From Isoetes taiwanensis (lineage: Eukaryota; Streptophyta; Lycopodiopsida; Isoetales; Isoetaceae): a DNA stretch of 64,000 nt. Below the pieces are notes generated by a model. It was given only the letters and a program-made list of their open reading frames with translations. It made no database searches and had not been told where the DNA came from. Numbering within the stretch: position 1 is the stretch's first letter; each line of letters opens with the position of its first letter. The stretch covers positions 8,772,330-8,836,329 of the forward strand of contig JAJEKV010000025.1 in the NCBI GenBank assembly GCA_021234155.1, in the 5' to 3' direction. A program made the position numbers and the translations under genes. Below, in pieces: positions 1-64,000 of the stretch.

Positions 1-1200
1 TTGGTATACTTCGTTTCAGTTACGTATTGCTAAAGCATTAATATCGACATTGACACTACATACACATGGCAGCAATAGAGGCAAATTTATACCGAAGCGG
101 TGGACTTACTTGATATTAGATGATCCATGAGTGGTATGTCGTGGAAGCGATAGATAGAGCAGGGGAAAATCAAGGCAGTCGGCCAGATATATTAGCGAGG
201 AAGGAGAATGCGCGAGGCGCCGAAGCGCCAAGAAGATTCGAGAAGAAGCGCCGAGGAGGGATTCGCCAAGAAGAAAGGCAGAAGAAAGCGCCCGAGAATC
301 TGGGATTTACGTAGTATGACGCGGCGACACGCATCGCCTTGCAAAGTTTCTGCCTAGGCGCTGAGAAAAGCGCGCGCCTTATCTGACAGCGTTGAGGCCG
401 AAACGGCCCAGTTGACGCTGAGCAGGTGCAGCGTCTGCGTCGTGGCATGGTCGCGATGAGTGGGAACGCGGTGACAAAGAGGGGAACTTTAAAGGCAAAG
501 TACAAATTTTCAAAGCGGACCGATTCAAATTTGGACGGTGGTGGTCAAATTTCTAATATCTGGTAATTTGACTTTTATATTAATTGGTGGTAAAGAATTT
601 GAATTTATGTTCAAATTTAGGCGGGCGCGTTTAGGCGGGAAATATTGAATTTCAAAATTCGAATTATGGCGGGCATGGGGCGCTGGACGCCGGGCAGGCG
701 GGCGTGGTGGTGAGGCGGGCATGGCGCTGGACCGCCCAGCACGGGCGGGCGTGTAAATGGCGGGCGGGCATGGGCGCTGAGCCGCCGCGAGCATGGGCGC
801 ACAGGCAGTGATGAGCCCTAGTTGGCCGCTTTGTTTTTAAAGCTACTCATTCGCTTTATTAGTTTCGATTCCGGCTCAGCGCCTGCGACCGCCGCGCTTG
901 GCCTTAACGCCTAAGCGCGGTACGCCCTAGCGCCTAAAGCAACCTTTTTCATCCTTTTTGAGTGATTTACGGCGCCATTTCCCCTTGATTCGGCGCCTCG
1001 ACACATCTAGATACCTGCCGGTTTTCGGACCAAATTCAAAGTAGCCTTGAAATGGAAATGGACAATTCGGAGCTCCTCAAAATGTGGAGGCGAGCTAGCT
1101 TACCTCAAGAATGCAGTATGTAAATCTATTTGCATTGTTTGTTTGGGCTAAATGAAAGCCCTTGCGCTATTTAGATGCTGGTGACCACTTTGGGGTCTTA
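1..1200. other. Left-edge sequence, no gene recognised
   Basis: No coding region can be supported here. The reading frames are short and of biased composition. The interval is AT-rich around 520-650 and very GC-rich at 657-800, which is listed separately. Confidence 0.5.
657..800. repeat. GC-rich degenerate direct repeats
   Basis: Several copies of a GGCGGGCATGG-CGCTGGA-like motif recur with variable spacing, for example near 667, 715 and 760. The open frames across this stretch follow from its composition and show no protein family signature. Confidence 0.5.
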
Positions 1201-1299
1201 TAGTTGACGATGGGCCATTTGGATGATTGAGTGCACTTTAGGGTCTTAGCTACTTTAGAATGCACGGTAGCTTGCTCTCACGGTCTTTGATGTCTATTA

Positions 1300-1565
1300 G
1301 CTTACCATAGGGGCCTTTTTGTTGGCAAATGGCGCCATGGCGCCATTTGATAATAATGCTTATACATTTAGGACTTGTTGTTGGCAAATAAAGCCATGGC
1401 GCATTTGATGTGTATTAACTTACCATAGGGCCTTGTTGTTGTAAATGGCGCCATGGCGCCATTTGATGTCTATTAACATACATTTTAGAACTTGTTGTTG
1501 GCAAATGGCTTAGGGCCAAATGGCGCCATGTCTAAATTTTTTGGGAACTTGTTGTTGGCAAATGG
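1300..1565. repeat. Minisatellite with perfect GGCGCC palindromes
   Basis: About four degenerate copies of a unit of roughly 60-120 bp, built on the phrase CTTGTTGTTGGCAAATGG, follow one another. Two copies contain a perfect 22-bp palindrome, at 1327-1348 and 1443-1464. Each half is AAATGGCGCCA and the centre is the CCATGG step. The copies near 1390 and 1525 keep only part of the palindrome. Confidence 0.75.
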
Positions 1566-2159
1566 CCATCGATCCTTTAACACTAATGGGTCCCGGTGAC
1601 ATATGTATTCTCCTACAAATCGGAGGTGTCTGGAAAGGCCCGATCGAGCCACTCTCCTTCCAACCATCTTCAGCGAATATTTGGAAGGGGAGGGCTGGGG
1701 CTTTGCGTCAGCCTAGAACTAAACAGGGAAATGCATTAGTCTTTGCTTCCATTTGTATACGCTGAACTGGGATGCAAATGGGCCATTGCCTAGTCATCGG
1801 TCATGTCTTGTTACGTTGTGCTCTCTCCTACAGATGGCAGGTGCCTCCACCCGGTCAGATCCACTCTCCCTTGAACCATCTTCCTCCCGAATAATGCGAA
1901 GGGGAGTGGTTTGGAACTTCGAATTAGGCCCTCTTCAAAAACCAGCGAGGGATAGGCATCTGACGCCTCTAAAATTCTTATGCAGCGGACTCACATACAA
2001 ATGAAACCGCGGCCGCCCCTTAACCACAACGGAATTAATGCCACTTTGCTTGCAATTTCTAACCATTTCTTTGGTACCTCTTTGTTTCACGATGCCTCTT
2101 TGTTTAAAATATCTTACGTCGCGGAAACACAATTTCAATCGACCGGACTATGATGCTGA
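1566..2159. other. Unassigned sequence after the minisatellite
   Basis: Frames of 60-83 codons are present on both strands, but none resembles a known protein. The stretch 1560-2000 contains two diverged copies of a phrase ending CTCTCCTACAAATCGGAGGTG / CTCTCCTACAGATGGCAGGTG, so it may be an old duplicated repeat. Confidence 0.3.
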
Positions 2160-3626
2160 TAAACCCGATGCTGAGGTGCATGGGAGTAATTCTGGGTGAG
2201 CCCCTCCTCTGAGGCACCGAAAGGCTACTGAGAAGAAACTCACCTCATATAAGGGAGACGTTCTGAAAGCAGTAGGCATTTACCGGCCGAATTATCTTGG
2301 TCCAAATGAAGTTGGTTGTCAAAGGCGGTCGCGAGGTTGGATCGGGTTAGTCTGTGAGGATACTTTGGCGTAGAAAATAATTGTGTACTATGTGAATTTG
2401 AGTTTTATGATCCCAGCGCGTAATGTCCCGCTAGCATTGCAAAATGTAGCTGGTTAAATGAAAGAAAAAGCAAGCGGTTGTAGATGGAGTCATGTGACTT
2501 TGAAGAAGCGACATCAAAGGTCCTGAGAAATCGGGGCTTTATGATTCTTCATAATCGGATGAGCAGTCGAAAAACTCGCCTTTATTAGTTTGTCAAGGCA
2601 ATAGCCAGTGAAACTACAGCCATTGTGGACCGGCACGGCTAAAGCGGTGAGCGAAGAAGACAAGACAACCTAGGGATACACTGCGACCCGACAAAGACTC
2701 CTCATCTTCTCACGAGGATGTCGAGGAGCCGAATTAAGGGAAGGCGGCGGGCAAAGAGGGAGGATTAAAGAGAAAGGATCCGCAAAGATCGGATATGGAA
2801 AAAGAAGCAAGCTAAAGAAAGGAAGAAGGAAAAGGAAAAGAGGGGATAAAGAAAAGGAAAAGAAAAAAGAAAAAGGGAGGAAGAAAAGGATAGGAAGGCG
2901 AGGGGCATAATAAGGAAGGAAAGGCCGGGAAGGAGGAAAGGAAGTGGAGCCGGAGAAACTGAGGATGGGAAAAAGAAGAAGAAGCCTGGTAGGAGACCAT
3001 TCGAGGAAGGAGGGACACCTAAAAACAAAGGGCGCCTCGGACTCCAAGTCCTGTGGAGTCCTAAGTGGTGGTGAACCTCCAGGAGCCCAAGGCATAGCGA
3101 GGATCTGCTTGGACACACGGCCAAAAGGGTCCCCATTAAGCCGAGCTAAAGAAGATCACACATTAAAGAATAGCTCAGCACTTGCTAGGGTAATACGCAA
3201 ATCTTGGTGGAAAGGTCGAGGAAAGAGGAAAAACGCCGAGAGAATACTTGCACAAAAAATTCACGATCAGGCATCTATTTCCTCTCGGTGTCACATTCAT
3301 TAAAAATAGGCGTGTTCAAATTATATCAAGGGCCAGCGTCATCGACATCTAGACCAAGGAATATGGACGCGTCAAAACTTTGGGTGGAGTCCTTTGAGGA
3401 GAGACCCACATCAGGTCTTCACTCCGCCTGATGTGATTCCATTCAATCCCCTCACAAACAATGGCCGGGTCCCTTGGAAACCGAGGATGACCTCATGGGG
3501 ATGCACTATTATATAGTGAATGGTAATCATTCCGATTATGGTACTTTCGACTTGTATGTAGAAGACTTCGGCACACCAAAGTCCCAAGAGCAAATGTCAA
3601 AGATTTATCTTGAGCGAATTGCAGAG
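2160..3626 (+). pseudogene. Decayed charged ORF, 5' part, interrupted by element A
   Basis: Plus-strand coding traces run through this interval in shifting frames. The section 2660-3030 encodes a strongly Lys/Arg/Glu-rich, probably coiled stretch. The end, 3560-3626, reads openly into the left border of element A. If element A and one copy of its 5-bp duplication are removed, the last codons continue in frame for about 16 codons beyond 14,603. The host ORF was therefore cut by the insertion. I do not recognise the family. The lysine-rich section resembles the tail of the H3-like ORF of element B in composition only, and no histone fold is visible here. It is probably an older transposon ORF. 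Confidence 0.45.
3622..3626. other. Target site duplication of element A, left copy
   Basis: CAGAG directly precedes the left LTR, and CCGAG follows the right LTR at 14,599-14,603. One mismatch in five is compatible with an old Ty3/gypsy insertion. Confidence 0.55.
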
Positions 3627-4205
3627 TGTTAGTCTGTGCCTCACAGTGCAGGGACTATTCATCATCTGACAGACCGAGGTCAAGCTCAAGGATCCTCGGT
3701 CGACCCGGTCGGGTCAGCCATCAAAGGCTCGAAGACCAAGCGGCGGACCAATCAAAACTGCGTCCGTCAACAAAGCGCCGCTCGGACAAGTGATGACCCG
3801 TCCTTGCCCAGTGTCGTCGGCGTCGGCGTGATTCTAGAGCATTTAAAGAGGCACATAACATTCTGCAAATCGAGGTCTCCTTCAGTCGGCACGAGATCGG
3901 TCCGAGTGTCTATATTGGGCCCAAAGGCCATTGTACTATATATATGAGTAGAAGCTAGCATATGAAGTGGCTAGATGAGTTTTGAGTCTTGTCTCCTTTG
4001 GTTTTCTCTCTATTGCGAGAGCTCATGTATGTTCATCATTGATATCAAGGAAGCTTATCATTTTTCCTCTCATTTGTTCTTTTTTCTTCTTCTTCTTCTC
4101 TTCTTGCAAATCGGCGTGACATAGTCCCCGGACTCTCACATTTAGATCCACGGGTCCTCCACGGAGGAGCTGTCTTCGAGGAGTTCGAACCCGGACCCCC
4201 AAACA
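3627..4205 (+). repeat. Element A 5' LTR
   Basis: It aligns along its length with 14,020-14,598 with small indels. Shared landmarks are the TATATATATGAGTAG promoter-like stretch near 3936, the phrase GCGAGAGCTCATGTATGTTC, and a pyrimidine tract (TTTTTTCTTCTTC...). It ends in CA. A tRNA-like GAGTTCGAACCCGGAC sequence lies just inside the 3' end. No primer-binding site for initiator Met-tRNA is seen directly after it. Confidence 0.85.
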
Positions 4206-4304
4206 GCATGCAGCTGCCGGGTGCGATTCCATCCTACTTTCTTACGTAGCCATATGCGTTAAAATTTCCGCCCGGAAGAACTCCTTTCTCAGGCAGGCCT
4301 CTGC

Positions 4305-5990
4305 TTGGGCGCCATCGGTCGTCGGGAAGCTGACCAGCGACATGTATGGATCGCTTATGACATAGGGGAGGCCATCCGGTCTAGGGCTCGGTCGGCGCCA
4401 CCAACCACGTGTCTGTCTCGTCCCGGTTCCCGCCCCCAAGCGTGCAAACATTGCTCACAACCTCGGTCCCTCATCACTATCAGGGGGCCTTATCGGGCTC
4501 AACCTTCTCAACCATACTTTCATACCCACGAACATGCCTACATCCATCATTCTTGGGCCATCGCCTCTTCCTTCACAACCATCATCTCCCGGGGTGAGCA
4601 AGGATATCCACCGCGTCTCCTTTCTAGCCTACCGGAATATCCTTTCCTATCGTTTCCCACTTTGCCCTTCTGTTTACAACCTTACGGATCTCAAAACCAA
4701 TGCTCCGGCTACTTCGTTTTCTCAACGCAGTCACCCCTTCATCGGGGTCCGCCGGGCACCATGCCACATCAACTCAACCTCAATATCCTCACTATCTTGT
4801 TCTGTCGGCCAAGCACTTTCACATCTACCTTTCGGACTACGGCCCGACTTATCCACCTTTGGCAGCACGAAGGCAAACCCTTAGACCAAAGTGCTCGGGG
4901 CCCACATGGAAAATTTGAGGCTCTAGCTGTCCTAAATGGTCATCGCAACCTCAACTGAAATTCCACATCTTTTCCACCACCTGCGTGGCTCTCCTCATCA
5001 ATGGCTCATGTCAACAAAGCCATTGGAAACAAAGCTGGTCGAAATGAAGCGCTTTTACGTCTCATTATGGGACCACGGATGATGATCAACTTCATCTCAA
5101 GCAACTCAATGAACTTCAACAAGAGCCCGCAGTGCGCGGGATTTTTTGCGGATCGACTTCACGATACGCTAAGTAAGCTCAAGGTACCCCCGCGAGGCAG
5201 TTTTGGTGCGGTTTCTCCAGGACTTCCTCCGGCTATTCGACTCATGGCCCGAATACTGCGTCCCAAGACTTTGGAAGCGGGCTATCGACCTCAATCAATC
5301 ACTTTCGATCAATGTTTCCTCCCGTGGCTCTTCAAGAGCTCCGTTCATTCCCTGTCATGGTTCCACAAGCGGTACATTCGGCCTCAACATGCTAATCCGC
5401 AGTAGCGGTCAAATCTGGTGCCATATTTGCAAATACCAAGGCCATTTGGCAAATGAGTGCAACTCCACCAATGGCCGCCTCATTGCAAAGCGATGCAACA
5501 TGTGCAATCATGCCGCGGAAGAGTGCACTCGCACTCATCCCGTTCGCAACAAAATGGTTTATCAAGTGCAAACCACACCTCGGCAACAATCGCACTATCA
5601 GCAGACCACCGCCGGGTGCAACCCACTCAACTCTATCGACAGCGGGGGCAACAGCGGGGATCAACCCCGTCCTCCTTTTGATCCTTCTAAAGCTTCGGTG
5701 TTATCAGCGTCAAGAATGGGGTCATACCACCGCGGCGTGTCCTCAACTTCCACAAGTTCGAGTGCGACTTCACGGCACAAATCAGACCACATCGGTCCGC
5801 CTCGCGGCTTACCAACTCTGGATTGCTAATGGCAAACAAGGCCGAGACCAGTTCTTAAGAAGCCACCAAAGCGCCTCGGCAATCGCTATCAACCAGCTCC
5901 GGCAAATCAACCTCATTTGGATCAACAAGCACAAGAGGAAATTTTTTGGGCACTTAATCCTCCAGTCCGGTAGTCAAATTGGGTTGGTTT
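4305..5990 (+). pseudogene. Element A gag, decayed
   Basis: Gag forms the particle and packages element RNA. Several overlapping frames cover this region. The best open frame, 5203-5829, contains a complete CCHC zinc knuckle, C-x2-C-x4-H-x4-C (CHICKYQGHLANEC), at 5419-5460. A second knuckle-like sequence in another frame, near 5697-5745, has Arg in place of the second Cys (CYQRQEWGHTTAAC). Two nucleocapsid knuckles are usual for plant Ty3/gypsy gag. The N-terminal half, 4305-5200, is Pro/Ser/His-rich with no family match I can see. Frameshifts and stops make it non-functional as read. Confidence 0.6.
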
Positions 5991-6299
5991 AGTTTCCGCA
6001 CGCCGGACCAAGGCATCCGTCCCTTGACCATTATTAGAATGGCGCGCAGCTTTGCCTTTGCGGTTGACACCATTCCTCATGAGGGCGAAAAAAGGTTCAC
6101 TTTGCACGACTTGGGAAGCTCATGCCACATGTCATGCAAAAAGTTAAGCCAAAGCATTTTGAACCTCATGCAAGCTCTTTGAAGGCCGCACATTGGCAAA
6201 TGTTCATGCCACCCACGAGCTCAACAAAGACAAGATACACCTTCCCATCTCAACCTCCGCGCTCTCGGGCGCGTATCCCAATATTCTTGCTTGGGGTTG

Positions 6300-6870
6300 A
6301 CTTACTCAAAAAGTTCTTTGCTTCACTACCACGCACTCCGGCACCGGTGGAACCGGCGGATCCTTTTTCTCATGTGCCTCTAGAACTCCAAGAGGAGCTA
6401 GCCAAGATCAAAATTCCTTTAAGCTTGGCAACCATTTTGAAACTTCGTCACGCTCTCAAGGACCGGTTACCACTCCCAAGCTGTTTTAGTTGGGGCTGTG
6501 GCTACCTCTACACCCACGGTCCATGCCCGCGGTGGGTAATCGGCAAGTCAACCATGTTCAAATAGATGGAGGTAGCGCGGTCAATCTCATCGCGGATAAA
6601 CTCGCAAACAAATGGGCATCACACAACTCTTTTCGGTGCCCCATATGACATCAAGTTGGCTAATGGCCATATCCGCGACCTCAAAGGCGTCACACCTCTT
6701 CTTCACATCAACATCGGTGATCTCGGCTTCCCCATGGAATTTGGAGTTTGGAAAGTTTGGCGAAGATCCGGTGACTATGAAATGTTGGTCGGCCGGACCT
6801 TTTCTCCATGAGGGCAAAAGTATCCATTCTTGGGCCCGCGGACCCGGTTAGTCATCTTGATGGTCATCTC
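6300..6870 (+). pseudogene. Element A aspartic protease domain
   Basis: The retroviral-type protease that matures Gag-Pol is recognised by the catalytic motif I-D-G-G-S at 6562-6576, followed by AVNLIAD. Downstream are a flap-like region and the end motif YEMLVGR near 6775-6800. D-G-G-S replaces the commoner D-T/S-G and is found in several plant non-chromodomain Ty3/gypsy lineages. Frames change at least once between the active site and the end motif. Confidence 0.65.
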
Positions 6871-7439
6871 AATGCCACCATGGACTTGCAAGCGAGGCGG
6901 GATCATTTTACGTTGAACATGCGGAACCCTCTCTCGGAACCGCAGTACGAAGAAGCTCGAATATTTATCAAGTTCGGGCTCCACTGCGAGTGCGCCCTCG
7001 TCATCCTACCGAATATCTTGATCCTTGGGAGAAATGACTCTTGATCGGGACCGGTACGTGGCTGCTTTGCTTGACCCTTACGGCTCCTTGCAATCGAATC
7101 CAGCGTGTTGATCACTTTTTGGATCTTTGAACCTCCGCAACTCTGTTGATGTATTTGTCATGAAGCAACCTCTGGCTGGATGGCCGAGCAACCCCTCTTT
7201 TTCACCCATAAAGTGCCGCGCATCCGGTTATGCTCCAACCTCCACGCACACATTGTCGGGATGCGAAGTAATACCCCATATTAGGACTCGGAAGTCGAGA
7301 TTGTGGGCGTGGGCAACAATCAACTTTGTCGCGCATTCTTTGCAAATCTTAGGCTCCTTATCGTAGCGAGGGGCCGTCAAAGGCATTCACAAAATTCAAA
7401 CACATTTTTAGCTGGAGTTTCTGAGGAGATCTTGGGGGA

Positions 7440-8290
7440 ATCAACAAAAGCTTGGGGGAACTCACCATTCCTACCAAATCGATGCGACCCAGGTTTAGCA
7501 GCGGCGTACCCGGCTCAACCCTAATTACCGTGATCGGCGTCAAGGCGGAAATTGACAAACTCCTTGCTGCGGGTTTGATCTATGAGGTCAAACATTACGA
7601 ATGGGTGAGCCCCATCGTCATTGCCCTCAAACACAATGGTAAGATCGGCGTGCGTGTGGACTATCGGAAACTCAATCGGGGCCACGGGCGTGATCATTTC
7701 CACTTCCCTTCACGGACGAGGTTGGAAGAGGTGGGTGGACATGAGATGTACTCCTTCATGGATGGTTTTACGGCTACAATCGGATCTCAATCAAAGAATC
7801 GATCAACTCAAGACTACTTTCACCACCAGGTAAGTCACTTTTTGCCTACAAGGTGGTTCCTTTTGGATTATCAAACTCTCCATCAGCGTTTCAGCGCATC
7901 ATGCTCTCGGTTTTTTTCATGATTTCATGAAGGAAAATCCCTTCTTGCAAATTTTTCAAGATGACTTCTCGCCTCTGAGTTCCATGGCTGACCATTTGGA
8001 TAAATTGGAACTTCGTCTTCGAAATGTGATGAGTCGGCATTAGTCTCAATCTGAGAAATGCACCTTTTGCGTCACCTACGGTGTTACGTTGAGCCATGTT
8101 GTCGACCAAAGCGGGTATCACCACGGATCTGCCAAAATGGGTTATTGTGCTCAAGGCTCAAGCACCGGCCAATATCAAGGAGACCACGCTCTTTCACGGG
8201 TAAGGTCAATTATTACTCCACCTTCATACGGACTAGCAGCCATTGCAGATCCCATTCATAAACTCACGGGTGGCGAATCCACGGGCTTGG
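7440..8290 (+). pseudogene. Element A reverse transcriptase domain
   Basis: The RT fingers and palm are clear. They include a segment with the sense E-x-D-K-L-L-A-A-G-L-I-Y-E-V, W-V-S-P-I-V-I-A, V-D-Y-R-K-L-N at 7655-7675, a SFMDGF motif near 7758, the P-F-G-L / F-Q-R region near 7859-7900, and a D-D pair at 7960-7965. The motif usually written Y-x-D-D reads F-Q-D-D here, followed by F. The C-terminal palm (HLDKLELRLRNV, then EKCTF) follows in frame before the reading frame breaks. Stops and frameshifts occur every 100-300 bp. Confidence 0.8.
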
Positions 8291-8760
8291 AATTCCCAGG
8301 CGGATCTTTGCTTTCAACGGTGAAGCTTTTTTGCTTTTCGGGCACCGGTTCTTGTTCCTCCTCAATGGGACAAGCCCTTTCCGTTCATGTAGATGTCTCG
8401 GCGTTTGCTATTGGGCTGTTCTTTCTCAAGAATATGATCGCGCTGCGACAAACCAAATCGCTTCGCCCGGTAGAAAACTCAATTCTGGCGGCGCAACTAT
8501 TACGCCGCGGGCGTGAAGCTTTGGGTCTCATTTTACGTGTCCAGCGCTTCCGTCATTACCTTTTGGGCAGTCAAATCAAGTTCTTTGTGGACCACCAAGC
8601 ACTCCTCTATTTGATCAACAAGTCCCGCCCACGGGCGCATTGCTCGTTGGGTCCTTCTTCTCCAAGAATTTGCTCCTTTTGAAATCGTTCATAAGGCGAG
8701 GCAAATCTCATGTAGATCGGATTATCTTTCACGCATCCACGGATGATCCCTCAGCTGGAG
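8291..8760 (+). pseudogene. Element A RNase H domain
   Basis: RNase H removes the RNA strand during replication. It is recognised by VHVDVSAFAIG near 8380-8410, the segment ALGLILRVQRFRHYLLG around 8518-8565, and FFVDHQALLYLINK near 8582-8622. These correspond to the usual Ty3/gypsy RNase H blocks. The frame moves shortly after the last block, and the linker to integrase is fragmentary. Confidence 0.7.
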
Positions 8761-8899
8761 TCTCGGGGCGCCTTTCACGATGCTCGGCTCTTTTTAGTAG
8801 CGGCAACACCACATTGGTTCCATGATTTTCAGCGGTACCTCCTCACGGGTGCTCTTCCACCCGAAAGGCGAGGCGGCTCTCTCACATGGCGACAATCCG

Positions 8900-9950
8900 T
8901 CGCCATCAATTTCTCAGGAGGTCAAAGTGACTACACCATGGTTGCGGGACATCTCTACAAAAGGGTAAGGACACCATCCGGCCGATTTGTGTTCTACCTC
9001 ATGAAGTTCGGATATTGTTAGAAGCTCATCAAGGGCTAGGTGGTGGTCATTTTCATGGTGACACCGCGGCGCATAAAAATCCTTCTATTTGGGTATTATT
9101 ATTACGCTCTTCAAAGATGCTCCATGCGCCCGCCGCGTGTGGCGCTTGCCCGGTGGTGGGGGGCCCCACTGCCCGTGGCGGCTCTTCCCTTGGCGCGCCG
9201 GTCGCCGCGCCACTTCCCTTGACAAATGGGGAATGGACTTTGTGGGACCTATAGATCCTCTCTAGCGGCACACCCGTGCCGTTACGTCCAGTTCTCACTG
9301 ACTTACGCTACCAAATGGGCGGAAGCTTGTGCACTTCCGGACAACAACTGCGGCAAGCGCGGCTAGGGTCCTCTATCAACAAATTATCGCGATTAATTTT
9401 GCCCCGCGGGCTGGTCGGTGGCAGTGGTGTCCATTTCATCAATCATACTATCAAAGGCGGCCGGATTATCTCGATACATCATCACAAGAGCACACCTTAC
9501 TATCCTCAAGGTAATGGTTTGGCGAGAAAGCACCAACAAAACTCGGTCACCATTCTCAAGAAAATTTGTGGCGCTTCCCCGCGCAGTTGGCGGAACAAAA
9601 CTTCCCTCTTGTTCTTTGGGCCTACAATACTTGTTTCAAGATTGCTACGGTCACCTCCTTTTAAATTGGTTTATGGTCGGGGAAGCTCTCATGCGTTTGA
9701 ATACATCCTTCCAACACTCCGTTTTCAAGCGGCTCTTGCTCATAATCCCTGCTTTTGCACTCAAAGAAAGGGTCTATCAATTAGAGCGGTTGGATGAACT
9801 TGAAGGGATGCTTATATTTCGTGTTCTTCATGGACAACGATTTGCAAAAATCTTTACATGACAAGCGTCGAAGACAAAAACATTTAAAAAGGCGATTTGG
9901 TTCTTCTTTATGATTCAGTACAAAATTTTTCGGGTAAACTCAAGTTTCGT
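8900..9950 (+). pseudogene. Element A integrase domain
   Basis: The integrase joins element DNA to the host genome. The zinc-binding N-terminus is suggested by EAHQGLGGGHFHGD near 9018-9060. The catalytic core starts with W-G-M-D-F-V-G-P-I at 9227-9253, which supplies the first Asp. Further core traces (LTYATKWAEACALPD near 9297-9345; a Y-P-Q-G-N-G-L block near 9500-9525) are spread over three frames. No intact D,D,E triad can be read in one frame. No chromodomain follows. Confidence 0.65.
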
Positions 9951-10729
9951 TGGCTTGGCCCTTATCAAATTGTTCAAGTGGTTAGACCAGCGTTTTCCAA
10001 GCTGGCGAGTTAGATGGCACTCCATTACCTACCTTGGTTAATGGTTTTTCGTCTCAAAACATTTCATCACCACGAAGCGAAAATCAACAAGCGGTCTGAG
10101 TTCAAGAAGCAAACACCGAAAGTGACTAGAAAGGCGGCATATTATATTATAGTGGAGATTTTTTTACAAAATGTGGGCGCTGACCCGGCTATTTCTATGG
10201 GGCGCCCTATATACAAAAAGCGGGCTCGAGCCCTATCTACTAAGTCCTAAGAAGAAAAACCCTCTACTCGGGTTTGGGGCGAGAGGTGATCTTGTGAGGA
10301 GGTGGTAGAGGTTACGCTTTCGGGATCAGCGAAGGTGCGAGAACCACCTCCATCCGTTGGTCTTGGTCGGGATGTTCAGCCATCCGGCACACCCGGCCGT
10401 CCATTCTCCGCGCCCGCGATTGTGGCGCGCCCGAAGGTCGGACAATTCATCTTGCGGGTAATCCCACTCGGCGGTTCGTGGGCATAGTGCGGTCCTCGTT
10501 CAAACCGGCGGCGGCCATCTTTGGCGCCATCGGATGCCGCCGTTACTCGGTTCGTCTTATATAGCCAAGCGAGGAACTCCTTGTCGGCGTGGACCAATCA
10601 CACAAAAATAGCGTGTGTTTGCAATGCAAAATTTGTTTCTAAAATGAGAATCTTTTCTCCCGCCGCATATCTAGCCATGGTACCTCCGACACATTCCTTT
10701 TAATGATATCCCGCCCGAGTTTACCCGGC

Positions 10730-13700
10730 ATTGAATGCCATTTCTTCTTTTTTCGCCCGTCGGACATTAATGTGTGTCCTTTGCCCTTTTGTCACATCGA
10801 TCTTTCTTTCCGTCTCATCCTCACCGTTCATTGCTTCTCCCTTACGTTTTTGGGGACTTAGCCAAATTTTTGCCTCTCAATACACTCCTTGGCATCTTTC
10901 GACACTGGCACCATCAGCGGCTCGGTTTCGCCCTCTTCATACCTCTTAAGCCTCGGTTATGCGCCCTAAAAAAACCTTTTCGTTCTTCTGCGCCTTTGTC
11001 CTCCCCGTGCTTGACTTTTCGTCCTCCGCCTTTGAATCACTCTTCGTTTACGCAAATCGTTACCATGGCTGCCCCAAGATTTTCTACACTTCAAACTCTT
11101 TTGCTCCCAAGGATCGGCTCTTTTTGCATCTGTATCCTTCTTGGCCGCCCACTTTCAGGTGAAGCCCTTGTTGGCCCAAATAAAAAGTCGTTGAGCGACA
11201 AAAGCTTTCTGAATTCTCTCAAATGGAACTTAGGCTCCAAATCGACCGGTAGGCGGTTCATCGCCAATATCGTTAACGACCCCATGGCTACACCGCGTGG
11301 TCGATGGCACCACCATTTATTTGACTCAACATTTGATTTTACGGGTATTTCATATTCCCTTGCACACCCCTTGTTTATCATAGTGCGCCATCACGGGATC
11401 TAGATGTCCGCGATTTTGGTGCACCTCCTTATCATGCCAATGTCCATCGTCGACCAATATCGACAAGCCTCCACGAAACCTTTGTTAAATTTACGTGGCG
11501 CAAGTTCCTTGGGTATTCTATCAAGAACACCCATATCAATAAACCTTTCTATAACACGGTCATCTTTGCTACACACTCCAACCACCACATAGATTGGCCC
11601 CAAATGATGTTCTATCGTCTTCTCCAAGAAGTGGACCGCCCGAGGTGCCACTTCCATTTCACGAAGTTTACGTGGGAGGCCACTTTCAAGCCCTCATCAG
11701 TCATTACTTCCCTCCCACACCACCAAATTCTCATAATTCCACTTTCGGCGGTCCCTTCCAGCGACTACCAAAGCTGGCACTTCCGCCCTTCTTCCCCTGG
11801 TCATGTCCAAAGTCCGCACACCCATGTCCTTTGTCTCCTCCTCAGCTACACCATCCGGTTCACACCATCTTTCCCAAACATCACAAACCGGGCAGCGGCC
11901 CGGCTCCACCACCACAACACCCTCGTCGGTTGTTGTATCGGTATCGGCCGGGATGCTCAAGGCTGCTTTGCTCTCAAGTTACAAAGAATCCCAAGGCGCT
12001 CTTATGGCGGGGTTCTTGGGCACTAGAGGCCTCGATGCGGTACACGGGACCTTCAAAGCTGCCCTTTGCCCAAGTTGCAACTTTGGAGGCCAAACTTCAA
12101 GACAAACCGCGAAGCTCTCTTACGGGCTCATCTGGATCTCAAAAGTGCACAAGATCAAGTCGACCAACTTGCGGATCAGCAGGGCTCGGCTCAATCAGAA
12201 ATTCAGAATTTATTGGAGCACAACAAGTCAAAGCAGCTCTCACGAGGTACCAGGGCCTTGAGATATTGCTAAGCTCAGCGCCTTGTACTCAGAACTTTGT
12301 GGAAATTTCAGCACTCAAGTTCAAAACCTTCTGAGAAAGGGGCGGCTCAAATTGCCTCCTTGGCGGCTCGGCTTTCTACAGAACCTCTCGGCTCACCTCT
12401 CTTCAAGATCGGAAACTACGAGGAGGTGCAAAAAAAGCTTGAAGATCTTGGATGGCGGAGAGTGCCGTGCTGCCGTCTCAATACTCGGGGAAATCCTCCT
12501 CCAGTCAACACTTCACCGAAGCGGGTCCGTGACCCGATCCGCCTTCTTTGCTAGAAAGGGACAACCCGGATCACGTGATCTTGAACAACGGCTCTGACAA
12601 GCTATTGATCTGGCGTGAGGCTCAAGCAAAACTTGGCCCCATCGCCATTCTTAACGAGAATGCTGTTGACTTCGGTTCCTTCCTGCTATCACGATTATGT
12701 GGTTTGCTCGCCGCCACCTCTTCCTTTCGAAGTGGCATGCGGCGAGATGGACTGTGGATATTCGGCACTGCCAGATTTTCTTGGTTGGCGAGAACTCTCC
12801 ATTGAAGACAAAGGGTTGTCTTTGTGCCCTTGTGGTCTTTGATCTCATACCTGTGCGATCGGACTTTATCACCTTGAGTTGTTCAGCCCATGGCTTACAT
12901 ATTTCATGATTTCTATCGGGTGATACGGGAACACGAGGAAATGGCCCCCGCCCGACTCTCTTTCGGGGTGACCCCAGCGTGCAATGGGTGCCGGGATAAC
13001 AATCCATATCTTGCGGATCTGCTTTCGGGACCCAAACTCTTCATCGGGGAGTACATGCGAGCTTGCCAATCATTTATCTCTCGGCAAGCGGAGGCGGCTG
13101 TGAATAAGGAAGTATCTAGGACATCAGGATCTTCCCTATGCACAAATTTATATGCGACACCTCGCCGGTTATCATCAATTCACGAGCTCGTTGGATAGCA
13201 AGGCGGTCCCCACGGGATGGGATAGCCCCTCTGTCAACTCTCAACTCTCTGCTTCTCTTTGGGATCGTTGGTGTCAAGCTCTTGATCCGGATCTTGTCGA
13301 TCAATTCGGGGGGCTTCGGCAACCCGCCCACGGGCATGGTTCCTTCTCCCTATGCTTCCCTGGGGGCGTACCTCCGCCCCGGGTTCTGACTTCGATTGGC
13401 ACCTCCTTTTTGGACCAAGGTCATGGATGGTCATGCGGATGGACTCCACCTCGGATCTCGGCCGGATCTCCGGTGGGATCCACGTTTTGTTCGCCCGCTC
13501 ACATTGGGAAGAAGGTGCCACTCACGGATACCACCACAATTGGATCTATATTGCTAATGATGCGTGGTTGCAGCGGCGGGCGGATGCGCTTCATGGTCTT
13601 GACACCTTCTTGCGAGAATGCCACCACCTCACGATCCTTGAGTCCATCTTCAAAGCGGTTTTTGTGCTGCTCTCAAGTGCATTTTGCTAAGCTCCTTAAA

Positions 13701-13790
13701 TCGGCGGCGTCCCATTTTTCCTTTGCAATCCGAATGCGATTGTCCGTGCCTTTGGCCTCGGACTGTCTCCTCATGGAATGTCGGTACATT
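10730..13790 (+). pseudogene. Element A extra coding region downstream of integrase
   Basis: About 3 kb between integrase and the polypurine tract has protein-like composition on the plus strand in changing frames. Recognisable stretches are a hydrophobic, Phe/Leu/Pro-rich start (10,774-11,100), a globular section ending near 11,620, a Gln/Glu/Lys-rich probable coiled coil around 12,060-12,240, and a last section around 12,890-13,690 rich in Trp, His and Arg. Athila-like and some Tat-like plant elements carry an extra ORF at this position. I see no family motif, no clear signal peptide and no membrane anchor, so I give it no function. Confidence 0.45.
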
Positions 13791-14006
13791 TCTTGAACAC
13801 CCATCGCCCTTGAAGACATAGTGCGATCTCGCTTTCTTATTGATGCGAGATCACGCCCTTGGCCAAAACACTCCTCCTGCTCTTCAAACACGCCCGGGAT
13901 CTCATTAGCGGTACCATAATGGTGCCGTCCTCCTCCGTGAGGATCACTTTGAACAGATGGCTTCGCCCCTCGAAACCCTTCCTCCTTTTTCTTCACTCGA
14001 GTGTCG

Positions 14007-14019
14007 TTTGGTGGGGAAG
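14007..14019 (+). other. Element A polypurine tract
   Basis: The purine-rich run TTTGGTGGGGAAG directly precedes the TG that opens the right LTR. This is the expected plus-strand primer site. Confidence 0.7.
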
Positions 14020-14598
14020 TGTTAGTCTGTGCCTCTGTGCGGGACTATTCATCATCTGACAAACCAGGTCAAGCTCAAGGATCCTCGATCGTACGGGTCA
14101 GACCATCAAAGGCTCGTGAGAAGACCAAGCGGCAAACCCGCTTGATCAAAGCCTGCGTCCGGAGTCAACAAGCGCCTTTCGGACAAGTGATGACCCGTCC
14201 ACCGCCCGTGTCGGCGTCGGCGTGATTCTAGGCATTTAAAGAGGCACCGCCAACATTCACCAAATCGGGCCTCCTTCGGGTCGGCACCGCGAGATCGGTC
14301 GAGTGTCTATATTGGGCCCAAGGCCATTGTACTATATATATGAGTAGAGCTAGCATATGATGGCTAGATGAGTTTTGAGTCTTGTCTCCTTCGGTTTTTC
14401 TCTCTATTGCGAGAGCTCATGTATGTTCATCATTGATATCAAGGAAGCTTATCGTTTTCCTCTCATTTGTTACGTTTTTCTTCTTCTTCTTCTTCTCTTC
14501 TTGCAAATCCGGCGTGACATAGTCCCCGGACTCTCTGTTAGATCCACGGGTCCTCCACGGAGGGCTGTCTTCAGGAGTTCGAACCCGGACCCCAAACA
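14020..14598 (+). repeat. Element A 3' LTR
   Basis: It matches the 5' LTR (3627-4205) from TGTTAGTCTGTG to CCCAAACA. The two LTRs differ by many short indels and substitutions, which means either an old insertion or a noisy sequence. Confidence 0.85.
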
Positions 14599-16479
14599 CC
14601 GAGTGTTATCGGCGCGATCAGCGAGCGAGGAATACTGCATTTCGGTTGTGAAGTCAATGATATCGCTGCGAAGACTATTTTCAAAAGAGCCATTCATTGA
14701 TAACATAACCCCCTGCGGCGACAATATGCTCTATCGCGGGGAAGCGATCCATCGGGGGCGGGCAATCTCGCTTCGAGAACCATACAAGGTACATGTTTTA
14801 ATTTTACGCAAGATTATGAAATGGCCATTTTGAAATGGCTGGCTCATTTTGCTCGATAAATGTTCGTCTAACTTCTTGTTGTTTCCGGCGTTATCGGCTT
14901 TGGCTGAAGTTACCATGCGTGGTAAGCATCCTAAAGATTTCAACCGGTGGGTCTTCATGCGGAGGATATTTTTCGGTTATTCGTGTCCCTATGGAACTTG
15001 TGGAAATCTTGCAAGCTAAAAGACAACAAGGGACAAACTATTACATATGCTTGGGCAAAAGAATCGACTACTTGGTCGGACCTACGAGGTGCATGAGGGG
15101 TATGGACGAAGGCTGTCGGGTTACGTTCGGGAAGTCTTTGGATGGGAAGACCGCCGTCAAGGTCACCGGTGATTATCTGGGTAAGCAAAGCAATTCTTTA
15201 AGGCAAGGGCAAAGACACTAAGATCCATATCTTTCTTAAAGAAGGATAATTTTTGCAGTGAAGGATAATTTTTCGAGGAAGTTCAAGTCCTTCAGCGATC
15301 TCGATCTTTGCGGTCTAGGGGGCCGAGGATCCGAGCCTGATTTCCATGGCCACCTTGCATAGTAAGTGGGTTGAAACCGGAGTGAGCAAGGAAGGCATTT
15401 TTCGATTAGCGTGCCACACTGCTTTGGCAAGATTCATCGCATAATCTTTGTCTTGAAAGAGAGGATCTTGAAGACTTCCGTTGCGAAGTTGAACTATGAC
15501 GACAAGGGACAAGTTGTTTGCACTCTGTGCCGGTATCCTTGATTGCCACGGACACTAGAGGCATATTTCCAATGTGGGACAAAACCACACTAACAAATTT
15601 CTTTAATCTGGTTGTAAAGAACACACCGGTGATTCTTTTTGGATAGTGGTCTTTGCAAGGCGGAGCACAACTTTTGATTTCATCGTATTGGATGATGCGG
15701 ATTCGGATCGAGTTTATATTGGCATGTATGAGGGCGAATACAAGAATCCGCCTCCCGAGGGAGTTCGGGAGGCCCATTCACTAGTGTATGCCACAAAGAT
15801 TCAGACCCTTGAAGGTCCTCTGTCGAAGCAATTGACCTCAAGTTCCCCTTCAGCGATCATCCTCAAGAAGCGCCACCCGGTTCACATGCCCTATGAAGAA
15901 GGCGAAGGCGGGGAGGCAGAGGCTATGGCGGGAAGCTCGCAACAGTGATCGGTCAGTCTGGTGGCAAGGCTTGCCGGGGGACATAATTATGAGAAACCGG
16001 TGGGGCTGCTACATGCTTTCATTACCTCGTCGCGAGAAAATGGTACCGCCGAGGAACGAGGGGTGTTTGATTACTTCTCTGTGGTTCTTTTGGTAGGGCT
16101 TCATTCTTTGAATAAGAGATTTTGCATTGTATTCGAAAGTGACCCGCTTAAGCATGAGTGCCTAAAGGGGATTCTTGATAGGCTTGACCGCCTACTGAAT
16201 CCTACCATCGCAGCTGTTCCTGTGACAGAGAGACCACCTGCTGTAGTTGAAGAAGCTGTAGATCCACCAAATCCAGAGATGCCCGAAGCTCCACCCGATG
16301 TGGACTATGATGTGATCAAGAATACACAATTCAATCTGGACATTCTTGATGATCCCAATTTCACTGCCACAGCGTTCGAGAGCTTTCAGGGAGATCCTAT
16401 GGTTGCTTCTTCTAGCCATGGCCCTGGCCATACGGAACCTGATCCTTTTGTGGAGCCTGTTCCTGATGAGGAACCCTGA
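14599..16479 (+). pseudogene. Decayed ORF, 3' part, resumes after element A
   Basis: This continues the ORF broken at 3626. Several open stretches follow: 14,835-15,221; 15,646-15,948 (acidic, including a D-D-A-D-S-D run); and 15,961-16,479, a 172-codon frame that is open to its stop. The last part is well formed. It has an amphipathic helical start, then a Pro/Glu/Asp-rich tail (PVTERPPAVVEEAVDPP and beyond) ending in a normal stop followed by AT-rich non-coding sequence. That pattern fits the natural 3' end of a gene. The family is not recognised. It could be the C-terminus of an older transposon protein. Confidence 0.4.
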
Positions 16480-17568
16480 ATTTTGTATGAAAATAATGTA
16501 AATTGTACACTAATACTCTTGTAAACGGACTACCTCTTAGGAGTCCTTGCTTGTTTTGGCAAATTTTTTTTTAATATGCAAATCTATGAATTGAATTTTT
16601 AACTATTTTTTATGATGTTATGTTTCTCGGCTTCATTACATGCAATGCTAGAATTTTTAATAAGCCAATAAATGGCACTTTAGATGCATATTTTTTTAAA
16701 TGAAGCCATAATTTCAAAAAAATTGGCATAAAGTTGACTAAAAAGGATTTTCATTCCTAATTGGAATCGAAATTTCTCATTTTAATGAAATTGTGCTTTA
16801 TATGCTAATTTTTACTGGTTGTCCAAGCTTTCATGCTTAGTAGTAAAACATCAAACAAACACATTACGATAAGAAGATACGTATCGTTTTAAAATTGTTA
16901 GGAGGAACATATTGGCATGAGAGGGAGAAAACACATGAACAAGCAAGGAATATTATATTGTTTATCGAAATAAACAAAATAATCACCTTCTCTCAAAAGA
17001 AGCGGCAATTTTTCCATACAACATAAAAGGATGTTACATCTTTCTTATCCCAATATTGTTTAAGAAAAGGAGATTCGGGAACTGTTTCTATCCATTCACT
17101 AGGCTACCACAAGTTCTTTAAAACTAATTAGAAATATCCACGGCTCTGCGATAAAAAGCAAAAGCTTCGATATAATAATCACTGAAGCTCTATTCAGTTC
17201 TACAATATAAATACGTTGCAAAAGGAAGTGTTATGAATACATTGCAAAAGGAAGTGTTGTGTTATGATGATATGGTTAATGTAAAAGGAAGTATTGTGTT
17301 ATAATGAGATGGTGTGTCACTCAAACTTGAGAACATAATTTGATCTTGAAATTCAACTAACATTCTTCCATGCCATGTCTTTTGAGAACATAATTTAATG
17401 TGGAAATTCCACTGATCTTCTATGCCATGTGTCCAAAGCTTTAAAATAAGATTTCTTTTTTATAAATTTAACACTAAATTACCATATGAACCCAGGAAGA
17501 TATGTGGATTTGAGACTTCTTAAAGAAGAATTGATCATATACTTTAGCAGACATATATGTAGAACAAA
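16480..17568. other. AT-rich intergenic sequence
   Basis: No gene is seen. A short near-duplicate (GTGTTATGA...TGCAAAAGGAAGTGTT) occurs at 17,215-17,300. The start, directly after the stop at 16,479, looks like a 3' untranslated region. Confidence 0.5.
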
Positions 17569-17896
17569 ATGGAGCACTATAATTACAAACATGAATGGAA
17601 GCGTCGGACAATAAATCACTTAACTACAAACGAGAATGGAAGTGTGGGACAATGGTTTGCTCACCTTACCAATTTGGCCCATCGTAACTATGAATGGGAA
17701 TGGAAGCGTGGGATAATGGCTTGCTCCTCCTTACCCGTTTGTCCCTGGTCGGACAATGGATCATCGTAACTACAAACATGAAAGGAAGCGTGGGATAAGG
17801 GCTTGCTCACTTCTTACCAGTTTGGCCCACTGTAACTATGAACGAGAATGGAAGCGTGGAAAATGGCTTGCCCACTTTTTATCAGTTTGGCCCGGG
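17569..17896. repeat. Tandem repeat, unit about 66 bp
   Basis: Five imperfect units start near 17,576, 17,623, 17,686, 17,768 and 17,834. Each contains AACTACAAACGAGAATGGAA, then GCGTGGGA, TGGCTTGCTCAC and usually TTTGGCCC. The third unit is longer because of an internal extra segment. Short open frames across it merely follow the repeat. Confidence 0.8.
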
Positions 17897-20768
17897 GGTT
17901 TGATAAAATTCTCTTTTTTTCTTTCCTTTCTTTTGATTAAGACTAGACTATTGTTTTGCAACATACTTATTAATGGTTCAAAACACAGCTTCATGGATTT
18001 TCTTGAATATATGTATCCCATGTGTGCCTACTCTAATATTGTAGAGTCATGGACACATGTTTCACATTTTATTTACACACGCAATTAATAACATCCAAGT
18101 AGATTTTAGGGTAGCTCCAACTATAGGTGCAAAGTACTTTTAAAGGTAGCTATAAATAAGGTGCAATACACAATGAAAGGATTGTCTAAGGTCTGCTTGA
18201 ATAATGCAATGCCTTCAAAAGGTATGGTGTTGTTCACAACACATCCATCTTGGACCTTAGAATCACGCAAGTGAATGAAAGGTCAAGTCCCCATTAGAAT
18301 TGGATCTCATCTAAATCGCCCATCTATTTCCCCTTGGAAAGTTAGGTTTTCAAGAGCAGAAGGGGCATAGCCACAACACATCCACATTCATATACAAGCA
18401 GCAAAAGATAGTGACGATGTGAGATTGAGTACACGACATCAACACCTCATGCACATGGTCACTTGCAATCTACATGTTCTCAAAGTGATCAATGGCCTAG
18501 AACTTATTCTATGCAAATCTTGTGATTACAATGGTCTAGAAGTTCGCAAATGCATGTTTTTCAACACTTACAAGTTCAAAATTATACCCGAGCAGCGGCA
18601 GGGCACAGATTCTAGTATGTAATTATTGGTGGCAAGATTATTTCGTCCCGCAAAAGCATGGGGGCTGCTTCCCAAAATTGGGGCAAATTGTACACATATG
18701 TACAGATCTAAATCATGATCGTCAAATTTGCTTACATATTCTAAGAAAGATTTCCGCTTCTTAGGGTTTCGCCATAGCTGTCTCGCCAAGCAATGTAGTA
18801 TGGTGTGTGGTCACATGTCGGTTGGATCTTTGCCTAGTGGTGTGACGTTAAAACTACTATCTATGTATCTATCTATCTATCTCCACCACCACAACAAAGA
18901 TTTTGCCAAGGGAACAGATGTGGCCTTTGGCACTTCTAGATTTCTTGAGTTTGAGCGATTCCACCTCTTTCTTTCTTTCTTTTCACCTGAGCTAATTTTG
19001 CCACAAAAGATTTTGATTTTGATTTTCATTTTCATTTTCATTTTCATTCGGCCTCACTAGGATGGAAAACAAAGATTTGGCGACAACGTGCATTTTTCTG
19101 TCAATCAGCAAGCACATTTCACAGAGATTTTTTCTTGGAATCTATGTCTTTGTGTAGCAAAGGTATAAACAAAATTTGGGCTGGAGAAAAATCGCAAGCA
19201 GAGGAAAATAAATTAGTCACGACAGATTTTTGTGGATTCATTCTTGGCCTTCTAAAGAAGGCATCGCTTTGCATGTTTGTGTTCAGCAAGCAGAGGCTTC
19301 GAAAGTGGCGATCTCAGAACAGAAATGGGTTTTCGCAAGTAGATCCGGCATGCAGAGGAAGCAAAGGTTTGTAACTAAGTATTCTTGTGATGGTAGTCAG
19401 GGATATGGCTTGATTAAGTAGATTTATTAATCGAGATCTGTGCATCCATCTCAGGTTGGCCTGCCTTGCATCCACGTTACCGTCTTCAACACATGCCCTC
19501 TCTTCATTATTCATGCTCATCATCCCTTTGCCTTGTTCATGGCATTGCATGTAATCTAGTCTGTAACTTTCACTCCATGATGACTCTGCCACTGATTTGT
19601 AGCCCTGGCGTTGTAGGTGGTTTAGGTCTGTGCTTGTTTCAGGGGACTTTGAATTTGCTGATGCTCTATTTGCCTACTAGTCTATTTCATTTTGAGACAT
19701 TGGCCCGATTGGCTTGTGTGTTTTGGGATCAATCTTAAGCCTCTTGAGCTTCTTTTTGATACAAGAATTCCAAAAGTGCTTCATCTCGTTATCAGTTCTA
19801 CCGGGCAATTGGGAAGCAATCTGAGACACTAGAGATGAAAAAGCACAGGGGTAAGCCTAAAAGCATGAATTGAATCGAACCCAAGAGTTAAATAGAATTT
19901 AAATTGGAGGTGTTTCAGATGTTTTCCAACTCATCTTACCTTATTGCAAGGCATTCTTGAAAAGTGTAAGCGATTATGCAGCACATCATGCTGAGTGTCC
20001 GGTCCTTATTTTTAAACTGCATGAGAAGCCCCATAAATATGCAAATCCTGATGTATCAGTAACAGAAAAAGTGGCTAATGTTCAGAATGTTTGGGACTTC
20101 AACGAATAATATACTTTCAACGAGTATGAATTGATGATTTGAACGGTCCCAGCTTTTCCTTATTTTGCAAGCTCATGTCACAGAGCTTGACCCATTTTTC
20201 CATTCAACTAACTTATTCCCTCCTTCAACCCATATCTTCAAAATTGCAATTAAGAAGCTCTCTGTGCTAGAAAGTAAAACCACTATTTCTAAAGTACCCA
20301 ATTATATTAAATTTACTAGTGCAGAGTCTAATTTACACCATTTCGATTGTTCTTTAAGCAGTGCCCATTAACTTTGGCTTCGGAGTATTCTAATCACTAG
20401 TTAATTCATTTGTTCAACATTCTTTTATTAGGAGAGATATTTTTAGACCTCATATATTAGAATATTGGTCAATATAGGATGTTAGAAAGTTTTCCAGGAT
20501 TGAAGCGACGTCATTAACAAGCAAATTTGATTGAAGCCCTCCTCCAAATATGATTGATTGCAAGCTCGGTATGTACTTAGTATTCAATTTTCTATCGGGA
20601 AGGATTTCATACTAGGATGGTCTGGATGAAACTTACAACATCCAAACATAAAACATGTTCAAGAATGTCATTTGCAGTATTTAAACTAAAAGAAACCCAT
20701 TATTACTCCGGTAATGCATTATGAAATATCGAACTTAATAATAGGTCTAACCTTACATGTCATGAACC
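17897..20768. other. Intergenic sequence with microsatellites
   Basis: No gene can be supported. A (ATCT)n tract lies at 18,857-18,884 and a (TTTTGA/TTTTCA)n tract at 19,012-19,050. ORFs of 60-110 codons in this interval show no family motifs. Confidence 0.5.
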
Positions 20769-20815
20769 AAAGAAATGTTCGCGGCAGCCTTGGCCGCCGC
20801 GATAAATTTCTTGTA
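20769..20815. repeat. Short GC-rich hairpin repeat, copy 1
   Basis: A 47-bp sequence runs AAAGAAATGTTCGCGGC...GCCGCGATAAATTTCTTGTA. Its centre can fold as GCGGC(A/G)GCC paired with GGCCGCCGC. The outer AAGAAAT / ATTTCTT also pair. Two more copies occur at 26,778 and 29,503. This copy has one stem mismatch (GCAGCC). Confidence 0.75.
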
Positions 20816-22350
20816 ACAATAATTCTTTTTCTTCTTTTTTGGGAGACATTCTTCTTTTATATTATAGGTTGAGTCTTATTTTATCACGTGTCAATCATTT
20901 TATAACGGTGTGCAAGAAATGCATTTTCTAACATTTTGATCCACCATGCATTTAGCACATCGGTGTTGATGGCATGCAAGAGGGCTTGTGAGTTGTATAT
21001 AAGAATGTTGCTTGACAACGATACGGGATAAACATTAGCAGGCGGGCCGGAGAGTGACATCGAATGTTACTAAAGCTATTCTCTCTTGTCAAACGATTTA
21101 GAGTTGGTCTGCGACAAAAACCACGAGGAAATGTTAAGTAAAATCTTGAGAAAGCAGGTTAATCTTCAAATGATTGGGTAAATCGGTGGGTAAAAGCTGA
21201 TCGTCCAATTAAAATAAGTCGGAGAAGAAAGGTATTTGCGAGAACACTTGTGGCGGAAGAACGACCCTAAGAAATTGTTAACATTAGGGGTTTTGAAAGT
21301 ATGCCGGTAGGCGTGGCGTTATTGGACGCGCAGGCAAAATTCAACCTAAACTGTTTTTACGTGATATGGCAACGGGTGTGGACTCAGACACCTCTTTGAC
21401 TAAATAACCACCAAAGCATGGAGGGATTTCAAGAGATATGTTTATTTAATGCCTTGGGCATGTGTATCGAAAAAAGTCAATACATAAAATTTGTAATGTT
21501 TTCCTTTTTTACTAAAAATATAACTAACGTTACTAATAACGCCTATATCATGTTCTATTCTACCCGTGCATATAGAAGTGCCTACCTCGATCCTCCAAGT
21601 TTGACTAATATGTCTATTAAATGCTGCATATTCAATACGTAAAAAAACAGGTCAGGATTCATTATGCCACCTAAGCCAATCATGCAACATCAACTAGCAC
21701 ATTTTCTTTCTATGAAGCCAAAGGGCCTTTCTCTACAAGCATTCTGCCCAACATTTTAACATTTACCTTGCATTCTAGCTATTTTACCAAGCACTGTGGC
21801 TGAATTACCTTGCATTTTGGGTGCTATTCTAGCAGAGGTTTAATGCGCACATAATGCATCCTAGCCTGCTTCTACGTAACAAGAACGCAGATTTACGCTG
21901 CATTGTGGCAGGGAAACCACGCCTCCGCGTCGGTGTGGTTTCCAGTGCCGTAATGCATGGTAAATCATACAACTATTAGAAGACTTGCCAACCTGTCATA
22001 AGGAACTTCTAAAAATAGTTGACAATGTTCACCTTGCCAGCTTGTACCCAAGTAAACATTTGATTATTATAATAAAGTCAAAACAGATGTGGGCCTATGT
22101 ATGCTGGCAAATACGGACGATATTACTTGTTTATAAGGGTGGAGCCCAAGATGTGGTCATATGCATGTTACTCAAGTGAAATGTTTCGTCCCTTGCTCCC
22201 GAAATGAAAGGGAGGAAAGAGAGTTCTAACAACCCTAGGGCCCAACAACCTAAAGCTCAGAATAAAGTACTAGCCTTGGACCATATGCCATAGATGATTC
22301 CATAAAGCACAAGACTCATCCTCTCATTCCATCTTCAAGACATAACATTA
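20816..22350. other. Intergenic sequence upstream of the pectin methylesterase
   Basis: No gene is recognised. The last 150 bp before 22,351 should hold the promoter and 5' leader of the next gene. The region is AT-rich, but I see no single TATA box I would commit to. Confidence 0.4.
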
Positions 22351-23983
22351 TTGCTACACATCATGTCGGAGCGCCAAGTCCATGTGGTTAGTTTGTTGCT
22401 GGTTCTGAGCTTAACAGGTTGCTATGGATTCCCATTGAGTGCAATAGAGAATGCAACTCAGGCTTGTGGGAATGGAATGAGGGCATCGACACCGAAACTA
22501 CAGGGTGTGATCAACACAGTGCAGAGCGCGTTGAATTCGGAGAGGGGGGGTAGAGCGAGGGGCAGTGTTAGAAGATTGTTTGGAGGTGCTGAAGGGGGCA
22601 ATGGGGAGCCTAAGTGAGGCAAAATCCAAGGTGCAACATTTTTCGGAGAGGTCAATTGAGGATGGGGATAGCGATGACATCTGGACGTGGGTGAGCACGG
22701 CGCTGACGGGGCGGTCCACGTGTGCAGATGAGCTGGAGGCTCTGGGCGAATCGGGGCTGCAGGGGGTGCTCAGCACTGCAAAAGGGCTGCAAAATGATCT
22801 CCATAATTCGCTTGCATTGTTTATGAATCTGAGAAAGAAGGCTCTGAATCAGTCGAGAATTCATGAGAGAAAATTGGGCAGCGAAGGGCCCTCTTTTCCT
22901 TACAAGCTGACTGAAGGGCTTCCGGCATGGATGCCCTCTGACCGGCGTCGGTTCCTCCTCCAGAATGTCACTGCCAATTTGGTGGTCTCCAAGACGGCAA
23001 GGGAAATTTCACCTCTGTGCAGGCTGCAATCAATGCCTCTTCTCCTGGCTACGTAATCTACGTTAAAAAAGGCATATACAATGAAACGGTCGAAGTCCCC
23101 AGCTCCAAGGCAAACCTCACAATCTTCGGCGATGGTATCAACAAGACCATCATTTCTGCTAGCAATTACTATGCCCAAGCTGGCACCACTTTCAGGACCG
23201 CCACTTTTGGTAAGACTTCCCTTTTTTCTTCCTAGAAAATACTTAAATGCTTTGCACTTCTCCATTTCATTTAATTCAATTCTTGACATCTTTTTTGTTT
23301 ATTTGTCTCTCTCCAAAGGTGTCAAAGCAAACGGTTTTATTGGTAAGCTCCTCACCATCCAAAACAATGCTGGCCCTGAAAATCACCAAGCAGTCGCCCT
23401 GCTCGTCACTTCGGACAAAGTTGCCTTCTACAAGTGTTCCATGGTTGCTTATCAAGATACTCTTTACACTTATGCTAATCGTCAATTTTATAGAGAATGC
23501 CAAGTGACCGGCACTGTAGACTTTATATTTGGAAATTCAGCTGTAGTTTTCCAAAAGTGCTCAATATATGCTAGGACGCCTCTTAGTAATCAAAAGAATA
23601 CCATCACAGCACAAGGGCGCGATGATATAAATCAAAATACAGGGATATCAATTCACCAATGCAAAGTTGATGGGGCAATCAACCTAACCTACTTGGGTCG
23701 CCCATGGAAAACTTATTCTAGGACAGTGTTCATGAAAACTCAACTTAGTAGTGCCATTAACCCAGCAGGTTGGCTTGAATGGGATGGTGCCCCTGCTAAT
23801 AGGTCCCAAACCGTGTATTATGGTGAATATAAGAACACTGGTGCAGGAGCAAGCATGTCAAATCGAGTGAATTGGACTAGAGCACTTAATACGAGTGAGG
23901 CATCACAATTCACGGTTGGATCATTTATTGTAGGTAACGAATGGTTGCCTTCGACAGGCATCACTTATACTGCAAGCTTATAG
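22351..23983 (+). CDS. Pectin methylesterase with PMEI pro-domain (type I), two exons
   Basis: It removes methyl groups from pectin in the cell wall. A hydrophobic signal peptide (about residues 10-30, ending CYGFP) leads a pectinesterase-inhibitor-like pro-region that includes EDCLEVLKGA and a later Cys (STCADELE). A basic processing site, RRRFLLQ near 22,947, fits cleavage before secretion. The catalytic domain has VKKGIYNE, QDTLY near 23,454, DFIFGN near 23,520 and YLGRPWK near 23,692, so the acid/base Asp, nucleophile Asp and the Arg are all present. The single intron falls after RTATF, as in many plant relatives. As read there are two single-base frameshifts: one extra base within about 22,540-22,560 (a G run) and one missing base near 22,993 (in the DGKGNF block). 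The net frame is restored. The start could instead be the next ATG at 22,363. Either a very young pseudogene or, more likely, sequence errors. Confidence 0.9.
23210..23318 (+). other. Intron of the pectin methylesterase gene
   Basis: The donor is TTTTG|GTAAGA and the acceptor is CTCCAAAG|GTGTC, giving 109 bp. Splicing joins a split Gly codon and gives ...RTATF-G-VKANGF, matching the usual family sequence around this intron. Confidence 0.9.
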
Positions 23984-26545
23984 TCGTTTATCCAAGAGTT
24001 TCACAAGCATTGGGCAACATGCCTTAGGATATTTTGAGTCAACAAAAATAAATAAAAACATAGTTTATAGAAATATGCCTGTTCTTGAGTAATTTGAGTA
24101 ATGCTATTAATAACAACATGGGGCGGAATTTCTTTTTCCTTTTGTTCTTCAAAATAAACTCTTACAATCCTTATAGCCTCTTAAACAAGTTTAAAAAGGA
24201 GATAGCTACAAATATGATGGAATTGAATATGGCCCCACTTGGCTTTATCCATTGGGCTTGTGGTCAGAAAGGCATCTAATGCGTTTTTTAGTATTGTTTT
24301 GAATGACCTTTGTTTTCCCCTTCTTTTTTTCCCTTTCTATGGTTTTTCTCAACTCAATTCAATTCTATTGGTTTTGGTAATTGATTGGGTTAGAACTTAT
24401 AAGCTTGTATTCAAGCTCGCTAAGGAGTGGTGTATATCATTTGGTGATTGTCCATTTCCTTATCGCGTCTTTTCACATTTAGAGGGTCCATGATATTTCA
24501 ACTCAATTCAATATGAGGTGAGCAATGGACTACAAAGGTACTAAGTCCCATCAATTCTGGTACATATACTGTCGTTGTCCATGTTATGGTCAAGTGTCTT
24601 TAGACATTTTGGAGGTCCATGCTATTTTTTATAAGGTGAGCAACAAACTTTATAGGGATGAGGTCCCATCAATTATGGTAGTAATGTTTGTACTATTACT
24701 TGGGATTAGAGCTGATATAAGATATATTTGTCCTATTAGGTATGATATAAGATATATTTGTCCTATTCATACCATATATAAAGCAGTAACATTTCTGTTC
24801 TTAAAAAATGGGGAAGTAATTTTTCTGGGCTGAGCACAACCCTGGGCCTGACACGTATGTGTCCATTGCATTTTTCAATTCCAATAAAAAGAAAAATCTC
24901 CAGCTCGCCACATGCACTCACTTATTCAAGGCATTAATTTGTGTCCAGGACATTTATGAGCATTTATGGCGGATTTATGAGCATTTATGTTCTTCCGCCT
25001 GGATGTTATCTCTTCCCTCCATACAGCACAGCGGCCGGAATTTGATGCTCCAAACTCGCTCCAAACCACCGAAATCTTTCGCTGCAGATTGCGTATGGCT
25101 GAATGAGATAAACCCATCAAATTTAATCGATGTAAGAAGAGCACAGTCTTCAAATGACAGAGTACATGTGCGAGAATCTGTGGTCAATCCAACTACGGCG
25201 GTTCTGATAAGGATAGGCAGCAATGCAAGAGCAGAACCCACAGAGAAATTCATGGCTGGGAGGGAAGATACGAGATTGGAAGAAAAAAATTGGATGGGAA
25301 GGAAGATCGGCAGGGAATTGAGCAGAAAAGGGGAGGATGGGGAATTGAGGTCCGGCGGTTGCCGCAGTTGTGCAGGGAGCAAGTGGGCGGGGATTAATTG
25401 CGAGCTGGGAGCTATGGCTGGGCCGGAGGTGGGCATTTGTGTGGGTTTTATATTTGGGGGACATCTGAGAGGCTGGAATTGGGTCGCAATCTGGGGTCCG
25501 CTCTTCGTCGTATCCACGTTTGTGGATTACAAGTGGCATATTCCACAAACCCCATATTCCATTACAATGGGTTGCATGCTTCCACGTCCAGTCCAAGACT
25601 TAAGAAGCTTACTCCCTGGGTCGGTCTATGATTCTTTGCTCTGCTCTGGCTATGGCAGATCCGTCTTCCGGCGCCTCCGACCTAGATTTTGAATTTGCAA
25701 CTCCAGCACTAAGCCAATGGAATGATGCATTAAACGAATTCATGAAGGCAGCAGAAGGTCTGATACAAGATAGCATGATTTGCACACTTTCTCAAAAAAA
25801 CCCCAAAAAACAGGGCATTCACATAGGAAACTAAAGTCGGAAGCAAGGGAAGGAAGATTTTGTATTAGAAATTCCATCAAACTCTTGAAGGTAAAGATTT
25901 GCATGGCGGAGTTATTGATCCTTCACACAAAAAGAACAAGAGCTGGAAGGAGATCCTGGAGTTAAAAAGAGCTGAAACTTTTTAGGTCCAATTCCACAAG
26001 CAGAGCAGAGATGCCCACTTCAAATGTGCAGCAAGAGTGGGATTTGATTCAAAAATTGATGCTGGATATTCAAGGAAATATGATTCTAGAACGAACAAAC
26101 CTGACAGGTCAATGCAATTACCAGTTTCAAACAAGGAAGTTGAAAGTTCACAGTATTATCGACAGAGCTCTATTTCTACCACCAGATTAATTCCGGTGGA
26201 TTTAGAAGGCAAGAAGTGGAGGACGAAATCAGGCACAAAGCAGAGGATTTGGGGCAGCCAAATGCGTATCAACAGTCTGCCCTTCGTATCCTGACCCTTC
26301 TATCTTTTGGATAATATAGTCTTTTATTGGAAGTGTTGTAGATACCTTTTTAAAAGCAAACAAATTTCTTATATCATACTCTATGGTGAAAATGGGATAT
26401 CCCTGCATATTCGAATTTGAAGGTGGAGATTTTGAGAGGAGAAGCATGCATATATATAACAGATTGAATAATAGAAAGTCCCTCCAGGCTTGATTCCGGA
26501 GGGTCAACCAAGCCTCTTGGGTGGCCGTAAATGTTCTATGTTCAT
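23984..26545. other. Intergenic sequence with weak ORFs
   Basis: A direct repeat of GATATAAGATATATTTGTCC occurs at about 24,713 and 24,743, with a related copy at 26,827. A 180-codon minus-strand frame (24,975-25,517) overlaps a 277-codon plus-strand frame (24,859-25,692); neither shows family motifs. Plus-strand fragments at 25,628-25,834 and 25,980-26,300 look weakly protein-like but cannot be assigned. Confidence 0.35.
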
Positions 26546-26760
26546 GGCGATGGTGGCCTAGTGGTCAGACCACTGGATATGGGTGTTCCCCGCCAAGGTT
26601 CAAACCCCACTAGCTATCATTGCATGACATGTTTGAAAGAAAAATATATAACACTTAGCATTGGGAATGTTATAGTCGTTATGATCAGCAATCTTCTATC
26701 GTGTAGGCGTTGAACGCACAGTGAAGAAATGCAGGTTCAAATCCTGCATGTTCTAGCTTA
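26546..26760 (+). repeat. tRNA-derived SINE-like element
   Basis: A perfect pol III A box (TGGCCTAGTGG, 26,554-26,564) and a perfect B box (GGTTCAAACCC, 26,597-26,607) lie 32 bp apart, as in tRNA-headed SINEs. A second B-box-like T-arm follows at 26,731-26,747 (GCAGG-TTCAAAT-CCTGC, all five stem pairs intact), similar to the T-arm of tRNA-Ser, but no cloverleaf can be closed around it. The 3' end is uncertain; no poly(A) or short tail repeat is clear. Confidence 0.6.
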
Positions 26761-26777
26761 AAATAGACAAGACGGGG

Positions 26778-26825
26778 AAGAGAAACGTTCGCGGCGGCCA
26801 AGGCCGCCGCGATAAGTTTCTTGTA
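26778..26825. repeat. Short GC-rich hairpin repeat, copy 2
   Basis: This is the same 48-bp sequence as at 20,769. Its stem is perfect: GCGGCGGCC-AA-GGCCGCCGC at 26,791-26,810, followed by GATAAGTTTCTTGTA. It sits directly before GGTATAAGATATATTTG, a phrase also present at 24,743. Confidence 0.8.
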
Positions 26826-28006
26826 GGTATAAGATATATTTGTCCTATTATCTGCATTATCAATACATGTATAATTATTATGGGAAAGATTCTTTAGGCA
26901 TATTCGGTGTTGATACCTCTTCCTAGATTCGACACGTATTTCCGGAAGGAAAAAATAGAGATTTAAAAAAAATGACGAAAATGTTCTTAAATCCGGAGGT
27001 CGAGGAGCTGGGACATGCCCCGCGCTGCCTCGTCTACCTTCCCTGACCGCCCAATCCATGTCTGTAACTTCCGGCCTCAATCCCCGTTCCACAAGAAAAA
27101 TCCAGCCTGACATTTTGGCTCCGATGCATCTAGCAAAAGCATCCTGTTCAATAAACGAAAAAGTTCCGCCGGATTGCTCAGCTATGCTCAGCTATGGAGT
27201 GCATAATAAGCGGGATCGTGATGATGCCCCAATTCAAAAAAGTGTGCATAGGGTGTCCGTCTCTTATCGGCCCATAAATCCGGCAAAACCATGCCGGAAA
27301 GAATTTGCGAGAATGTCTAGAATCGGGTTCCATTTTGCCGAGCCATGGGTGTCGCCCATCGATAACAAAGAACAATTAGGTGCCTTCTTTCTTCAAGAAC
27401 TCTGGATCCCTTTTCGGCCCATCCGCAATATTCGTACCACCGGGCGTCCAACAGATTAATAACCCCAATTGCCGTTTGTTTAGCTTCTTGATTCATACAT
27501 CCGAGGCGTAACGTCTTGAAGCGGAAGAAAAAACGACAATGGAGAGTCGTCTTGCGGACCCATTTGATTAATCCACGAAATTCATGGCAGCTTTTAGCGA
27601 GGGCAAGCTTAGATCCGCCATGCTTCCACCGGTGTCTAAAAGCGTGACCACATCAATTGGAGCCCCTTCCGAAGTGTGCGAATCATTTTCATTTAGATCC
27701 GAAGCCAAATCCCGTGAGGAGGAGGAGGGCGGGGAGCTTAAAACACGGACAAGAACGGTAAGATTATCTCTGGACTGGTGATATGGCAGAGCGGAAAAAC
27801 GGTAAGATTATCTCTGGACTGGTGATATGGCAGAGCGGAAACTTCTACAAATCCGGTGATGTCTAATTTTCTAAATCCGGCACAAGAAAAGAAAGATCCA
27901 TTGTAGAGGACAGGAAATTGGATCCTAAAGATTTCTTTTCTACATTGTAGAGGACAGGAAATTGGATCCTAAAGATTTCAAGTAGTAAAGCAAGAACGCA
28001 GAGGAA
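26826..28006. other. Intergenic sequence with two short tandem duplications
   Basis: A 44-bp unit (GTAAGATTATCTCTGGACTG...) is repeated at about 27,757-27,843. A 44-bp spaced unit (CATTGTAGAGGACAGGAAAT...) occurs at 27,899-27,935 and 27,943-27,979. Overlapping frames on both strands at 27,000-27,460 look protein-like for short stretches, but no family is recognised. Confidence 0.5.
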
Positions 28007-28261
28007 ATGAAAAAGGGAAGCAGCGCCCCCTGCTGCCCCTCCAAGGACTGTTTCATACGATTTCAAGATGCCCTTCACTACGCTCACTTCTCCAAAGCGG
28101 ATTATGAACGCATGCCTGAATGGCAGATCGATCTCCTCCTTACCCAGTATGGCTTGCCTGCTCAGCTCATGGGTTCCCTTGAAGACAAGCGCCTATACGC
28201 CATCGGTGCCTTCTTGTGGCCCGATCAGCTTCAACAAAATACCTGCCCCAAACTTAGATAA
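28007..28261 (+). CDS. Small plant protein resembling the DUF7722 family
   Basis: An 84-codon frame with its own ATG and stop. Residues 20-75 carry the order LHY-x7-DYE-x-M-x-EW-x-x-D-LLL-x-x-YGL, then G-x-L-x-x-KR-x-x-A-x-GAFLWPDQL. As I remember the family, short plant proteins with LHYPRY, DYE.M.EW, YGL and GAFLWPDQ share this pattern. Their function is unknown and none is assigned here. No signal peptide or membrane segment is seen. The frame is intact, unlike nearly everything around it, which argues that it is a real gene. A family search with the translated frame would settle the assignment. Confidence 0.55.
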   Translation: MKKGSSAPCCPSKDCFIRFQDALHYAHFSKADYERMPEWQIDLLLTQYGLPAQLMGSLEDKRLYAIGAFLWPDQLQQNTCPKLR

Positions 28262-29502
28262 ATTCTCCTCCTGGTTGCAAAGCTTTTTTTTATCCTTTTC
28301 ATGTCTAATATACTACTCTTCATGCTTGCACATTGTTGCATCTTTTATGCTATAATTTTATAGCGGTATATATGATATGATACTTTATTTAACATTTGTC
28401 TAGTCAGTCATCAAAGTGATTTTCATAGATAGATTGTTTCAGCAGAGTGTAAAGAATGGTTAAAAGTGAAACATGTACTGAGACTACAACAAGTGTGGCC
28501 ATCAATTTAGCCTCACACCATCAGTTTAGCCTCGCGTTTCGTACTGCTAGATTACTATGAACTTGCCACATATAGGATATGCTTCAAAGAAACGTGGCAC
28601 CTTTGCACTATGGATGGGTGTCTATGGTCCCATATATCCAAAAATATATACTCATCAATACGGCAACATCCCACTTCTAAGAGTGGCGTATAATTGCATT
28701 TAATTCTATATGTTGTCAGTGTTCTTATTATCTAAACATCATAGTCGTCCTTTTGCCCTAGGTTTTAATCTCAATCGTTCATTCTAAACTGCTATAGTAC
28801 AAATGTTGTTTCTCTCCTTGCTAGAGGAAACAACTAAAAATCAACAGTTGAAAATCAATTGTGTTACTTATTGTATGTCTCCAACTTTTTGTGTTGGAAC
28901 CAAGGAAGCTCGTTGATTTCTAGTGGAAACAAATTGCACCTCTCAAGGTTACCCATTAAAGCAATCTCAGTTGCAAGAGATTGCCTCGTCAAATATGTAT
29001 CTCGTCGAATTTTACTTTACAATAATCATCCCGTCTAAATATTTCTATTTGTGGTGTAAAATATGACTTTTGCAAAAGAGATCTTCAGAGCTTTTCTTAT
29101 TCAGAGATTGACTTAGAAACATGTCTATGGGCAATGGTAATGGATCTATGGCTTTCTCTTAACCTTTATATTTTGCTTTTATTATTCTTTTTAGGTTGTC
29201 AAAATCTTTCAAATTTGCAACAGTGAATGTATACATGCACAGTTCGTTTATTTGTTTTCCTCATCTTGATTTTGATTTGCCATTATCGGGTCCAAAATGT
29301 CTTGCATTCCCAATTCTGATTTAGGGGTGCTCGCCTTCTAATTTTGATTTTTTAAGAACGTTGCTATTATCCACCGTGCTCATTAAATTATTTCATAGCT
29401 ACACTCTACAACATTACAACTGCCCAAAAATCCACCTACTGTAGGGGTTGGCTACCATCAAGTTTTTTCTTTTTACTCACTTTCGTACACACAAGGGGTT
29501 GG
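28262..29502. other. AT-rich intergenic sequence
   Basis: No coding region, RNA gene or clear repeat is seen between the small ORF and the third hairpin copy. Confidence 0.5.
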
Positions 29503-29555
29503 GAAAGAGAAATGTTCGCGGCGGCCGCAAGGCCGCCGCGATAAATTTCTTGTAT
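29503..29555. repeat. Short GC-rich hairpin repeat, copy 3
   Basis: Third copy, with GCGGCGGCC-GCAA-GGCCGCCGC as stem and loop and the same outer AGAGAAATGTTC and GATAAATTTCTTGTA. It ends two bases before the first unit of the 1.03-kb tandem duplication. Confidence 0.8.
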
Positions 29556-29556
29556 G

Positions 29557-30587
29557 GCATTATTATAATGCTTGATATGGTCCCATAGAAGTTAAAATTT
29601 TGGGGTCAATGAAACTAAAGTAAAGGTACTGTTGAGGTGAAACAAGCACCAATGAGCAACTAAAATAGAAATATCCAATATGTAACATAATAACAGGGGC
29701 TCCAGGGGGATTTGCCATGGACGTATAAATGGCCATTCTTGAAACCATAGACCATAGCCCAAAAGCAATTGAATAGGTTGCTATATAAAAAAAATAAAAT
29801 CTAGACCATTTGAAAAAATAATCTAGCTTGCTAGTTGTATTGGTCAAAGTATTTTTATTAAGCCATTGGATTATTTTGGTAGAGGTTGAGTCCCAAGATT
29901 TTCATAGTCTAAAACTTTAGGCGAACTCAAATGATTCGATTCCCTTTAAAACCTTAGGCGAACTCAGTATTTCAAACTTTTAAAATCACAGTGTCCCCAA
30001 ATAAATGACTATAATTAAAATGAGAGGCACTCGAGAGGCCCCAACATATGATCTAGGTCATAAGATGGACATATCTGTCGCCCCCAAGGTAGTCCCTTTG
30101 TTTGTGCCATGCATCAGGGTAGATAGCGAGCATAATTTACTGGCTAGATCAGACGTGTCAAATAGGGTTAACAACCAAGACCATGTCTGCCGAAGCCGCT
30201 CACACAAGAAAAAACAATGCTCAATACTCTCAACCTTTTGCTTACATAAAAGACAGAGCTCTGAAATTTGATTATCAGTTTTATGGACCAGTGGATAAAA
30301 GCACGCTGTGGTGTATCAAAAACACGCATTTTGATGCCACATTTTTGCACCTTCTTTGTGGTAGAATCGGGTGGTGCATACCGAAGCAGAGATTGTGGGA
30401 GTGCGAATTAATGAGCGTCGGTTATTTTGAATTTTATGCCACGTCATTGTCCCTCATTTCGAATTAGGAAATAATCACCTCTTCTTCTGTTTTTTTCCGC
30501 TTCTTGCCGATTGAACCCTAATGGAGTCAGAATTGAATGCCACTGGTTACACGATGAAATCTGTGACGAGGCAGTACAGTATACGGT
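29557..30587. repeat. 1.03-kb tandem duplication, unit 1
   Basis: It begins GCATTATTATAATGCTTGAT and is repeated almost exactly from 30,588, with a period of 1,031 bp. It contains the end of a LINE-type coding region on the minus strand (listed separately). Differences from unit 2 are few and are mostly small indels at or beside CG dinucleotides. Confidence 0.95.
29563..30350 (-). pseudogene. LINE remnant: reverse-transcriptase zinc-binding region, unit 1
   Basis: On the minus strand, about 30,290 down to 30,180, one frame contains SELCLLCKQKVESIEHC followed by FFLC and ERLRQTWSW. The C-x2-C-x7-x-x-H-C-x3-C arrangement with the downstream Trp pair is the zinc-binding domain (zf-RVT) that follows the polymerase in plant L1-type retrotransposons. 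Downstream coding traces to 29,563 are broken. The upstream polymerase is absent, consistent with 5' truncation. A 94-codon minus-strand frame at 29,563-29,847 is open, but I do not recognise it. Confidence 0.65.
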
Positions 30588-31589
30588 GCATTATTATAAT
30601 GCTTGATATGGTCCCATAGAAGTTAAAATTTTGGGGTCAATGAAACTAAAGTAAAGGTACTGTTGAGGTGAAACAAGCACCAATGAGCAACTAAAATAGA
30701 AATATCCAATATGTAACATAATAACAGGGGCTCCAGGGGGATTTGCCATGGACGTATAAATGGCCATTCTTGAAACCATAGACCATAGCCCAAAAGCAAT
30801 TGAATAGGTTGCTATATAAAAAAAATAAAATCTAGACCATTTGAAAAAATAATCTAGCTTGCTAGTTGTATTGGTCAAAGTATTTTTATTAAGCCATTGG
30901 ATTATTTTGGTAGAGGTTCGAGTCCCAGTATTTCATAGTCTAAAACTTTAGGCGAACTCGTACAGTTCGATTCCCTTTAAAACCTTAGGCGAACTCGTAT
31001 TTCAAACTTTTAAAATCACAGGTGTCCCCAAATAAATGACTATAATTAAAATGAGAGGCACTCAGAGGCCCCAACATATGATCTAGGTCATAAGATGGAC
31101 ATATCTGTCGCCCAAGGTAGTCCACTGTTTGTGCCATGCATCAGGGTAGATAGCGAGCATAATTTACTGGCTAGATCAGACATGTCAAATAGGGTTAACA
31201 ACCAAGACCATGTCTGCCGAAGCCGCTCACACAAGAAAAAACAATGCTCAATACTCTCAACCTTTTGCTTACATAAAAGACAGAGCTCTGAAATTTGATT
31301 ATCAGTTTTATGGACCAGTGGATAAAAGCACGCTGTGGTGTATCAAAAACACGCATTTTGATGCCACATTTTTGCACCTTCTTTGTGGTAGAATCGGGTG
31401 GTGCATACCGAAGCAGAGATTGTGGGAGTGCGAATTAATGAGCGTCGGTTATTTTGAATTTTATGCCACGTCATTGTCCCTCATTTCGAATTAGGAAATA
31501 ATCACCTCTTCTTCTGTTTTTTTCCGCTTCTTGCCGATTGAACCCTAATGGAGTCGAGAATTGAATGCCACTGGTTACCGCGATGAAAT
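30588..31589. repeat. 1.03-kb tandem duplication, unit 2 (interrupted by element B)
   Basis: Second copy of 29,557-30,587. It is cut after GATGAAAT at 31,589, where element B begins. Unit 1 reads GATGAAATCTGTGACG at the same point and so shows the sequence expected at an empty site. Confidence 0.95.
30594..31377 (-). pseudogene. LINE remnant: reverse-transcriptase zinc-binding region, unit 2
   Basis: Duplicate of the LINE fragment in unit 1, with the same C-x2-C...H-C-x3-C zinc-binding motif on the minus strand around 31,210-31,320 and the same open 94-codon frame at 30,594-30,878. Identity in both coding and non-coding parts shows recent segmental duplication rather than two insertions. Confidence 0.65.
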
Positions 31590-32447
31590 TGTGGCGTTTC
31601 AAGACAAAGATACGGTCCTAAGACGATATCATCGTTTGCCGCCACGCCGCATTACCTCCATCTCGATTGGCGGTAATGTAGGCGTGTAGCCAAGCAGGTA
31701 GCACCCTAGGGGGGCAACTTGCAAGGTGTGTACATTTTATTAATGTGCACATTTACCCATGTGCACATTTATCTATGTACACATTTTCCCATGTGGACAC
31801 TTTATGCCACCTAGTTAATAAGGCAAGTGGGCCATACCCAATTATCCCACATGCTTAAAGGGATAATGGGAAACCCTAGCCCTAACCCTTGTCTATTTAG
31901 GTAAAGGAAATCCTAACTTGCTATTTTCATCCATAGCATTCTAGGTCTCTGTTTTGCTTGCTCCAGGAGCCAAAACCACCTCCCAAACTCTGTCTGAGCG
32001 ATCTAGCTCATTAGTTTTCCTTTCTAGCTTCATCTTCTAGCAGTTCAGCAGGATGGTCGAGTTCAGAGCAGGAGGAGCGAGCCAAGGATCAGGTATCTTG
32101 TCAATTTAATTAAATTGACAAGATAATTGCTATTATAATAGCCTAAACCGCCTCCCAGTCATTGAATAAGTAGGTTTAGCCTATTAAATTGCCCATAGCA
32201 GCCATCTAGATCCCTAGATATCGAGCTTTAACTAAAGAACCTAACTCTGTGATTTATATTAGATCTTGTTCTTTCGTTCTTCTGTGATGTGTATGATGAT
32301 GTATCTCTGTGAACTCACTGTATTGGTAAGGGGGGTAGAGACCCTAAGGCCTGGTAGTTGATGTTCCTAGCTAGCCTCTTTAGCACACTGAAAATTTGGC
32401 CTGTGTACAAGAACCACGTGCACCGTATATGAGTAGGGGACGTCACA
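31590..32447 (+). repeat. Element B 5' LTR (internally shorter)
   Basis: The first 90 bp match 44,949-45,043. From GTGTAGCCAAGCAGGTAGCA (31,683) to GAACCAC (32,417) the sequence matches 53,885-54,586, and the end GTGCACCGTATATGAG...GTCACA matches 55,346-55,375. A 759-bp block present in the 3' LTR is absent here. Confidence 0.85.
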
Positions 32448-35122
32448 GTCAGGGAATAAATTACTAATCGCATATTTCTTATTAGCCAGAATGACTTTAG
32501 CTAAACTTGCTCGATATTAATCCCAAAACTTTCTGTGGTTTAGCTAAACTCTACATATTTTTCCTTTCATACTTTCTAGCGTTTAGCTAAACTAACCCAA
32601 ATATCATCCCAAAAATTTCTATGATGTGGCCAACAGAAAACATTAAGCCAAATTACGATACTTTTTTTTAATTGTTTCCACTTAATTTAGTCATTTTCTT
32701 TGTGAAAACAATCTAAAATAATGTTAACTACCAAGGCCTAGGACTCAAATTAAAACGTAATGCTAGAAACTAAACTATTAATCATATATTTCATATGAAC
32801 TAGAATGATGTTAGCTAAATATGGCCTATTCATTTTTTACTATCTTTATCGGTTTTATTCCAGGTTTTATTCAGAGCCATTGATCTGTGGGATATCCCTG
32901 GTATTGTGCAAGATCAATGGCCATCAAGATTTTGACCCAAAAATAAAAAACCACTTCCTATGGTGTCGATCGAACACATGGTTCAAGCACAAGAAAAAAG
33001 CAAAATAAAGAAGCCATATAGTGTGCTAATTTCGTATAGTCAGCCCTCCACTGCAGCAACAAAGCAGGCAGGAAGCAAGCAGGACTGCCCCAATGAAACA
33101 CGTTGGAAACAATCCTCTTCTAGTCCTGGGCAGGAGTCCGGAATGAATTCTCCGCCAGTGCCCTGTGCCAAAGAAACCCAACACAAATAAAAAACCCTGT
33201 ATAAAGAAATAAAACCACATTATTGCAGCGTGTGCAATAATCCACGCTCTTTACGCTGCGCATAATTCTAGCAATTTACAAGATCAAATCGAATAAGGAA
33301 GCAGAGGAAGAAGCTTTGATTCTAAATCCTGTCGGGAGCAAAGCTACCGCAATTTTCCTACAAGCGGCTAAAACAATTCCTTTGGCGATTCAAAACAAAA
33401 GCGGGAGAGGGAGGATTTTAAAGCGTGTATAGAGCAAAAAAATTCTGAACAACGGTCGGCCGGGCTGTGAAGATCTTTGGATGGATGCCAAAGAAATAAA
33501 ACCCCTGTATAAACCCAAAGAAACAGAGAGGGATGCAACATTTCAATGCATTGGGGCTCGGATCTAGAGTGCAGACCGCCCATTCCGCCCGGTGAATCCG
33601 GGCGCTTCAAAGCTTGGCATTATGTACAAAGGCCGGCTCTGAAGCTATGGCGGCATTTTGAAGAATTTGCAAATGCCTTGTTCATTTGCATCGCCGGCGA
33701 AGCCCCCCGCCTCCGTCCATGCCCGTGACGACATCTTTCCACCGATTTTTGCGAAACGGCCTTGGCTGCCGCGTTCTTCCTACAAACCATCCCTTGTTCC
33801 CCACCGCCGATTCTTGCAACAATGGAACCACAGATCAACTCCGTCCACATAATACATAGATGAAGCCACGGATCCCTCATTTGGGATCTTTGGCACCTCG
33901 CCCAAAAGAAGCGGAGGATTTTGTTGCTTACCTCCTTCCTCCCCGCCAAATTGGGGACGAGTACAACCAGGCCCGGACCGAGCCATCTGCGGTAGAGCCC
34001 GTGGTGCGCGTCGCCACAATGCCTCTCCTCCATTTTGCCCTTGCCAAAAAAAGAAGGGAGCATGCCTTCTTATCCACACCCTAAAAAAAGGGCGCCAATT
34101 TTTTCTTCCCCACCAGCCTTTGCAAAAACCTCCATGAAAAAAGGAATTGCGAAGCACCCAAAATAGCAAGAAACACTCAAGCTCTTCTCACATGGCAAAT
34201 TATACCGTTTCTTATACAATACTGTACCAAAATCATAGTCCCCACCATTGCCAGAATACCCTCCCCAACCCCAAAACGAAAATAGCATACTATATGATGT
34301 TAGCTAAACTAGCCCGAAATTCATTTTAAAAGTTTCTATGGTTTAGCTAAACAATATCAAATTTCATCCTCTTACTTTCTAGCATTTGGCTAAAGGGCTC
34401 CAGGGTTGGTGCAGTCCCGAAAAAAGTTAAGCTAAAACTATTATTTTTTTCCCAATTTTTTCCGTTTACTTTAGCCAATTTTTTTTGAAAATGTGCTAAA
34501 AAATCGCCAAATAGCTAAGTTTGTAAGTGTATTGTCAGGCCTTGAAGAGGCAGAACCTAAAAAGAAGAGGCAAATGAACATATGAAGACAAACTAACCCC
34601 AAAAGCACCGGAAGTTAACATGATAGACTGGGTTCAGAATGTAAGCAGATATCCTTCTTCCTTGTTGTTCAAATACCAGGGAAAAAAAGAGACAAAAAGT
34701 GATTATTTGCCTGGAATAGCATATAAACGGAGGAAAAGAGCAAGTCATCTTCATGCAAGTAATAAAATACACTTATAGAATAAAGAAAAAACTTGAGAAC
34801 AACAAAGACTCATAGTTCGTATCTATGGTCCTAATCCTCACCTGTCAAGTTGATTAAACAGAAGGAAAATAGGGCAGTACTCATTTCGAAAATGCCCTTA
34901 AATTATTCCATGGTCACAGTGGTATCCGAGCAATGTTCTTGGTGACCAAGAGCAAAGCACTGGCCATGCTCCCACTAGTACTAACTTAGTAGGATTCTCA
35001 AACCTCAAAAAAGTGGGAAAATTTTTTCTCATTTTTGTAGTATATGCTAAGCTAGTAACAGTTAGTAGAATTGAAAACCAAGTAAACTAAAAAGTTCAGC
35101 TAAAATTTGACTAAAAGTGGAA
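32448..35122. other. Element B leader with GCTAAACT-rich repeats
   Basis: Three diverged copies of a phrase with CATATTTC...AGAATGATGTTAGCTAAAC occur at about 32,461, 32,771 and 34,266. Between the second and third copies, 32.84-34.26 kb looks like inserted sequence with a GC-richer centre. A 147-codon minus-strand frame at 33,620-34,063 is open but resembles nothing I know. No primer-binding site is recognised at the left edge. Confidence 0.45.
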
Positions 35123-35193
35123 ATGTCTCACACTATGCGCCAGAGCACCAACCTAAAATTTAGGTCGAGCCCTGGGCGCACAATGTGAGACAT
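35123..35193. promoter_or_regulatory. GTCTCACA hairpin H1, upstream of the H3-like ORF
   Basis: A 71-bp imperfect palindrome. The arms are ATGTCTCACACTATGCGCC and GGCGCACAATGTGAGACAT, and the centre ACCTAAAATTTAGGT is itself palindromic. Three related copies follow at 35,335, 37,032 and 37,225. Role unknown; position suggests a protein-binding or transcript-folding element. Confidence 0.7.
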
Positions 35194-35334
35194 TGGCCAT
35201 AATAACCTTAAAACTTGATGAATTTTAATAAGGTAAGATGCTAAATCGAATTTTAAGGTAGGAATTACCTAGATTTATATATTAGACCCCTAGGAATATG
35301 CCTGGAAATCACATAATTTAGTCTAAAATGCACA

Positions 35335-35403
35335 ATGTCTCACACTATGCGCCAGAGGCTCGATCTAATTATTAGCTCGAGCCCCCAACGCACAATGTGA
35401 GAC
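35335..35403. promoter_or_regulatory. GTCTCACA hairpin H2, upstream of the H3-like ORF
   Basis: Same arms as H1, with a different palindromic centre (GATCTAATTATTAGCTCGAG). It lies 212 bp after H1 and about 100 bp before the TATA box at 35,506. Confidence 0.7.
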
Positions 35404-35505
35404 AAATGGCTTAGAAAAGTCTGAAATAAGTATATGTTTTAAGTCAATAGGTGCCTCGGCACATTAAAAAGAGCAACTTAAATTTTGACCTAAAATTGCC
35501 CAAGC

Positions 35506-35513
35506 TATAAATA
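35506..35513 (+). promoter_or_regulatory. TATA box before the H3-like ORF
   Basis: CTATAAATAGACC is a textbook plant TATA box, 111 bp before the likely ATG at 35,617. A matching CTATAAATAGGCC sits in the same place before ORF2. Confidence 0.65.
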
Positions 35514-35616
35514 GACCTAGACCCCCCCTCATTTGTACGTTTCCTCTCTAGAAAATTGCTCCCACTTTTTGAGGCGATTTTTGGGCGCCCGACCTCCGAT
35601 CGGCGAACCGTAAGAC

Positions 35617-36891
35617 ATGGGCGAACCAAATGATCGCCGGGTTCCTCGAGGAGATTCAGGAGATGCTTCGGGAGCGTCTTCGTGCGAGAGATGACCAACC
35701 TTCGTCGAGCGAGGGAACAGTCTCAGATGAGCACCAAGGGGAAGGATCCCAGCAGGGAGCACAAAACCGTGAGGTAGACCAGCCAGGTAGACCAAGAGAA
35801 CGCAGACTGAACGCCACGTAAGTGCTCGAGGAAATAGATGGGGATGACGCATTTAAATGCGTAGAGTAATTGGAGCAGATAGAGAAGGAGAAGCAAGATA
35901 AGGCCGAGCGTGGATGGGAGGAAAAGGCGGAGCAAGAGCGGAGGCCAAAGCACACGAAGAGCGTAGGAGGGAGCCATCCCCGAGCCGACCTCGGAGGAAG
36001 AACTCGGCACTGATTCGGAAGCATGAGGCGAAGGAACGGCGCCGAGAGAAGAAAAAGGCGGAGAAGAAGAGGAAGAGGGAGGAGAAGGAGGCCAAGGAGG
36101 CCGAGGAAAAGAAAAAGAAGAAGGACAAGTACGTGGAGGAGCCTAAGAGAAAGACAAAGAAGACGCCCAACATCAAGGTAGTCATCACGGAATGGCCAGT
36201 AGACCAGCCCGTCTCCTCCGACGACTCGGATGACGAAGACTTCAACCCCAATCTTGAAGGTGTGAGTTCTTCCAAGCCCCCAGGTGATGAGCAGGGAGCA
36301 CAGGACCAGGAGAAGCCAGAGCAGGTGCAGGCACCCCCGCCATATCCGACATGGGAGAAGGATAAGGACAACAAGAAGGCACCTCGGCCTGCCAGGGAGT
36401 CGTACGTGATAGACCCCATCAGGGTCTACCAGAAGAAGCTTAAGGCGCACAAGGATTTTATGAAGAAGTGGGAGGCTTATAACTCCTACTACCAAGCGAA
36501 CAAGGTTACTTGGGTCGAAGGTGGACGGCCGTCGAAGAAGCAGACCCTAAAGCCGCCACCAGAGAAGCCCAAACCTCCAAAGAAGTCGCCCAAAAGAAAA
36601 GGCAACTCGAACTTGAATCGAGCAATCAGGGAGATCCAGCAATTCCAGAGGAGTTTCGGCTTCCTTATTCCCCGAGCACCCTTCGCCAGGCTGGTAAAGG
36701 AAGTTGTGCAAGAATATAGCACCGAAATGAGAGTAACAGGCGAGATGCTGTTAGCTTTACAAGAAGCAGCAGAGTAGAAGCTGGTGCAGCATTTTGAAGA
36801 CTCCACGGCATGCACAGTACACGCAAAAAGGGTAACTCTAATGAGGAAAGATATGCACTTGGCTAGTCATATTAATGGAGAGCCTTACTAA
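35617..36891 (+). pseudogene. Histone H3-like protein with long charged N-terminal extension
   Basis: The last part, 36,619-36,891, is a histone H3 fold. AIREIQQFQ and LIPRAPFARLVKEV match the alpha-N and alpha-1 helices, ALQEAAE alpha-2, and FED..., HAKRVTLMRKDMHLA, then GE loop 2 and alpha-3. The spacing equals H3 exactly, including loop 1. LIP-x-APF-x-RLVKEV and RVTLM-x-KD are closer to plant CENH3 than to canonical H3, but CENH3's longer loop 1 and its Trp are absent. The H3 tail is replaced by about 300 residues: a helical start (FLEEIQEMLRERLRARDD), a Lys/Glu coiled coil, an acidic SDDSDDEDF patch and a Pro/Lys-rich linker. As read, there are stops at 35,819, near 35,867 and at 36,775 (inside the fold), frame changes near 35,620 and 35,940, and no intact frame. 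It lies inside element B on the same strand as gag-pol. Confidence 0.8.
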
Positions 36892-37031
36892 TTTTGTAAA
36901 TCATAAATTTTGTGAATACAAAGTGTTTTCGAGTAAATTATAAGTGTATAAATGTACTTAATTAAGTTGAGTTAGCAAGTAATGGCTTTTGTTTTAGTCA
37001 AATTGGGCATAATTAGACCGAGTAGTGAGGA

Positions 37032-37088
37032 ATGTCTCACACTGTGCGCCAGAGCACCAACCTAAGCCCTGGGCGCACAATGTGAGAC
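37032..37088. promoter_or_regulatory. GTCTCACA hairpin H3, upstream of ORF2
   Basis: A shorter 57-bp copy with arms ATGTCTCACACTGTGCGCC and GGGCGCACAATGTGAGAC. The palindromic centre is reduced to ACCTAAG. The arms are conserved although the flanking DNA has diverged from that around H1. Confidence 0.7.
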
Positions 37089-37224
37089 CTTCACACCAAA
37101 AGTGGACCAAAACACCTCCAAATCGACCAAGTAAGGGGTCAATTCTTGCCTAACTCAATGAGACTAGTATGTTTTGACCATTAGTTTACTCAGATTGGAC
37201 AAGTATTGACCAAATTGGGCCAAT

Positions 37225-37292
37225 TGTCTCACACTATGCACCAGAGGCCTAACCTAAATTTTAGGTCGAGCCCCAGGCGCACAATGTGAGAC
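37225..37292. promoter_or_regulatory. GTCTCACA hairpin H4, upstream of ORF2
   Basis: A 68-bp copy with arms TGTCTCACACTATGCACC and AGGCGCACAATGTGAGAC and centre ACCTAAATTTTAGGT. It lies 193 bp after H3, which repeats the paired layout of H1 and H2. Confidence 0.7.
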
Positions 37293-37495
37293 CTTCCAGC
37301 ATTTTCTCTTCCATCCTACACCCAATTGACCTTTAGTTTGTTGCAATAGGTCCTCTAGACAGTCCTATTCATGCTCAAACCCTCAAATTAGCCTTCCAGT
37401 CCCCATTTGGACCTCAAAATAGGTCAGGATTGGCCAACCCCAGGAAGTTCCCAAGTCATCCAAAAATTAGAGTTTTTCCCTTGTCTATAAATAGG

Positions 37496-37503
37496 CCTCA
37501 TTT
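37496..37503 (+). promoter_or_regulatory. TATA box before ORF2
   Basis: CTATAAATAGGCC lies 110 bp before the ATG at 37,606. Both the sequence and its distance to the ATG repeat those of the H3-like ORF. Confidence 0.65.
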
Positions 37504-37605
37504 CTTACTTAGCACCCTACAAGTCTGCTCCCGACCTTCTAGGCGATCTTCCAGCTCCCTGAGGCGCTTTTGCATTTGTTTGATAGCCTAGTCCCCTCTA
37601 GATCT

Positions 37606-38940
37606 ATGGCAACTGCTGATTTTAGGCGATGGTACAGCGCCAGTGCCCATGCAGCCGAGACTGATGTCAATGCAATTTTTCAAGTTTTTCGAAAACAGAT
37701 AGATGTCCAAGCCACGTTGCAAGCAACCCCAGCTTACATGGAAGTCATGACCGAATTCCAAGCTAAGGTAGGACCGTCCTTAGTACAACTCCCCCCTTGC
37801 ACAGGATACTTTGTCCCTAGGCAGTCCCTCCAAGCAGCCTTAGGTGATGTCCCCAACATTGCGAAATATCTGACCAATAAAGCTGCTAGGTTGCCAGACT
37901 ACATGGTCGTGATAGCTAATAGAAACAAGTATTTTTCCTACACCGCTGCTCTAGCCATCTTTCTTTCCCACCGAGCCCAGAACCCCATGGGGGAAACCTC
38001 TATCCCTCCCATGGATGTAGATCCCTTAGCTTCTTGTGAGATGATCGGCTCTTACTCGGTACCAAAGCGGAACAAGAAGGAAGAGCGGATGATGAACCGT
38101 CGACTCGATGGCGAAGACTACGCCGAGCTCGACCCGAAGAAGCGCCGGTTAGCGTAAGCGGTGATGCCAATTTTTGAACAAGGCCGATGGGACCCTCGGG
38201 GATCGCTCCCCCGCTTGGGCTAGGTATCACAAGCCTAGCCCCCATTATCATTGACGGCCAGGAGTACTTGCTCCTTAGTGACATCGAACCTCGAATCACG
38301 AGAGCGGGGGGACCGACTTCGCCCGAGTTGTTGTATCTCTAGCGGCAGCGGCCGAATCTGGATGACTTCATCGGCCGGGAGGCATCCGACTTCCGATCCA
38401 GTCGGAAGAAAACACACTTATCTGAAGTCGACTTGAGATATTGGCATGTCTGGCGATGTCGCCAAATGATGGAAGCTTCGGGACTGCCGTCGAAGAGGAG
38501 TTTTATGCCATTCAAGAGCGGATGGGGATCCGTGGCAAGACCAATTTAACATTTTGATGCCGAGTTCTTCGACACCAGCCCCCACAGGTGTTCAGAGAAG
38601 AGGCGAGATCGACCTGCGGCGAATTACATCGACAGTCAGGGACTATGGAGACCGTCGATGAGTATGCGGAAAGACATAGAGCCGGTGCCCGAGGAGACGA
38701 CGAGTCAACAGCAGCGGGCAGGGACAGGTCGCTGAGGTACTATCTCCCTCTGCTGAAGGACGGGAGAATAGCGGTAATTCACCATAAATTCAGCCCAAAG
38801 GCGAAGAAGTGTTCATGCTCATCGCGACTCTCGGGCTTTGGGGACATGCTTTCGGCTGGCTCCAAAAGCGACTATGACATCTTAGTCAAAGAGAACGATG
38901 GCACTTGACATCTTCGACCGTCATACCCTACCGGACGACG
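37606..38940 (+). pseudogene. Element B accessory ORF2, unknown family
   Basis: The first 184 codons (ATG at 37,606 to a stop at 38,155-38,157) are open. They read as a well-folded protein: MATADFRRWYSAS, then alternating helices, a FVPRQSLQAALGDVPN segment, and a Lys/Arg-rich end that includes PKKRRLA, a possible nuclear localisation signal. Protein-like sequence continues to about 38,940 in other frames (for example LAPIIIDGQEYLLLSDIEPR), so the original product was probably over 400 residues. No zinc knuckle, protease, polymerase or membrane signature is present, and I do not recognise the family. It shares its upstream layout of paired hairpins and TATA box with the H3-like ORF, so the two may be co-regulated. 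Confidence 0.5.
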
Positions 38941-39285
38941 GGGAAGACTAGCGTTGACCTGCGGCCTACCCGTCCTAAGCGAGGGTAGAAGACTTGGTGG
39001 CGACCTTGCGGGCGGGTCATCAACGAACATCCTCAGGAACTTGGGACGCTCCGTAGGAACGGCCCAAGTTAAGAAGTTCCTCCAGGATAACCCATCCTAC
39101 CGGCGATCTCAAGATTAGTTAGACTCTTGACCCCGGGGGCATTGTATTTAAGATATCATATATATGAATACATTTTCTTTTGCACTTTAAATGTTTTGTT
39201 GATGTATTTTATTCCACAACTACACCAACAAACACATACAATGCAATAGAACAAATAAAGCTAACTGTAAAGCCACGATCTACTT
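38941..39285. other. Spacer between ORF2 and gag
   Basis: AT-rich sequence at 39,140-39,260, after a CG-rich stretch, may hold a polyadenylation signal for ORF2. A possible splice acceptor, TTGTGTATGCAG, lies just before the gag coding sequence at about 39,294. Confidence 0.35.
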
Positions 39286-40502
39286 GTGTATGCAGCTAGA
39301 GCTCCAGGCACAGCTGAACAAGAACGGCGAGCCCGTAGGGAAGAACAGACTCCGCCCAGGCCACACCCGGCAAGGAACCTGTATGAAGCATTTGGCCCAA
39401 TGACTCCCGAGGAGGAAATGTCTCAGATGAGAACGGACCTCCAGCAGATAAAGGCCTTCTTGGCAGCGCAAGCAGGAGGGAGCTCAGATAACAATGTCCA
39501 GTTGCCGGAAGCACCACCTCAGAAGACGAGGAAGGACAAGAAGAGGAGCAAAAGAAGGAGGTCCCCCGGCACGGAATCCTCCGACACAAGCTCGGATTCC
39601 GATTCCGACTCCAAAGAAGAGGAAGAGCAGGTGCAGGACCAAAGAGACGGCAGACACAGGGACACGAGGACCTCGGACTATCAGAAGAAGGTAGACTCAG
39701 CATTGGGAAATGTATGGAAGGCTAGGAAATGTATGGTAGACAGCAGGTCAGGCATGGAAGCAGAGGCTTGGCTTGATGAGATGAGTGAGTATGGTAACGC
39801 TTATAGCATGAAGGACAAGGACAAAGCGTGGTGCAACACCAACCTGAAGGGCAGCGTGAGGCATTTGGTGGAAGGGCTATGCAAGGCCCATGGCTTGAAC
39901 AGATGATTCTGAGTTCAAGAAGTTTGCTAAGGCTTTCAAGTGCCATTATGTACCCGAGAACATAAGTGTTACATGATGCGATAGTTTCACCGATTGCGGC
40001 AGGGCAACATGTCTGTGCTAAAGTACATAGAGGAGTTCATGAAGCTTAGATTGTATGTGCCCAAGTTGAGCAAAAGGCACGCAGTGGAAGGATACATCGA
40101 AGGGTTGAATGATGAGATAAGGAAGTTGGTAAGAGCAATCAACCCCAAGACAGTGTCAGAAGCAGAATCCAAGGCGGTGAGCTTGCAAGGAACGGGCCCT
40201 CGGTGACATTGGGCAGCCGGCATTAGCGATTATCAGGATAAGGGCAAGGCAACAGGAAGCTATAGCCCTAGAGCAGCTAGCCCGGGTCCAGCAAAGGCCC
40301 CATATAGTGGCAACTATGGGAAGCAACAGGAGAAGAAGCAGGTGTCCTTCAAAGACAAGCAGGAGGGATCAAACTACTCCAAAGCAGTGCAGTCCTTTTT
40401 GCAAGCAATGCCCAAGGAGAAGAGGCAGGCATGTATAGAGAAGTAGCTTTGCTTCAGGTGCTTCCAGCCAGGCCACAGGATGGCGAACTGCCCCTTTGTC
40501 AT
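39286..40502 (+). pseudogene. Element B gag
   Basis: The first frame (206 codons to 39,906) has a basic, Pro-rich start, a coiled section (EEEMSQMRTDLQQIKAFL), an Arg/Lys-rich block, a Ser/Asp-rich acidic run, and then the retrotransposon gag domain. That domain continues after a frameshift through RQGNMSVLKYIEEFMKLR near 40,003-40,056 to 40,206. The nucleocapsid zinc knuckle CFRCFQPGHRMANC, a perfect C-x2-C-x4-H-x4-C, is at about 40,450-40,491, just after an in-frame TAG (40,444-40,446) where a Gln codon would be expected. The gag domain layout is normal for a plant chromovirus. Confidence 0.75.
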
Positions 40503-41000
40503 GAGCGCAGCGCTAGCGGAGTTGGGTGGATGGGACACTCCGTCTGACGACGACGGCGAGGCAGCACGCGACTATATTCAGGGTGAGTGTCACATTTTTG
40601 CTGCCATAGATACAGAACAAGCAGAGAATCAGTATAAGGTAATTTCCACAGTAGGGAAAGCCAAGGCCAAGTCTTTCATAGTCCTGATAGACTCGGGAAG
40701 TAGCCACAACTTTGCGTCCCCAAGAATGGTTGAGATGTTGAAGTTGAAACCGTTGAAGTCAAAGTCGAGGCTCGTGGTGTTAGCAAGTGGAGCAATGAAG
40801 ACACTGGGGGGAAAGAGGATAAACTTGACATTGATTTGCGGAAATCAACATCGGATGGGGCGTAGTAATGGGCATAGGCAAGTATGACTTGATCATAGGA
40901 ATGGAGTATCTTGGACCAGGCGGGGGCCATCATTGATGGAAAGCGGAAGGTGACCCTCCTGGCGCCAAGCGGCAAGATCATCGAGATCCGCAGGTAAAAA
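40503..41000 (+). pseudogene. Element B aspartic protease
   Basis: An acidic linker leads to VLIDSGSSHNF, with the catalytic D-S-G at 40,690-40,698. The flap region (LVVLASGAM) and the end block KYDLIIGMEYL near 40,880-40,912 follow after one frame change. D-S-G-S-S-H-N-F is the standard active-site form in plant chromoviruses. Confidence 0.75.
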
Positions 41001-41039
41001 GTTGTGCCCATCATGCGGTGTATGTCTAGTAAGCATTTA

Positions 41040-41935
41040 CATTTCAAGTGCATAAAGAGCGGCGGGTAGCATATATCTTCAAGCTTGAGACCGAAGAGCC
41101 GAAGTCGGGAAGGAAAGCAAGGAAGACAAGGTGCTCCGACAAGTTGCCCAAGCAGATAGCTAAGTTGATCACGGGTTCCACGATCTCTTCCCGGATGAGA
41201 TTGAGCGGCTTCCTCCTTCTGAAGTCGAGTGTGAGATAGCTTTTCGAATCGAGGGAACTAAACCCGGCGAGCAAGGCTCCATACGAGAATGGCGACCACG
41301 AGGGAGGCGAGACTAAAAGAAGCGATTGCGGGGAGTTGCTTTCGACCTAGGCTTCATTAGATCTAAGCGTCTCCCCATTTAGGGCACCCATTCTTTTTGT
41401 GAAGAAGAAGGATGGCAGCTTGAGGATGTGCATAGATTACAGGCAGTTTAACAAGCACACCATCAAGAATAAGTATCGCTTCGGATCGGATGACTTGATG
41501 GATCAGCTCCAAGGGGCAAAAGTCTTCTCCAAAATTGATCTAAGGTCAGGCTATCATCAAATCAGAATGAAGGAAGAAGACGTCCACAAAACGGCTTTCA
41601 GGGACCGGTATGGGCATTACGAGTTCATGGTAATGCCATTTGGTTTATCAAATGCCCCAGCGACATTGGAGTTCTTGGATACTTTTGTGATAGTATTCTT
41701 GACGATATTACGGTGTATAGCGAGATCCACGGAAGAACACATTACAACACCTAAGAAAAGTGCTCGAGAAGTTGAGGAGGCGGCGATTTATGCGCCAAGT
41801 TGTGAAGTGCCATTTCTGTGAACGGAGGGTGGAATACCCTCTTTGGATCATGTGATCTCGACATAAGGAATTTTTGCGGATCACCGCCAAGATTGAAGCG
41901 GTGATTGATGGCGGCACCAAAAAAAAGAATGTCCA
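41040..41935 (+). pseudogene. Element B reverse transcriptase
   Basis: The open stretch 41,399-41,821 carries [54 protein letters not shown] and SNAPAT, the canonical fingers and palm of Ty3/gypsy RT. After PAT about ten residues of the usual sequence are missing (a roughly 30-bp deletion). The catalytic LDD is interrupted by one missing base before ACGATATT at about 41,700; with it the region would read [10 protein letters not shown]. Upstream, 41,048-41,260 holds the linker before RT with the recognisable FPDE...LPPSEVECEI block in a shifted frame. Confidence 0.85.
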
Positions 41936-42640
41936 TGAGGTCAGAAGCTTTCTTGGCCTAGCAGGGTACTACAGGAAGTTTGTGAAGAACTTTGTAAAGA
42001 TAGTGGCCCCGCTATGAGACTTGGACGAGGCGGAAAAAGTGAAAGATTGGGCAGATCATTGGCACAAAGAAAAGCGGGGGTTTGAATTGTTGAAGGAAGC
42101 TTTGACAACCACCCCATCTTGACCTGCCGGATCGAGGAGAAGGACAAGCTTGTGGCGACAGACGCAAGTAAGATAGCCACAGGTGCAGTGCTCATGCAGG
42201 AAGAGCGGGTAGTAGCTTACGACTCCAGGAAGATGAACGACGTCGAGACGCGCTACCCGACCCATGATCAAGAGTTGCTAGCCATTGTCAGGGCACTAAG
42301 GATTTGGAGGCATTATTTGCTGAGGAGGAAGTTTCAGTTAGATACTGATCACCAGAGCCTTCAATATCTTTTCACCCAACCACTCCTCAACCTAAGGCAA
42401 AGGAGGTGGATGGAATTCCTTGAGGAATATGACTTTGACATAATGTATAAGCCCGGCAAGCTTAATGTTGTTGCAGATGCCCTCTCCAGAAGACCATTTG
42501 GGATGAGAACGCATTGTAATGCTATATCAACTCTTTCGAGTGAGTTTGGTAAGAAAATTGAGGAGACATTGCCGTTGGATGGTGATTTCAAGGAGGTATG
42601 GGCAAGCCTCTCTAGGGAGGCTAGAGCAGGATAAGGAAGG
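41936..42640 (+). pseudogene. Element B RNase H
   Basis: RSFLGLAGYYRKFVKNF near 41,945-41,992 marks the connection domain. The RNase H core is open from 42,119: LVATDASKIATGAVLMQ, SRKMNDVETRYPTHDQELLA, RHYLLRRKFQLDTDHQSL and KLNVVADALSRRP, so all the usual acidic positions are present. One in-frame TGA (about 42,015) and a frameshift separate the connection from the core. Confidence 0.85.
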
Positions 42641-43440
42641 GAAGCCTTCAAACATTATAAGAAGGAAGGAAACCTGTTGTACTATAAAGACAAGTTATGT
42701 GTGCTAGAATCATCAGGGGTGAGGAAGTTGATTCTCCATGACACTCACAACAGTTCAATAGCTGGCCACACAGGATTTATGAAGACATATTTCAAAGTCT
42801 TCTTGGCGAAAACTATTATTGGCGAGGAATGAAGAAGCGGATAGCTTCGCTACATCAAAAAGTGTCGGTTATGTGTCCAGACGACGGCGAGAGCAGCCGA
42901 ACTCCAGGAGCCTTGGAACCTTTAGCGGTGCCGAACACTAAGTGGGAGGTCATCAGCATGGACTTCATAACGAGGGCTCAGGGGCGATAGAAGAGGAAAG
43001 ATGCTTTGATGGTTGTGGTCGACAAGTTATCAAAGATGGCACACTTCGTGCCTTGCAGGACCACCGACACAGGTATGGATACAACGAAGCTCTTCACCAA
43101 AGAAATCTTCAGGCTCCATGGCATGCCGAGAGAGATCATCTCCAACAGAAACTCGAAGTTCATGAGTGCCTTTTGGCAAGATCTTTTTCGCGGACGATTG
43201 AGGCGAAGCTGTCCATGAGCACGACCTATCATCCCTCGAGGACGGATGGGCAAGCGAGTGGACCAACAGAATTTTGGAAGATATGCTACGAAACTATGTC
43301 TGGAACAAGCAGAGTATGTGGGACGAGTTTATTCACTTGGTGGAGTTCGCTTAGAATAGCACCAAGCAGGAATCATCCCAAATGTCGCCATTCATGATAA
43401 ACTACGGCTACCAATGTCTAACTCTAGACACTTGGCACAA
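42641..43440 (+). pseudogene. Element B integrase
   Basis: The zinc-binding H-H-C-C start is recognisable (ILHDTHNSSIAGHTGFMKT near 42,732-42,788; KCRLCVQTTARAAELQEPW in another frame). The catalytic core begins WEVISMDFI near 42,943-42,970 and continues MVVVDKLSKMAHFVPC. The second catalytic block reads IISNRNSKFMSAFWQDLF near 43,136-43,188, where the family normally has S-D-R-D. Both Asp positions, including the catalytic one, are Asn here. The third block (STTYHPSRTDGQ) is intact near 43,216-43,251. Frameshifts lie between the blocks. Confidence 0.8.
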
Positions 43441-44054
43441 TCCCGTGTCAAAAGTAGAGGTTTCGCAGTAAATGTTGGCCGACATGCAGCAGCTGGTGGA
43501 AGAGGTTCGAGGATATCTTCTTGCAGCAAGGAGTCGGCAAAAGAGCATCGCCGACAAGCATCGAACAGTCAGAGAGTTCCAAGTTGGCAATGACGTGTGG
43601 CTCAAGATCAAAGTGAAGCAGGCGAAGCTCCGCATCGGAAATTGTAAGAAGCTTGCTCCAAGGTGGGCTAGACCCTTCAGAATAGTCAGGAGAGTAGGTA
43701 ATCAATCCTACAAGTTGGACCTACCAGCACACCTAAAGATTCATAAAGTCTTCCACGTGAGTTTGTTGAAGAAGCATACTCCAAATCCAGATGAAGTCTT
43801 AGACACTCTAACGTTGTTGGAAATGACAGAAGAGCAGCTGGAAATAGTTCCAGAATTGATTCTTGATAAAGCCTTCAAGAAAACAAGGAGATCAGAGTTT
43901 CTCCAATATTTGGTCAAGTAGAAACACTTGCCGGTGGAAGGCGACATGGGTACTTAAGAAGGATCTATTAAAGCAGTATCCACAGTTTATGAAGCAATGG
44001 GATGGCAAAGTCATCTCCGAAGAAATCGGCTCAGGCATGTCGATTTGTGCTTAG
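43441..44054 (+). pseudogene. Element B integrase C-terminus and chromodomain
   Basis: One open frame, 43,472-43,921, carries the GPY/F-type end of integrase (VWLKIK, LAPRWARPFRIV, YKLDLPAHLKIHKVFHVSLLKK). A chromodomain follows: PELILDKAF then a short linker and FLQYLVK, where an in-frame TAG at 43,919-43,921 takes the place of the conserved Trp. The rest, KHLPVEGDTWV...KQYPQF, continues in a shifted frame to 44,054. Chromodomains bind modified histone tails and direct integration of chromoviruses into heterochromatin. The stop removes the aromatic cage residue in this copy. Confidence 0.8.
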
Positions 44055-44934
44055 ATTAATTTCTTGTGTAGATAAGGTTAATCTACGCATGCAGCCTATG
44101 CTTGGTATGGGTTGCATGCGTTATTACCGATGATGAGACCACTACGGTGATCTCTAGGACGTGGTGTAATGTTGATGTAGGCATGACCGCGGTTCCGCTT
44201 GGATGAGTTGGAAGATAGATTAGAAAGTCTACTTCTGTCCCACGGAAGTAGACGACCTCGAGAGATAAGAGGTCATTCAGGAATGCATTGATAGGAAAGC
44301 ACCTCTAGTCCAATACCTTACGAGGAGGACCCTATCCTTCACGCCCAAATACGGGAAGGACCCTATCTTCCACGCTTGGGCAACTAAGGGTGTAGGCATG
44401 AGCACCATATAGGCATTATAGGGCGCTCTCTCCACGGCCATGATGGAAGAAGCATCCTCTTCCTACGCCGGAAGATTAGCCTTGCATCCATTTAGGTTAA
44501 TTATATGGGTGGTTACCTTACAACCATAATTTTATTAATAATTAAAATGGTACTAACGTAGTGTCGACACAATGAGGCCAATGGGCGTTCGAGGGGCAAG
44601 GAGGTGAACTCACGAACTTACAACACAAATTTTGTTGTAATGTGTTGCAAGGAATGAAAATACCTCGAAAGATAAATGTATATGAAACTGTTAAATTTTG
44701 ATAAACTAAATGACTGTAATAAGTGAGACTAATAAGTACCTTGTCTTAATGAAGTTACGAATTGAAAAGTTAGGTGATAAGTAATGACGTAATAATGTTT
44801 TAAAAATATTACCTTAAGGTAATCCTAATAATTGTGTAAGTATAATAGTAAAATATTGTATGCATCAAGTTGATTGCAGGTTAGGAAGATTCCAAGGTGG
44901 GGAGACCCACGATCTTTGCGGACGACATCATTCC
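44055..44934. other. Element B 3' untranslated region
   Basis: No coding sequence. A short inverted pair, GTCTACTTCTGTCCC / ACGGAAGTAGAC, lies at 44,227-44,252. A near copy of the polypurine tract, GATTCCAAGGTGGGGAGAC, is at 44,888-44,906. Confidence 0.5.
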
Positions 44935-44948
44935 AAAGGTGGGGAGAA
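44935..44948 (+). other. Element B polypurine tract
   Basis: AAAGGTGGGGAGAA lies directly before the TG of the 3' LTR, as expected for the plus-strand primer. A similar tract about 45 bp upstream (44,893-44,905) is an imperfect duplicate. Confidence 0.75.
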
Positions 44949-45043
44949 TGTGGCGTTCGGCCACGATTATCACGGTCCTAAGGCATTATCTTTCTTTGCC
45001 TAAATCAGCGTACCGCCATCTGATTGGCGATGTCGCCCGAAGC
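44949..45043 (+). repeat. Element B 3' LTR, left part
   Basis: It starts TGTGGCGTTC and matches the start of the 5' LTR (31,590-31,682) through ACGGTCCTAAG and CCATCTGATTGGCG. It is cut by the DNA transposon at 45,044; the rest of the LTR resumes at 53,885. Confidence 0.75.
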
Positions 45044-45068
45044 GGGTAAAAGCTGCGTTAGGGTGATA
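45044..45068 (+). repeat. DNA transposon left terminal inverted repeat
   Basis: GGGTAAAAGCTGCGTTAGGG followed by TGATA; pairs with the right end at 53,858-53,882 with few mismatches. Similarity fades after about 25 bp. Confidence 0.7.
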
Positions 45069-45449
45069 AAATATTGGGTCATTTTAATATATATACATTT
45101 TTAGAAATGCATAATAATTACCGTGAATTTTGGTTTTTTTTTCCGACCAAAAATAGGCAATGGAAAATTCCCTCCAATTCTTTCTTCCCCGTTCTTGTTT
45201 CTTTGTCCTTTGATCTCTCTGCTTTTACCTGCGATCCAGCACCTCGATCTCTTGCAAGCGACTAAAGCACGCTCTTCCGAAGTCGCTTGGTCATTCTCAA
45301 CAAATCAAAGGTACAATCGTCTTCTTCCCTAGTTTTCTTCTTTTACGCTTTTAATTTATTACTTTAGGTTTTGTTTACATGTGAAGCTCAGATTATTTGC
45401 ACCTTTAGGACAATTAAAAGATATTTGTTGTTGCATTGCGGTATAGACA

Positions 45450-48200
45450 ATGGCAAAGACACCAAAGAAAGTGCTGCCCTGCATCGGTCAGAAAATCTCC
45501 GGGGCTTCAAAGCGGGGACACATTTGAAGTCTGGAAGTCTGGCTGTAGCAAAGGAGAACCGAAATGAGGACGATTATTTTTACGCAAAGGGATCATGAAT
45601 ATGAAATTCAAGGAAAAATTTCTGAGTACAACTCTTTAGTAATGAGAAGTTTGGGGATCTAAGGAACCTAAGAATAACGGGTACAAGGATGGTGGTGAAG
45701 TTGGAAGACCGGGCAGAATTTTTCAAGTGAGTGCGAGTTTGCATTGGTAGGAAAGATGTCTGAGAATCACTATGTTCCTTTGTATTTTGCTCGAGCATTT
45801 GCCTTACACTTAAAAGGTGAATCAGTTGATTGGGATGATGTGAAAAAAACAGCCACAGCTAAAAGCAAGGTCAAAGAATCCGAGGTTTTGACTGAAGTTG
45901 TAACAGTTAAGTCGAGCAATGCCAAGGGCCACAAGTCCTATGATACTTTCTACAAAAAAGAAGATCTGGACAGTTTGAATGTATTTCTTGAGAGCGGATC
46001 CTCTTTGAAGGAAAGCATATGTAAGGAGATCACGAGAATTTCTGAGGAGGCGAGGCTGCGGCTATATGAGACTTTGAAGCATAGGGAAGGGGAAAGGGTA
46101 GTATATTCTAAGCTAGTCCATGAGGGCGAGACTAATTACTTGAATCGATGTGTCGAGTTGGGGGCATTTCAACGTGAGATGGATGAAAGTGGACAGTAGT
46201 GCTATGAAGTTTGAGCACATAAAATGGAAGGTGGAGGATGCAATTGCTTTGAGAAAAGAGCAAGAGGGGGCGGGATCTAGGCTGAGCTTAGCAAGGAAGT
46301 GGAAGCAAAAAGCATCGAGGTTGAAGGCGACTAGATTCTGAACTCAATTTAAGGTCTTCAAAAAAAAAAAAGCAATTGAGGAGGGGGACACAAAGATTTT
46401 TGGAGTTGAGGGGTTCTTAGATCCTCCTCGGTCCTTAGCTTGCAGCCTCCTCCTCTTTCTTTGGTTTGATTCTTGAGAAGCGACCAAATGCTGATTTTGA
46501 TCCTGCACAAATGGCGGCGGTGTTTTGGTTCCTCCCGGTGGTATTGGCATCTTGCGGACATCCTTACGCCTATTATGTATCTCCTATCTTGCTAGCACAA
46601 GGAACAAGCTACTTGGCCCGTACCAGTGCACATGGGATGTGAATCTACCTCGTGCATTGGGGCTGATTGGAAAAGGTAAGCATGCATAATCGATTTCTTT
46701 CATGTCTTTCTTTATTGGTTGGTGTAAGATTGGTAGATGGATATTAGTTAGAAGTTGTGCATTGGTTGTGCATTAATTGTTACGTAGTATATTAATCACA
46801 TTTGGGTTTTAAAATGTAGGTTGAAGTGAAGATTTGTAGGGTTGGATTGTTTTGCTTTTCTATTTTGGTGTAAACATCATGTTAGTACATGCATATTATT
46901 AATGTGCATGATGTCTGATGTTGCCCGGATATTATTGAGGAGTTACTTTTATGTGCTAAGAAAATAGGATAAGTAGGTAGCGCTTTGTGTGTACATTTGT
47001 ATAACATGTGGTCTTCTCTTTGGGGACATTTTGATACATCTTTGTACTCTATGATACATTTTAGTGCAATTACAATTTTCCAGTAAGCTTTTCTACACTT
47101 GGCTCCAAATACATATATCTAATATATCTAATACAGCTACATGGAATGCATTTATGAATTCTTTTTTCTAGGAAGCTTTCTACATTTGGATGTGGGTACA
47201 TAAAAGCGTACATGGATTACATAATCTGAGATACATGGGTACATTTGGAATTGAATTGTACATTGCTTTTACGGATTGTACATTTCTTTTGGTCATCTAG
47301 TTACTATTGGTAATGCTTTCATTCTTGCGGTGACATGGGTAGTATAAAAAGCCCGGAGAAAGGTATGTGATATGTGGTTATGGTCTCTTCATATGTATTT
47401 CAATTTCACCTCGTATCACGGATGCCGGCAAGAGCAGGTAGATCCTCCTGCAAAGACACTTGATTTTTCAAGTTGTGTAGATGATTATTATGGAGGGAAG
47501 CATGATAAGTCAACCCCGTCCACATCTAGGTCATCTCTGAACACATTGAACACATTTGTAGCAGAGCATGAGAGAGGAGGAAAAGGAACATCAAGTAAGT
47601 AATTAGTTTTAAATGAATTTGCTGGATTTTATTAGGAAGCAAATTGAGCTCATTTTTTTAATAACATATATAGTTGTCACAAGCAAAGCTACAATTGTAG
47701 CTTCATATGCACAACAAATTGAGCTCCTGAAGCAAAGGGCTGAATGTGGCAACACAGGTGTGTGTCCATATTAGTTTAATTTCTACATTTTCTTGATGTT
47801 TATCTTTGCTTTATTGACAATGAATTATCTTGTAATCTTTGGAACCGGGGGTGAGGAGAACAATGAAGCCGTCTCGACACTCTAAAGAAAAAAGATATTA
47901 TTGTAGAGGTCTTCGACACTCCAAAGAAAACAATTGTAGACAAGGTGCAGAAGGTACCAATTCTAAAGCCAATGCCACATCATCAGACCGAACTTGAAAT
48001 GTTGTTTTCAAATGGTAAGTCAAAAACTACTTATTGCATTTATTTATTGCATGTTCATACATTTTATTATTCGCAGAAACAAAGGAAACTAGTGGATCTA
48101 TGGCCTTAGTTGGAACTACAATCGAAAAGATTGAAGAATCATGTAAAGGCAGGAACATATACAAGCTGGTCTTGAAGAAATTTTAGTGGAGAATGTGGCT
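45450..48200 (+). pseudogene. DNA transposon plus-strand gene, 5' exons
   Basis: The reading starts near ATGGCAAAGACACCAAAGAA at 45,450. The largest open part, 45,744-46,199, encodes 151 residues with an alternating helical pattern (YFARAFALHLKGESVDWDDVKK, ISEEARLRLYETLKHREGE). Later exons near 47,425-47,595, 47,675-47,755, 47,855-48,013 and 48,077-48,185 have plausible GT/AG borders. No domain of known family is recognised in this half. It reads towards the protease exons below, so both are probably one gene. It may hold a decayed transposase N-terminus, but no zinc finger or DDE motif is visible. Confidence 0.4.
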
Positions 48201-48399
48201 CTGAGATATAAGCGGTGGTTGTGGTGAAGCAAGAGAAGGCGAGTCGAGGATAGAACGGAATCTGAGATAGTGGTGTGAGCGAGAAAGAGTCAAGAAAAAG
48301 AAAAGATACAAAGGTGTCGTGACCAGCTAAAGAGAACTAGAACCCGGACATCGGTTGAGCAAGCTATAAGTATAATTGGATTAGTAAATATATGTTTTA

Positions 48400-49380
48400 T
48401 GCTAGTTACCATTGATGCTTGGTTTTGCGGTGACATGGATAATCTTCGGACAATGGTTCCATTCTATTCGTTCCAAGGTGAACCTCGATTAAGGTCACGA
48501 AATATTGTGTGGAGACATTGTTTAAAGATAGGCACATGTCTAACGGACATTTAGACATATTTGGAAGGTATGTGGCAGACACATTTGACATCAAATGGCG
48601 AGATGTCTTCTTTTTTCTTCCTTGAGAAAACTTTTTGACTTATCGGGCAGCATTTAAAGATTAATACGGATGCTAATAGTATGGGACGGTCGGGCGGAGA
48701 TGCGGTTGAAAGGGCTACAAGGCATTGTTGTTAGTAAATGCCCATTATATTATGGTTCAGTTCAAGTTGAGGACCACGCCCATCATGTTTTGGTGATTTT
48801 TGTTTTAGAGTCTGCAAAAAAGTGCGGTACCACCTCAATGGCTTCTCCTGCAATTATTGTGTTGAACTCCATATTTGGTATAACGATTGGAATGACAAAC
48901 TCCTAAATATGTGAGCATTTTCTTTCAGTATATGTACTCGTGCTTGCTTAAATCTTAGTTGCATGTTCTCATTTGTGTGTGCAGGCTTCATAAGGATGTC
49001 ATCACATATCTAACCAACTCTAGCTCACGTAGAGTTGAATTATATGTGAAGAATGCAGTGAAGAAGGAAACTATTCGGAGGGTTCCACAACAACCGGATA
49101 ATGTAAGGCTGCGGTCTTTATGTGATGGCCTTTATGCAAGCTTTTGTGGATGCCCAAGTGAATTCTAAAAGCATGGTGAGTTGTTCTTATATTTCACATA
49201 AATCCTTTGCGATGTTTTATTATAGGGGATCTTAATTCTTGTGTTTGTTGCAGTTTCATCAACATGGTTCGATAAGGATTTTGCACTTGGCAGAAGAAAT
49301 GTATTAATAAAAGCCATGATTGAATATGGTTTGAGAAGAAGAGATGAGACAAAACAAGTTGTCCTTTAGGCGGGAAGAGT
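48400..49380 (+). pseudogene. C48 (Ulp1-like) cysteine protease exons
   Basis: C48 proteases cleave SUMO-type modifiers. Three exons can be placed. One ends near 48,905 and carries HHVLVIFVLES and IIVLNSIFG, where Asn stands in the place of the catalytic Asp. The second, 48,985-49,175, starts LHKDVITYL and has the conserved Gln in VPQQPDN; after a one-base frameshift it continues CGLYVMAFMQAF, with the nucleophile Cys in the usual D-C-G-L-Y context. The third, from 49,254, reads WFDKDFALGRRNVLIKAMIEY. Introns have GTGAGC...TGTGCAG and GTGAGT...TTGCAG borders. Given the lost Asp and the frameshift, this copy is probably inactive. Confidence 0.65.
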
Positions 49381-50299
49381 GGTAGTTAAACTCATTTCCA
49401 ACTTATGGAATTTAAAGCTAATTGACTATTGTACTTTGAAATTTATTTGAATAAGAAATTGTTTGCAGCGCTTTAATTTCTATCAAGGGTTACAAACTAG
49501 AATTAGTTTAGGCTTTACATCTTATCCTTAGGCTTGGTCGGTTAGATGTATGGCTAACCTAAGCGCCTGGATTACTTACGAGGGCTTATTATATTTGATC
49601 TCCAAGGCATTTTGGGTTACTATTGTAAATCAGCACCCGGTGACTATAATGGCACTCAAGTGCCAATCCAATTACACGAGGGAGTCTTCTTTTCTCGTCC
49701 ATTGTGAAATCATTGTTGTCTTGGTGTTCCAACCATTGGGATTTGGTACGTTTTGGTCGGATCTTGGATGTTCGACGACCATTGTAGACAAGTTGTATGA
49801 GCAAGGCATACCAAGATTTAAATTCATTTATGGTGGCAATAGATATTGGACCCTCTTCTTAGAGGTCAATGATGGAGACGGAACATATTTCTTTTCCCTT
49901 TGGATATTCCACTCCTCAAGTATCGAATCACGGAAATAGATGTGTTATGATTCTTGACCTTCCTTTCAAATGTATCTTCAATGAGGGTTGCTCTTCTGCA
50001 TACCGAGTATGGCATCGAAGGCTAGCGGGTGAAGACAAAGATTTGTGTTGGCTATTTGACTAGTTTGTTGGCTTGAAGAATGCAAATGACTTTACCACTT
50101 ATGTCCAAAGCATCATCAATTTGATACTTCGTGCATACAATGACCACGATGGTGAAATGCATAAAATCTCAATATGGTGAAGACATGTTCCATGCTATAT
50201 TTTACAAAACCGGGGTAGTTCACACAGTACAAACCACTGCAAATTCAATTCAATTCAAAAAGTAACACAATACAAAAGCCTTTGCAAATTCAAAGCCTT

Positions 50300-53200
50300 C
50301 ACCTAATCCAAGACATCCACCATTTTGGGAAGACTTCCTATATCTCACATACGACATCGGACAATGCAAAAGCTGCACTAGCACCTTTAACCACAATGAT
50401 TTATCTTCTTCATGGGAAATTTAGCTCAATATGAGACTCTCTTGGTACCAATACTTCTCTATCATCCAATAGCTTATATTTGTTATGGCAACTTGGCAAT
50501 TTACGATAATAATAAGGTGATATGGTATGTCACACTGCATGATGCTCATTCTTGTAATCATCAATGATCGTTTGATCCAATACATGCTTTTCTCTAGTGC
50601 AAGCAAGAACATAGTATGGCACATCTTCCTCATTACGAGGAAAAGAGCAAAAGAAGCAAAATTATCACCAAATTGTATCACATCATGTAACTCCTCTACC
50701 TCATTTGCAAACATTGCGTTTTCGATTCAATTACGTACCTTGACATGTGCATATGGGACTAGCTTCTTCAATGTCCACTTTCCACGGTGTTGAATAGACT
50801 CATATGCACGCCATTCAAAGTTTATGCGAGCCTTTGCAAAAACAAGATAGTGGTCTAACCATCGGTAAGGTTGGGTCCTACGGACTTATGGAAGATACCG
50901 GATTACCCGACTTTGGACACCGGGAAGGGGTTGCACATCAAATGGCTTTGACACATCAATCTCAGCCTCCTTCACTTCCCAATACACTCTGAACTTGAGA
51001 TTTCTTGTTTCTCAAAACAACCACAGGCATCATGAGCACCCTTTATTTCAATCCCATGCTCTCTTCTTTGCTCAGCGGCCCAAGAGTTGCTGGCCTTGGC
51101 GACCTCTCCATCATGTTCCCCCCTTTCCATGCCACGATCAGAAGAAATTCCATTGTACCACGAATGCCATCGCGACAATGGTACGCATATGAAGTAGAAT
51201 GATCTTACGGATTTGGGCCGGCGGCACAACCATCGACCACCGCGAGATGATCACGCATGTGAGATCCTCCATTCTCTTTCAACCCGAAGATGAAGTTGAA
51301 ATGCATCTTTGTACAAAATGTGTGTCATGACTTCTATCATCGAAACATATAAGTGAGCAGGTCTTACGCAACTTACCATTTACCTTGAAGAGAGTGATGT
51401 GTACCAAAATAGTGATAAAGTGCGCATTCCAATGTTGATTTGCACTTCTTTGAAGGGCTGCAATGTGTAATTTTACTGCAAAGTCTACTAGTGATATCCG
51501 GAATCATCTCTTAGACTCACGAATGCTTCTTCTAAATTCCTTGCTACGCCAATGAGTGCAAAGTTGTGATGCACAAACTTTTCATGTGATCAAACATGGC
51601 GAGATAGCATGAAAGGAGCATCTGTTTGCTTCTCCACCAATCTTAGTCTTCTAGAAGTGCCCTTCCTTGACTTCTCGTCCATATAACTTGATAAGCTTTG
51701 CCATTTAACATCATCTTCATTATTACGATCGGTCTCTTTTTGGACATAAGGGAATCTTTTGCTTACCACATTTTCACAATCCCCCTTATGCACGCCATTG
51801 TGCCACTCTTCCCTTTCCTCTTTTTGGCAAACCATTTCTCTTCAAAGAGTGCTAACATTACAAAGTGCAAGCTTTTTGCACGACAAACCCCATCATGTGT
51901 ACCAACGGCACATACATCACAATTGCAAAGCTGCAATTTATGTGAAACTTCAGCCTCATAGAGTTGAATGCTTTTCTGAAATTCTCTGCTTGTTCATGCT
52001 TGACACAACAACAAGTGTTTCTCTCCTTCAATTTCCTTATGCAACTTGGTTTGGTATTGAACATTTGAATACCAACATACATCTGGATTCTCCTCCACAA
52101 GTTTGCTCATCATTTCGACTCTGCACATTGCAAAAGAAAATAGGTAAGTTGGAAGGCGTGCATTGAATATACATATCCGATTACATAAGTAAAAATACTA
52201 TGTATACCGGTACATATCGGTTGTACATGTAAAAAGATTTGATTGAATCTATACATATTCAGTACATATGTACAATAGATTATGTATAGTATCAATTTAT
52301 AGCACATTTAATCCTACATTCTTACACTATGTACATATATATCACATAATATACATGAAATACTTCCAAGAGCAAGTAGATGACCCCATAAACCTCATTT
52401 ACATGTATAATACATTAAGTAAAACAGGACCGAAAATGCTACATCAAAGCAAGTAAACTAAGATTGGCAAAGGAGTTCACTTACGGCATATTTAATCTTA
52501 CATCCTTACACTATGTACATATATATCACATAATATACATGAAATACTTCCAAGAGCAAGTAGATGACCCCATAAACCTCATTTACATGTATAATCTGAT
52601 TAAGCAAAAGCAGAATAGAAAAGGCTACATCAAAGCAAGTAAACTAAGATTGGTAGAAGGAGTTCACATATGTGCATGAAAACAACAAAAAGCTGAAATG
52701 TAATAGTTTCTTTGACAAAAGCTTTAATACGAGGAATGTCAAGATCTTTGGATTGCCTCGCTTCTTTTTTCCTCACATCCACGTACTTTGGTGAAACCTT
52801 GGTGTTGTTAAGCGAGGTGGATGACTTTTTGCTTGGTTTCTTCATCCAAGCGATGGGATCTAGCCTTCCTACCTGCTAATGCCCAAATGTTTGAGCCGGC
52901 AATTGCCATTCTCTTTCTTACGCTGAAGCGACATATGAAAGATTCCGGGGATGGCATTTGAGCATCTTGCAAGCAATTCCCTTTGCTTCAAATCACCATT
53001 TTCCCCACAACCATTGATAAAGCCCGGGTGCTTGGCGACCAATTTATCACCACTATTAGAGCATTTTACCTCTTCCAATCCATCTTTAAGGTTTTCTAAA
53101 ATTGCATGCTTGACTACCGCTTTGCTTGTGAAGGCAACCCAAATCGAGGGTTCAAAAAGCTCCAATAGCATGTGATCTTGCAAGAATCTAGAAGCAAATA
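50300..53200 (-). pseudogene. DNA transposon minus-strand gene, Cys-rich protein
   Basis: Starting at the right end, a minus-strand frame from 53,183 gives about 104 residues (MQDHMLLELFEPSIWVAF...). Further exons follow near 52,630-52,870, 51,700-52,120 (with CNCDVCAVGTHDGVC, a Cys-rich block), and 50,940-51,230. The segment around 50,930-50,990 reads like EVKEAEID, and an equivalent VLWEVKVEDIDRN occurs on the minus strand at 60,780-60,820. The two elements therefore carry the same kind of opposing gene. I do not recognise the family with certainty. A tandem duplication sits in an intron. Frames are broken many times. Confidence 0.45.
52296..52670. repeat. Tandem duplication, unit about 185-190 bp
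   Basis: The block from GCACATTTAATCCTACATTC (52,301) to AAACTAAGATTGGCAAAGGA is repeated from 52,484 with a few changes. It lies between exons of the minus-strand gene. Confidence 0.85.
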
Positions 53201-53399
53201 AGTACCTTTGATTAGGAGCGGAGATTGACTTCTTTTCTCATAATAGTACTTGACATTTTGCTGCTTTGGTCCTTATTTTTTTTGGTAACATACCTTGAGG
53301 ATGTACTACCCTTTTCAATTTAAGCTATCATGCTCTGCCATCTTCTTTTCCCTTTCTCATCTCTCCCACTTCGAAATTCTTTGCATGCCACTGTTGTTT

Positions 53400-53600
53400 A
53401 CTCTTCACAATTTTGAATTCACGGATGCCATCGATGATCGCCACATTCAGTTTCAAAATCGCAGTTGCATGTTTTCACGATCACCACATTCAGTTTCAAA
53501 ATCACCCGATTGCATGTTTTCACGATTGCCACATTCGGTTTCAAAATCACCCGGATTGCATGTTTTCACGATCACGGGAAAAAATTCAAATTGTGTTCTA
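53400..53600. repeat. Short tandem repeat, unit about 46 bp
   Basis: CATTCAGTTTCAAAATC...TGCATGTTTTCACGAT recurs about three times near 53,443-53,575. The three plus-strand frames and one minus-strand frame here follow the repeat and are not genes. Confidence 0.7.
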
Positions 53601-53857
53601 CTTTCTTGGTTCGATCTGGGAATTTTTGTTGGAAGGAAATTTTTCTGGAGGGAATTTTCCTGGAGGAAATTGGAGGGAGGAATTTCCAATTTCCTCCAGG
53701 AGTTTCGCATCAACCGCCGGCCTCTACTCGTCATAATTACAAACAAACGGGAATTTTGCCCCTTTTGAAATATATAAGACAAAATTTATACATGAAATAA
53801 GTACATTTAAAATTCAGCAACCCGTTCAAAAGTTTACATGAATTGCCCCCTAATGTA

Positions 53858-53882
53858 TGACACCCTAACGTGCTTTTACCCC
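53858..53882 (-). repeat. DNA transposon right terminal inverted repeat
   Basis: CACCCTAACGTGCTTTTACC then CC; inverse of the left end. Element B's LTR resumes directly after it. Confidence 0.7.
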
Positions 53883-53884
53883 GA

Positions 53885-55375
53885 CGTGTAGCCAAGCAGG
53901 TAGCACCCTAGGGGGCAACTTGCAAGGTGTGTACATTTTATTAATGTGCACATTTACCCATGTGCACATTTATATATGTACACATTTTCCCATGTGGACA
54001 CTTTATGCCACCTAGTTAATAAGGCAAGTGGGCCATACCCAATTATCCCACATGCTTAAAGGGATAATGGGAAACCCTAGCCCTAACCCTTGTCTATTTA
54101 GGTAAAGGAAACCCTAACTTGCTATTTTCGTCCATAGCATTCTAGGTCTCTGTTTTGCTTGCTCCAGGAGCCAAAACCACCTCCCAAACTCTGTCTGAGC
54201 CATCTAGCTCATTAGTTTTCCTTTCTAGCTTCATCTTCTAGCGGTTGGGATGGATGGTGAGTTGAGGAGGGGAGGGGCGAGCCAAGGATCAGGTATCTTG
54301 TCAATTTAATAGCCTAAACCGCCTCCAGGTCATTGAATAAGTAGGTTTAGCCTATTAAATTGCCATAAAACCATCTAGATCCTAGATATCGAGCTCTAAC
54401 TAAAGAACATAACTCTGTGATTTAGATTAGATCTTGTTCTTTAGTTCTTCTGTGATGTGTATGATGATGTATCTCTGTGAACTCACTGTATTGGGAAAGG
54501 GGGTAGAGACCCTAAGGCACGGTAGTTGATGTTCCTAGCTAGCCTCTTTAGCACCTTTGTAAATTTGGCGTGTGTACAAGAACCACACGGTTGTGGGTGA
54601 AGGGGCTAGGCTGGGTGACAAGGAGGTTCATGTGGACTCCGCGAGCGATCCCTCACGGTGTGTAAAGCCTACCGGGGGATCCACGTGGACTAGGTCTAAT
54701 GGCTTGCCCGCTGGCGTGTGGGCAAGGCATGGGCTCGGTTGCCAGTGGAGTGATATGTCACTCTCCATTGGGTTCAAGTCGAATAAGGCGGTGGCCCTCT
54801 AGTTGCCTTAGTCGGCATGTAGATCTCGGAGGGGTGATCCCTACACGCCCCATCGGGCGGGGAGATGCAACCCGGGAATAGCCCCTTTGGCTATGCATCC
54901 GTGGCTCTCTGATCGAGGTCCCAACACTTTTCAACCTACTTTGCAAAGTGTGTGCGGGGAGGAGGCGGATGGAGTGGACTACCCTAAGCCATGTTCTCAT
55001 GCGGCCAAATCCATTGCCATGAATTACATGCGCAATGAACCACGGAGACCAGAGCCGTCGGTCATCCCTTGGGTCCCGAGCCTTGGGTAGGATCCCCATA
55101 TGTGATGTGCTGATCTTTGTCTATGCAGATATATGATGCGTCATCCTTTGAGATGGTTATGTAATGTGATGTTGTATATTAACATGTATGTTACGCTTCC
55201 GCAGCTAGGTAGGCCCTGAGGAAGATAGGACAAATGACCCCTTCATTCTTCCCACTGGAACTCATCAAGGTTGCAGTGATACGTGGAGGGCCCTGTATCA
55301 GTGTGGAGCTGGTATGGGGGATGAACTCCTGTTTGTATACGGTGAGTGCACCGTATATGAGTAGGGGACGTCACA
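53885..55375 (+). repeat. Element B 3' LTR, right part (full length)
   Basis: From GTGTAGCCAAGCAGGTAGCA it matches the 5' LTR closely to GAACCAC at 54,586, then holds 759 bp absent from the 5' LTR (54,587-55,345), then rejoins at GTGCACCGTATATGAG and ends GTCACA. Joined with 44,949-45,043 the full LTR is about 1.59 kb. Confidence 0.85.
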
Positions 55376-56289
55376 AAATCTCTCCTCAAACAAGAGATTG
55401 TGCCCATGAAGATCTAAAGAAGCTTTGGGTGACAAAGTTGAAATGAATCACGGCTCTGGGTATTTTCCCCAAATGCTTGTTGAATTGAAAAATTAAGGCA
55501 TATCTTTTCTTGTGCGAGGGTTGAAGAATCTGAGCAATGGACAATACAAAGAGTTCATGCAAATTTACAAAAGAATTACAGCTCCTGAAACCTAGGCTGT
55601 GGCTTATTATCTGCATATAAATGGGGAGGCTGCTAATTGGAAGAGCTTCTTGGATTATTATAGAACTCGATGAGAAAGCGAGAGGCGGTTCTTCTAGACC
55701 CAAAAGCATCACATAAAATCCAAGCTGAGCAAGAAGAAAATAGTAAAAGTGACAGTGATGATGAAGATGATAGGAAAAAAACCAAATCAGGTTTCTCTAG
55801 ACCACACATTCAGTTTGAACTCACAATCAAAAAAAAGCGCGAGCAATGTTAGGAGACCAAAATATGCCATTCTTGGTATGTTCAATTATTGGTTGTATTA
55901 CAACGAGAAAAAATCTCAACCTTGACCTAGATTGTTTCTATCAACACAAAAAGGTAACCTCAAATCCACTTCAAGAATCGGGTATGTCTACTACCATTTT
56001 GCATCATGTTGTTTGTATTGTCATGTTGTTGTCTCTATGATGCCATCGTGGGGCATTTAGGTGCAATGGATGCCATAATGATAGATGAGGTATGTGTGAT
56101 CACGGTGAGTGTTGAGTTGTTGGCATGTTGTTTGTGGTGTAGTGATGAGAATAATGCTAGCATTTGTGGTGTGGTGTGTCTCCGTCATGGTGGAGTGGGG
56201 TGATGTGCTGCCAATGGTGCTAAATATGTTGCTACGTTGTGGCGCGTGGCATATGTGGGGTGATAGTAGTAGCAAGTGAGGTGTGTTGT
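55376..56289. other. Flank of element B with weak coding traces
   Basis: It begins with AAAT, which repeats the bases before the 5' LTR. Short plus-strand traces around 55,420-55,860 include an acidic run (SDSDDEDDRKK) but show no family. After 55,990 the sequence becomes GT-rich towards the minisatellite. Confidence 0.4.
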
Positions 56290-56915
56290 ACCAGTGTGGT
56301 GTGGCGTAGGTTGTTGTGCCGCCAATAGTGGTGATAGTGTAGCCTATATTGTGTAGTGTATGCAGGTGTTGTGTGGTATGTCTTGTGTGGTGTGGTGTGG
56401 TGTGGTGTAGGATTCTTGTGCGCCAATAGTGGTGAATGTTGTGTGGTATATCTGCCGTCTTTGTGTGGTATATGTGTGTGTGGTGTGGTGTGTAATGTGG
56501 TGTAGGTTTTATGCTGCCAATAGTGGTGAATGTTGTGTGGTGTGGTGTGTACTTTGTTGTGTGGTATGGTGTAGGTTTTGTGCGTAATAGTGGTCAATGT
56601 TGTGTGGTGTGTGCAGCGTGTCGTGTGTGTGTACTATGTTGTGTGGTGTGGTGTAGGTTTTGTGCCGCCTTGATGGTAGTGGTGATAGTGCGACCCTATG
56701 TTGTGTAGTGCATCTGCGGCGTGTGTCGTGTGGTGTGTGTCTTGTGTTGTGTGGTGTGGTGTAGGTTATCGTGTCGCAATAGTGGTGATAGTGCAACCTA
56801 TATTGTGTGGTGTGTGCAGCGTATTGCGTGGTGTGTAATGTGGTGTGTGGTGCGATGTGGCGTGTGTGTGATGTGTGGTGCGATGTGTATTGTGTGGTGT
56901 GTGATTGTGGTCTTC
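56290..56915. repeat. GT-rich minisatellite (TGTGTGGTGTGG) with longer period
   Basis: Tracts of TGTGTGGTGTGG alternate with the phrase TTGTG(CC)GCCAATAGTGGTGA(T/A), which recurs near 56,315, 56,418, 56,511, 56,578, 56,660 and 56,770, giving a loose period of 65-110 bp. All long frames here (His/Thr/Pro-rich on minus, Val/Cys/Trp-rich on plus) are composition effects. Confidence 0.9.
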
Positions 56916-56969
56916 CATTAGTATGTGGCTTATTATGTTAGGAGGCTGACATATATGGAGTGTTTTGTT

Positions 56970-57770
56970 TTCCAGACTATGGTAGACTTGTGAAGGAATG
57001 GTTGGCTACAACATCAGCTAGGTCAAGCAACGATTGCAAAAACGAGGATAGAAAAACTGATATCAATAGAAAGATTGAGTTGATGGAGCATAAAGCATCG
57101 AAATTAGAGTTACCGGATGATGGCGGTCAATCATGATAGCAAATCCGAAAGCGGCGGAGCTGTTGTTGGTTATGCTTGAACTAAAGGATGAAGAGCTAAA
57201 TGGTACAATGTTGCACGAAATTTTGAATCAATTGAATAAGGAACTAGGGAACTGGAGAAATTGAGCTAAAGGCATGTGAAGCCTTACTGCTGGAGCTGCA
57301 AATGCAAAGATTTGAGATTTTCTCTGAACGTAGTGGCCATGACACTCCTTTAGATCCTGCACTTCCAATGCTTCCTGATGCAGAAGAAGAGGGTGATGAA
57401 GGTTGTCCATATTGTGGACGGTGTCTGAAATAGGAGGGTAAATTGTTGCCAGTTGTGATAGCAGAATGCAGTCATTAGTGTCACATTCCATGTCTGTCAC
57501 TCCATTTGAGGTAAACATTATTATCTCTAACCTCGTTTGCAGACTCTATTGATATTGGATTTGTTTTACAGACATTCTAGAACCTACTGCAGCCCCAGTT
57601 GTGCCCACATTATGTCTTAGACATGGCTTTTGGCTTTTGGTGTTCGAGTGGTACCACAAGTACCAATAAACACAAGTAAGTACCTTAACTAATGTTCTTG
57701 ATGATGTTTGTCACGGGTCTACTAACCCGTGTTTGCGGAAATTGCGAGAATGCGAAATTTGAGGCGAAGG
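56970..57770 (+). pseudogene. Decayed coding traces upstream of the phosphatase copy
   Basis: Plus-strand stretches near 56,975-57,130 and 57,260-57,430 look coding, with a Glu/Asp-rich end and CPYCGRCLK near 57,407. GT...AG-like intron borders are visible at 57,511 and 57,572. No family can be named. Confidence 0.3.
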
Positions 57771-58850
57771 ATATCGGTGATTATCCACGCCTCGATGGAG
57801 TTATGAGGCGCAAGATACCTCCCGGGTGCACCTAGAATTCACCCCATTAGATACTTCAAAGTTAATCCCAGCTGTTGACAGCGGGGATAATCCAAAACGA
57901 AATTTGGATAGTGAACTCAATGCAGTCGTGGCAAGTAACTACCAATGCCACATACCTCATTTCCATTGTGTTACAGAGATAAATGCTACTGCAAGCCATC
58001 ACGACGAGATTCCCAGTGCATCTGTTTTAGGAGGAAAATTAATTCCCCGAGACTCATTTTGCACGGGATCACGCACTAACAAAAGTTTTTCTTTGAACGA
58101 ACATGAGCCCCAGGCGAATCACGGGTGATGAAGTTGACAAAGAAATCCTGGATCCTGAACAAGATGCAGTCTGCTCATCAAGTCCAATACAACCTCAACC
58201 AAGAAAAACCAAGAGGTTAACTAAAATTCTCCTTGTTCTGGATTTTAATGGGGTTTTGGGCAAGTTTTATGACTTGAAAGAGAGGATCCTGCATCGGTGA
58301 GCAGTGGCGTTCGAGAAATTGAACCTTCAAAAGGCGGCGGTTTCGGGCACGGATTCGGGGAGTTCTTAGAATGGTGTTTTTCAAAATTTGAGATTGCATT
58401 GTGGTCGGCATGACTAAGAGTAATGTTGATTTGTTGGTGAGAAAGTTGTTCTTGAGGAATATAAGGCTGATTTCTTTTTATTTGGAATCGGGATGCGCAC
58501 CAACACAAAGTTAAAAGTGGTTAATAAGCCAATTTTCCTTAAGGATCTGTCCAAAGTGTACCGAAATCTTGGAAATACCAAGTGAAAAATTGTTGATAAA
58601 TGACAAGCGAGATATAAAGGGTTACGCTTAACCATCGAACACCATGATATGTCCAAATAGTTTTGCTCAGGATAGATTGGATTCTAATTTCCTTTTGGAG
58701 CAACTCAAACCATAATTTTGGAAGGACTTACATTTCTGAGAAAGTGTAATACGCTTATGTGAAGGAACATCAAATGTGGAACATGTGGGATTCTGAAGAG
58801 TCGCAAGCTTGCATGAAAATACTTTCGACAAGTATTTTCATAAATGAATC
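57770..58850 (+). pseudogene. FCP1-like (NLI-interacting factor-type) phosphatase, decayed copy
   Basis: FCP1-type phosphatases are HAD enzymes that act on phosphoserine in target proteins. The HAD motif I region reads ILLVLDFNGVLG at about 58,226-58,261. After frame changes come EFLEWCFSKFEIALWSA (near 58,360-58,410), KPIFLKDLSKVYRNLG (58,527-58,574), PSNTMICPNSF (near 58,633-58,665) and YVKEHQMW (near 58,757-58,780). These blocks are in the order of the large plant FCP1-like family. About 130 codons precede motif I, mostly open (57,826-58,128). At least five frameshifts or stops break it. No introns are apparent within the domain, so it may be a retrocopy or a gene fragment carried by a transposon. 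Confidence 0.7.
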
Positions 58851-59154
58851 TTAATAAAACTCTTTGAAAGTCAATTTAAGTAAAAATTTTCTATGATATG
58901 TGTTGTACTTTTTAATTTAAAATATTTGAATGGATTGTGAGCAAATGTTCTACCGTGTGTATTTAGGACTAGAGATGATAGAGCCCGGCGGTTTTGTCTA
59001 TCTAAAAGCCACATACACATTTGGGAGTGGTGTTGAGTGGGCTGAAAGCGTAGTGATTAGCTCCACCGGCATGAAAAATTTTGGAAGGCGTCTGCTTGAT
59101 GGTTCAATGATCAATTGATCCTCCTCTTCTCAATGTGATACTTTCATCTGATTT

Positions 59155-59709
59155 GTGATCATCAGGATTGTGCCATCATATGTACATGTTTGCAGATACA
59201 TGGAATACTACTTGATGCTTCAAGAAATGAACCATCCCTTTCATTTCTTTGACCCTCTCTTTCACTCGACATTGTCCAAGGACACGAATAGTTACAAAAC
59301 AATAAGGAAACGTGTGAATCTGGATAAGTGCCAGTACATGTTCGTGTCTGCTTGTGATGGACATCACTGGACTTGTTTTCTGATCGTTCGCACAGAGATA
59401 TAAACCAGGAATATATCACTTTGATAGCATTGGCTTGCATGGCGAAGCCAGACATATTGAGAGGTTAGTGCTTGCTCATTACATTTTCTTTGTTGTCACA
59501 CAATGTCAACAAACTTTCAATGCAGGTTTACGGAATTGCTTGGACATAATAATTTCATCTTTACAACCTCAGATGTTGTAAAAATTTTTAGAACTCCTCT
59601 TCAAACTGATAGTCATTCATGTGGCCCTGCCATATATTCATTTATGCACAAATTTGTGAGGGGGTACTTGAAAGGAGTGAATATATTGTTGCCTAATCTA
59701 GTAAGTTAA
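59155..59709 (+). pseudogene. Second C48 (Ulp1-like) cysteine protease, two exons
   Basis: Exon 1 contains the block YMFVSACDGHHWTCFLIV, giving the catalytic His, and, after a single-base frameshift near 59,400, PGIYHFDSIG with the catalytic Asp. The intron 59,464-59,525 has GTTAGT...TGCAG borders. Exon 2 reads FTELLGHNNF and then PLQTDSHSCGPAIYSFM, with the conserved Gln and the nucleophile Cys, ending at a stop at 59,707-59,709. All four catalytic positions are therefore kept, with only one frameshift. This copy is less decayed than the one at 48.4-49.4 kb and belongs to a different C48 subgroup. A short coding trace at 58,930-59,118 may be an earlier exon. Confidence 0.75.
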
Positions 59710-60263
59710 CTCAAATACAACAGACAAACCAAACTCTATTATTGACAAAGTGTGGTTAACTGCGGGTTGTGGACATTTGGTCGGGATCTAGTTGATGTTA
59801 GAGTGTTCATGCTTGAAATTTTAAGATCGAGAAGCAACAAAAGGCTGGGCCGAGAGGAACATATATGTTGGGAAGTATATAGGTGCATGAGTCACCTCGT
59901 GCTTTAAAATCACCATATATCTTTCTTATGTACATAATTATTCTTTGTAACCTCGATTCATTTGAATAAAAATTCATATTCAATTATATGTTCTTTGTCA
60001 CAAAAATAAGGCATTAAGTGTTCAAAAGAATTCAAATCTTCAAAAGAAATCAAGACAAACTCATTTTACAGCTGAGCACAAAACTTGGATGAGTTCACGA
60101 AAATACGGAATGGTTTTACATTTCAGCCTCATCGAAAGAACTTGAGTAAATTACGTAAAATTTTCTCCCTAACCTAAAGGATCCGCCTATATATATAGTC
60201 TTGTTTTGGCGTTTAGTTGGTGGCATGTGAAGTTTGAATGCGGATCTATGTTGTGAATACTAT

Positions 60264-61130
60264 GCCTAAAGGCGTCTTTTCTTGCCAAATATCATAGGCG
60301 ACGGTTGATCTTCGCCCTTCTTGTAATACATATCTTCCATGACACTATCACCGGCGAGAAACCATGTTCCATTGAGTTGGAAATCTTTCTCCACTATCCA
60401 TTTTGGTTTTGTGCACATCGAGAATCCAAACTTGACACCCTCATCTTTCCCTTTGAACAGCGGCGACAAAATTATCACCAACACTAAGTGCCTCTTGCTA
60501 ACATCGTGGGATTGGAGAAGAACAAGGACCTGCTAGATTTATGGTCCTCCTCAATGTCAACATGCACATTGGAGGATGGTACAATAATTTGAAGTTTCCA
60601 ATCATCAACATAGTGCTTGTTCACACAAGCGTCCCACATGCCATCAAGCAATAAGCTTGAAGCATGAAAGTTCCCTCGATATTACCTTTGCAATGGAGAT
60701 TCAGGATTGAATGCATGTATACAATGGATCTGCCTAGTGTCCAAAATCCTTTTCGCACCCCATGCTTTATTTCTATCTATATCCTCCACCTTGACTTCCC
60801 AAAGAACCTTTTTATATTTTTTCCTCTTCTTGGTTTCGGATGTGTTCATCCCTTTCGGATGTTCCACAAGTAAACATCTCTTCACAACTTCTACCACTTC
60901 ATGAGCATTACCCAATTTTATGATGTATTTTAATTGCGGTTGTCTTAACTATCTCTTCAACTCAACGACCTTGCCATCGTGTTCACCTTTCCCATGGTTA
61001 GAACCAAAAAATTCCACATCATATATAGGCTTGATTGTCGTTTGTGTACCTAGCCACAAAGTAAAATGGTCTAGAAGCCTTGAATTGAGATGTTGCACCA
61101 TTTGAAAAACATAATGTCTCTTTGGCACCC
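60264..61130 (-). pseudogene. Second opposing Cys-rich-type ORF
   Basis: Minus-strand frames 60,682-60,915 (77 codons, VVEVVKRCLLVEHPKGMN, VLWEVKVEDIDRNKAWGAKR) and 60,266-60,484 (GTWFLAGDSVMEDMYYKKGE) look like parts of one protein. The WEVK-x-x-(D/E)-ID block also occurs in the minus-strand gene at about 50,930-50,990. As there, the ORF lies downstream of and opposite to a C48 protease gene. The product is unknown. Confidence 0.45.
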
Positions 61131-64000
61131 TTCCTTTACGCTCCGGATATTTTGTGGTGCTTCATGAGCAGGTATTGCCCGCGAACAAAGTATCGTGTTC
61201 CTATCTTCTTTTTATTTTGGGAGCATGTTGGGTTCCGTGCCAAGGCGCGCGCATCTTTACGCCGCATGTCGCGGCGTTCCCTTCCAGCTTATGGCTCCTC
61301 ATGCGATGGGGGCCAGCGGTGGCGACATTAATTGCCAAGAATTTGAAATTGCGATATCATGCTCACGACTTTTGCTATAGGATTTTTGCGCTATCGCATT
61401 TTGGCTTCAGAATGGGCGCATTAGAATTGCGCCGATAAATGTTGATCTCGGTCGGGATCATATGGTGAGTAGAAACGCATAACAAAAATCGGAGGGTTCT
61501 CTTGCTAAAACTAAATCTAATTATTATATTTCAGGATTCAAGCTCCTCTTGCTTTTGGAGTGTTCTTGGAAGGTAGAAGTTTATGCCATTTTATCACGCA
61601 AGCGGCCGACGTAAGATCCATCATGAAGTTTGAGTTATCCTCATGTCTTTCCTTTGGTTTCATCCTTGCTTCAATGGCCTTTTTTTCCGACTATATTTTG
61701 AAGCTCTTTCGGGTTATTGTTGAAGCTTCGGCTCAAGTTCACCGCGGTGCATTGACAATGAAGGTATTTGCTTCTATAGTTAATGAAGGATTGTGGCTTC
61801 CTTCACTCTAGGTATGAACTTTCTCTATTTATCCTCCAGGTATGCAATAAGGATGATCCTACTCCCTTTTGGTGTAAGCAAGCTTTTATGTTTGGAAGGA
61901 GGAAAAGCAGGTCTCTCCAGTTCTCATTTTGGAGTGTTACCGACATCATGTAAATGTTTGTTGCCTTTTCTCCATTTGCAAATAGCCCTATTCTCTATTT
62001 TCTTTGTCTGAATTTCTCATTCTTGAATAAGCCCATTCTTGAATTGCCCACAATATTTCTTGAAGTGTAGAACGCAATAATGCAGATAGAGCTACTTAAA
62101 TACTATTTAAATACTATTTAGCGGTGTTTGGTGTTGGTCACAATTTTCACATGTCCAAAGGATTCAAGCAATTTATGCTTGTTCATGTTAGCTTGCATGA
62201 TCTGCAGATACTTGAAATGTCATATCGTGCATTGTCTTATGGTTGTAGATAGTGTCATCCAGCATCATGCAAAGAAACTCAGAACATGACTTGCAGGGAC
62301 TATCAATATTGATTTTGGTTATGCATACGAAGATGCATCTACTGAGCTGTGGATATCTGATACCATGTGGTCACTTAAGATTCAAATCTCCATTAGCCAG
62401 ACCTGCTTTCTGCTCTAAACTGCAGTTATTACTGAGAAAGCAGGTCTCAATAAACATTTAGTCTCAAATATTGCTTTAGAGACGGGACGGTTAAAGGTGA
62501 TTTGACAGCCATATCTGGCCTGCTCTGCTAATCCATTAAACCATAACAACATTGCCACGTAATTCTTGGAAGTTAATAGGCCTTGTGTAGATAGAGCTCC
62601 CGGGAGCTTGGTTTGTATGTCTTGTTCATGCTAACTTGCATCATCTGCCGAACTTAGAGTCATGTGGTGCTTTGCCTATATGCGTAGATAGTATCATCCA
62701 AGCACATCATGCAAAAATGGGGAGAATATTGCAAGCCATTTTCTACTTGCCGTGGTAAACAATGTGTTGATTCAAAAGCTGCCTCTAGGTCTATTATATT
62801 TTCCATAGTAATGTTATGTTGGTTTTAAAAGGCTTTGGGGTGCGAGAGGTACATTTTTCTTAGAGTGACTGGAATAGAAAGTGTTCGGTTTCATAAATCC
62901 ATCCTTCCAAATCTAAATAGCTTGATCAATGGGTTTGGTTACTTTTTGCTTTCTGAGAACATTCTATCTGCTATCAATATTGATTTTGGTTATGCATATG
63001 AAGATGCATTTACTAAAAGCTATAGGTTGCAATTCTTGATTTGGATCCAATTCATCCCATGCACTTTTATTCCCCTTACGATACCATGTTGGAATGCATA
63101 GACTTTTATTCCCCAATCAAGTTCTTTGTGAAAAATCTTCATAGAGCCATTTTCAAATCATCGAAGAGTATGGCTCTAGAGTGGGTATTTGTTTCAAAGG
63201 GTTTTTGGTCGCGAGCTTGCTTTTTGCAAGTCTATTGGTGTAGATCCACGGGTAAAACCTTTTTTTACGGCATTTTCTTTCATACTTCTATATTTTTCTC
63301 ATTTTATTCTTCTAAATGCTTAGAAAAATCTTTGCTGGCAATATTAACATTTAGCGTCTTTGGGCAGAGGTTTTGGATTTAGGAGTGCATATCCAATTGA
63401 AGGTTTCAAAATCATGTGTAGCTATATGTTCCATGCACATGGAAGACCTACATGAAATTATTATTAGTAGGCAAGGTCCAATATGCGAGGGAGGTCACAT
63501 GTTACATTTATGAAAGCCGTGAAAATTGAAGCGAAGTGTGGAAATTGGCCCGAAGTGAATGGCATGAGACAAGCACACCTAAAGGTATGCATGCTAAATA
63601 CCTCCAGGACATATGATGTTACCCTCTTGCATTGAGCTTCAAGGAGATTTTGTAAACCTTTAGTAAATTGTCATGCTCTTTTTAGGCAATAGTCTTCACT
63701 TTAGTGCATAGGGTTATAAATTAGTCGGACAATGTTTCCTTCTAATTGTGCAATTTATGTCTGATGTAATTATATTTATAAATGAGGAGATGTAGCAGCT
63801 CTAGCAGATTTGGGGTTTGGCTTGGAAGGACCATTGTCCTAGAGAGCTTTTGCTCATTGTTTATCATCGGCATAGCGGCGAGTTTGTTGACATCATTTGA
63901 TGGTTCAACTGTTGTGTTTCTATTTGAAGTCATGGAAGAAGCGGTTGTAAAAGATCCCTTTGTTGTTTTGTGGTAAGAGGAGTTTATGCTATTGTGGAGT
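61131..64000. other. Right-edge sequence with duplicated phrases, no gene assigned
   Basis: A few plus-strand frames of 80-113 codons (61,154-61,438; 61,560-61,811; 63,041-63,382) are open but unrecognised. Possible splice acceptors (ATATTTCAG at 61,526-61,534) suggest exons of a gene or transposon that continues beyond the window. Two repeat pairs are listed separately. Confidence 0.35.
62193..63030. repeat. Two diverged direct-repeat pairs
   Basis: TATCAATATTGATTTTGGTT and following bases occur at 62,298 and 62,973 (about 50 bp alike). TAGCTTGCATGATCTGC...GTAGATAGTGTCATCCA at 62,189-62,263 is matched by 62,631-62,700. The pairs point to an old duplication of 440-680 bp. Confidence 0.65.

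Follow-up and report, generated by a model that had tools for sequence, protein, structure and literature searches.

A predicted histone H3-like protein encoded inside chromodomain Ty3/gypsy LTR retrotransposons of Isoetes taiwanensis

Results

A decayed LTR retrotransposon with a histone-like first ORF

The 64-kb stretch of the Isoetes taiwanensis genome analysed here (the window) carries a decayed LTR retrotransposon whose parts all lie on the forward strand. The first part of the 5' LTR (31590..32440) begins TGTGGCG, lacks the inner part of the sister LTRs, and matches three of these at 79-86% over 31590-32416/32417 (blastn). Its text stops after GTAGGGGA at 32440 and picks up again at GGTCACA near 34907, on the far side of an insertion within the last bases of the LTR (32441..34906, approximate borders). 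The LTR end (34907..34918, ...TCACA) is followed by a primer binding site at 34920..34931 (TGGTATCCGAGC; TGGTATCAGAGC in sister copies), which we take to be of the tRNA-iMet type. Two hairpins (35113..35193, -33.7 kcal/mol; 35321..35404, -32.8 kcal/mol) and a TATA-box-like CTATAAATAG (35505..35514), a putative promoter element 112 bp 5' of the ORF start, precede ORF1 (35617..36891). This decayed frame encodes an H3-like protein consisting of a tail, a charged middle of about 300 amino acids and a histone fold, and closes with TAA; the decayed tail has its ATG at 35617, where sister copies read MARTKQTAR. The fold, from the end of alpha-N to the C-terminus, occupies 36616..36888 and is interrupted by a TAG at 36775-36777.

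Two further hairpins (37029..37094 and 37226..37296) and a second TATA-box-like CTATAAATAG (37485..37494), likewise a putative promoter element, lie between ORF1 and ORF2, the box 121 bp 5' of the latter. ORF2 (37606..38157) begins MATADFRRWYSA, shows weak likeness to the ORF2 of a second element family described below, and gave no match in a Pfam search. The gag-like piece (39271..39906) has no Pfam match of its own and is recognised by its likeness to a sister copy (L014), in which the matching ORF carries Retrotrans_gag. Pieces of a retroviral-type aspartyl protease (40447..40887, RVP_2), reverse transcriptase (41351..41821, RVT_1) and RNase H (42086..42634, RT_RNaseH) follow, and then the C-terminal part of an integrase with the start of the chromodomain region (43472..43921, SH3_Tf2-1). 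The chromodomain itself is cut off in the window copy; Chromo PF00385 is seen in the sister copy (L014:4295-4687). The 3' LTR begins after a purine tract, AAGGTGGGGAGAA, and consists of a first part (44949..45037), some 8.8 kb of later insertion or insertions (45038..53860, approximate borders), and a second part (53861..55375) that ends GACGTCACA and matches sister LTRs at 81-87% (blastn). No exact 5-bp target duplication is present at the window copy, which is flanked by GAAAT on the 5' side and AAATC on the 3' side.

A sequence-only reading of the window had placed the ORF inside a chromodomain Ty3/gypsy element, on its coding strand, and had judged the copy broken. The LTR and primer site 5' and the pol pieces 3' of ORF1 agree with the first statement; the damaged tail and N-terminal frame, the in-frame TAG at 36775-36777 and the interruption of both LTRs bear out the second. 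Three other features of the window were recorded. Two head-to-tail copies of a 1.03-kb unit, 97% alike, lie at 29557-31616, the second overlapping the first bases of the 5' LTR. Within the 3' LTR insertion, the best Pfam match of an open frame (45699-46199) is DUF5621 (E 0.11, below the cut-off). On the minus strand, 296 open codons run antisense to the charged part of ORF1 (35656-36546), probably as a by-product of composition.

The ORF1 fold is homologous to histone H3

With the TAG read as X, the translation of 36616-36888 matched histone H3 in the PDB (7ux9, chain E) with E 7.6e-24 over 87 residues and without a gap, in keeping with the exact H3 spacing that had been read from the sequence. 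The profile check that the same reading had called for gave PF00125 matches above the curated cut-off in both open pieces flanking the stop (35902-36774, 7.2e-11; 36778-36888, 4.9e-7). Because the PDB match is joined by these two separate Pfam matches, the fold represents H3 homology, and chance likeness or a frameshift artefact was ruled out. The corresponding ORFs of sister copies matched PF00125 at 1.1e-24 (L023) and 2.5e-41 (L039, of family B; the window copy belongs to family A). Two observations go beyond the sequence-only reading: ORF1 starts with an H3 tail, and a promoter-like module lies 5' of ORF2.

Aligned with host H3, the folds of both families show no gap in loop 1 and lack a Trp at that place; for the window copy, that reading had noted a loop of canonical length without the Trp of CENH3. 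In the fold alignment, all nine family A rows retain the residues that correspond to H3 R83 and H113, and the eight rows that extend to D123 all retain its counterpart; we take these to be H4-pairing and tetramer residues. The chaperone-site letters are SAVL in host H3, FAIL in family B and EMLL in family A, and family A has P at the counterpart of H3 R63.

The H3 ORF belongs to a repeated LTR element

The genome searched comprises 1,658,258,908 bases in 1110 contigs. A 115-residue piece of ORF1 gave 7682 first-look candidates, of which 150 were scored; all 150 match, at 68-100% identity. Ten of these family A copies, chosen mainly for long open frames, were fetched with 20 kb each. A match to the LTR of one of them, c1071, lies directly upstream of the H3 ORF in nine of the ten, and c1032 has an LTR only downstream of it. 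ORF2 comes next after the H3 ORF in 6/10, gag or pol lies downstream in 6/10 (c930, c1071, c1056, c1063, c1032 and c1041), and five copies have both the upstream LTR and downstream gag or pol. Copies c1071 and c1063 also have an LTR at the opposite end of the element. For c1078, c1026, c1033 and c1045, whose alignment to c1071 ends early, there was no gag or pol match within the stretch read. Alignments between copies span the 5' region through ORF1 with no border at the ORF; these borderless alignments and the LTR upstream in 9/10 copies rule out a nested insertion of H3 in one copy. The search for further copies in the same place, proposed with the first reading of the window, returned such copies.

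Copy c1071 (L013 and L014) is complete in structure though not in coding. Its LTRs, at 1760-3341 and 15554-17139 of the joined stretch, are 96.4% alike and have TG...CA ends. The element is flanked by the 5-bp target duplication CAATG; its primer site, TGGTATCAGAGCA, lies one base past the 5' LTR, and the purine tract AAGGTGGGGAGAA precedes the 3' LTR. The ORFs run in the order H3 ORF1, ORF2, ORF3, gag, protease, RT, integrase, chromodomain. The Pfam matches in L014 follow as RVP_2, RVT_1, RT_RNaseH and rve, with pol split over several frames, and Chromo PF00385 is matched at 1.2e-7; ORF1 has 418 amino acids, an altered C-terminus, and has lost its original ATG. On an assumed plant substitution rate of 1.3e-8 per site per year, the LTR divergence would correspond very roughly to 1-2 million years. 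The ORF2/ORF3 regions of c1071 (L013:6163-8229) and of a family B copy (L039:3521-4924), accessory proteins beside H3, have no convincing Pfam match. A unit of about 3 kb, 95% alike between repeats, recurs head to tail at positions 13036-20000 of L019/L020 (contig C1033, joined and oriented), and tRNA-iMet-like primer sites recur at intervals of about 3 kb; this is perhaps a tandem array of LTR elements.

Linkage was also examined from the side of pol. The 150 scored H3 places were compared with the 150 places that had been scored for the c1071 RT (of 28655 candidates). In at least six pairs RT follows H3 on the same strand at a distance of 2-15 kb; among the places scored, there was no pair with RT upstream of H3 and none within 15 kb with the two on opposite strands. 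Sister elements without the ORF, which would have spoken against the first reading, were sought among elements chosen with no regard to H3: five RT places were picked by their long pol frames alone, and for two of them (1608 and 1405 aa) 161 bases were read about 4.6 kb upstream. Both (L059 and L060) have the H3 fold at the predicted spot. Over 53 residues L059 is identical to host H3 at 30 and to a family A copy at 43, the latter being itself identical to host H3 at 26. Taken together, the copies support the view that an H3-like protein is encoded inside this LTR retrotransposon and belongs to it.

ORF1 of family A is a split H3

In intact family A copies ORF1 starts MARTKQTAR, continues with a Lys-, Glu- and Asp-rich stretch of about 300 residues, and ends in the fold; as judged from its predicted translation, it is an H3 whose tail and fold are separated by the charged stretch. 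Tails were collected from 22 copies, namely the ten fetched copies, L004, L005, L008, eight short stretches and the window copy, and were located by eye or by a pattern permitting 3-4 changes in 8 residues. Twenty were readable, the tail of the window copy being destroyed and one stretch (L058) beginning past the tail. K4 is present in 20/20 and ARTKQTAR is exact in 11/20. The K9 position holds V in 12, K in 6, L in one and P in one, in which the frame breaks next after the P; since K9 is kept in six tails its loss is not general. S10 is absent from all 20. Synonymous codons vary among these tails while the residues stay constant, and the ATG is missing from some copies. When the first 183 residues of a family A copy served as query, 152 matches came back without the tail letters; they are excluded from these counts.

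Upstream of ORF1, family A copies carry hairpins of the GTCTCACA...TGTGAGAC type and the CTATAAATAG box, and a second such set precedes ORF2. A pattern search of 11 sequences, the window and the ten copies, found both TATA boxes in five and a single one in six; all four hairpins with both halves were found in four (c930, c1056, c1033 and the window), the others being missed or decayed. This duplicated arrangement suggests separate promoters for ORF1 and ORF2. The N-terminal parts of ORF1 in families A and B matched no Pfam family at E 1; a single PDB match to that of family B (E 0.84) was taken as chance.

A second family carries a more canonical fold

A plant H3 query against the genome gave 9064 candidates, of which 150 were scored: 15 are host-like at 96-98% and 135 match at 71-86%. 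As these two groups stand apart, a host pseudogene was rejected as the explanation. Eight of the 135 were read and define family B. The ORF has 409-413 residues, starts MAITK and ends in the H3 fold; it is open in L039, L040, L041, L045 and L046 and broken in L042-L044. The fold of L039 is identical to host H3 at 76/87 residues. With the L039 ORF as query, all 102 places scored (of 12410 candidates) match at 77-100%, most of them over residues 1-409. As family B has no ARTKQTAR tail, K4 is not common to all families.

L039 has LTR-like sequence, 66% identical to the end of the family A LTR, a primer site of the tRNA-iMet type, and two GC-rich hairpins and an ORF2 ordered as in family A; the similarity between the ORF2s of the two families is weak (E 0.029, pairwise comparison). 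A nested element interrupts the 16 kb from L039 onward, and gag and pol accordingly went unmatched there. In two other family B copies an integrase end and chromodomain lie 6.5-9.5 kb downstream, the chromodomain stretch being 62-66% identical, and the sequence after it matches the L039 LTR at 91-94%. No single complete element was present among the family B copies read. Comparison of 56 non-host places of the H3 query with the scored family A-type RT places gave no pairs, as expected for a different family. Direct repeats of 284 bp, 99.6% alike (L039:4989-5272 and L047:5867-6150), flank about 8.6 kb in a family B copy and mark a young nested element with short LTR-like ends.

The element-borne H3 is constrained

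Among nine family A copies the median dN/dS was 0.066 in the fold (mean dS 0.97) and 0.19 before it, and among five family B copies all 84 differences in the fold, totalled across 10 pairs, were synonymous, with a pN/pS of 0.15 before it; as copies were picked partly by H3 similarity, over part or all of the fold, the fold values are lowered, most of all in family B, the bias being smaller for the regions before the fold and for the RT-picked open frames of L059 and L060. The reading frame is kept through the N-terminal part and the fold in both families. On this pattern of substitution the element-borne H3 has almost certainly been kept by selection.

Discussion

Host plants silence transposons via H3 marks. 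We propose that a chromodomain Ty3/gypsy lineage took up a histone H3 gene of its host and has retained it as ORF1. The protein would be made in the host cell from its own putative promoter module, pair with host H4 and enter nucleosomes. In family A it would replace H3 with a version that has the K4 end, lacks S10 and the K27/K36 stretch, and mostly lacks K9; element chromatin might in consequence resist silencing, or be marked for the chromodomain integrase of the element itself. That ORF1 encodes a nucleosomal H3 variant serving element chromatin has, in our estimation, an even chance of being correct. Entry into nucleosomes is suggested because the fold is constrained and the presumed H4-facing residues and the tail end are kept. 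Against it stands the insert of about 300 residues, which is large for a nucleosome, and assembly by the normal H3 chaperones is uncertain because family A has lost most chaperone-site letters and R63. Single viral H3s have been judged likely to enter host chromatin in a review of viral histones (PMC9145170). A wider reading, which we put a little below an even chance, is that an old lineage makes its own nucleosomal H3 variants and employs them, alongside its chromodomain integrase, to write and read its own chromatin state, so as to counter silencing or to mark itself, tail and fold having been parted by a new arm or domain and families A and B having been separately remodelled.

The most serious competitor, though an unlikely one, is a packaging factor, in which the fold and basic stretches would compact the cDNA or RNA of the element, within virus-like particles or the pre-integration complex, and the protein would stay out of host nucleosomes. 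ORF1 is encoded before gag, the middle of the family A protein is strongly charged and partly basic, and families A and B attach different N-terminal parts to the same fold, all of which would suit such a role. A generic packager, however, needs neither the counterparts of the H4-pairing and tetramer residues (in their presumed roles) that the fold keeps nor the tail end, read by chromatin proteins, that family A keeps.

Less probable again is a decoy, in which the ARTKQTAR end and the long arm titrate the H3-tail readers or modifiers of silencing and the fold acts as an anchor. The presence of K4 in every readable tail despite varied codons is what a decoy would predict, and a long insert would hold the tail far from the fold. 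Family B, in contrast, conserves the fold without such a tail (MAITK...), and the fold is more constrained than the rest of ORF1.

It is improbable, as we see it, that family A took its H3 from a host CENH3 and targets centromeric chromatin. Centromeric chromoviruses do target centromeres, and in a tree of 25 rows family A groups with two plant CENH3s (92/90), with family B beside host H3; this grouping is not starred, branches are long, and the two CENH3 rows are sequences entered by hand. A single A+B clade gave a p-AU of 0.043 and A+B+host 0.054, which rose to 0.069 and 0.067 when L059 and L060 were added as rows. Family A has the letters LIP.APF and TLM[KR]KD and a lengthened N-terminal region in common with these CENH3s. 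CENH3 has a longer loop 1 with a Trp, whereas family A has a loop of canonical length without it, a KQTAR tail as in H3, and a gene that is an uninterrupted ORF inside an element. The CENH3-like letters pointed out in the sequence-only reading are matched by the tree but not by the tail and loop 1, which are like those of canonical H3. A search for host CENH3 in this genome recognised none, and introns may hide it; it returned canonical H3 genes and H3-fold places at 63-69% to the query. The architecture and the ORF1 position that family A shares with the canonical-like family B suggest one capture of canonical H3, after which family A would have drifted to CENH3-like letters; the tree leans the other way.

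Very improbable, in view of the constraint described above, is passive capture, whereby H3 hitchhiked as other captured genes do and is useless to the element. Many single copies are broken, stops occurring in many of the 150 scored rows, and drift was suggested by the authors describing an H3-like gene in a fungal hAT transposon (PMC3538342). Low dN/dS over divergent copies in two families, and a frame kept from the N-terminal part to the fold, speak against it. The chance insertion of a host H3 gene or pseudogene, or of another element, into this one copy can be dismissed with near certainty: the window copy does have later insertions in both LTRs, but sister alignments cross the ORF without a border and the LTR lies directly upstream in 9/10 copies.

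Chromoviruses have LTRs, a tRNA-iMet-type primer site and the order gag, PR, RT, RNase H, integrase, chromodomain. The Isoetes element has this domain order, LTRs and primer site in common with them, and differs in adding ORF1 (H3) and ORF2 before gag and duplicated hairpin/TATA modules.

Among the precedents found, the nearest is the hAT DNA transposon of Pyrenophora tritici-repentis that carries an H3-like gene (Manning et al. 2013, PMC3538342). As described there, that gene also has insertions in the N-terminal tail, has multiplied in the genome, and fully matches neither H3 nor CENH3; the reference genome holds 26 very similar genes, for which the authors suggest possible drift. The fungal element is a DNA transposon with terminal inverted repeats, whereas c1071 has LTRs and pol, and here there are 150 scored family A places and a second family, with deep divergence and, by the substitution pattern, strong constraint. 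In plants, Ty3/gypsy elements of Phalaenopsis carry AlkB (Alvarado-Marchena et al. 2022, PMC9289625) and are alike in having a captured host-type domain as an extra ORF, though theirs is an RNA demethylase and that of Isoetes a histone. The screen in that report covered 121 angiosperm genomes, a set outside which lycophytes fall, and found 15 unusual domains in LTR elements; its section on these domains names no histone domain.

The single H3s of viruses (xenomavirus, Dishui Lake phycodnavirus and others; PMC9145170) have folds near host H3, as in family B, and are judged likely to join host nucleosomes; some have lengthened N-terminal tails. They belong to DNA viruses, and the account of them in that review describes no insert of some 300 residues between ARTKQTAR and the fold. 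Among virus contigs compared with the family B ORF, one (L061:379-1449) encodes a long multi-histone protein whose last part is H3-like, resembling the viral histones of that review, with a small histone-like ORF beside it (by eye); the fold of this protein is 37% identical, and it was rejected as a relative of the element.

A term search did not find the word histone in the main text of PMC8566536 (Isoetes taiwanensis) or PMC10541799 (I. sinensis), nor in a review of giant transposons (PMC6431247). By titles and the starts of abstracts, in a mostly open-access literature, no LTR element with a histone was recognised. The earlier statement that no described LTR retrotransposon with an H3-fold protein was known to the reader stands in so far as we found none; it needs qualifying in that, as reported in PMC3538342, a transposon of another class, the fungal hAT element, has an H3-like gene.

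If our reading is right, these elements would answer silencing with its substrate, H3 itself, and not with an enzyme. As natural variants whose tails are altered, the element H3s may help to test which residues matter, and they may serve as a marker of the coevolution of host and element chromatin. In genomes of this kind, element copies may make up most of a histone gene count.
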